Positions 1 to 40,579 of a stretch of DNA of 40,579 bases are shown here, piece by piece. Position 1 is the stretch's first letter. Each line of letters starts with the position of its first letter. Made by a program: the position numbers and the translations under genes. This stretch comes from Bacteroidota bacterium (GTDB taxonomy: Bacteria; Bacteroidota; Bacteroidia; Bacteroidales; FEN-979). Under the pieces are notes generated by a model. That model ran no database searches, was not told where the DNA came from, and saw only the letters and a program-made list of their open reading frames with translations. The DNA lies in NCBI GenBank assembly GCA_026391845.1, contig JAPLDG010000302.1, positions 1-40,579 of the forward strand. The letters run 5' to 3'.

Positions 1-67
1 AAAGTTACCGCATGGAAAACAGAAAAACCATTTTTTAAGAACATATTTAATCTAATTTTACCCACGA

Positions 68-397
68 TTATGCATCGCTATTTTCCGAAATTGATACATC
101 CTTAATTTCCGAAATCACAGCATATTTGCTTTCTGGTAACACTTCTTCAACGGTTAGGATTTCATCGGGGTTTGTTTTGGGCTTCCTTTCACCCAACATT
201 TTTGGAAAATCCGTTGCGATAAACCATTCTGAAAGCCGTGTTAGGGTGTTTAACCTTTCAATGTCAAATCGGAAAAGGATGTCGGGATTATCTTTTTTGG
301 TATCGAGGATACGGTTTCCATGCTCCCTCAATTCATCTACGATGGTTTGGTGATTACAATGGCTTAAAAATTCAAAAAATTCACTGAAATTTTTCAT
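68..397 (-). CDS. hypothetical protein (109 aa)
   Basis: Complete ORF with ATG start and plausible soluble composition; no recognised family. Confidence 0.5.
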   Translation of the reverse strand: MKNFSEFFEFLSHCNHQTIVDELREHGNRILDTKKDNPDILFRFDIERLNTLTRLSEWFIATDFPKMLGERKPKTNPDEILTVEEVLPESKYAVISEIKDVSISENSDA

Positions 398-624
398 AAA
401 GATTGTTTCTTTATGGTAGTTCGGAAAAAGTGAATTGTTTTAAAATTCTTATGGAAAGGGAGACAAAAATGGTGGTTTAGGCGACAAAAAAGGTTGTTTT
501 TACCCGAATGTTGTGGAATTTGGAGCCAGATGAGGTTAAAGATTTTTAATCCGGGTTATACCACGTTATACACTTTCGGGATAATCCGTTAATCCTGTCT
601 GTTCCTGATAGTTCCGGGTGACTT

Positions 625-646
625 ATGAGACAATTATGAGACAATT
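625..646 (+). repeat. tandem direct repeat ATGAGACAATT x2; inverted copy TGTCTCAT at 689-696
   Basis: Read directly: atgagacaatt-atgagacaatt, then tgtctcat just 3' of the tRNA gene. Confidence 0.8.
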
Positions 647-653
647 AACAACA

Positions 654-687
654 AACCCACTGTTATCGTAATGATTTACAGTGGGTT
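654..687 (-). terminator. hairpin aacccactgt-N14-acagtgggtt downstream of the tRNA-Lys 3' end (terminator or recombination-site structure)
   Basis: 10-bp perfect inverted repeat on the 3' side of the minus-strand tRNA; no strong U-tract. Confidence 0.4.
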
Positions 688-702
688 ATGTCTCATTTGG
701 TG

Positions 703-775
703 TCTCCTCGCCAGGACTCGAACCTGGGACCCATTGATTAAGAGTCAATTGCTCTACCAACTGAGCTACGAAGAG
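703..775 (-). tRNA. tRNA-Lys (anticodon CTT)
   Basis: Reverse complement CTCTTCGTAGCTCAGTTGGTAGAGCAATTGACTCTTAATCAATGGGTCCCAGGTTCGAGTCCTGGCGAGGAGA folds as a cloverleaf: 7-bp acceptor CTCTTCG/CGAGGAG, anticodon loop CTCTTAA, T-arm CCAGG-TTCGAGT-CCTGG. Confidence 0.95.
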
Positions 776-786
776 TTTTAGGGGTG

Positions 787-794
787 CAAAGATA
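787..794 (-). promoter_or_regulatory. Bacteroidota-type -7 element (TATCTTTG) upstream of tRNA-Lys
   Basis: CAAAGATA on plus = TATCTTTG on minus, 11 nt upstream of the tRNA 5' end; matches TAnnTTTG. No clear -33 seen. Confidence 0.45.
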
Positions 795-840
795 ATAACT
801 TTTAAGGTAAGGGGCACCATGAAGTTGAAATAAATTTAGG

Positions 841-848
841 TACTTTTG
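841..848 (+). promoter_or_regulatory. Bacteroidota-type -7 element (TACTTTTG) upstream of meaB
   Basis: TAnnTTTG match 54 nt before the meaB ATG. Confidence 0.45.
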
Positions 849-852
849 TAAT

Positions 853-884
853 CGTGACGCGTGACACATGACAGGTGACGGGTG
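853..884 (+). repeat. degenerate 7-bp tandem repeat (CGTGACG-type) in the meaB 5' leader
   Basis: cgtgacgcgtgacacatgacaggtgacgggtg; same unit as the repeats inside murF-alr and the aminopeptidase. Confidence 0.7.
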
Positions 885-902
885 TAAAGTGAACCATGAC
901 CA

Positions 903-2066
903 ATGGAACAGGAGAAAAAAAACAGTGACCATATACCGGGATCGGCTTTACAGGTGATGGAGGGCGTTGAACAGCCTGACCAGATCAATTCGGAAGCCGT
1001 GAAGAAATTCAAAGCCCGGAAAAGATCTCAGCATACGGTTGAAGAACTGGTTGAAGGCATCCTGACCGGAAACCGCACCTTGTTAAGCAAGGCAATTACC
1101 CTGGTCGAAAGTTCCCTTCCGGATCATCAGGAACAGGCACAGCTAATCATTACAGCCTGCCTGCAATCTCTCAACTCCGAAATTCGAAATACAAAATTCG
1201 AAATACAAAATCCGAAATTCGAAATCCGAAATCAAAGTATCCGGGTAGGGATTACCGGGGTGCCCGGAGTTGGCAAGAGTACTTTCATCGAAGCGCTTGG
1301 AAAACATCTTACAGCCAAAGGACATAAATTGGCTGTGCTGGCAATTGACCCCAGCAGCTCGCGGTCAAAGGGCAGCATCCTGGGCGATAAAACCCGGATG
1401 GAAGAACTTGCCGTTGACCCGAATGCATTCATCCGCCCCTCCCCTGCCGCCGGCTCGCTGGGTGGTGTGGCACGAAAAACCCGGGAAACAATTATTCTCT
1501 GTGAAGCAGCGGGCTTCGATGTGATCTTTGTGGAAACAGTAGGTGTCGGACAATCGGAAACAACGGTACATTCCATGGTTGATTTTTTCCTGCTGCTCAT
1601 GCTGGCCGGCGCCGGTGACGAGTTGCAGGGAATCAAACGGGGAATCATTGAAATGGCTGACGCTATTGTCGTGAACAAAGCCGATGGCGACAACATGAAT
1701 AAAGCCAAAACAGCCCGCATGGAATATGCCAACGCACTACACCTTTTCCCGCCTCCCGACAGCGGATGGACCCCCGTTGCCGATATCTGTTCTGCACGAT
1801 CCAGAATGGGAATTGACCATGTTTGGGAGATCATCATGGAACACCGGAAAATCACAGGCGATAACGGATATTTTCATCGCAGACGAATGGAACAAAACAG
1901 GCAGATTTTCAGAGAAACCATCGAAACCGGTCTTCAGCGCCATTTTTTTGCTCAAAAGGAGATCAGTCAGGTCATTGCCAAACTGGAGCAGGAAATCATG
2001 AATGGCCTCGAAAATCCATACCGGAAAGCCAACGAATTACTCGAAAAATACTTTCGCAAAGAATAA
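903..2066 (+). CDS. meaB: methylmalonyl-CoA mutase-associated GTPase MeaB (ArgK/MeaB family)
   Basis: P-loop GITGVPGVGKSTFIEALG, LAVLAIDPSSSRSKGSILGDKTRM, FIRPSPAAGSLGGVARKTRE, VETVGVGQSE, NKADGDN are MeaB hallmarks. Confidence 0.93.
   Translation: MEQEKKNSDHIPGSALQVMEGVEQPDQINSEAVKKFKARKRSQHTVEELVEGILTGNRTLLSKAITLVESSLPDHQEQAQLIITACLQSLNSEIRNTKFEIQNPKFEIRNQSIRVGITGVPGVGKSTFIEALGKHLTAKGHKLAVLAIDPSSSRSKGSILGDKTRMEELAVDPNAFIRPSPAAGSLGGVARKTRETIILCEAAGFDVIFVETVGVGQSETTVHSMVDFFLLLMLAGAGDELQGIKRGIIEMADAIVVNKADGDNMNKAKTARMEYANALHLFPPPDSGWTPVADICSARSRMGIDHVWEIIMEHRKITGDNGYFHRRRMEQNRQIFRETIETGLQRHFFAQKEISQVIAKLEQEIMNGLENPYRKANELLEKYFRKE
1177..1234 (+). repeat. short-unit repeat (ATTCGAAATAC/ATTCGAAATCC) inside meaB
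   Basis: ccgaaattcgaaatacaaaattcgaaatacaaaatccgaaattcgaaatccgaaatc, translated in frame as SEIRNTKFEIQNPKFEIRN just before the P-loop. Confidence 0.85.
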
Positions 2067-2070
2067 CCCC

Positions 2071-2142
2071 GTCACTCTGTCACTCTGTCACTCTGTTACT
2101 CTGTTACTCTGTTACTCTGTTACTTTGTTACTTTGTCACTTC
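2071..2142 (+). repeat. 8-bp tandem repeat (GTCACTCT/GTTACTCT/GTTACTTT), left arm flanking terC
   Basis: About 3x GTCACTCT, 3x GTTACTCT, 2x GTTACTTT plus a partial unit, between the meaB stop and the terC stop. Confidence 0.95.
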
Positions 2143-2153
2143 CTTCCCCAATT

Positions 2154-3218
2154 TCACCCCCTCAACCTCCTCTTTATCACCATATTCCTGAAATTTGAAG
2201 CGAGGATGCTCGCCACCAGAATTGAAGCGATGACTATCAGGGAAACATTGGTTGATATCTTGAACACATCGTGGAGCAGCATCTTCACCCCAACGAAGAA
2301 AAGCAGACCGGCAAGCCCCATTTTCAGATAGTGGAAACGGTTCATGATGTCCATCACCAGAAAGAAAAGCGAACGTAAACCGAGGATGGCGAAGATGTTG
2401 GAAAAAAAGACGATATAGGGATCCTGGGTTACGGAAAAGACTGCAGGTACAGAGTCAACAGCAAATAAAACATCCGTGAACTCGATGATCATCAAAACGA
2501 TAAAAAGAGGGGTAACAAATAACTTACCCTGCAGACGGACGAAAAAGGTTTCAGCATGGTCGTCGTGACTGACGTTGAAAAATCGCGAAACCAACCTTAC
2601 AACCGGATGCTTTTCCGTATCAATCTGTTCATTGACCTTGCCATAAAGGAAATCATAGGCCATTTTCAACCCGATGACCACCAGCATGATGCCAAAAACG
2701 TAGAGAAACCAGGCAAACCGCTGGATCAGGGCACTGGCTGCAAAAATGAACATAAAGCGCATGATGACCGCCCCGATGATTCCCCAAAAGAGTACCCGTT
2801 TGAAATACTTCGGCTGGATGTTGAAGGAGATGAAGATCATCACGATCACGAAAACATTATCAACCGAAAGCGAGTATTCGATCAGGTAACCGGTGATGTA
2901 TTCGAGTGAAAGGTTTTTATTATAAAGATTGATGGCCTCCTGAACGCCCAAACCCGTGATGCTGATGGGATGATTAAATTTCGTGATCCTTCCCTGAATC
3001 TCTTCCAGGGTATCGCTGCCATGAATCCAGTTTCCATGGAAACGGATCAGAAAGTAAAATCCTATCGAGATCCCCACCCATACCATTGTCCAGATTAACG
3101 CCTCTTTAAAAGACAAAGCATGGTTTTTCTTCTGAAAAAATCCCAGGTCTATCCCGAGCATGATGGCTACAAACACCAGGAATGAAGAGAAAAAAATGAT
3201 TTCGTTGAGGTTGGACAT
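2154..3218 (-). CDS. TerC family integral membrane protein
   Basis: YSLSVDNVFVIVMIF, FTDVLFAVDSVPAVFSVTQDPYIVFFSNIFAILGLRSLFF typical of TerC. Start reassigned to MSNLNEI; the longer ORF N-terminus (MLLCYSVTLLLCYFV...) is translated repeat DNA. Confidence 0.93.
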   Translation of the reverse strand: MSNLNEIIFFSSFLVFVAIMLGIDLGFFQKKNHALSFKEALIWTMVWVGISIGFYFLIRFHGNWIHGSDTLEEIQGRITKFNHPISITGLGVQEAINLYNKNLSLEYITGYLIEYSLSVDNVFVIVMIFISFNIQPKYFKRVLFWGIIGAVIMRFMFIFAASALIQRFAWFLYVFGIMLVVIGLKMAYDFLYGKVNEQIDTEKHPVVRLVSRFFNVSHDDHAETFFVRLQGKLFVTPLFIVLMIIEFTDVLFAVDSVPAVFSVTQDPYIVFFSNIFAILGLRSLFFLVMDIMNRFHYLKMGLAGLLFFVGVKMLLHDVFKISTNVSLIVIASILVASILASNFRNMVIKRRLRG

Positions 3219-3230
3219 GGTTTGGGGTAA

Positions 3231-3319
3231 AGGTGACAAAGAAACAAAGTAACAGAGTAACAGAGTAACAGAGTAACAAAGTAACAAAGTGACAAAGTAA
3301 CAGAGTTACAGGATGACAA
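3231..3319 (+). repeat. 8-bp tandem repeat (AGAGTAAC/AAAGTAAC), right arm, inverted relative to 2071-2142
   Basis: ggtgacaaagaaacaaagtaacagagtaacagagtaacagagtaacaaagtaacaaagtgacaaagtaacagagttacagg; shares a 32-bp perfect match with the reverse complement of the left arm. Confidence 0.95.
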
Positions 3320-3335
3320 AATTACGAAATATTCT

Positions 3336-3343
3336 TACTTTTG
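3336..3343 (+). promoter_or_regulatory. Bacteroidota-type -7 element (TACTTTTG) upstream of the glutamine synthetase-family gene
   Basis: TAnnTTTG match 32 nt before the ATG at 3376. Confidence 0.45.
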
Positions 3344-3375
3344 TATGCACTCCTTTTCATCTGAATTTACACGTT

Positions 3376-4881
3376 ATGAATGAAAATATCTCGCTGAACC
3401 CCAATGCGCTTGTCCATTTCCTCGACAAACCTGCCGATGATTTCACCAAAGCCGACCTGATACGCTTCATTGAAGCCAAAGGAATCCAGATGGTGAATTT
3501 TCGCTATTCCGCTGCCGACAGCCGCCTGAAAACACTGAATTTCATCATCAAGGACCGGCAGCACCTCGACAGCATTCTCAGCGCTGGCGAACGGGTTGAC
3601 GGGTCGAGTCTTTTTCCGAATTATGTGGAGGCGGGATCTTCTGACCTTTATGTGATTCCGAGGTACCGGTCGGCATTTGTGAATCCGTTTTCCGAGATTC
3701 CGGCGCTGGATATCCTCTGTTCCTATTATGATAAAGACGGCCAGCCGTTTGCCAATTCACCTGAGTACATATTGCGCAAGTCGCATGACGTGCTGAAGCA
3801 AAAAACAGGGTTTTCCTTTGAAGTGATGGGAGAACTGGAGTATTACATCATCAGCGAGCAAGATCGTCTTTTTGAGGCTGTTGACCAACGCGGATACCAC
3901 GAATCATCCCCGTTCTGCAAATGGGAGAAGCTGCGCATCGAAGCGATGCAGGCCATTGCCAAATGCGGAGGTTTTATCAAATACGGCCATTCAGAAGTGG
4001 GCAATTTCACCGAATCGGGCCTTTCGTACGAACAAAACGAGATCGAATTTACACCGGTTCGCCTTGAGGATGCAGCCGACCAGCTGATGATCGCCAAATG
4101 GATCCTCCGGTCACTGGCATTCAAATACGGAGTTACCATCACCTTTGCGCCCAAGATCACCACCGGCAAAGCAGGAAGCGGCATGCATGTGCATACCCGC
4201 CTGATGAAAAACGGCAGTAGCGTGATGCTGGATAACGGAAAATTATCTGATACTGCAAAGAAAGCAATCGCAGGGTACCTCGATCTTTCACAGTCACTCA
4301 CCGCCTTTGGGAACATGATCCCGACCAGCTATTTCCGGCTCGTTCCACACCAGGAAGCGCCAACCAATATTTGCTGGGGCGATCGCAACCGGTCGGTACT
4401 GGTGCGTGTTCCGCTTGGATGGGGCAACAAACACGACATGATCACGGATATCAATCCACAGGAGAAGGATACGCAGAAGGGCTTCGGGAGCCGCCAGACG
4501 GTCGAATTCCGCTGTCCTGACGGTTCTGCAGATGTCTATCTCCTGTTTGCAGGCCTTACTGTGTCCGCCAGGCATGGCATCGAGATGAAAAACGCACTTG
4601 ATGTTGCCGCCAGAACTTACGTGGATGTAAATATTTTTGAGGAGAAGCACCAATCAAGGGTGAGTGAATTACAGCAACTGCCTTTTTCCTGCTGGCATTC
4701 GGCTGAAGCGCTGGAACGTCAGCGTAAAATATACGAAGAGCACGACATTTTCCCGCCAAAGATCATTGACGGACTTATCCGCTATTTAAAAAGCTTCAAC
4801 GATCAGAATCTCCGTGATTCCATTAAAAACAACGAGAAGGAGATCATGAAACTGGTGAACGCCTATCTTCATTGCGGATAG
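3376..4881 (+). CDS. glutamine synthetase family protein
   Basis: GS catalytic-domain motifs: NEIEFTPVRLEDAADQ, FAPKITTGKAGSGMHVHTRL, NICWGDRNRSVLVRVPLGW, VEFRCPDGSADVYLLFAGL. Start at MNENISL preferred over 3313. Confidence 0.85.
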   Translation: MNENISLNPNALVHFLDKPADDFTKADLIRFIEAKGIQMVNFRYSAADSRLKTLNFIIKDRQHLDSILSAGERVDGSSLFPNYVEAGSSDLYVIPRYRSAFVNPFSEIPALDILCSYYDKDGQPFANSPEYILRKSHDVLKQKTGFSFEVMGELEYYIISEQDRLFEAVDQRGYHESSPFCKWEKLRIEAMQAIAKCGGFIKYGHSEVGNFTESGLSYEQNEIEFTPVRLEDAADQLMIAKWILRSLAFKYGVTITFAPKITTGKAGSGMHVHTRLMKNGSSVMLDNGKLSDTAKKAIAGYLDLSQSLTAFGNMIPTSYFRLVPHQEAPTNICWGDRNRSVLVRVPLGWGNKHDMITDINPQEKDTQKGFGSRQTVEFRCPDGSADVYLLFAGLTVSARHGIEMKNALDVAARTYVDVNIFEEKHQSRVSELQQLPFSCWHSAEALERQRKIYEEHDIFPPKIIDGLIRYLKSFNDQNLRDSIKNNEKEIMKLVNAYLHCG

Positions 4882-6782
4882 CCGGGAACAAACTCCAGTT
4901 CATTCAGAAAATCGTCCTTTTTTTGTGACGCCCTGCATTGCCTGATACAAAGCAATGCACTGTCGCGTTGACCATTAAAGTAGTATATTGCCCCCAGGTT
5001 GAATCTGGCATCGTCGAAAAACGGGTCAATCTCCAGGGTTTTCATCAGAACAGCTTTAGCCTCATCCGATTTCTTTAAACTAAACAGAGATGCTGCATAA
5101 TCGTTCAACACCCTCACTTCATAAGGGGTAGATTTCAATGCCCGTTGAAAACAATGGCTGGCGGAATCCGGATTTCCCTTGTGAAAGTAAGCTACTCCTT
5201 CAAACCAGGCCAACGGCAATGTGTTGGGTGTTATCCGGTAAAAATAATTTTCTGCCTTATGGCAAAAATGTATAACCTGGTCTGCATTTTTCCCTTCATT
5301 CCTGAACATCTTCACCGTAAAATATTCCCCTTTGATCCGTGCGGCGGCAATGATCATTGTAAATAGCAGCAACAGAACAAACAGTGAAGAAAAGAACACC
5401 TTTGAAAAACCGCTTAAAGGTCTGAAATTCAAATTTTTCAACGGAATACGGTACAATAGGAATGCCATTACGGAGAATAGCAGTACGACATGTTCAATCC
5501 GCCTGAAGGGGAAGTCAAATACCGCGAAGAGGTAAAATCCGAGGATAAAGGAGGAGTAGAATACAGCGGAGATATGGATCACCGGTTGCATGGCAACAAT
5601 TTTTCGCAATGCCATGATCACCGGGACCAAAAAAATGAAAACTGCCAGGATAAAACCAACAATTCCAAGCTCTGTAATAATACTGATCCACTCGTTATGA
5701 GGCTGGCTATAGGTGTAGTTTTTAATGGTATGTTCGGGATTTGCAGGTTCTTTGACAGAGGGGATATTGAGTCGCCAGTTTCCTGCGCCAACCCCGAAAA
5801 AGGGATTCTCCCTGATCAGGCCGAATGATTTTTTCCAGAAAATGATCCGGAGATTAGCATTCTCATAATAGGCCTCTGCGAAATCGAATTCCGCCATTTG
5901 CGTGTTGGTTGCGATACCGGCACTTCTCTTTTTCAGGAGATCTTCGACGTTGGCATTGTCATATGATTTGAAATATTGCCATACCGGAATTTTACTTGAA
6001 AAATAGCTTTTCCTGACATTATCCAGGGAGGAATAAAACACAGAAATTCCTGTGAAAAGTAACATTGCAGCGACAATCCCGGTTAACAGGTTTCTTTTTG
6101 TAAAAACGCGCTTATACCTGAGGATCATTAAGATGAGTGACAGTGCCATCCCAAAAAACAATCCAAGATAGGCTGCACGGCTCTGTATGATGATGATAAA
6201 AAAAACAGCCAGTATTGCCACACCAACTGTAAGGTACTTCCAGAAACCCCGGTTCATGGAATAACCGGTGAAAACAATCGGTAATGATATGATTAAAAAA
6301 CATGCGTAGAGGTTGTTATTGGAGGCTATCGAGATTATTTTATAGGGATCATAAAAAACGAGTGTCGACATTTTGTAAAATGCCAGTCCAAAAGAAAAGA
6401 GCAAAGCAAAAAGATGTGTCCTGATGAAAATATTCTCGAAAGCAGCATTTTCTTGGCAAAAAGCGGTAATTGTCAAAAACAGCGCAAGGGAGAGAAAAAC
6501 CAGCTGAGACTGCATGAGCGCTTCCGAAACTGAGATGGCCCACAAGCAGGAAAACAAATTCCACAGATAAAAGAGAATAAAGGCAACTTCAAAAAAAGTC
6601 AGCCGTACGACATTTTTCTTTCGTACCCGGATCATCCAGGTCATCAGCAATAAAACAGCAAGTAAAAAAAACCTTGGCAGGAAGGATTTATCAACCAAAA
6701 CACCTGAGCGGAGCACATTGACAATAAGCAGCAGTCCGATTGTAAAACCGGCTGCATACACATTCTTCATGCCGCGTATCAT
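4869..6782 (-). CDS. O-antigen ligase/polymerase (Wzy_C-like) membrane protein with C-terminal TPR-like segment
   Basis: Multi-TM; NPFFGVGAGNWRLNIP...YSQPHNEWISIITELGIVGF is an O-antigen ligase signature; C-terminal FHKGNPDSASHCFQRALKSTPYEVRVLNDYAASLFSLKKSDEAKAVLMKTLEIDP is TPR-like. Confidence 0.85.
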   Translation of the reverse strand: MIRGMKNVYAAGFTIGLLLIVNVLRSGVLVDKSFLPRFFLLAVLLLMTWMIRVRKKNVVRLTFFEVAFILFYLWNLFSCLWAISVSEALMQSQLVFLSLALFLTITAFCQENAAFENIFIRTHLFALLFSFGLAFYKMSTLVFYDPYKIISIASNNNLYACFLIISLPIVFTGYSMNRGFWKYLTVGVAILAVFFIIIIQSRAAYLGLFFGMALSLILMILRYKRVFTKRNLLTGIVAAMLLFTGISVFYSSLDNVRKSYFSSKIPVWQYFKSYDNANVEDLLKKRSAGIATNTQMAEFDFAEAYYENANLRIIFWKKSFGLIRENPFFGVGAGNWRLNIPSVKEPANPEHTIKNYTYSQPHNEWISIITELGIVGFILAVFIFLVPVIMALRKIVAMQPVIHISAVFYSSFILGFYLFAVFDFPFRRIEHVVLLFSVMAFLLYRIPLKNLNFRPLSGFSKVFFSSLFVLLLLFTMIIAAARIKGEYFTVKMFRNEGKNADQVIHFCHKAENYFYRITPNTLPLAWFEGVAYFHKGNPDSASHCFQRALKSTPYEVRVLNDYAASLFSLKKSDEAKAVLMKTLEIDPFFDDARFNLGAIYYFNGQRDSALLCIRQCRASQKKDDFLNELEFVPGYPQ

Positions 6783-6836
6783 AGGTAGAACGATTCTGAA
6801 AATCGTTTCCGCGCCGGGTCAGGCATGGTTCTTTTG

Positions 6837-8123
6837 CTATTCAAACAGGGTGATTACCGCAGCGCCGCCTTCGCCGCCGGTCGGTATAATTCCTGAGTAT
6901 CCTGAAAGAATGCCTCCTTTACCGGATTTCGATGTCAATATCCGATCATTCAGGTAAGATCTTTCCAACCCGGTAAATACGTTCAGGATATTGTTCTGAG
7001 GATTGTCAGAATATCCGGTCACGGTACCGGAATTGGCGGTACCCGCATTTCCATGAACCGTGGTGGTGGAGTAGCCTCCTCTTTTCCCGCCGGTTCCGCC
7101 GGCAGCTTTAATCTGACCAAACCAGGAATCTCCGCCGTTTCCCCCATCCGTATCGCCATAATAACCCGGATTTGAATAATAGGCATTGTATCCGCCCGAT
7201 CCGCCGGCGCCGATCACAATACTGAATTGCTGATTGGGTGCAACGGTAATTTCCTGTTTTGCATACCCGCCGGTACCACCATCGCCCCCATTGTTCAGGT
7301 TATAAGAATATGAATATGCTCCGGCACCGCCGCCACCGCCTGCGCCGCCCCATAATTCAACTTTGATTTTAGTTACCGCGGCAGGAACAGTCCAGGTTTG
7401 AGAAGTGGTAATCGTGGTTTTATTATAGGCCGGATATCCACTGTTTGTCGAATTTATAATATAGGGGGCTGTTGCAGTTCCTGTCCCCGTAACCGAAATT
7501 CTGGTACCGGCCTGCAATTTGGTTTCAGAGCCATCCGTGACAGGTTTATTGGTCAGGTCATTGTAATTACCGCTAAACTCAACAGCGGTAGAATTAACAA
7601 TATAAGGGGCTATCTCTGAACCTGAACCTGATATTGAAATTTTATTGCCTGCCTGCATTTTGGTTTCAGAACCATCCGTTACAGGTTTATTGGTCAGATC
7701 GTTGTAATCGCCGGTAAATCCATTTCCAATTGATTCAGCATGCAGGGCATATGGCACACTCAACAATTGACTAACTCCGGTCACGCTGTAGTTTGTTCCG
7801 CCGGCGGGGTCTGTTTCTGATTTCATGAAACAGGGTCCGTTCGTCCAGTTGATATCAGAAAAGCTGCCGGTAGTTGAACCGCCCCCAATTTCCACAGACA
7901 CGAGTCCGTTGACGTTTGTGACAGCCTGGTGTGTTTCGGTATAGACAACAGTGCCGCTTGCCGATCCTTGTAAAATACTGATCCTGAGACCAACGTTGCT
8001 GTTCTGCACCAGTTTTCCGGCAGCATTCCTTACAACTGCCTGGTAACTGAATTTCCTGGGTGACTGGGCAAACACACTCATGGCCAGAATCACCGCTACT
8101 AAAATGGCAGACAACTTTTTCAT
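6837..8123 (-). CDS. secreted protein with tandem YNDLTNKP repeats and a C-terminal Gly-rich domain
   Basis: Signal peptide MKKLSAILVAVILAMSVFAQ; two ~43-aa repeats; GGAGGGGGAGAYSYSYNLNNGGDGGTGGYAKQEITV. Confidence 0.75.
   Translation of the reverse strand: MKKLSAILVAVILAMSVFAQSPRKFSYQAVVRNAAGKLVQNSNVGLRISILQGSASGTVVYTETHQAVTNVNGLVSVEIGGGSTTGSFSDINWTNGPCFMKSETDPAGGTNYSVTGVSQLLSVPYALHAESIGNGFTGDYNDLTNKPVTDGSETKMQAGNKISISGSGSEIAPYIVNSTAVEFSGNYNDLTNKPVTDGSETKLQAGTRISVTGTGTATAPYIINSTNSGYPAYNKTTITTSQTWTVPAAVTKIKVELWGGAGGGGGAGAYSYSYNLNNGGDGGTGGYAKQEITVAPNQQFSIVIGAGGSGGYNAYYSNPGYYGDTDGGNGGDSWFGQIKAAGGTGGKRGGYSTTTVHGNAGTANSGTVTGYSDNPQNNILNVFTGLERSYLNDRILTSKSGKGGILSGYSGIIPTGGEGGAAVITLFE
7446..7715 (-). 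repeat. tandem protein-coding repeat (2 copies, ~43 aa each)
   Basis: TGDYNDLTNKPVTDGSETKMQAGNKISISGSGSEIAPYIVNST versus SGNYNDLTNKPVTDGSETKLQAGTRISVTGTGTATAPYIINST. Confidence 0.85.
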
Positions 8124-8127
8124 ATCC

Positions 8128-8703
8128 TTATTTTTTGATGATTTTATAACACTGCAACGTCATTCCATTTTCAGTGACGGTGAGAAAATATGCTGCGGGT
8201 GCAAGCTCCTCCATCGGGATAACTGTTTCGTCGGATTCAATTTTTATATTTTGCAAAAGCAACCCGTTTATATCATTCAGTTGACAGCATAAATTTTTAA
8301 TATCGTGGTTTTCTATTTTCAATTTAATAAAGGCAGTTGCCGGGTTAGGATATAACAGGCACTCCAGTGTGATTCCCTTCCGGGGATCAATACCTTCCAT
8401 GAATAAAATTTCATACGGTTGTTGCACCCCTTCTGTGACAGAACTGCCGGTACCCGTATTTGCAATGAATGCGACCTGTCCGACAGAGTAAGTAACCGAC
8501 CCTCCGTTGCCGGCAGCATTGTTGTTGGCGGAGAGGATTGACTCCTGCGCCATTGCGGAGACAGAAAGGAGGAACAACAAACAGACAGTTATTACCCGGT
8601 TGGTCAGATAAAACGCATGATATTTTCTCATGGGAACAGTCGGTGTTTTATTAAATACTGCCATGGTGAAATAATTCAGCTTCAAATATACGAACTGTTG
8701 CAC
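8128..8703 (-). CDS. T9SS type A sorting domain-containing protein
   Basis: LYPNPATAFIKLKIE...LLLQNIKIESDETVIPMEELAPAAYFLTVTENGMTLQCYKIIKK is a Por-type C-terminal sorting domain. True start may be the internal MRKYHAF. Confidence 0.8.
   Translation of the reverse strand: MQQFVYLKLNYFTMAVFNKTPTVPMRKYHAFYLTNRVITVCLLFLLSVSAMAQESILSANNNAAGNGGSVTYSVGQVAFIANTGTGSSVTEGVQQPYEILFMEGIDPRKGITLECLLYPNPATAFIKLKIENHDIKNLCCQLNDINGLLLQNIKIESDETVIPMEELAPAAYFLTVTENGMTLQCYKIIKK
8683..8690 (-). promoter_or_regulatory. Bacteroidota-type -7 element (TATATTTG) upstream of the T9SS protein
   Basis: CAAATATA on plus = TATATTTG on minus. It overlaps the start of the long ORF, which supports a downstream start codon. 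Confidence 0.4.
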
Positions 8704-8745
8704 TGTTTTTTCAAGCCCTGTTGAAAAATAAAATTGGGACTACCC

Positions 8746-9891
8746 TCATTTAACCGACTCCCGATAGATCACCCCGCGTTCCTTCAGGCCGGCAAGCAGG
8801 TATGCCACACATTCAGGCTGTTGTCCGATGAATTCAGGCACAGAGATGCCTTTACGTGTATATAGGCCATCAGCGATCATGCGCAGCGCCACGGTGGCAG
8901 AATAGCCGGTGGTGCGTGCCATCGAATGGATTCGTGTGGCAGGATCATATTTATCAAAGAGATCCCATTTGTAGCTCACCTTTTTCCCGTCTTTTTTTCC
9001 TTCAACCATTACCTGCATTACGGTTATATCCACTTCACCCTCCTGTAGTTTCCATTTTGGAAAAAGCAGTTTAGCAGTGAGGTCCATCGGTTTGATGCGG
9101 ACTCCCCGTACCTCAATTTCCTCCTGGCTGAAGAAACCGGTTTCGCGCAGCACACGCATTTTTTCGATGTGTCCGGGATAACGCAGCGTCTTCTCTTTCA
9201 TATTGGGGCATTTCACAGTATGTGCCAGTGAGCGCAGCCCGTCGGTGTTGAAGGCTTCAAGGGTTCCGATACCCGGGAAGTTGAGCAATTCGGGATCGGA
9301 AAGCGCAGGTTTCACGATATGTATTCCGTTTTCAATGTAGCGGGCCGGACGGGTATATTCTTCAATCACATCTACCGGGGAAAACACGGCTTTATATTCA
9401 TAGGGCCATTCGCGGATTTCGGGCAGGCCGCCGACCATGTAAAGAATATTATCTGTTTCATCCAGCAGGTGATCTGCATATCCAATGAGCACGTTGCACA
9501 TTCCGGGGGCGACCCCCATGTCCATGATGGCGGTTACATTGTTCCGTCGGGCAAGTTCATCGAGTTCAAAAGGATCTTCGATGAAGAAGGCAATATCAAC
9601 CACATTCTTTCCGGCTCCGATGATGGCTTTGAGTGTTTGAAATCCCATAAATCCGGGAACAGCGTTGATTGCCATGTCGTAATCCGCTACCAAACGGGCC
9701 ACTGCGCCCGGGTCGCTCAGATCGGTTACGATTGTTTTCAGCACATTGGATGCCGGTTTTTGCCGTTCAGCAAGTTTTTGGAGAACCGTTTGATTGAGGT
9801 CAGCAACGGTCACATCAAATTTCAGGTCGCCGCAAAGGTCAAGCGCCATGGGACCGCCAACCAGGCCAGCCCCCAATACAATAATTTTCAT
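8746..9891 (-). CDS. saccharopine dehydrogenase family protein
   Basis: N-terminal Rossmann motif MKIIVLGAGLVGGPMALDL; DYDMAINAVPGFMGFQTLKAIIGAGKNVVDIAFF; FPGIGTLEAFNTDGLRSL; MARTTGYSATVALRMI. Confidence 0.88.
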   Translation of the reverse strand: MKIIVLGAGLVGGPMALDLCGDLKFDVTVADLNQTVLQKLAERQKPASNVLKTIVTDLSDPGAVARLVADYDMAINAVPGFMGFQTLKAIIGAGKNVVDIAFFIEDPFELDELARRNNVTAIMDMGVAPGMCNVLIGYADHLLDETDNILYMVGGLPEIREWPYEYKAVFSPVDVIEEYTRPARYIENGIHIVKPALSDPELLNFPGIGTLEAFNTDGLRSLAHTVKCPNMKEKTLRYPGHIEKMRVLRETGFFSQEEIEVRGVRIKPMDLTAKLLFPKWKLQEGEVDITVMQVMVEGKKDGKKVSYKWDLFDKYDPATRIHSMARTTGYSATVALRMIADGLYTRKGISVPEFIGQQPECVAYLLAGLKERGVIYRESVK

Positions 9892-9915
9892 GTTGCAGGT
9901 ATTTATTAATCATTT

Positions 9916-11835
9916 CTATTCGATGGTCAGTTCATAAATTTCCCCGATATAGTCCACTTTCGGAAAAGGGACATTATCCTGTGAGTAGGCCGATCCGATC
10001 CACCATTTTGTGTTGTGAAACTCCTGTGTGACGATCAGCAGCATCTGGTTGTTGGGAATTGAGGTAACCTTGTCGTCCATATAGCCAACAACACGCATTT
10101 TGTCTTTTGACGGACCAATGCGCCAGATGATCTTGTCAGGTTGCCAGTCAATCTGAAAATAGTAGAAGGGCGAAGCAAAAAGTTCGTCATCCAGTTCCGG
10201 TGTTTTTTCGGTGAGTGCCCGGTAATCTTTATCCCAGCGGTGGGCCCAATAGGTTTTGTTCTCATAACGCACCGGGTCGCAGCCGGCCTGAAATTCTGCA
10301 GGCTGCCAGCATGCCATGTCCCAATTCGTGCAGGAGACCATGATTTTGTCATCATCCGCCAGTATTTCTTCCGGGAAGGGCACATTCCAGTTCTGAACAT
10401 TGTTCTGGTCATCGATCCCGTTGTTGTATGCCGGGGGCAATAGCCAGGAAGGGCAATAGGGAACGGTTTTCAGAATTTCGAAATCTATTTCAGAATAACC
10501 CACATTCTTTACCCGCTGATCCTGGTTCCCTCCATAATAATTGGCCATGTAGCCATTGTTGTTGCAGTCGCGGCGGAAGTTCCAATCTGCCTGGCTCTGG
10601 GTAATGAGCCATATGGCGTTGGTGAGTCCGTTCCACATGTTGTTTTTGTTCAGCAACTCCGAAAGTTTGCACTTCAGGGTATATTTACCAAATGTCATCC
10701 CATGGCGGGTAATCACCCCCGCATTTTGCTTCCGCCATTTACCGAATTCCGATTTTGGGTTCCGGAGGGTGATTTGATGTTTCACAGGATCAGAAATCGC
10801 TGATTCGCAGGGGCGCGCCACTGAAGCTGTTATTGCCACCAGCTCCTCCTTGCGATAAAACCGCTTGTTCCAGTTATAGTCCATCCGGGTGTAATTGTCG
10901 TTCAGCACATCGGCAATTACAGGTATGTTGTTCATTTTTGTTGAGGGGTCGATAAAATGGACAAACTGTTCAAAAGGCGTCGTCTTGTAAAATGAGGAAT
11001 CCTGCCCGCAATCTGCTGTTTTTGATTTTGCTGCCTCTTCTTTTGAATATGCATTCGGATTGATGTAGATTCCGCCTCCGGGGTCGGGCATGGCCACAAC
11101 GTTCAGCATGTCGGAATATTTTTGCACAATGGTGTTTTTCAGTAACTTACCGGGGCCATACAAGAAATAGAAGTATGGATTCACAAATCCCTGTTCACTG
11201 TTCAGGCCAATGTTTTGCAATGCTTCGGGGATGATTTTTTCCTGAATATTTGAGGAAGCAGAGACAACCAGCAAGAAGCTGTAATTTCCCACCCTGGGAT
11301 TTCGTTTCCACCGATCGTTTTTGCCCTGGTCAAAATAGCGTTGTTCATTTCTTGGGTTACCGACAATCCGGAACCTGTTTTTCACCAGATGAAATTCCTG
11401 ATCGGCTTCGATGATTCCGGTTTCGGCGAATCCTGTGCCGGAATCCTCCCAGCTTCCATAAAAATTCTCCCATGCGTTCTGATGCTGTTTGGTACTGTCA
11501 ATCCCGTCTTGTTCGGGAAATTTATAGGATTCGTTCTGGTAATAAATCTTATATGAAAAATTCCGGGGTGCGGTTCCGGTATTTTTGAGTTTGAATTCCA
11601 GGTTAAAAAAACCGCCATCGACCTGTTTTGTTCCGGGTATCACGAAGCCTTGAGATATGGCATCCGTATAGTCGAGATACAACCTCTCTCCCTGTTTCCA
11701 GTTGGCGATCGGGTTGAAATCCTTCACCACAAACTCCTCACTTGCAACTTCCGGCGATCGGGCAGGTTGCCCGCAGGATATAACCAGGCAGGGGAAAAAC
11801 AGGATAAGCAGGATATATCGGAGGTTACATTTCAT
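9916..11835 (-). CDS. lipoprotein with GH16-like concanavalin A-type lectin/glucanase domain
   Basis: Lipobox LVISCGQ after MKCNLRYILLILFFPC; GMTFGKYTLKCKLSE; GYSEIDFEILKT matches the GH16 ExDxE catalytic motif. Start reassigned from 11955. Confidence 0.72.
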   Translation of the reverse strand: MKCNLRYILLILFFPCLVISCGQPARSPEVASEEFVVKDFNPIANWKQGERLYLDYTDAISQGFVIPGTKQVDGGFFNLEFKLKNTGTAPRNFSYKIYYQNESYKFPEQDGIDSTKQHQNAWENFYGSWEDSGTGFAETGIIEADQEFHLVKNRFRIVGNPRNEQRYFDQGKNDRWKRNPRVGNYSFLLVVSASSNIQEKIIPEALQNIGLNSEQGFVNPYFYFLYGPGKLLKNTIVQKYSDMLNVVAMPDPGGGIYINPNAYSKEEAAKSKTADCGQDSSFYKTTPFEQFVHFIDPSTKMNNIPVIADVLNDNYTRMDYNWNKRFYRKEELVAITASVARPCESAISDPVKHQITLRNPKSEFGKWRKQNAGVITRHGMTFGKYTLKCKLSELLNKNNMWNGLTNAIWLITQSQADWNFRRDCNNNGYMANYYGGNQDQRVKNVGYSEIDFEILKTVPYCPSWLLPPAYNNGIDDQNNVQNWNVPFPEEILADDDKIMVSCTNWDMACWQPAEFQAGCDPVRYENKTYWAHRWDKDYRALTEKTPELDDELFASPFYYFQIDWQPDKIIWRIGPSKDKMRVVGYMDDKVTSIPNNQMLLIVTQEFHNTKWWIGSAYSQDNVPFPKVDYIGEIYELTIE

Positions 11836-11845
11836 GAATCGGTCG

Positions 11846-13630
11846 TTATTTGTTAACCGGAAGTGAGTAAAGATGGACAAAATCCGGAAGTATGGTTTGG
11901 TAGTGGCGCGACTTTGGAACGTGGCCCATGACAAGGAATGAACCTGCAGCACCATTCAGAAAGCGTCCGGGAACAAGTTTCAGTGATTCGTAATATTTGG
12001 GGTTCTGATCCTTGTCATACCCATGAAAATCAACCGTGGCAACAATGCTGAAGCTGGTATCGCTAAACCTGATTTCCTTCAGGTCGTAACGCCAATCGCG
12101 GTTGTACCGGTAAACAACCATCCTATTTCCTTCTCCGGGAAGGCTAAAAAAGAGATCTGCAGGTTTAAGGGTATCCAGCCCGATGGTTTTTCCGGAATGA
12201 TTTTGTTTTTCGTTATAAACATGCTCCCAGTTCTTTGCGGTGACATTCAGTTTTCGCAGTGAGTATCCCGGTTTGCCATCCTTTTTGTTCCTGGAAACCG
12301 TCAAAACAACATCGTTTGGAGTCCCGGAAAGAAACCTGCCCACAGAGATGCCGGTTTCCTGCACATTCCGGTCCCATTCGGTTACCAGGCTGTTGTTATC
12401 AGAAACCACTACTTTCCACGCTCCGCCTGATTTTCCATCGGGTTCAAAGGACATCACTTTCCACGAGCCCTTATCGGAAATCATCAGAATTTCGGAGCGT
12501 TGATCGCCATCGAAATCGCCGGCATAGAGTGCATCCACAGGGTCATTCGATTTCCAGATGATTTTCAACCCGGTTTGTACCGGACTTGCGCTGTTGCAGG
12601 GTTTTTCAGACGGATTGAGCTCAGCAAGCATCCAGCCCTTCTCACCCGTCACGATGAACTGATCGGTTTGGGTTGACAGAAATCTCCCTTTTACAATCTT
12701 GTTTACAGGGGCAACCGATGCCACTGCCGCGGGGTTGGTCAGTTTGATTTTCCGGAATTCACGGTTTTCCGGACAAAAGGCATAAGAGGCGAGGCTGCCA
12801 TCTTTCTTCAGCAGGAGTAATCCATCGTTGCCGGTATGTAAAAAATCCCCTGAGATTGCAGCATCCGCGGGGTCGGTATCCGCTGCATTCAACTCAGGTT
12901 CCAATGATTCTTTTTCCAATAGTGACACAGGGAAGGGTGGATAGTTGAGTTTTTGGATATATCCGGCAGGCTTTGTCATATCTACCCGTGCTGAATCACC
13001 ACGCCGGTCAACCGCACCGCCAAACGCAATGAAATAATCATCAATCAGGATATCGGTGCTGCTGTTATTCCAAAAATAGACCTGAAGTTTATAGCCGGGT
13101 TTAAAGCCGATTGAGGTCAGGTCGATATAGGTGCTGATTTTAAACCACTTCCCTTTGGGAACTTCCGGTTCCGTAACAGCAAGTCCCCTCCAGCAAACAT
13201 TGACACCTACTTCATTGGAGGCGGTAAAGACGAGGCTTCCTTTCACATCATTTTTCGTCGGCAACACATAAATCCAGGCGCTCAATGCCACCGCTTTGAG
13301 GTTTTCGACACCGATTTCTCCGGCAGTTCGTTCCACAACCACGCTGAAGCTGTTTTGTCCGAATGCTTTTACAGAGTATTGCCCCGAGTGTGCCAACCCT
13401 TTGTAGAATCCGCTTGGCATCGCCTTTCCGGGGGCGACTTCGAAATCATAATAGAGAGAATGGGGTGAAAGATCCTGGACCTTTTCCGGGTTGACAAACT
13501 CTTTTTCCAATCCTGCCGGCATTTTCACCATTTTAGTGAAAGGGAAATATTTCAGCCCCAGCGCCAGTATGACCATTGAAAACAACAACAGCATACCCAG
13601 GATGGCCAGTCTCTTTTTCTTTTTCTGCAT
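11846..13630 (-). CDS. membrane-anchored protein with CBM/jelly-roll-like domain followed by FG-GAP-like beta-propeller
   Basis: N-terminal TM; YDFEVAP...SGQYSVKAF...LQVYFWNNSSTDILIDDYFIAFG; repeated GDFLHTGNDGLLLL, GRFLSTQTDQFIVT, AGDFDGDQRSEILMI, GRFLSGTPNDVVLTV, GRFLNGAAGSFLVM blades. Confidence 0.72.
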   Translation of the reverse strand: MQKKKKRLAILGMLLLFSMVILALGLKYFPFTKMVKMPAGLEKEFVNPEKVQDLSPHSLYYDFEVAPGKAMPSGFYKGLAHSGQYSVKAFGQNSFSVVVERTAGEIGVENLKAVALSAWIYVLPTKNDVKGSLVFTASNEVGVNVCWRGLAVTEPEVPKGKWFKISTYIDLTSIGFKPGYKLQVYFWNNSSTDILIDDYFIAFGGAVDRRGDSARVDMTKPAGYIQKLNYPPFPVSLLEKESLEPELNAADTDPADAAISGDFLHTGNDGLLLLKKDGSLASYAFCPENREFRKIKLTNPAAVASVAPVNKIVKGRFLSTQTDQFIVTGEKGWMLAELNPSEKPCNSASPVQTGLKIIWKSNDPVDALYAGDFDGDQRSEILMISDKGSWKVMSFEPDGKSGGAWKVVVSDNNSLVTEWDRNVQETGISVGRFLSGTPNDVVLTVSRNKKDGKPGYSLRKLNVTAKNWEHVYNEKQNHSGKTIGLDTLKPADLFFSLPGEGNRMVVYRYNRDWRYDLKEIRFSDTSFSIVATVDFHGYDKDQNPKYYESLKLVPGRFLNGAAGSFLVMGHVPKSRHYQTILPDFVHLYSLPVNK

Positions 13631-13640
13631 GCAGCTTTTG

Positions 13641-16600
13641 TTAACGGATCAGGATCATTTTCAGGCTACAAAGGTAATCTCCGGCTGTCATGCGACAGGT
13701 ATATATCCCGGCAGGAACCTGATTACCCCGCTCATTTTTACCATCCCATACCAGCACATGCGACCCGGGCTGCAAGGCGGTCTCACTCCAGGTGCGCAGC
13801 TTCGTTCCTTGCAGGGAGTAGATTTCAATGGTCACATCACTCATGGATGAAAGATCGTACCTGATCTGTGTTGCCCCTGAAAATGGATTGGGGAAATTTC
13901 CATCAAGCCGGGTTTTTGTCAGCGATTTTGGGTCGTCAACCTTCACCGGAAAGGTGACATGCAAGGTTACCGGTATCACAACTTTGTTGTTGTATAAATC
14001 GCGTGCCACCAGTTTGCACTGGTAGGTGCCGGGAACCAGTCCGGCTGCATTGATATTCACATCAACAATCCCTGTCTGGTTGTTCGTCAGGCTTCCTGTG
14101 GGGTTGGTCAGTGAAACCCAGGTATTTGCCAATCCGAAATTCTTTATCTTGACCGAACCTGGCAGGGTATGCTGTATGGCTCCCATGTTATCGCCCTGGA
14201 GCTGATACACCACAAAAACATCATTCATGAAAGATTTGCCGATGGTGCCCGACACTGTGGCAGTTGCAGTTTCGCCGGGTTTTAACACTCCCCTCCCTCC
14301 GGTGCTTTCACCGTGCCAGGTCAGCGAAGCCCCGTTACCGGCCGTTCCCTGAAAGGCAAGTTCCCCGAGCGATCCTCCCGAGAAATTGGTTGCGCCGGTA
14401 GTTTCAACTCCCGGTGGAAAATCAAGTTTGAGGTTTTTGATGTATTCATTGTCGGTACTCAGGTTATGCACCGTAAAGATCCAGCTGATGGTTTGTCCGG
14501 GAACAAATCCTTCGGTACCGCAGGCAACATATGAGCCGGTGATGTTGTCGGTTTGATTGACCGACTTATAAGCCGTTGTATCAAAAACCTGTACCGAGTA
14601 ATGCATGATCCCGCCACCCTGATTTGTGATAAAAACAGATTCTGTGGTATCCTGCCCTGTGACGAGGGTTTTTTCCACAGATAGTGGCGTGGCAGAGAGC
14701 ACCGGAACAGCGCCTTCAACCAGTGGAAGCTTGATAAAATCGATCAGGCAGCCATCCCATCCTGCAGAAACTGAATAATCCTTGTGGTAAACCCATGAAA
14801 GCAGGTGGTATCCCAGCGGCACCTGGAATGTTTCCTTGCTCCATACAATTTCGCCATCCCAGCGGGCTACTTCATAATTGTCGATAAAAAAGGCCAGATA
14901 ATCATATTCGTGGTTCCCGCTTGGATCATGTTCGCATGAAACATACTTGTAGAATGAGACCGGACCTTCGGTCAGCACATGTACGTTTAAATTGAGTTTG
15001 CTCTCCTGGCTATCGCCAAGCCATGCTGAACGGGCGCTGAAATTTCCCTCATATTTTACCCCTGTTTCAATGATCCAGGGTGCCTGGCCTCCGCTGAACC
15101 AGGGGAATTTCCCGAAATTTCCGGTTTCAAAATCTTCCACAATTTCCCCTGAAAAGAGGTAAATCGTATCGGTATTGGCAAAGTTGTTATTGGCCGAAAG
15201 CACAGATTGGATCTGAAATAAATGCTCGGAGGAAGTTGAACTGCCGGCTGCTGCGTGGAAAGTGAGTGTTTTCGACGAATCAGGTTTCAGCATGTTGATA
15301 TAGGCTGAATTTACGCTGAGGGTGAGATTGGTGTCTAACGAAGTAAGCTGTACATTGATCGAAGAGGCCTTTGAGCTTCCTGCATTTTTGAATGTAATCA
15401 GCATGTCTGCATTTTCTCCCGGATCAGGACTTCCGTTATCGCCATCAGAAAATTGTGTTCCGGTGATGTGAAACACAGGCGCATGGGCGACAAGTCCGAA
15501 TACCCGTTGAAAATTATGCTCGAGCGACTGAACGTTGAGCTGAAGGCTGAAGGAATGGTTATCTGGCACGCCCGGATTAATGTTGAATGAAAGGGCGTCT
15601 GTGAGGGTTACAGACTGCCCCCCGGAAATGGATGCAACTGTTTCCGTGCTATCGATGAGGGTTATATAAGGATCTGACTCAGTGATGGTAAAGACAATCT
15701 GATTCATCGCCTGCCCCCCTATATTGTTGGTGTTCAAGGTGATTTTTGCCGTTTCTCCGAATTCGATCAGGCTGTCACCGCCGGACAAAATAGTCTGGTT
15801 AACCAGTAATCCGGCCGAGCTGAACAGCAGCACTTTGGTTGAGGAAACATTGTTAATGTCTGTCACCTGAAATTTGACAGGCAAATTCTGGTAGGCGGTA
15901 ACAGGAGTTCCCGTAAATTTTCCATCTTCAGAAATCTGCATTTCCGGCGGGAAAGAGCAGGTAGCAAATTTATCCTTGGTATTGCTGGTAATAGTGCTAC
16001 CGTTGTGAAAAAGAGAGAATTGGTAATTTTTATTATCGCCCGAAGAGATCCCGCCTGTCCAGGTTGTACCGACCGGATAGGTCATGTCGCCATAATAATA
16101 TTCGATGGTCCCGTTTGGATAAAGTTTCACGGCAAAGTTCAGGTTGGTAGTTCCCTGCATGCTGGTGACAGAGGCTTTCCACCGGAAGATCGCGTAGCCG
16201 GCATTCCCTTCATACCATATACCCTGGCCGGCAGAGGGGTAAATCGTGAGGTCGCCCATGAAAGGAGCAATGATGCCGGTTTGTTTGAACAGCAGCATTT
16301 TATCGACGAGGTAGGGCCATGTAAAGGGCTGATCATCAAACAGGATGTACCCGCCTGCATAGACATAGACTTTATTGATACTTTTTTTATAGAATGGGAA
16401 ATTGAAATCAAGTGTTTTGACAGAATACCCTGTATTATTATTGGTAAGCACAAGTTGCTGGGCGGTAATGGCTGGAAAAGTAGCAGAGGTAGTGGTTTCG
16501 GGATAATCAAGTTTTACGTCCCACAGATACGGGAGGCTTCCGTTGGTGGCCGTAAGGGTTACATTGTATGGTTCGTACAGTTGAGCTGCAGGTAATGCAG

Positions 16601-18065
16601 CAGTGGTGATTGACGGTTTAATGATACCTTGCGTGTAATTGAGGCTGAGGCGGGTCGTGGTGTTATTCAGGATCGGCAGATTGGTACCGGGGTAGTTGGT
16701 GGTAATGGCAGATGTGCCCGAATAATCGATGAGTGACCAGCTTACAATCTCCCCCGTGGCCAGGCCTGAAGGGTCGGCTTCCTGAACCTGCAGAAAAAAT
16801 TTTGCCGGCTGATTGCTGGTGATCTGGTTGACCAGTGGCGTTACGTCGAGTCCGAATTCAATGGTTTTATCTGCTTCAGTAGTACCGCCCTGCATAAAAA
16901 GATCGCCCCCCTGATAGTTAAAGATGGGGAATTCCTGAACAAAGGAGGGGACTGTTGCGGCCATATCAGTGGTCACACCGGCAGTAACCTTAAGTTTATT
17001 GCGTGAATTGTGCTTCAGTGTAACTTTCATGGTAAGTTGCGGGGCGCATGATTTTTTCACATCCAGTACATACACCGTATGGTTCCAGATACCGCCAAAT
17101 GCGATATCGTCGGCCAGATTTTTGTACATGGTATAGCAAAATCCTGCATCACTCCAGCTTGGACCGGCATATCCATTGGAGAATTTCACACCGCCCTTTT
17201 CCCAATCGTGTACATCAACCACCCCATCGCCGTTGATGTCGATGTTGTTTGTATAAAGGCCGTCTCCATTAAAATCGAAACGGATAGAGTCGTTGTAGCC
17301 GCAGATGGTCCATGCATGCGAAGGGCTGCTTCCCCAGAAAGTGTTCACATATTTACCTGCTTCCGGTGTGTTGGCCGGCAGGGTGGTTGAGGGCGTACCG
17401 AAGTACTGGCCATAAATATTTGCAACGCCTCCCACATTCGATCCCTGGAGATGGTCGAACAGCCAGTATTTCAGCTTTTGCAGTCCATCGGAGTTGTCAA
17501 CCCGGATGGCCTTCACGGAGTTGATACGGTTATGCATGCCATTGTAGTAGAGGTCGTATCCCGAAATCCACCGCGTATATCCACCGGTATTCGTAGCCCC
17601 TCCATAATCGGCAACATTCATGGTGCCACATGCTTTTACGATTTCCCAGGAATCAAAAAAGCTGGCCCCCTGGTAGTTGTTTGCATTGTTTAAAAAATCC
17701 CAGACAAAGTGGGTCGGATACTGTGTCGAACCCTGGTTGGCCGCCACTTCCCTTGCACGGTCGATCTCATAGGTAAAATTAAATGCAACGCCTGCCGACT
17801 GGCCGCATTCATATCCTGACTGCCAGGTTATTGGCCTGAAATAGGGTTGTAAAGAGTTATCCACGGCTGAGGGCAGCAGCGGCGCATTAACCCCTTTGTA
17901 TAACTCCGGCATTGGCAGTTCGGGAATGTTCGACAGAACAAAAAGTTCATCCGGTGTCAGCGAAACCGGTTCAAGGCCCATCTGATACGGAAGGTTTTGG
18001 GAATATGCCCTCAATCCGGAAAATACAATCAATGGGAGGGTGAGCAGGAGAAGGATGTTTTTCAT
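13641..18065 (-). CDS. large T9SS-secreted protein with N-terminal papain-like (C1-like) peptidase domain and C-terminal sorting domain
   Basis: Signal peptide MKNILLLLTLPLIVFSGLRAYSQ; WQSGYECGQSAGVAFNFTYEI; SHAWTICGYND; C-terminal NFPNPFSGATQIRYDLSSMSDVTIEIYSLQGTKLRTW...LVWDGKNERGNQVPAGIYTCRMTAGDYLCSLKMILIR. Start reassigned from 18101. Confidence 0.75.
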   Translation of the reverse strand: MKNILLLLTLPLIVFSGLRAYSQNLPYQMGLEPVSLTPDELFVLSNIPELPMPELYKGVNAPLLPSAVDNSLQPYFRPITWQSGYECGQSAGVAFNFTYEIDRAREVAANQGSTQYPTHFVWDFLNNANNYQGASFFDSWEIVKACGTMNVADYGGATNTGGYTRWISGYDLYYNGMHNRINSVKAIRVDNSDGLQKLKYWLFDHLQGSNVGGVANIYGQYFGTPSTTLPANTPEAGKYVNTFWGSSPSHAWTICGYNDSIRFDFNGDGLYTNNIDINGDGVVDVHDWEKGGVKFSNGYAGPSWSDAGFCYTMYKNLADDIAFGGIWNHTVYVLDVKKSCAPQLTMKVTLKHNSRNKLKVTAGVTTDMAATVPSFVQEFPIFNYQGGDLFMQGGTTEADKTIEFGLDVTPLVNQITSNQPAKFFLQVQEADPSGLATGEIVSWSLIDYSGTSAITTNYPGTNLPILNNTTTRLSLNYTQGIIKPSITTAALPAAQLYEPYNVTLTATNGSLPYLWDVKLDYPETTTSATFPAITAQQLVLTNNNTGYSVKTLDFNFPFYKKSINKVYVYAGGYILFDDQPFTWPYLVDKMLLFKQTGIIAPFMGDLTIYPSAGQGIWYEGNAGYAIFRWKASVTSMQGTTNLNFAVKLYPNGTIEYYYGDMTYPVGTTWTGGISSGDNKNYQFSLFHNGSTITSNTKDKFATCSFPPEMQISEDGKFTGTPVTAYQNLPVKFQVTDINNVSSTKVLLFSSAGLLVNQTILSGGDSLIEFGETAKITLNTNNIGGQAMNQIVFTITESDPYITLIDSTETVASISGGQSVTLTDALSFNINPGVPDNHSFSLQLNVQSLEHNFQRVFGLVAHAPVFHITGTQFSDGDNGSPDPGENADMLITFKNAGSSKASSINVQLTSLDTNLTLSVNSAYINMLKPDSSKTLTFHAAAGSSTSSEHLFQIQSVLSANNNFANTDTIYLFSGEIVEDFETGNFGKFPWFSGGQAPWIIETGVKYEGNFSARSAWLGDSQESKLNLNVHVLTEGPVSFYKYVSCEHDPSGNHEYDYLAFFIDNYEVARWDGEIVWSKETFQVPLGYHLLSWVYHKDYSVSAGWDGCLIDFIKLPLVEGAVPVLSATPLSVEKTLVTGQDTTESVFITNQGGGIMHYSVQVFDTTAYKSVNQTDNITGSYVACGTEGFVPGQTISWIFTVHNLSTDNEYIKNLKLDFPPGVETTGATNFSGGSLGELAFQGTAGNGASLTWHGESTGGRGVLKPGETATATVSGTIGKSFMNDVFVVYQLQGDNMGAIQHTLPGSVKIKNFGLANTWVSLTNPTGSLTNNQTGIVDVNINAAGLVPGTYQCKLVARDLYNNKVVIPVTLHVTFPVKVDDPKSLTKTRLDGNFPNPFSGATQIRYDLSSMSDVTIEIYSLQGTKLRTWSETALQPGSHVLVWDGKNERGNQVPAGIYTCRMTAGDYLCSLKMILIR

Positions 18066-18089
18066 GGTGCAGAACGCTTTGATGCAGTA

Positions 18090-18097
18090 CAAATTTA
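18090..18097 (-). promoter_or_regulatory. Bacteroidota-type -7 element (TAAATTTG) upstream of the protease gene
   Basis: CAAATTTA on plus = TAAATTTG on minus, 24 nt before the ATG at 18065. Confidence 0.4.
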
Positions 18098-19558
18098 TCA
18101 CTTATTTTTCGATTGGCTGTAAGAATATATGGCATTCAGCATCAGCGCCGTGTCAAGAGACATATGCTGGTCCCGGGCATTTTTGGTAATCTGTGCATAC
18201 CATTCGGCATTGCCCCTGATCGTCAGGATAAGGTGTTGAATGGAGTCCCAGTAGGTTTTTCCCGGCAGGTTATCGTAGTTTGAGCTGAAGGTATATTCTG
18301 CATTGGTGCGGATCATTTCATCCAGCGGAAGTTGCTGCTCCCTTGATTTTTTGACCATGAACCGAAACCATTCACGGTCGATGCGGATGCTGTTTTCGAT
18401 TTTATCGAGCTGCGAATCCTGAACCTCGGGATGAAATGCCAGATAAGCCTCATCGGCAAAATTCCAGAAGCAGCAATGAAGGTTAATCTCTGAAACCATG
18501 AGTAAAATCACGTTGTATTTTTGCAGTTTCGCCCGTAAGTCACTCTTATCCAGTTTTACCGGGGGAAAGTCATTCTGGTGCGGATATTCACTGCTGTAGT
18601 AATACCAGTAATCCTGCCTGCCAAACATTTTCCTTCCATATGATTCAACCATGTTGACATAATAACTGTCGGCGACGATGAGACCGGCGAGCGTACCCTG
18701 GGCCATTGTATCAAACCTTGTGAGCGGATAAACGCCAGGTGTGGGTGGGAGCGGACAAACGAGGTTGAGCATTTCGCCGATGTCATAGTCTGTTCCAAGG
18801 GAATTGGGGGAGTGATGCAGCTTTGTATGTTGGAATGCAGGCATTTTTCTGCCGGTAACCGTTCCAATGTATTGTGATAGTTTATCAGCTGCGAGATGTG
18901 CCCCGTACAAACTCCAATGCATGCCATACCTTGAAAAAAGTGGAAACTTTGCCGTGTCTTTCATCTGCAGGAAGTAGCGGTTCAGATCGAGACAGGTTAA
19001 CCCGAGCGCCTCGGCCTTCTCTGCAAAACAGGTATAATTTGACTTCGATCTTTTTTCAGGATGGAAGCGATCGGGGATGTATTCGGGATAGAAACTGGCC
19101 TTCCCCGGTTCAAAAACAAGGATTAAAGGGATCTTGTAAGCAGCCAGGCTGTCCATCACATTTTTCAGACGGGAGAGTTTCCGGTCGATCACCTTCGTGC
19201 CGATAAAATATTTTCCGGTGTACTCGTGAATATAATCCTCCTCAAATAAGTACTGCTCCTTGCCCTCCAGAAAACCCAGGGCATGTGTGAGTCCAAAGAG
19301 GCTGTAGTCAGATTGATTGTTCAACCTGATCATTGATATACGGAATCCGGTGTAGTCGTTTATCCGTTTTGAAAACTCATCCTGGAATACGGAAGAAAAC
19401 CATCTTTGCCAGGTGAAAAATTTAAGTTCAGGAGCAGGAGGGTGGTCAAAAAAACCCTTCAACGGCATCTCGGTGACGAGCGGATAGATCATTTGAACCG
19501 GGGAAATTGCCAAACATAGCAGAATCAGGGGAAGAAGAATGAATTTAATGATTTTCAT
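18098..19558 (-). CDS. AlgX/AlgJ-like SGNH-type O-acetyltransferase-associated protein (copy 1)
   Basis: NQSDYSLFGLTHALGFLEGKEQYLFEEDYIHEYTGKYF, LILVFEPGKASFYPEYIPDRF, GMHWSLYGAHLAADKL, GLIVADSYYVNMVESYG; same architecture as 24732-25886. Confidence 0.78.
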   Translation of the reverse strand: MKIIKFILLPLILLCLAISPVQMIYPLVTEMPLKGFFDHPPAPELKFFTWQRWFSSVFQDEFSKRINDYTGFRISMIRLNNQSDYSLFGLTHALGFLEGKEQYLFEEDYIHEYTGKYFIGTKVIDRKLSRLKNVMDSLAAYKIPLILVFEPGKASFYPEYIPDRFHPEKRSKSNYTCFAEKAEALGLTCLDLNRYFLQMKDTAKFPLFSRYGMHWSLYGAHLAADKLSQYIGTVTGRKMPAFQHTKLHHSPNSLGTDYDIGEMLNLVCPLPPTPGVYPLTRFDTMAQGTLAGLIVADSYYVNMVESYGRKMFGRQDYWYYYSSEYPHQNDFPPVKLDKSDLRAKLQKYNVILLMVSEINLHCCFWNFADEAYLAFHPEVQDSQLDKIENSIRIDREWFRFMVKKSREQQLPLDEMIRTNAEYTFSSNYDNLPGKTYWDSIQHLILTIRGNAEWYAQITKNARDQHMSLDTALMLNAIYSYSQSKNK

Positions 19559-19696
19559 CGGATCGCTTTGGGTGTTACTCTTTCTGGTGGCTGATTTCCT
19601 CTACAAAACTAAAGAAAATTAAAACCCGTTGGCGAATTTTTCCTATTTTTACCCGCTTAAAATGTAACTCAATCCCGTATTGCCTATATTTTCCAG

Positions 19697-21265
19697 ATGA
19701 AAAGAAACGCTGATCTTATATTTATCGGGCTGTTATTTGCGGTATCCTTTCTGTACGGTTATCATGCCATTCTGTTTGCCCGTCCGACCTATCATCACAT
19801 ATGGCGGCAATCGGACTGCCTGTCGATCACCAAAAACTATTACGAAGATAACCGTAACTTTTTCAGGCCGGCCATCAACTGGGTTGGCGACAAAGGGGGA
19901 AGGACCGTCAGTGAATTCCCGATCATCTATTTTTCCGTGGCACAACTCTGGAAAATCTTCGGATACCATGAATTCATTTTCAGATTGATTGATGTCCTCC
20001 TGGTATTCACGGGGCTTTTCTCACTTTTCAGGCTTGCGCGTGAATTGCTATCAGACACTTTCTGGGCCGCCATCATCCCCCTGTTCCTGTTCAGTTCACC
20101 CATCCTGGGTTATTTTACAAATAATTTCCTGGCCGACGCCCCTGCCCTGGGCCTTACGCTTACCGGCTGCTATTTCTACTGGAAAGCTTTCGCGAAGCAA
20201 AGCAACAAATGGTATCTTTTATCCTTTCTCATCTTCCTGCTGGCCGGCCTGTTGAAAATCTCCTCGCTGGTGATATTCATCGCCCTGTTTATCATCCAGG
20301 TTTACAGGATTATTTTTCGTGGGAGAGAAAAAGCCTGGCACACCAGCTTTTCCCGTTTGTGGCCCTTTTTATTGGTCCTTCTGGGGATCCTTGCCTGGTA
20401 TAGTTATGCCGGGAATTATAACAGTCACAACCTGAATGGCATCTTTCTCCATGGGATCCTGCCGATCTGGGGAATCGATGCAGCCGCAAGATCGGAGATA
20501 TGGAAATCGGTCGTAAAAACCCTGTTGCCCGGCTTCTTTACCATACCTGCACTGATTTTCGACCTGGCAGCTTTTGTCTCCCTGTTCCTCTTTTATAAAA
20601 AAATCAACCGGTTTTTCCTGTTTCTGAGTCTGCTGGTATTCATCGGATGTATCGGCTTTTTTCTTCTTTTCTATCAGGTTTTCAACGTGCACGATTATTA
20701 CCTCACCAACATGCTGATTTTCATACCGCTGCCGCTGATTACCCTGCTTGATTTGCTTCACCGGAAATATCCCGTTGTATTTAACAATAAATTTCTCAAA
20801 ATAGGCGCAGCGCTGTGTTTGGTGGCCCTTCTGTACATCGGAGCCGTGAATACAAGAATGAGATATTTTCCAAGGCAGGCTTTTGTGCAGAAGAGTATTT
20901 TCGTTAACAAGGAAAATATCTCTTCATGGATTCAATGGTCAGACTATTGCGGAACCTATTTCAAAGCATTTGAGACTATCACGCCCTATCTTCGAAGTTT
21001 GGGCATCAAACGCGACGACCTGGTTTACAGCACCCCCGACGGAACCATCAATGTAACCCTTTACCTGATGGATCAAAAGGGGTTCAGTGATTTCTACATC
21101 GGCGGTATTTCGGAGGACCAGCGGATTGAGACGGTGAAATCATATGGAGTTAAATATCTGATCATCAACGATTCGGTGTTGTATCGAAAACCGTTTCTGG
21201 CTCCCTACCTGCTGCACAAGATCGGCACCTATCAAAATGTGGATATCTTTGATATAAGCCATTAG
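19697..21265 (+). CDS. GT-C-like (GT39/ArnT-type) polytopic glycosyltransferase
   Basis: Multi-TM; luminal-loop motif YHHIWRQSDCLSITKNYYED; LADAPALGLTLTGCYFYWKA; soluble C-terminus. Confidence 0.75.
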   Translation: MKRNADLIFIGLLFAVSFLYGYHAILFARPTYHHIWRQSDCLSITKNYYEDNRNFFRPAINWVGDKGGRTVSEFPIIYFSVAQLWKIFGYHEFIFRLIDVLLVFTGLFSLFRLARELLSDTFWAAIIPLFLFSSPILGYFTNNFLADAPALGLTLTGCYFYWKAFAKQSNKWYLLSFLIFLLAGLLKISSLVIFIALFIIQVYRIIFRGREKAWHTSFSRLWPFLLVLLGILAWYSYAGNYNSHNLNGIFLHGILPIWGIDAAARSEIWKSVVKTLLPGFFTIPALIFDLAAFVSLFLFYKKINRFFLFLSLLVFIGCIGFFLLFYQVFNVHDYYLTNMLIFIPLPLITLLDLLHRKYPVVFNNKFLKIGAALCLVALLYIGAVNTRMRYFPRQAFVQKSIFVNKENISSWIQWSDYCGTYFKAFETITPYLRSLGIKRDDLVYSTPDGTINVTLYLMDQKGFSDFYIGGISEDQRIETVKSYGVKYLIINDSVLYRKPFLAPYLLHKIGTYQNVDIFDISH

Positions 21266-21266
21266 C

Positions 21267-21283
21267 CTGTCGGGTGCCGGCAG
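21267..21283. terminator. small GC-rich hairpin in the convergent intergenic gap
   Basis: ctgtcgg-gtg-ccggcag (7-bp stem, one G-U) within the 33-bp gap between two convergent stop codons; no clear U-tract. Confidence 0.35.
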
Positions 21284-21298
21284 TTACGCCAGCAGGTT

Positions 21299-23185
21299 TC
21301 AATTGTTTACGATCCTGTAAGAAATCACGAAATCATCCATTCCTACCGGCTTCTTTTCAGGATTCCAGAGATAGACCTTCAATTGGTTTTCGGGGTCTGA
21401 ATTTCTGATCGTTCCTGAAACGGTGATCGTGTTCCATTGGCGAAGTTTTAATGTTGGCGGTTCATCCACTCCCGACTGGTGGTAATCGAGCACTACCTGG
21501 TTTTTCTCCTTTGAAATGACCAGGCTTAACCATTTCGGATTCATCACTTCATAAGGGAAGACCTTTACCGTGGCAGTGATCATCATCCCCGGTTTTTTGG
21601 TTAAATCTGTACATTTTCCAAAGAAACCCGGGCTGAATTCCGATGCCAGGACAAAAAATGAATTTCCGGTACTATCCTTCCGGCAACTGTCGCTGCCCGC
21701 CCTGAACGACCGGTCGTCGAAATGGTTTGAATAAAATGGAACCTCTTGTCCCTGCAGCATATCCTTTTCTGACAAAACCCTGTAAACTGAATTATCCAGG
21801 TTGAAGTAGCGTTTGTTTAACCCGCGGATATCGAGATTTTTCGCCCAGGGAGCGCAGATGAACAGATTGGAATCATTCAGGTTGGTTCCCTCATCGATTT
21901 TTCCGGTTACATCATTGACATAGATACTTACCGATGAATCGGGAGATTGAAGAGAGCTTAACAGGAGTGTTTCAGGGGCAAGCGCCCAGTTGACGTTTAC
22001 CTGCTCCCGGTCAACCATGGATTCGCTGACAATGAACTTCTTTTCGGGGAAGTGTCTGGTGATGGCGATCAGATTCCGGAGGTAGGCTTGGCGGTTTTTG
22101 TAAAAGAGGGCTGCTCCTGCCACATGAAAAACCCCCGTCACAAAAAGCAGAATCAGAAACCATTGGGAAATAATCCTGTTTCTTCCGGAGACAAAAACCA
22201 CATCCTTCAGGAATGGAATCAGCAGGAAGATATTCAGCCCCATGAGGTTTTTCTCCTGGATGAACGGGAAGTACCAGATGTTGAAGGTTGTGAAAAGAAC
22301 CAGCAAAAAAAGCAGCAGGGAAACCAGGTAATAGGTTAGTTTCAGGTAATCTTTCTTCACCACATACCAGGCAATGGTGACGAAAAACAGGATCATGGAG
22401 AAGAGGTAGATATTGAATGCTTTTACATTGAGGAATTTGAAACTTTCAGAATGAAAAACATCGCCGAGACGCACAAAGAACTCGCCGAAACCCTTAAAGT
22501 AAAAACTCTCATATCCGCTGGAGGAGCTGCTGTAAAATTTCAATAGGGCCAATGCGATAATAATGCCTCCCAGGAGATAGCCCTCCGGTTTCAGCCAAAG
22601 CTTGTTGTCGATAACGAAAAAGCCCAGGACAAATAATACCGTAAACAATGCGACAGGGTGTGAATAAAAACAGAGAAACAGGATTCCGGTTGCCACGATC
22701 AGCCGGAGGATCCAATAAAAAATACCGGGTTTAAACCGCAGGGACCAGGTTAAGAAGGCGTAGAAGAGAATCGTGTAAACCAATGCCTGGTGTGTCTCGG
22801 TCGAAATCCAGAAGTAGCTGTATTTCACTCCCAGCAATAATAACAGCGGAACCGCGAGCGCAAGCCGGTCGAGTTTGAATCCATAGGCGATCACAAGGAA
22901 TATCAGATAATACAGGAGCACAAATGAGATGGAATAGACCCCGAGGATGACTTTCAGCGGCAATCCGAAATGAATCGCCAGCAAGGCCAGCGATTGAGGT
23001 GCGACCGCGGCGATGCGACCTGCTTCTACAATATAGTCTCGGTAATAGAGGAAATTGAACAAAGCATAACATGGATCAACAAAGATGGTCCGCTCCATGT
23101 AAAACAGGAGCGCCAGGATGAACAAGACGAGGAACATCAGTTGTCCCAGCAATTTATTATTCAACAAAATATTTTTTGCCGGCAT
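21299..23185 (-). CDS. polytopic (GT-C-like) membrane protein with C-terminal CBM/jelly-roll-like domain
   Basis: Multi-TM N-terminal ~480 aa; C-terminal ~147 aa FYSNHFDD...QLKVYLWNPEKKPVGMDDFVISYRIVNN resembles domains in three neighbours. Confidence 0.68.
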   Translation of the reverse strand: MPAKNILLNNKLLGQLMFLVLFILALLFYMERTIFVDPCYALFNFLYYRDYIVEAGRIAAVAPQSLALLAIHFGLPLKVILGVYSISFVLLYYLIFLVIAYGFKLDRLALAVPLLLLLGVKYSYFWISTETHQALVYTILFYAFLTWSLRFKPGIFYWILRLIVATGILFLCFYSHPVALFTVLFVLGFFVIDNKLWLKPEGYLLGGIIIALALLKFYSSSSSGYESFYFKGFGEFFVRLGDVFHSESFKFLNVKAFNIYLFSMILFFVTIAWYVVKKDYLKLTYYLVSLLLFLLVLFTTFNIWYFPFIQEKNLMGLNIFLLIPFLKDVVFVSGRNRIISQWFLILLFVTGVFHVAGAALFYKNRQAYLRNLIAITRHFPEKKFIVSESMVDREQVNVNWALAPETLLLSSLQSPDSSVSIYVNDVTGKIDEGTNLNDSNLFICAPWAKNLDIRGLNKRYFNLDNSVYRVLSEKDMLQGQEVPFYSNHFDDRSFRAGSDSCRKDSTGNSFFVLASEFSPGFFGKCTDLTKKPGMMITATVKVFPYEVMNPKWLSLVISKEKNQVVLDYHQSGVDEPPTLKLRQWNTITVSGTIRNSDPENQLKVYLWNPEKKPVGMDDFVISYRIVNN

Positions 23186-23197
23186 AACGGGATGGAA

Positions 23198-24655
23198 TTA
23201 AAACCTGAAATAGATAAACGGGTTGAATCCTGATGAAGTAATGGTCGCCTCGCTCAGAATGAAGAGGATGATCGAAATGACCGAGAAAACGATGATCATT
23301 GAATTTCCCGGATTGAAATAGAGTTTTTCAATCCAAATATCCACTTTTTTTGAGATTCCCCAGAAAGAGAAGAGGATGGCGATTGCAAGCATCGTCCAGA
23401 ATTTCGGGTTCAGCCAAACGACATTTTCAGTGCCCCTGAACATGAACATCCGCTGAATGTAAAACCATGCATCATCCGGTGACCCGGAGCGGAAGATAAC
23501 CCACCCGACCGTAATCAGCAGGAAGGTGATGCCGATGGACGGAATCCTGCCCGCCTTTTTCAGATATTTCAGGAGGAAAAGACGGTCGAAAATGAGGAAA
23601 AGAGCCATGTAAGCGCCCCAAATGATGAAGGTCCATGCAGCGCCATGCCAGAATCCGCAGAGCAGAAAGGTTACAGATGTTGCAATGAGGTAAATATATT
23701 TATCGGCCCGAAGCCCGATATAATATTCCTTCGGTAGTTTGCGTGACGTTGCGTAGGCCAGCGGAAGAAAAATGTAATCCCTGAACCAGAAAGAGAGGGT
23801 GATGTGCCACCTCCGCCAGAATTCCGTGATGCTTTGGGATATATAGGGGAAGTTGAAATTCTCGGGCAGTTTAAAACCAAGCATCCGCGCCAGACCGATC
23901 GCCATATCGGAATATCCCGAAAAATCAAAGTATATCTGGAAGGTGTATGCGATTGCACCAATCCACGCGATGCCACTCGATAACTCGTTGGGCCCGAGTT
24001 CGAAAATTTCATTGACCGTCGTACCGATCACATCGGCGATCAGCACTTTTTTTGCCAGTCCGATCATGAAGCGTATAAAACCGGTGAGGCGATAATCGAT
24101 GGTCTCCTGGCTTTTGCGGTCGGTGATCTGGCTGGCAATCTGACCAGGCCGTACGATAGGGCCGGCTAGTATCTGGGGAAACATGAAGATATAGAGTGCA
24201 AAATCCTGCAGTTTGGCAAAAACCGGTTGCTGTTTTTTATATACATCCAGGGAATAGGCCAATTTCTGGAAGGTAATGAACGAGATTCCCACCGGAAGAA
24301 CGATCCGTGTCCATTCTGCCGGTGGAGAACCAAACCAGCCCATAATTGCCTGAAACTGATCGAAAAAAAAGTTCATGTATTTGAAATACAGAAGCAGAGC
24401 CAGGTTCATAAACACCAGCAGCCACATGAGCCGCTTACGGCTGTCGCCTTCCTCCCGGCTCATCAGGTTGACAATGAAGAAATCGATCACGACCGACCCC
24501 ATCAGGAAAAAGACAAACTTCGGAGCGCCCCATGCATAGAAAAATATACCTGCCAAAAGCAGGAACCAATTTTTGAATTTCTGGCCCAGGAGGTAATAGA
24601 CGATCAGGAAAAACGGCAGAAAATAGAGCAAAAACAAACTGCTGTTGAATATCAT
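23198..24655 (-). CDS. MBOAT family O-acyltransferase (AlgI-like)
   Basis: VLPVGISFITFQKLAYSLDVYK, FPQILAGPIVRP, YFDFSGYSDMAIGLARMLGF, NFNFPYISQSITEFWRRWHITLSFWFRDYIFLPL, LLCGFWHGAAWTFIIWGAY. Confidence 0.95.
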   Translation of the reverse strand: MIFNSSLFLLYFLPFFLIVYYLLGQKFKNWFLLLAGIFFYAWGAPKFVFFLMGSVVIDFFIVNLMSREEGDSRKRLMWLLVFMNLALLLYFKYMNFFFDQFQAIMGWFGSPPAEWTRIVLPVGISFITFQKLAYSLDVYKKQQPVFAKLQDFALYIFMFPQILAGPIVRPGQIASQITDRKSQETIDYRLTGFIRFMIGLAKKVLIADVIGTTVNEIFELGPNELSSGIAWIGAIAYTFQIYFDFSGYSDMAIGLARMLGFKLPENFNFPYISQSITEFWRRWHITLSFWFRDYIFLPLAYATSRKLPKEYYIGLRADKYIYLIATSVTFLLCGFWHGAAWTFIIWGAYMALFLIFDRLFLLKYLKKAGRIPSIGITFLLITVGWVIFRSGSPDDAWFYIQRMFMFRGTENVVWLNPKFWTMLAIAILFSFWGISKKVDIWIEKLYFNPGNSMIIVFSVISIILFILSEATITSSGFNPFIYFRF

Positions 24656-24731
24656 AGGTTGACTGTTATGGTTTCTTGTTCTGGATTACGGATAGTTTGC
24701 ATGTTCATTTACTTATCATCAGAAAACACCC

Positions 24732-25886
24732 TTATTTGCGTGCTTTTTCAAAAAGTCTGTCAACGAAATAGTAGCCTAATTCGCCGTAACCGGCATTTGT
24801 CTGGAGAATGATAATGGCATCCTGCCGTAAAAGCGCCTGATTCAAATCCTGGCCAGCACTGAGTTTCCCGGTCGGATAGGTTCCGTAGTAAACTTCATGG
24901 TCATAATACCAGAAGTCGCGGTTTGAAAATACTTGCCCGATGTACCCTGTTTCTGCCCAGGCGAAATAAAAACTGTCGCCAATGAAAAGGGCTGAAAAAG
25001 GGCGCCGGTTCGCCGGTTTTGAATAGGTCACCACAGGATAGGCCAACGGTGGGGCAGTTATGTTGCAAATGAGGTTGAGCGCCCTCCCTACATCGTCGTC
25101 GCGGCCCATCGGTGTCTTGCTGACCCTGTTTTGCACAGATTCAGGATGCGGAAGTTCGGTTCCGGTTTTTATTTCAAGGTATTTAACCAGCGAATCCATC
25201 GCCAGGAACGAGCCATATCTGCTCCAGTGGATCCCGGTTTTCGGATAAAGAGAATACCTGGCCGTATCTTTCATCTCCAAAAACCATGCATTGAAATCGA
25301 TGCAGTTGACTTTCTGTTCTTCCAGTTTCCGGCGATACCAGGAATAATTTGTATTCCCGCCGGTTGCTTTCCTGAACCTTGAAGGGATGTACCCGGGGTA
25401 AAAAGTTCCTTTGTCGGGCAACAACAGAACCAGGAAGAGAACTCCTTTCTCTTTCCATAGCCAGTCCTGCGCCTCGCGGAACTGTTTTGCACGGGCATCA
25501 ATGTTCTTAACCCCGATGAAATCCCCGCCTGACCAAGCCTTGATATACTGTTCCTCAAAAAGATAGTCATCTTTTCCAATCACGACCCGCCTGGCGTTTG
25601 GAATGCGGAAAAGGGTGAAGTCAACCTGGTTGTGCAAGCGAACCAGTTCGTTGTGAAACCCGATGCTGCCGTTGTAATGCTTTGACAGAAGAGGCAGGTA
25701 AGTCCCGGAAAAAAGGGCGGGAAAACTGAATTTCGGATACGGGTTCGGTTCACTGTAACCATCCAGCGACTTTGACCACACCGGGCGAAAGGCTTTCTGG
25801 AATGCGGGAAAGACAGACAACCCCGCGATGAAGATTAACAAGACCCGTTTGACCGATGTTAATGTTTTGCCTGTCATGACCGGCAA
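24732..25886 (-). CDS. AlgJ/AlgX-like SGNH-type O-acetyltransferase-associated protein (copy 2)
   Basis: VDFTLFRIPNARRVVIGKDDYLFEEQYIKAWSGGDFIG, LVLLLPDKGTFYPGYIPSRF, GIHWSRYGSFLAMDSLVKYL, ALFIGDSFYFAW; directly upstream of the MBOAT gene. Confidence 0.85.
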   Translation of the reverse strand: MPVMTGKTLTSVKRVLLIFIAGLSVFPAFQKAFRPVWSKSLDGYSEPNPYPKFSFPALFSGTYLPLLSKHYNGSIGFHNELVRLHNQVDFTLFRIPNARRVVIGKDDYLFEEQYIKAWSGGDFIGVKNIDARAKQFREAQDWLWKEKGVLFLVLLLPDKGTFYPGYIPSRFRKATGGNTNYSWYRRKLEEQKVNCIDFNAWFLEMKDTARYSLYPKTGIHWSRYGSFLAMDSLVKYLEIKTGTELPHPESVQNRVSKTPMGRDDDVGRALNLICNITAPPLAYPVVTYSKPANRRPFSALFIGDSFYFAWAETGYIGQVFSNRDFWYYDHEVYYGTYPTGKLSAGQDLNQALLRQDAIIILQTNAGYGELGYYFVDRLFEKARK

Positions 25887-25957
25887 AAATAGTAAAATTT
25901 GGCACGTAAGGCACCCTGTTTCCCGGCATAACCGGTCAAACAGATCGGGTTAATTAA

Positions 25958-25965
25958 TACTTTTG
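25958..25965 (+). promoter_or_regulatory. Bacteroidota-type -7 element (TACTTTTG)
   Basis: TAnnTTTG match 17 nt before the ATG at 25983; no clear -33. Confidence 0.4.
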
Positions 25966-25982
25966 TTTTCAAATGTTTATTT

Positions 25983-27395
25983 ATGATCCGGAAAATCAAA
26001 TTCAAATCTCCTGATTCCAGATTCTTTACCGATGCCCTGCTGGTGTTTTTATCTGCCATTGTTTTGTGCTACATGGCATTCTTCAATGGATTTCCTTTTT
26101 TCTATTCCGATACGGGGGCTTATCTGCAGGCTGCATTCGGCAGTTACAAACCTGTTGACCGGCCGCTGATATACAGTATTTTCCTGAGAAATACCAGCCT
26201 TTCAATATCATTGTGGCTGGCTGTATTTGCACAGGCCCTGTCGGTGGCAGTCCTGGTGTTTTATTGCTTCAAACACCTCTCCGGAACCCCGAAATTCAGG
26301 GTTTATTACGTGATCTATATTTTTCTGATTACTTTTTTTACCGGAGTGTCTGTCAATGCAGGCCAGCTGATTCCTGATGTGTTCGCTCCGGTTATGCTGC
26401 TTTGCCTTGCCCTGCTTATTTTTGCCAGGAGATTAACGCTCATTGAAACCCTGGTGATCTCCCTGTTTTTCATCTTTTCCGTGAGCGTGCATAATTCTCA
26501 TTTTATCATTTCAACACTGATCCTGCTTGGATTCCTCTCTGCTTTCATTTTTAAAAAGAGAAGGCAGTCACTTCAGAAAGCAGAGGTGAAAATCCGCCGG
26601 ATCATTTACGGTCTGATGCTGGTGGTATCTTCTTATTACATTGTATGCACCGTTCATTACAATGCCGGGTTAACGTATGCCGTATCCCGTCACGGGCATG
26701 TGTTTTTCATGGCCAGGCTGTTTGATTGCGGCATCCTGGAGGCATATCTGGCGGATGCCTGCCCGAAATACCATTACAAGTTGTGCAGTTATCAGCATCA
26801 GTTTTCATGGGATTTTCTCTGGGATTATGACAATAGTCCCCTGTATAAAACCGGGGGGTGGGAAGCCAATCGCAAGGATTTCAATGCCATCATCCGCGAC
26901 ATTCTGACAACCCCGAAATACTGGCCGCGCCTCATCGCCCGGGAAAGTGAAGCAACCTTCCGGCAATTCTTTACTTTTGAAACGGGTGATACGGGTCAGC
27001 AGTTGGAGGGTTCCTCGTCTATTGCGGCTGTCCGCGCGCACTGGCCTGAAAATGTCAAAGAGTTTTTTCAGAGCAAACAGGAGGCGAAAAAACTTGACTG
27101 GACACTCTTGAATCATCTTCAGACATACCTGACAGCGTTTCTATTTCTATGCAGTGTGCTCGTTTACCTGGTTCCGGGATTCGATCCGAAGTACAAACTT
27201 TACCTCACCTTTATTCTCATCGCCTTGCTGGTCAATGCGTTTGTTTGCGGTGCTATCTCCGGTGTCATTGACAGGTACCAGTCGCGGGTGATCTGGCTTC
27301 TTACCATGCCTTTTATGCTGTATATCGCCAGCAGAGAGGTTTCTTTAACCCCGCTGAAAAAATTATTCAGCGTTTCCAGGCGTACCGGTACCTGA
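25983..27395 (+). CDS. polytopic GT-C-like membrane protein
   Basis: Multi-TM; first luminal loop FPFFYSDTGAYLQAAFGSYKPVDRPLIYSIFLR. Confidence 0.6.
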   Translation: MIRKIKFKSPDSRFFTDALLVFLSAIVLCYMAFFNGFPFFYSDTGAYLQAAFGSYKPVDRPLIYSIFLRNTSLSISLWLAVFAQALSVAVLVFYCFKHLSGTPKFRVYYVIYIFLITFFTGVSVNAGQLIPDVFAPVMLLCLALLIFARRLTLIETLVISLFFIFSVSVHNSHFIISTLILLGFLSAFIFKKRRQSLQKAEVKIRRIIYGLMLVVSSYYIVCTVHYNAGLTYAVSRHGHVFFMARLFDCGILEAYLADACPKYHYKLCSYQHQFSWDFLWDYDNSPLYKTGGWEANRKDFNAIIRDILTTPKYWPRLIARESEATFRQFFTFETGDTGQQLEGSSSIAAVRAHWPENVKEFFQSKQEAKKLDWTLLNHLQTYLTAFLFLCSVLVYLVPGFDPKYKLYLTFILIALLVNAFVCGAISGVIDRYQSRVIWLLTMPFMLYIASREVSLTPLKKLFSVSRRTGT

Positions 27396-29130
27396 TGGTG
27401 AGATCATCGGCAAATAAACGAGCCCCCGCCGGGTTGTTGATGAAGATATTGATCTGTAAAGAAGAGTCGTTTACATCCGGGATAATGAATGTCGTACGAA
27501 TGTTCGACCAGACCATGGGTTCGGTTACCCGGGATGCCAGCATGATGCTGTCGCCGAAAACCGGCTCATTTCCGCGGGTAACAGTGTAAGAAAGCGCAGC
27601 GTTTCCCAGACGAATTCCGGGAGATAACATCCAGACATCCACATCCATCATTTTTGGCCAGGGATATTTCAACTCATCTAATCTGATGGAATACAGGGGA
27701 GTTGTTTTACTTTTCACATCGCCTGCGACACTGTACTGCCCCGAATGGGTGAAGATCGGGGAAGGTTTGCTGACCGGGCAAATGGCAAGGTTTTCAAAAT
27801 CATTTTTAAACGAATTGATCCGGTGAACCGGCGAAATGATCCCTGCCCGTTCAACCGACTGCCGGTAGTGATCCCAGTCCCATGCCGACCCATAGTAACA
27901 GCGGTCGAACCGGTAAATGACTGCCGAGTAGCGCAGATTGGCATATACCAGAAAAAAAATCAGAAACAACACGGTGGTTTGAATCAGGAAAAAGCGGTTG
28001 TTGAACAAACTGGTTATCAGCCAGGCCAGTGGAACAGCGAGGATGGTATAATATTCTATGAATGGTCGCTGGCCATAACTGCATCCGAAGTACCACATTT
28101 TCCAGGAGGCGCTGATCAGCGTCACCAGCAGGAATATTCCGGCAATGAGCCATCCATTCGATCTCCTGTGAAGAATCATCATGATTGTGCCGGCTATCAT
28201 GAAAATTACCACCGGCGAATAGGTCAGCAACCCATTCAACGGTGAAAACAGTACTTCTGCAAGCTGAGGATGACTCCAGTTGGTGAATCCTTCATCCCGG
28301 TATGAAAAATGGAGCCAGCTCCCGGAGAGATATTTCCAGTAAACCATTTGCGGCAGAAAAACAGCAAAAAGGATTGCCAGAAATGAAAGCAGATACGATG
28401 GCTTCAGGAACAGCTTAACACGTTTCATCCACCCGGAGAGATTTTCACCATCCCAGGCGAAGAAAAGCAATCCAGGAAGGATGTTGGTAGGCCGGATCAG
28501 CGTGGCCAGCGAAAGGGTGAGGCAAATCAGTATGAAATATGGATAGTATTGCGAAATCTGGAATTTCTTCAGGGCAAATAGAAACAGTGCGAAGAGGAAA
28601 AAGGAATAAACGTGCGACATCAGCCCGTCAATGAGCGCGTAATAAAAGAGGTTGGTTCCGAGAAAAATCACGGTGATGACGAACATATTTACAACCGGAT
28701 GAAAATAATGATCCAGGAATTTTTTCAGGAACCATAATCCAAGGATCAGGTAAATAACCGCAGCCAGGTTCATCATCCGCATATAGATCATGGAAAAACC
28801 CTGTTCGCAATCATACCCTGCAATGGCGGAAACAAGGCCGGAGGCTAAAAAGAATGGAGAGAGCATGAGCGCCACGCCATAAGTGTATTTTGTATCCAGT
28901 TTGTTTTTCAGCGTATCAATGCTGAAGCCTCCGCCTGTAAGGATGTCGAGATCGGCTGGCATCGTGCGCGTATCAAAATGGTAGAAAAAAACAGCCGGAA
29001 GATAAATGTAGTATCCGGCCCGGTCGGAACCAAGATCTGAACTGCCGTTAAAACGAACCACGTCCCTGTGAAAAAACCAGGTAAGAGCCAGTGAGGCACA
29101 AAACAACACGTAAAAAAACCATTTTACCAT
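27367..29130 (-). CDS. polytopic GT-C-like glycosyltransferase with C-terminal CBM/jelly-roll-like domain
   Basis: DLGSDRAGYYIYLPAVFFYHFDTR luminal loop, many TMs, C-terminal SGQYSVAGDVK...SSLQINIFINNPAGARLFADDLTIRYRYAWKR. Start set to MVKWFFYV; alternative start MGADSEI at 29172. Confidence 0.68.
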   Translation of the reverse strand: MVKWFFYVLFCASLALTWFFHRDVVRFNGSSDLGSDRAGYYIYLPAVFFYHFDTRTMPADLDILTGGGFSIDTLKNKLDTKYTYGVALMLSPFFLASGLVSAIAGYDCEQGFSMIYMRMMNLAAVIYLILGLWFLKKFLDHYFHPVVNMFVITVIFLGTNLFYYALIDGLMSHVYSFFLFALFLFALKKFQISQYYPYFILICLTLSLATLIRPTNILPGLLFFAWDGENLSGWMKRVKLFLKPSYLLSFLAILFAVFLPQMVYWKYLSGSWLHFSYRDEGFTNWSHPQLAEVLFSPLNGLLTYSPVVIFMIAGTIMMILHRRSNGWLIAGIFLLVTLISASWKMWYFGCSYGQRPFIEYYTILAVPLAWLITSLFNNRFFLIQTTVLFLIFFLVYANLRYSAVIYRFDRCYYGSAWDWDHYRQSVERAGIISPVHRINSFKNDFENLAICPVSKPSPIFTHSGQYSVAGDVKSKTTPLYSIRLDELKYPWPKMMDVDVWMLSPGIRLGNAALSYTVTRGNEPVFGDSIMLASRVTEPMVWSNIRTTFIIPDVNDSSLQINIFINNPAGARLFADDLTIRYRYAWKR

Positions 29131-29158
29131 TTCACTATTTCGACTTTTCGCTATTTCG

Positions 29159-29806
29159 CTATCTGCTCCCATCCGGTGTAAAATAGTTAATTTCAATATC
29201 ATCCACCAGCAGCTCACCTTGCCCATGGTACCAGAAATAGGCCTGCAGCACATCTTCACGATCGGTCGCCAGGGGAATGCGGTAATCGATGGCAACCCGG
29301 TTCCATTGATTCTGTTTCAGGTTTTCATTTTCCAGGGGGATAAACATATACTTATAGGTAACGTCATGGCGGTTGCAGGTGGCAACCAGGTTGCATTGTA
29401 TTTCCCGGGGCGGGCAGGAAAACCAAACATATCCGGTTGCCCTGATCCAGGAGGAATCTCCAGGCTTGATGTCTTTAAATTTAATCCATAAGCCCGGAGA
29501 AAACGGAACGGTTGAACTCATTCTATAGGATTGTTTTCCACCATGGCCGGTATTGGCCAGATGCGCATTGGTGTCGGCGGCACTGCCCGATTCGAAATCA
29601 TGAAAAGCCAGTTGTTTTCCTTTTCCTTCAAGGATTTCAGGAAGCTTTTCACGCTCAATCGATGCAGAAGAAACACTGGTTTGATGTGTATCCTGGTAGG
29701 ACTTGTAAAAATTCACAAGGATTAAAACCCCCAACAATGAAAAAGCTGTAAGGCCCGCAAATATTGATTTTCGGGAAAAGCGATTTTCATTGTTGCCTTC
29801 TCGCAT
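29159..29806 (-). CDS. single-pass membrane-anchored CBM/jelly-roll-like protein
   Basis: N-terminal TM (FAGLTAFSLLGVLILVNFYKSY) then AFHDFESGSA...GGKQSYRMSSTVPFSPGLWIKF...VLQAYFWYHGQGELLVDDIEINYF. Confidence 0.68.
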   Translation of the reverse strand: MREGNNENRFSRKSIFAGLTAFSLLGVLILVNFYKSYQDTHQTSVSSASIEREKLPEILEGKGKQLAFHDFESGSAADTNAHLANTGHGGKQSYRMSSTVPFSPGLWIKFKDIKPGDSSWIRATGYVWFSCPPREIQCNLVATCNRHDVTYKYMFIPLENENLKQNQWNRVAIDYRIPLATDREDVLQAYFWYHGQGELLVDDIEINYFTPDGSR

Positions 29807-30540
29807 TATTTGAGGTATTTTCTGTCCCAGATGTTATATTTCATTAAACACCAAACCGCGCGAAAAGCATCCTTCATGCCGATTTTTTTGCCCTCTTCAT
29901 ACGTGCGGCCATAATATGAAATGCCTACTTCGTATATGCGGATTTTCGGAAAGCGGGCGGTTTTGGAGGTGACTTCGGGCTCGAATCCAAAACGTTTCTC
30001 CTTAAAATAGATCTGTTTCAGAATTTCGGCGCGAAAAAGTTTATAGCAGGTCTCCATGTCCGTGAGATTGAGATTTGTGAACATATTGGAGGTAAAAGTG
30101 AGCAGTTTGTTCCCGATCGAATGCCAGAAGAACAGGATCCGGTGAGGCTTGCCCCCCATGAACCGTGAACCATAAACCACATCGGCGAAACCATCGAGGA
30201 CTGGCTTCAGCAGTACATTGTACTCTGCAGGATCATATTCCAGGTCAGCATCCTGGATGATGATAAAATCGCCCGTTGCCTCTACAATTCCGCGATGCAA
30301 CGCCGCGCCTTTACCCTTGTTCACCGGCTGGTTGAACAGCCTGATGTCACTTTCCGGGTGCGAGGCAATGTATCTTTCGACCACACCGATGGTATCATCA
30401 CGACTGAAATCATTGACGATGATAATTTCCTTCGTAACCGCTTCGATCAAATTGACATCCAGCACTTTGTCGAGAATTCGATGAATCGTTGCCGCTTCAT
30501 TGTAAGCGGGAATTAAAATACTGAGTTTGCGGGATTCCAT
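29806..30540 (-). CDS. glycosyltransferase family 2 (polyprenyl-phosphate sugar synthase-like)
   Basis: [74 protein letters not shown]. Start at MESRKLS. Confidence 0.92.
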
Positions 30541-30588
30541 AAAAACCAGTTCAAAAGGCAAAAATAAGAGAAAATATCAAGGAATGCC

Positions 30589-33201
30589 CTATTCGTAGTA
30601 ATAGATGCGCTTAACCCTCCGCGAAATTCCTGTCAGCACTTCATAGGGGATCGTTCCGATTTCCCTGGCCAGTTCAGCCACGGGATGGAGGTCGCCGAAG
30701 ATGACGACTTCTTCTCCTTCGCGGATGTCTTGAAAATCGTGACGCGGGACGCGTGACGCGGGACCGGTGAATCTGTCAGTCACATCAACCATGGTCAGAT
30801 CCATGCAGATATTTCCCATGATGGGTGCAGGCTTGCCCCGGATATAAAGCGCCCCCCGGCCATTGCCAAGCCGGCGGTTAAGGCCGTCGGCATAGCCCAC
30901 CGGAACAATGGCGATCACGGTATCTTTTTCAGCTCTGCCTTTCCGGTTGTACCCGATCGTATCCCCGGCAGAGATATGTTTGATCTGGGTGATCACCGAC
31001 TTCAGGGTGCTTACATTCCTCAGCATGGACTGTTCTTCAACGCTGCTACCAACACCATACAAACCGATGCCAAGCCGTACCATGCCGAACTGTGCCTCAG
31101 GAAACCGCCTGATACCAGCCGAATTTAGTATGTGCAGGAGTACAGGATAATCCAAAATCCGTGTTATTCTGCTGCTCATTTCGGTGAAGAGCCGGATTTG
31201 CTCCCTGGTAAAGTCATCTTCAGTGGGGTCTTCACTGGCCGCCAGATGCGAAAAAACCGACTGAACGCGAAGTCCGGGATTTAGTTTCAGCCGCGCAATC
31301 AGGGGTTCAAGCTCGTCTTTTGCAAATCCAAGACGATGCATTCCTGTATCAAGCTTGATATGTATGCGGACTTCCTGTTGTATCGAAGTCTGGTTGCGTA
31401 CGATCGCATCCTCAAGCAAATTGAGGATATGCAGGTTATAAATTTCAGGCTCCAGATTATATTTCAGCAGGGTATCGAGGCTCTGTTCTTCCGGGCTCAT
31501 CACCATGATCGGCATATGAATCCCGGATGTGCGCAATTCAACCCCTTCATCGGCGTAGGCTACGGCCAGGTAGTCGATCCGGTGGAACTGCAGCACATTG
31601 GCAATTTCGTAACTGCCACTGCCATAGGAAAATGCTTTCACCATGGCCATTGTTCTGGTTCCGGGATGCAACAGAGCCCGGAAATGGTTAAGGTTGTGAA
31701 TCAGGGCATCCAGATTGATTTCCATCACGGTTTCATGCGCCTTCTGCTGCAAAACCTGGCTGATTTTTTCAAACTCAAACAATCGCGCACCTTTCAGCAG
31801 GATGGTTTCATTTTGAAAGGAAGAGACCGGGAAATGCTGCAAAAAATCATCTGTTGTCGTGAAAAATGCCTTCTGCATGGTAAATTTATCTGCATGCCTG
31901 ACCAGGTCCCGCCCGATTCCTACCATGCGTTCAATGTTTCGTGAGACCAGCATCGACGCGATTTCACGGTACAACTCTCCTTTGTCGCGCCCTGTTTGAA
32001 GGATATCGGACAGGATGATCGTTTTTTTCTTTTGCTGATTTTGCTGATTCAGAAAATCGAGGGCGATGCTAAGCGACTTGATATCAGAGTTGTAGCTGTC
32101 GTTTATCAGCGAACAATGGTTGATGGCCTCTTTGAGCTCGAGACGCATGGCAATGGGCGTAAGAGCTGAATAACGTGACGCGTGACGCGTGACGCGTGAC
32201 TGCCGACTGCCAACTGCCAACAATTCACTCAGCACCAACTCAGTTGCAAAGCAGTTTATCGCATTTTCGATGGAAGCTTCGTCGGTGAAAGGTATGCTGA
32301 AGGTGAATATTTCCGACCTGTAATCACACCTGATGAGCGTTTGTCCGTCGGTGGTTAAAACCTGAACTATTTTGAGATCGGCATCATTCTTTCTGCTCCA
32401 GGTGAAGGTTTTCAGGTGCAGGTATGCCGCATCAGCATTGAGGCAATCTGTAATCAGGGAATAATCGGAACAGTAGATCAGCGTTTGGGAATTGATGAAC
32501 AGCTTGAGTTTTTCCTCCACTTTCCGGCGGGGATTTTCGAAATATTCATCATGGGCATGACCGATATTGGTAAATATCCCGATGGTCGGCCTGATGATGG
32601 GCTCAAGATGTTCCATTTCGCCGGAGCGGGAGATTCCTGCTTCGAAAATCGCCAGTTCATGGTCATGCGACATTTTCCAGACTGAGAGTGGAACACCGAT
32701 CTGGGAATTATAGCTTTTCGGACTGCGTATGATCTGAAAATCACTGCTCAGCAGCTGGAACAACCACTCTTTGACAATTGTTTTACCATTGCTGCCTGTT
32801 ATCCCGATCACGGGAATATCGAACAGCCTCCTATGGTAAGCGCCCAGCTGCTGCAAGGCTGCAAGGGTGTCGGGAACAAGGATGAATGAAGCGCCCGGGT
32901 ATTGGGTTACATGTGACACGTGATGGGGCGACAGGGCGACAGATGTATCTGTTTGTGAGGCGGTTGAAGGCAGTTTGGAAATCAAAAAGCACCTCACCCC
33001 TTTTTCATAGAGTTCGGGGATAAATTTATGCCCGTCGTTGCGATCAGAAACCAGGGCGATAAAAAGACAATGTTCAGAGTGGATCAGTATCCGGCTGTCG
33101 ATGAGCAGATCGCGGACTAAAAGATCCCCGCTGCTGATGGGGTGAACAGTTCCGCTACAGATGGAAGCGATTGATGAGACCGTTAAGGCCGGTTCTGTCA
33201 T
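30589..33201 (-). CDS. murF-alr: bifunctional UDP-N-acetylmuramoyl-tripeptide:D-alanyl-D-alanine ligase / alanine racemase (MurF-Alr fusion)
   Basis: MurF: VIGITGSNGKTIVKEWLFQLL, FTNIGHAHDEYFEN, LINDSYNSDIKSL; Alr: TMAMVKAFSYGSGSYEIANVLQ, IHIKLDTGMHRLGF, IGYNRKGRAEKDTVIAIVPVGYADGLNRRLGNG, MGNICMDLTMVDV. Confidence 0.95.
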   Translation of the reverse strand: MTEPALTVSSIASICSGTVHPISSGDLLVRDLLIDSRILIHSEHCLFIALVSDRNDGHKFIPELYEKGVRCFLISKLPSTASQTDTSVALSPHHVSHVTQYPGASFILVPDTLAALQQLGAYHRRLFDIPVIGITGSNGKTIVKEWLFQLLSSDFQIIRSPKSYNSQIGVPLSVWKMSHDHELAIFEAGISRSGEMEHLEPIIRPTIGIFTNIGHAHDEYFENPRRKVEEKLKLFINSQTLIYCSDYSLITDCLNADAAYLHLKTFTWSRKNDADLKIVQVLTTDGQTLIRCDYRSEIFTFSIPFTDEASIENAINCFATELVLSELLAVGSRQSRVTRHASRYSALTPIAMRLELKEAINHCSLINDSYNSDIKSLSIALDFLNQQNQQKKKTIILSDILQTGRDKGELYREIASMLVSRNIERMVGIGRDLVRHADKFTMQKAFFTTTDDFLQHFPVSSFQNETILLKGARLFEFEKISQVLQQKAHETVMEINLDALIHNLNHFRALLHPGTRTMAMVKAFSYGSGSYEIANVLQFHRIDYLAVAYADEGVELRTSGIHMPIMVMSPEEQSLDTLLKYNLEPEIYNLHILNLLEDAIVRNQTSIQQEVRIHIKLDTGMHRLGFAKDELEPLIARLKLNPGLRVQSVFSHLAASEDPTEDDFTREQIRLFTEMSSRITRILDYPVLLHILNSAGIRRFPEAQFGMVRLGIGLYGVGSSVEEQSMLRNVSTLKSVITQIKHISAGDTIGYNRKGRAEKDTVIAIVPVGYADGLNRRLGNGRGALYIRGKPAPIMGNICMDLTMVDVTDRFTGPASRVPRHDFQDIREGEEVVIFGDLHPVAELAREIGTIPYEVLTGISRRVKRIYYYE
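30738..30764 (+). repeat. 7-bp-type repeat (CGTGACGCGGGACG) inside the racemase domain
   Basis: cgtgacgcgggacgcgtgacgcgggac, in frame as PASRVPRHD between TMVDVT and the conserved REGEEVVIFG. Confidence 0.75.
32174..32221 (+). repeat. composite 7-bp repeat [CGTGACG]n-[TGCCGAC]n inside murF
   Basis: cgtgacgcgtgacgcgtgacgcgtgactgccgactgccaactgccaac, in frame as LLAVGSRQSRVTRHASR. Confidence 0.9.
32905..32945 (+). repeat. degenerate repeat (gttacatgtgacacgtgatggggcgacagggcgacag) inside murF
   Basis: In frame as DTSVALSPHHVSHVTQYPG in the MurF N-terminal domain. Confidence 0.6.
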
Positions 33202-34277
33202 GAACGGTTATTTTCGGGTTGAGCGCCGGCAGACCGCAATTGATTTGCATGAAGTTCATCATATTCAACGCGGTGCTGGAAGATATCCCCGGCCAGATAC
33301 AAGGCATTGCGAAAGGCCTCAGGGGAGGCAATGTTTTTTCCGGCAAGGTCATACGCAGTTCCATGGGCAGGTGAGGTGCGGATAACTGGCAGTCCTGCGG
33401 TGAAATTTACTCCTTCGTCGAAGGACATCAATTTAAACGGAATCATTCCCTGATCATGGTACATGGCCAAAATCCCGTCAAAATTCTTAAAACTTGCGGC
33501 ACCAAAAAACCCATCTGCCGGATAGGGCCCAAATGCAAGGATATTCTGCGCATAAGCCTTTTCAATGGCCGGCTGGATAATGGTTTGTTCTTCATTCCCG
33601 ATTAATCCGTCATCACTGGCATGCGGGTTCAGCGCCAATACCGCGATCCTCGGCTTGACAATGCCGAAATCGCGCATCAGCGATTGGTTCAATACCTTGA
33701 TCTTTTGCAGAATCAACTCGCTGGTGAGTGTATCTTTCACCTTGCTCAATGGAACATGCCCTGTCACCATGCCGATACGCAGCACATTGTTGATCATCAG
33801 CATGAGGTAGTTTTCCGTTGTGAATTTCTGTGCAAAGTATTCAGTATGTCCGGGAAACGCGAACCCGGACGATTGAATATTCTTTTTATTTATGGGACCG
33901 GTAACCACAACATCAATATTGTTTTTCAGCAAATCATCGCATGCAGCATCCAGTGACAGAAGCGCCAGTTCACCGGCAACGGATGTCGATTTCCCCAAAT
34001 CAATCTTGATCTCTTCATCATGGATGTTAACGATATTGGGTCTTCGTGGGTGGGCCTGATCGGCCTTCTTCACCACATTGAAGTTAAAATCATTGATGTT
34101 CAATGCTTTCCTGTGGTAGGATGCAACCTTTGACGAACCATAAACCACCATGGTATATAATTCCATCAGCCGTTGGTCCTGCAGTGTTTTTATAATGATC
34201 TCATAGCTGATGCCATTCATGTCGCCGTGGGTGATCCCGATGCGGACGCGTTTTTCTTTTTCTCCTTCTTGTTCCAT
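33198..34277 (-). CDS. pdxA: 4-hydroxythreonine-4-phosphate dehydrogenase PdxA
   Basis: GITHGDMNGISYEII, GHTEYFA, VTGHVPLSKV, LNPHASDDGLIGNEE, GPYPADGFFG, AMYHDQGMIPFK, VNFTAGLPVIRTSPAHGTAYDLAG. Confidence 0.95.
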   Translation of the reverse strand: MEQEGEKEKRVRIGITHGDMNGISYEIIIKTLQDQRLMELYTMVVYGSSKVASYHRKALNINDFNFNVVKKADQAHPRRPNIVNIHDEEIKIDLGKSTSVAGELALLSLDAACDDLLKNNIDVVVTGPINKKNIQSSGFAFPGHTEYFAQKFTTENYLMLMINNVLRIGMVTGHVPLSKVKDTLTSELILQKIKVLNQSLMRDFGIVKPRIAVLALNPHASDDGLIGNEEQTIIQPAIEKAYAQNILAFGPYPADGFFGAASFKNFDGILAMYHDQGMIPFKLMSFDEGVNFTAGLPVIRTSPAHGTAYDLAGKNIASPEAFRNALYLAGDIFQHRVEYDELHANQLRSAGAQPENNRS

Positions 34278-34293
34278 CTATCCTGATTTTATG

Positions 34294-34301
34294 CAAAAAT
34301 A
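34294..34301 (-). promoter_or_regulatory. Bacteroidota-type -7 element (TATTTTTG) upstream of pdxA
   Basis: CAAAAATA on plus, 16 nt before the pdxA start. Confidence 0.4.
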
Positions 34302-34317
34302 AGAATATTCCGGGTAA

Positions 34318-35844
34318 TCAGACATTCTGTTTGCCTTCTCCGTATCTCCGGACAAAATCAACCAACAATCGCACCCCGAAGCCGGTGCCGCCCTGTCCGC
34401 GGTAGGAATCACGCTTCTCAAGAAACGCCGGTCCGGCGATGTCGAGATGGATATAGGGATAATCTGTAAATTTCTCAAGAAATTTCCCCGCAGTGATCAT
34501 CCCGGCCTCGGCAGGTCCCAGGTTCTTCAGGTCGGCCAGGTCCGATTTTATCTGCTCTCCATACTCATCCCACATCGGAAATTCAACCAGACGCTCGTAA
34601 ACTTCAAGACCGGATGTTTTAAGCGTTTCCAGTTCTTTGGCGGCTTTCGATTGCATGGCAATGGCGCCGAATTTGCCAATGGCACGCACTGCGGCACCGG
34701 TAAGGGTTGCCAGATCAATCACCAGTGCCGGGTCGTACTTTTTCGCGTAACTGAGGGCATCTGCCAGGATCAGCCGCCCTTCGGCATCGGTATTCAACAC
34801 CTCCACCGTCATGCCGTTGTGCATTGTGATGATGTCGCCTGAAACAAGCGCCTTCTCTCCCGGACGGTTATCGGTTGCAGGCATGAGACCCACGACATGC
34901 ACAGGCAGTTTTGCCTTTGCAATGCAGTAAACGGCCGCGGCAACGGCGGCAGCGCCCGACATGTCATCTTTCATGTTCAACATTGAATCGCCAGGCTTGA
35001 GGTTCATGCCACCTGTGTCATAAACAACGCCTTTCCCGACAAAAACCAGCGGTTTTGCGTTCACTGCGCCGACAGGCTTCCATTCCATTACGGTAAAGGC
35101 AGGGGGTTCAAAACTGCCTTGGTTAACCCCGAGCAAACCACCCATTTTCAGCGCTGACAGCTTTTGTTTGTTCAACACCTCCACAATTGCACCGGATTCC
35201 TGCGCCATCTTTTCTGCCTCTTTTGAAAAAACTGTTGCAGTAAGGTGGGAATTGGGTTCGTTGATCAGGTCACGGCAGAGCGAAACAGCATTTAGCAGGA
35301 TGTTGAGTTCCGTGACACGTGACACGTGACGCGTGACTGCCAACTGCCGGCTGCCGACTGCCGACTGCCGACTTAGTAAAGCCTGGCCATTTTCTTCCTC
35401 TTCAAGAACATGCGAGTAGATTTCAATTTCCTTCAGTGTGTTTTTGGATTCCTGATCACTTTTATATTTCAGAAACTGGTATGATCCAAGCGCCATGCCT
35501 TCAGCAAGGGCAAGGACAACTGCTTCCTCCCCTTCAGCATCGAATATTGCGGCCCGGTCAGCTTTCTGTGCATTGAGTAAACCGGCGATCTTATCCCCGG
35601 CTTTACGGCATGACTCCAATCGCCTGGAATAGTCCTTTTCTTCCTTGATAAAACAGACATAAACCCAATGAGTCATGCGATTGAATGAAACTACTTCTTG
35701 TTTTAAGGTTTCGATCTGAGCTTTCAGGTACGTTTTTTCCGCCGCATTGAAAACTCCTGGCGGCAATTTTGAAAAATTCGACAGGATAATTACCAGGTGG
35801 CCAAGTTCCTGTTCTTTGTTGGTAACGGATATAATTGGGATCAT
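34318..35844 (-). CDS. leucyl aminopeptidase (M17 family)
   Basis: VGKGVVYDTGGMNLKPGDSMLNMKDDMSGAAAV, MPATDNRPGEKALVSGDIITMHNGMTVEVLNTDAEGRLILADAL, IDLATLTGA. Confidence 0.95.
   Translation of the reverse strand: MIPIISVTNKEQELGHLVIILSNFSKLPPGVFNAAEKTYLKAQIETLKQEVVSFNRMTHWVYVCFIKEEKDYSRRLESCRKAGDKIAGLLNAQKADRAAIFDAEGEEAVVLALAEGMALGSYQFLKYKSDQESKNTLKEIEIYSHVLEEEENGQALLSRQSAVGSRQLAVTRHVSRVTELNILLNAVSLCRDLINEPNSHLTATVFSKEAEKMAQESGAIVEVLNKQKLSALKMGGLLGVNQGSFEPPAFTVMEWKPVGAVNAKPLVFVGKGVVYDTGGMNLKPGDSMLNMKDDMSGAAAVAAAVYCIAKAKLPVHVVGLMPATDNRPGEKALVSGDIITMHNGMTVEVLNTDAEGRLILADALSYAKKYDPALVIDLATLTGAAVRAIGKFGAIAMQSKAAKELETLKTSGLEVYERLVEFPMWDEYGEQIKSDLADLKNLGPAEAGMITAGKFLEKFTDYPYIHLDIAGPAFLEKRDSYRGQGGTGFGVRLLVDFVRRYGEGKQNV
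35311..35374 (+). repeat. composite 7-bp repeat [CGTGACA/G]n-[TGCCGAC]n inside the aminopeptidase gene
   Basis: cgtgacacgtgacacgtgacgcgtgactgccaactgccggctgccgactgccgactgccgact, in frame as SRQSAVGSRQLAVTRHVSRVT. Confidence 0.92.
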
Positions 35845-35923
35845 GATTTTAAGTAATTTTGGACCGGATTACGCATGTCAACCGGGGTTTGAACATTTTA
35901 GCCCTTTATTGGCATAACGGATA

Positions 35924-35931
35924 CAAAAATA
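35924..35931 (-). promoter_or_regulatory. Bacteroidota-type -7 element (TATTTTTG) upstream of the aminopeptidase
   Basis: CAAAAATA on plus, 79 nt before the start codon. Confidence 0.3.
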
Positions 35932-35983
35932 AACAAAAAATCGGTGGCCGGAATGGTTAAATCATTGATGGCACCTGCAACCC

Positions 35984-37069
35984 ATGACAAAGGAAAACCT
36001 GATATATAAAGCACTTCATGCAGAATTTTTGTCACCGGAGGAAGGCAGATTCCTGTACGAATCGCTTCCATTGGCGGAAATCATGCAAGTATCCAATGAG
36101 TTGAGGAAAAAGCTGCACCCCGAAGGAGTCGTTACCTGGATCATCGATCGCAATGTTAACATCACCAACGTATGCATCTCAGGATGTAAGTTTTGCAACT
36201 TTTACCGCACCAGCAGCAGCCACGAAGCCTACATTACCACAATCCCCGAATATTGCCGCAAGATTGAAGAGATGAAACGGCTCGGAGGCAATCAACTGTT
36301 GCTCCAGGGGGGGTTGCACCCCAAGTTGAGCCTCGATTTTTACGAAAAACTCTTTTCCGATCTGAAGGGCCATTATCCTGATGTTCGCCTGCACGCCCTG
36401 GGCCCTCCTGAGATCGCATGGCTGGCGAAAAAGGAAAAACTTGATTTCAAAACAGTTCTGGAACGTTTGGTGACTGCCGGTCTCGACAGTTTGCCGGGCG
36501 CCGGCGCTGAAATTCTCGTTGATAGGGTGCGCAAGATACTTTCACCTGTAAAATGTTCCCGCCAGGAGTGGCTCGACGTGATGCAGGCTGCACATGAATT
36601 GAACCTGACGACTTCCGCCACCATGATGTTCGGACATATCGAAACCCTTGATGAACGCCTGGAGCACATGGTTGCGCTTCGTGAACTTCAATCCAGGAAA
36701 CCACAGCAACATAAGGGATTTCTTTCATTCATCCCATGGCCGTTTCAGGATGACAAAACCGTACTTAAAGAAAAATCAGGCGTATTCAACAATGTAACTC
36801 CCGGAGAATACATCCGCATGATTGCCATCAGCCGGATCATGCTGCCCAATATTCCAAACATTCAGGCCTCGTGGCTCACTGTAGGGAAAGACACTGCCCA
36901 GCTTTGTCTTCATGCAGGAGCCAATGATTTCGGCAGCATCATGATCGAAGAAAATGTTGTGAGTGTAGCCGGTGCAAACCATAAATTTGACGCAGCGGGC
37001 ATTCAGCAGGCCATCAGGGATGCGGGATTTGAACCACGACTGAGGGATCAGGATTTTAATTACCGGTAG
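35984..37069 (+). CDS. mqnC: cyclic dehypoxanthinyl futalosine synthase MqnC (radical SAM)
   Basis: WIIDRNVNITNVCISGCKFCNFYR (CxxxCxxC), GGNQLLLQGGLHPKL, LDSLPGAGAEILVDRVR, SATMMFGHIET. Confidence 0.92.
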   Translation: MTKENLIYKALHAEFLSPEEGRFLYESLPLAEIMQVSNELRKKLHPEGVVTWIIDRNVNITNVCISGCKFCNFYRTSSSHEAYITTIPEYCRKIEEMKRLGGNQLLLQGGLHPKLSLDFYEKLFSDLKGHYPDVRLHALGPPEIAWLAKKEKLDFKTVLERLVTAGLDSLPGAGAEILVDRVRKILSPVKCSRQEWLDVMQAAHELNLTTSATMMFGHIETLDERLEHMVALRELQSRKPQQHKGFLSFIPWPFQDDKTVLKEKSGVFNNVTPGEYIRMIAISRIMLPNIPNIQASWLTVGKDTAQLCLHAGANDFGSIMIEENVVSVAGANHKFDAAGIQQAIRDAGFEPRLRDQDFNYR

Positions 37070-37895
37070 TAACAAGTTTCCTGTATTCTGCAAAATATCT
37101 GCGGCCCAATTCCCGCTGTCCTTTTGCATCAAAATGGATTGAAACATACTCATTGTCGGGTTTCTCGATCAAAAATGGCTTCCGTGGATCTGCAAATCCG
37201 GTGTTTTCAATCCTGGAGACCGTATTTTCAATCATCCGGTTCAGTAAAATACGATCGGGATCCTGATCCACCCAATATGGCACCATACCGCCCAAAATAA
37301 ATGGAACTTTGGTATTATTCCCCACAATGTCTTTCCTCAAATGGATGATCATGCTGTCCAACCGCTGCCCGTAAGTCGTGCTGCCTACATCGCTTTCACC
37401 CTGATGCCAGAGGATGGCGACCAGACGGCTGTTGAAATGTTCCAGAACAAAGTTTGTCCGTTTTACCGCATCCTGATATAAGGTATCTCCGGCATTCCAA
37501 TGATTTGAGCCGAAACCGGTTGCCCCCATTCCTCCGGGGATAATGATAATATTGCTGCCGGGTTCCAAATACTCCTTCCTGTATTCTTTGGCAAAAGTCA
37601 ACGCAAAACCAATATCATCATTCAGCCTTGAAAAATGGTCCAACGGCTCGGCAGCCTGAAGTATTCTGTAATTGTTGACACCAAACCGGCCCAATGGTTT
37701 GATGTCATTCGAAGGCTTATCCAGCACAGGATCATATCCGACTCCCTGATGGGTATTCGATTGCCCGATTACCAGAATAACATCGTAGTGTCTGACCAAT
37801 TCAGAACGGGAAGGCCCATTTTCGTGTTTTCTGGAAAAAAGGAAAATGATTAAAAGCAGTCCAAGGATATCAAAAAACAAGATTCCTTTTTTCAT
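37056..37895 (-). CDS. sialate O-acetylesterase (SASA)-like SGNH esterase
   Basis: DVILVIGQSNTHQGVGYDP, IIIIPGGMGATGF, VAILWHQGESDVGS; N-terminal hydrophobic segment. Confidence 0.8.
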   Translation of the reverse strand: MKKGILFFDILGLLLIIFLFSRKHENGPSRSELVRHYDVILVIGQSNTHQGVGYDPVLDKPSNDIKPLGRFGVNNYRILQAAEPLDHFSRLNDDIGFALTFAKEYRKEYLEPGSNIIIIPGGMGATGFGSNHWNAGDTLYQDAVKRTNFVLEHFNSRLVAILWHQGESDVGSTTYGQRLDSMIIHLRKDIVGNNTKVPFILGGMVPYWVDQDPDRILLNRMIENTVSRIENTGFADPRKPFLIEKPDNEYVSIHFDAKGQRELGRRYFAEYRKLVTTGN

Positions 37896-38112
37896 TCATT
37901 TGGATATCAAAGGTTAGAGATGACATTATCGAGCCAGCATCCTGAAACACATTAATATTTCTGCTGTACAAAATCCAGGAAAAATAAAAGTCGAAATTAT
38001 TGATAATATCATTCAGAAACAAATCCGGGAAAATTGGTTGTCTGATTTGGGCAACACTCCCCGGTATCGCAAAATGCATCATGGAGTCAGGCGGTGTTTA
38101 AGTTTAATATTG

Positions 38113-38120
38113 TAATTTTG
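38113..38120 (+). promoter_or_regulatory. Bacteroidota-type -7 element (TAATTTTG) upstream of thiL
   Basis: TAnnTTTG match 57 nt before the ATG. Confidence 0.4.
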
Positions 38121-38177
38121 GCGGCCGGTTATTGCGCAATAATCAATGACAGTTATAACTGATTATTAACTTTATGC

Positions 38178-39248
38178 ATGTATAAGAAAAAAGATAAAAA
38201 ACCTGATGACGCCGGTTCCAGGCTTACCTCGCTGGCGGAACTGGGTGAGTTTGGCCTGATTGACCGGCTGACAAAAAATGTAAGCCATTTTCATCCTGAA
38301 ACTTTGAAGGGCATAGGTGATGATGCTGCAGTGATCGATGCCGGAGAAAAAGTAATTCTCCTTTCAACCGATCTTCTGGTGGAGGGAATTCATTTTGACC
38401 TGACCTATATGCCTTTCAGGCACCTTGGGTATAAGGCTGCGGTGGTAAACATCTCCGACATTGCCGCCATGAACGGAATTCCCACACAAATGACTGTCTC
38501 TTTGGCTGTTTCGAGCAAATTTTCAGCCGAAGCCCTCGATGAACTTTATGCAGGCATTCTGATGGCCTGTAATCAATACAAGGTTGACCTGGTCGGTGGT
38601 GATACCAGCTCAAATGTAAAAGGGCTGATGATCTCCGTTTCTATCATCGGAGTAGCAAACAAGGAAGATGTTGTTTACCGCAACGGCGCCAGATCCGGAG
38701 ATCTGCTTTGTGTGACCGGCGATCTGGGCAGTGCCTATGTCGGGCTGCTTATCCTGGAGCGTGAAAAATCAGTGTTCCAGGTTGACCCGAACATGCAACC
38801 CGAATTATCGGGATTCGATTACCAGATCGGCCGTCAGCTCAGGCCGGAAGCACGAACCGATATCCGCAACCTCCTCCTCGGAACCGGGATCAGGCCAACT
38901 TCAATGATCGATATTTCCGACGGGCTGGCTTCAGAAATACTTCATATCTGCAAACAATCGGGCGTCGGATGCAAACTTTTTGAAGCCAAAATTCCCATCG
39001 ATGAGCATACCCGGGAACTCGCCAAAGAGTATAAGATAATCCCAAGTGTTGCAGCCCTGAGCGGCGGAGAGGACTACGAACTCCTGTTCACCGTGAAACA
39101 GGATGATTACGAAAAGATCAAAGATGTTGCCGGAATCACCATCATCGGCCATATGACCGCACCGTCGGAAGGTAAATACATGATTACCCCCGACGGGAAG
39201 TCTATCCCGATCACCGCCCAGGGATGGGATGGGATGAGGGGTAAATAG
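38178..39248 (+). CDS. thiL: thiamine-phosphate (thiamine-monophosphate) kinase
   Basis: LGEFGLIDRLT, GIGDDAAVI, LLVEGIHFDLTYMPFRHLGYKAAVVNISDIAAMNGIP, LVGGDTSS, SMIDISDGLASEILHI, ALSGGEDYELLFTV. Confidence 0.95.
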   Translation: MYKKKDKKPDDAGSRLTSLAELGEFGLIDRLTKNVSHFHPETLKGIGDDAAVIDAGEKVILLSTDLLVEGIHFDLTYMPFRHLGYKAAVVNISDIAAMNGIPTQMTVSLAVSSKFSAEALDELYAGILMACNQYKVDLVGGDTSSNVKGLMISVSIIGVANKEDVVYRNGARSGDLLCVTGDLGSAYVGLLILEREKSVFQVDPNMQPELSGFDYQIGRQLRPEARTDIRNLLLGTGIRPTSMIDISDGLASEILHICKQSGVGCKLFEAKIPIDEHTRELAKEYKIIPSVAALSGGEDYELLFTVKQDDYEKIKDVAGITIIGHMTAPSEGKYMITPDGKSIPITAQGWDGMRGK

Positions 39249-39270
39249 TAATAATTTAAAATTAGGAAAT

Positions 39271-40577
39271 AGTACTGATGCGTTAAAATTCGAGTGTTAG
39301 TAAATTGTATTGTTCTTTGACATTTTGATTGACCTGATTGTCTGTAAGTAGTTCTTTCAGTGGCGTTTTGTCAAAAGCAGAGATGCTAAGAATCTGCATT
39401 ATTTCATAGACTGATAGGTTGCTCTTTAATTGATGCTTGATATACGCGACTGTCAGATAAGTGCAGATAGCAACCCAAATATGGAGGTTTACCGCATTTT
39501 CAGAATGCCCCCAGAGTTTTTTAATAGTCAGATTCTGCTTGATCCACTTGAAGAACACTTCTATTTGCCATCGATTCTTGTATAAGCGGGCGATCTCAAG
39601 GGCCGAGACATCGAAGTTGTTACTCAGAAAGACAAGCAAGACATCTTTCTCCGCATCGTAGTATTCAACGATCCGAAGAATTTCCGGATACAGCTGTTTT
39701 GACTTTTGCCCTTTCAGTTTGATCGTTTTATCAGTTCTCAGACCAGTTCGTTCATCAATATTATAATTGCACTCGATGTCTTCATAATCAAGAGTGACCT
39801 TGGCTCTGGTGACGAAAAACGCTCCAGCTTTATGCATCAAATACAAAGCAGCAAAATCAATATATGCTTTGTCCATCAAGTATATCGCGTCAGGCTCAGG
39901 AACCAGTACGTCCAGGATATTGCTATCGTGGTATTTCCCATCCGTGATATAAATAAAAGTGGGAATGCTGCCTCTCAAATCAAGTAGGGTATGAACTTTG
40001 ATCGCACCTCTGGAGTATTTTCCCTCAGCCCACCTAAATAGTTTTATACTTAAAGAGATGGTCGTTGAATCCAAGGCAAATATATCGTTGTCAATATCAA
40101 CATTTGGAACAGAGCAGTTCGCATACAGTGGTCGCACCGTTTTAATCAGATATTCTCCGAACTCAGCAAAAATCCTGCAATCCCGACTCTCGTTTGCACG
40201 TGATAAGGTAGACTGATTGACGTTTTGCTTTATTCCAAGATGATACAACTTCTTCTTATGAGCCTTTAGGCATACGCAGATGTCCCTTAAAGAGTTAAGC
40301 GAAGTGATCTGCCCAAAGAAAAGTTGGACAAACTGATTCCAACAGTTTAGCTCTCGTACCCGGTAATTGCCCCGGTATTGAGTTACAAACTTCTCAAACT
40401 CATATCTATTGACAAATTGTAAAACCTGAGCAAAGACATACTTTCCTGAATTCATAGTTCCGCAGTTAGTACTGCAAAACTACAGGTCAATTCAAATCAA
40501 AAAATCAAAGAACGCTTATATTATATTTAATTTCAATAGCTTACAACAAAAAACAAAAAGTTAACGCATCAGCAGTA
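39271..40577. mobile_element. IS4-family insertion sequence with terminal inverted repeats
   Basis: Terminal 12-bp inverted repeat CTGATGCGTTAA (39275-39286) and TTAACGCATCAG (40561-40572) flank one transposase ORF. Exact ends and target duplication unresolved because the window ends there. Confidence 0.85.
39283..40455 (-). CDS. IS4 family transposase (DUF4372 N-terminus plus DDE domain)
   Basis: GKYVFAQVLQFVNRYEFEKFVTQYRGNYRVRELNCWNQFVQLFFGQIT, NQSTLSRANESRD, FALDSTTISLSIKLFRWAEGKYSRGAIKVHTLLDLRG, YKNRWQIEVFFKWIKQNLTIKKLWG. Confidence 0.93.
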   Translation of the reverse strand: MNSGKYVFAQVLQFVNRYEFEKFVTQYRGNYRVRELNCWNQFVQLFFGQITSLNSLRDICVCLKAHKKKLYHLGIKQNVNQSTLSRANESRDCRIFAEFGEYLIKTVRPLYANCSVPNVDIDNDIFALDSTTISLSIKLFRWAEGKYSRGAIKVHTLLDLRGSIPTFIYITDGKYHDSNILDVLVPEPDAIYLMDKAYIDFAALYLMHKAGAFFVTRAKVTLDYEDIECNYNIDERTGLRTDKTIKLKGQKSKQLYPEILRIVEYYDAEKDVLLVFLSNNFDVSALEIARLYKNRWQIEVFFKWIKQNLTIKKLWGHSENAVNLHIWVAICTYLTVAYIKHQLKSNLSVYEIMQILSISAFDKTPLKELLTDNQVNQNVKEQYNLLTLEF

Positions 40578-40579
40578 AT

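Follow-up and report, generated by a model that had tools for sequence, protein, structure and literature searches.

A distant CBM22-like domain on GT-C-type membrane proteins, a stand-alone anchored protein and a propeller-like protein of a Bacteroidia glycan locus

Four proteins encoded in one glycan locus of a Bacteroidota bacterium carry copies of a single beta-sandwich domain that is distantly related to the xylan-binding modules of family CBM22. Two copies form the C-terminal tails of polytopic membrane proteins (B and C), one makes up a stand-alone anchored protein (D) and one lies near the N-terminus of an anchored propeller-like protein (A). The window, by which we mean the whole 40,579-nucleotide stretch of DNA that was analyzed, and its features are laid out in Table 1. 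Computation establishes the domain as one family with a CBM-type fold, identifies protein C as a GT-C protein by its fold and reveals that both the domain and its gene linkage are conserved. We consider it reasonably probable, with some reserve, that the copies represent one CBM22-like periplasmic module with which the GT-C tails hold an acceptor polymer, and D and A either this polymer or a related one.

Table 1. Domain copies, neighboring genes and related proteins with their positions (window positions unless a locus is named).
Feature	Position	Strand	Context	Basis
Domain copy A	13022-13468	-	near N-terminus of anchored propeller-like protein, ORF 11846-13630	profile match, direct match to B and D
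Domain copy B	21305-21727	-	C-terminal tail of 628-aa polytopic protein, ORF 21299-23185	profile match, direct match to A and D
Domain copy C	27373-27822	-	C-terminal tail of GT-C protein, ORF 27367-29295	link via paralog F; AlphaFold; Foldseek
Domain copy D	29171-29617	-	stand-alone protein, one N-terminal membrane anchor, ORF 29159-29806	AlphaFold; Foldseek, CBM22 first
GH16-like lipoprotein	9916..11835	-		invariant YSEIDFE (ExDxE) motif
1,486-aa secreted protein	13641..18101	-	FlgD/Por sorting-type C-terminus	Pfam FlgD_ig 7.5e-12
AlgX-like SGNH protein 1	18098..19558	-		Pfam ALGX 1.5e-15
PMT_2-type GT-C protein	19697..21265	+		Pfam PMT_2 5e-9
MBOAT O-acyltransferase	23198..24655	-	AlgI/DltB type	Pfam MBOAT 8e-17
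AlgX-like SGNH protein 2	24732..25886	-		Pfam ALGX 2e-11
Polytopic 470-aa GT-C-like protein	25983..27395	+		9 predicted TM segments
GT2	29806..30561	-	resembles dolichol-phosphate mannose synthase	Pfam GT2; PDB 5MLZ E 1e-15
Second-tail GT-C clade members	L092:17518-19266, L106:5741-7477, L108:17334-19088, L129:100-1914

The domain family

A sequence-only reading of the window had picked out four proteins with a common pattern, and the four segments were located in its ORFs and at approximately its coordinates, all on the minus strand. Its positions were essentially right in each case, except that D begins about 75 nt later than written. The limits in Table 1 were set by a six-copy profile; the joint-profile scores of A to D are not independent evidence, because these copies trained that profile. 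Chance was assessed by phmmer against 1,200 shuffled sequences, and the pairs A-B (E 0.007-0.011), A-D (E 0.006-0.011) and B-D (E 1e-5 to 3e-5) each scored better than all 1,200. No direct phmmer match of C to A, B or D was found above the shuffles (best E ~1). Protein C does match paralog F on contig C144 (7e-5), and F matches D (3e-5) and a further domain copy, E (8e-6), so C belongs to the family by transitivity. The common pattern therefore stands, pairwise for A-B, A-D and B-D and transitively for C, whose family link, as judged from these alignments, runs through a protein outside the window.

When D alone was used as the query against its own assembly, it recovered A, B and proteins on contigs C241 and C144, which are polytopic paralogs of 629 and 613 aa, both with the domain at the C-terminus. 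A third polytopic paralog with the domain is encoded on contig C201. This copy (L160:2220-4226) is the seventh in the genome and sits on a different GT-C-like protein, with an HDEFSAI motif, outside the glycan locus; proteins similar to its carrier are also present in the class-level loci L200, L202, and L218.

Residue conservation was counted over 95 copies, namely D and 94 relatives. The DFE start is widely kept (F15 in 89 and E16 in 88 copies), W112 is present in all 95, and the C-terminal DD is nearly as constant (D146 in 94, D147 in 91). The DFE and DD residues may together bind calcium in a structural role, as happens in related CBMs. A Y-x-W motif is found with its Tyr (Y134) in 80 and its Trp (W136) in 71 copies, and window copy C is among those without the Trp. 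The window copies are mutually 15-26% identical, and domain copies group by protein slot, not by genome.

Fold and nearest relatives

A 35-copy profile searched against all PDB chains returned only CBM22 modules at E < 0.01. They are the xylan-binding modules CBM22-1 and CBM22-2 of Xyn10C from Paenibacillus barcinonensis (4XUP, 4.7e-9; 4XUO, 4e-4; 4XUN, 0.0016), and the next match follows at 0.2. The AlphaFold model of D, built with 94 further sequences, is nearly all beta (pLDDT 91.9, pTM 0.87), and in Foldseek its top matches are again CBM22 (4XUN with E 5.6e-6 and TM 0.53; 4XUP with TM up to 0.59), with CBM16, CBM27, CBM4, CBM15, and an alginate-binding CBM below them. Some non-enzyme proteins, such as BcsB, are also among the fold matches. 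The Tyr of the Y-x-W motif aligns with a Tyr of 4XUN. The proposal of one beta-sandwich, CBM-like family is thus supported by the profile search against the PDB, by AlphaFold and by Foldseek, and the structure check, run on D and C, found CBM-type folds in both modeled proteins. From the model and profile we are confident in describing the domain as a distant CBM22-like beta-sandwich, at ~15% identity and TM 0.53-0.59. Pfam CBM_4_9 matches three of the 35 copies (best E 4.3e-5). PF02018 detected no window copy, and an assignment to ordinary CBM_4_9 was rejected for this reason.

The proteins that carry the domain

Searches of Pfam and NCBIfam gave no match for proteins B, C, and D and weak ones for A, hence a known family for the whole domain-bearing proteins was rejected. 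Protein C has 11 hydrophobic helices followed by the domain as its C-terminal tail, and its true start is probably near 29172. Its AlphaFold model (pLDDT 93.0, pTM 0.91) matches EmbA, EmbB, and EmbC best among PDB structures in Foldseek, followed by AglB, PglB, OST, and ArnT, and its tail separately matches CBM22 and CBM16. The full-length TM-scores are low (0.33-0.41), which is expected for multi-domain matches and is not decisive. The first external loop has an Asp (Asp50) that is invariant in the alignments and present in 99% of 134 homologs, and PMT_2 is matched by 5 of 18 homologs (best 8.3e-8). The earlier call of C as a GT-C protein is borne out by the helices, the loop-1 Asp, the PMT_2 homologs, and the AlphaFold and Foldseek results together. 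With an odd number of helices, and provided that the N-terminus lies in the cytoplasm as we assume, the tail would be periplasmic and share its side of the membrane with the catalytic loop. Membership of the Emb/GT53 family was rejected by sequence, since a GT-C profile searched against the PDB did not match any Emb chain within a limit of E 10. Protein C is also without the second, N-terminal CBM and the 15 helices of Emb, and opens with its first membrane helix and the loop-1 Asp.

For protein B, 10 TM segments are predicted and the first helix is followed by a conserved Asp; this topology and this residue are the two features for which we call it GT-C-like. Protein D has a single N-terminal anchor. 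In protein A one anchor is followed by the domain and then by a propeller-like region; nine of the 12 orthologs match FG-GAP_3 in this remainder, with a best E of 7.5e-5, which lends weak support to the earlier propeller call.

Neighboring genes

The Dpm1-like GT2 encoded beside D is likely, from its sequence matches, to be the maker of a lipid-linked sugar donor, and its position next door provides a circumstantial case for a polyprenyl-phosphate sugar donor for C. Two further polytopic proteins encoded in the locus, the PMT_2-type protein and the 470-aa protein, gave no match to the domain profile; the latter may also be a GT-C enzyme. The MBOAT motif CGFWHGAAW is kept in 13 of 14 matches from family loci, with one variant. 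The AlgX-like proteins and their homologs have the nucleophile motif G/A-D-S in nearly all cases. Both of them, and nearly all family homologs checked, read G-x-H-W, with Gly in place of the Asp two before the His. The AlgX/AlgJ motif is D-x-H-W, so that the usual catalytic Asp would appear to be replaced by Gly in a conserved manner.

In all 11 family members the GH16-like lipoprotein has YSEIDFE, which corresponds to the E-x-D-x-E motif of GH16 enzymes, and YSEID[FI]E is found in 15 distant relatives. Its Pfam GH16 matches are weak (7 of 11 members, best 8.5e-4) and a search against the PDB gave no match. We read the N-terminus of the 1,486-aa secreted protein as cysteine-peptidase-like; this protein is kept in family loci at 55-78% identity. 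Further along the window, a SASA-type carbohydrate acetylesterase (37056-37895), with a counterpart at the matching place in G018, could strip acetyl groups added by the MBOAT/AlgX pair. A DDE transposase with DUF4372 lies at the window edge (39283-40455), and no link between it and the domain finding was seen.

Distribution and gene linkage

Each of the 36 further family genomes that were sampled has the domain, in 2-12 copies. In the sample for the order it is present in 135 of 295 genomes, which represent 101 of 184 genera, and in that for the class Bacteroidia, searched with a 95-row profile, in 193 of 395 (94 of 197 genera). A count of 7/395 obtained with the 35-row profile had pointed to rarity in the phylum. 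This was rejected in view of the class-level result, and the low figure is explained by sampling and profile depth. The family, order and class counts agree with the expectation that the fusion of GT-C and domain is conserved. Of the 31 domain-bearing ORFs in order-level loci, 25 encode polytopic proteins with the domain at the C-terminus; in the class-level loci 18 belong to the same GT-C family, 3 are other GT-C-like proteins, 8 are stand-alone, and the remaining 5 have one or two domain copies and then a propeller-like region resembling A. The recurrent architectures are a GT-C with the domain, the stand-alone domain, and the domain with an FG-GAP propeller beside a GH16-like gene. Two or three tandem C-terminal copies were observed in some order-level polytopic proteins (L170:97-2478, G605:C91, and G695:C15), the open frames of the latter two being 942 and 958 aa long.

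The GT-C family of C also has a domain-less form of ~430 aa, which ends where the domain would start. A small clade has a second kind of tail, a different C-terminal region of ~150 aa (Table 1), in which the domain profile found no match. On the GT-C tree five changes suffice for the three tail states, whereas shuffled states need 33 on average. Within the domain-bearing clade, one GT-C that seems to have no tail (L140) extends as far as the end of its contig and has probably been cut short there. Neighbors were compared in loci of at least 15 kb around 27 domain-bearing and 15 domain-less GT-Cs. An MBOAT gene is near 18 of the 27 but none of the 15 (p 1.4e-5, a value that, like the comparison in general, ignores shared ancestry), AlgX near 16 against none, and GT2 near 16 against 2.

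The locus set recurs, wholly or partly, in 14 other genomes of the family. It comprises GT2, the stand-alone domain, GT-C with the domain, an AlgX-like protein, MBOAT, GT-C B or another polytopic protein, a further AlgX-like protein, a cysteine-peptidase-like protein of ~1,480 aa, the propeller and the GH16-like protein. Distant genomes of the class also show split versions. One of them (G132) has four small domain proteins in alternation with a pair of PMT_2-like GT-C genes, and the adjoining GT2 is 66% identical to that of the window; in another (G226), two small domain proteins adjoin one fused GT-C. Fusion of parts in some lineages and their adjacency in others is a classic sign of functional coupling. 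The locus was also found in records titled Alphaproteobacteria bacterium (L094) and Draconibacterium orientale (L090), titles that are possibly binning or naming errors.

The GH16-like gene occurs in 54 of the 395 class genomes, 46 of which also have the domain (Fisher p 6e-9, ignoring phylogeny), and it lies within 6 kb of a domain match at 23 or more of 53 places. At 9 of 14 fetched loci it is directly beside a domain-bearing match to the propeller profile, two of these nine matches being short (382 and 392 aa), and many of the 14 loci also hold a Dpm1-like GT2, a GT-C core, MBOAT or an AlgX-like protein.

Proposed role and alternative explanations

From the fold, the predicted membrane arrangement and the company that the genes keep, we infer a topology, sugar binding, a donor, an acceptor, a shared substrate and a cooperation of the parts. 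The Dpm1-like GT2 would make a polyprenyl-phosphate sugar donor, from which the GT-Cs C and B would transfer the sugar in the periplasm, with their CBM-like tails, at the periplasmic face of the inner membrane, binding the acceptor polysaccharide and keeping it over the active site. The stand-alone anchored D and the propeller protein A may present the same or a related polymer, which the MBOAT/AlgX pair would O-acylate and the GH16-like protein would trim or remodel. The gene linkage makes a glycan substrate common to the four proteins, as suggested by the earlier reading, plausible. An acceptor-holding role is the most likely one for the tail by analogy with two precedents: the CBM mutation W868A in EmbC, with which LAM synthesis was not restored (PMC3044687), and the CBM of ORF12 (GT136) of Citrobacter youngae, which in isolation binds its unmodified O-polysaccharide (PMC11127046). 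However, ORF12 was also active when it had no CBM, at least in the conditions tested (PMC11127046), and this counts against our preferred reading, as do the distance of the CBM22 match, the missing Trp in window copy C and the two polytopic locus proteins that have no domain. More tentatively, and with rather less assurance than we attach to the module itself, we suggest a surface-polysaccharide system, so far undescribed and spread across the Bacteroidia, in which one periplasmic polymer is passed between sugar decoration, O-acylation and trimming by way of the module on GT-Cs, presenter, and propeller/GH16-like pair.

The main rival is that the domain is a CBM-shaped protein-protein docking module that joins the GT-Cs, the stand-alone anchor and the propeller/GH16-like pair in one membrane complex. 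Its presence on several proteins of one locus would suit such a role, non-enzyme proteins such as BcsB are among the fold matches, and the most strongly conserved residues (F, E, W112, D146, and D147) look to us structural and not ligand-facing. We nevertheless regard docking as rather unlikely, given that the nearest relatives by sequence and fold are sugar-binding modules, that the closest architectural relatives use their CBM for acceptor binding, and that the Tyr and Trp of the Y-x-W motif are each kept in most copies. A second rival, to which we give somewhat less weight still, accepts the domains as real CBMs with different ligands, each protein of the locus acting on its own glycan with no substrate in common. 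The low mutual identity of the window copies and their grouping by protein slot would fit this, as would the loss of the Trp in C and the C241, C144, and C201 paralogs outside the glycan locus, whereas the genes are kept together across the family and partly across the class, and the GH16-like gene co-occurs with the domain. That the four segments are unrelated and owe their likeness to chance or composition could be argued from the lack of a direct match of C to A, B or D above the shuffles. This we rejected as highly improbable, in the face of the pairwise shuffle tests and transitive linkage, the recurrence of the domain in hundreds of genomes and the CBM-type folds of C and D.

Several GT-C-type proteins of the locus are without a Pfam or NCBIfam match, and the common CBM-like tail provides a handle on them. 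Made alone, the domain could be used to fish for its glycan and in this way lead to the acceptors of otherwise unassigned transferases. The domain proteins, acylation pair and GH16-like enzyme, linked over much of the class, constitute a surface-glycan system that is open to experimental test. The existence of tailed and tailless GT-C relatives also offers a natural experiment on what a CBM contributes to a GT-C enzyme, which is unsettled for ORF12 (PMC11127046).

Comparison with known systems

The domain itself is closest to CBM22 (Xyn10C CBM22-1/-2 in 4XUP, 4XUO, and 4XUN; CBM_4_9), which gives the best profile and fold matches and has the same order of conserved segments. It differs in that the match to CBM22 is at only ~15% identity and PF02018 misses the window copies, and while CBM22 sits on xylanases, the window domain sits on biosynthetic membrane enzymes. 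The combination of MBOAT and AlgX-like SGNH proteins in one locus is as in the AlgI-AlgJ/AlgX and DltB/DltD-type O-acylation modules. The window locus departs from these in the G-x-H-W of its AlgX-like proteins and in the addition of GT-Cs and CBM-like proteins.

The Emb arabinosyltransferases (EmbA, EmbB, and EmbC) and AftD of mycobacteria are, like protein C, GT-C membrane enzymes with a C-terminal CBM, and Emb is the top PDB fold match of C. However, Emb has ~1,050 aa, 15 helices and an extra N-terminal CBM, against ~600 aa, 11 helices and one domain in C, and there is no sequence-profile match between the two. ORF12, also a GT-C enzyme, has a beta-rich CBM of ~150 aa at its C-terminus. This CBM is described as immunoglobulin-like and the enzyme as adding a pentofuranose, and the available portion of its report mentions no linked stand-alone or propeller copies, unlike the window locus. 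The sequence-only reading had not recognized the fusion as a described kind. This did not hold, since GT-C enzymes with a CBM are known in mycobacteria (EmbA/B/C, AftD) and Citrobacter (ORF12, GT136), and the architecture as such is not new. The open-access literature yielded no account of Bacteroidota GT-Cs with a CBM22-like tail, nor of the sharing of this domain with a stand-alone anchor and a propeller/GH16-like pair. What appears to be new is the CBM22-like version of the GT-C tail in Bacteroidia, within a GT-C plus CBM architecture that was already known.
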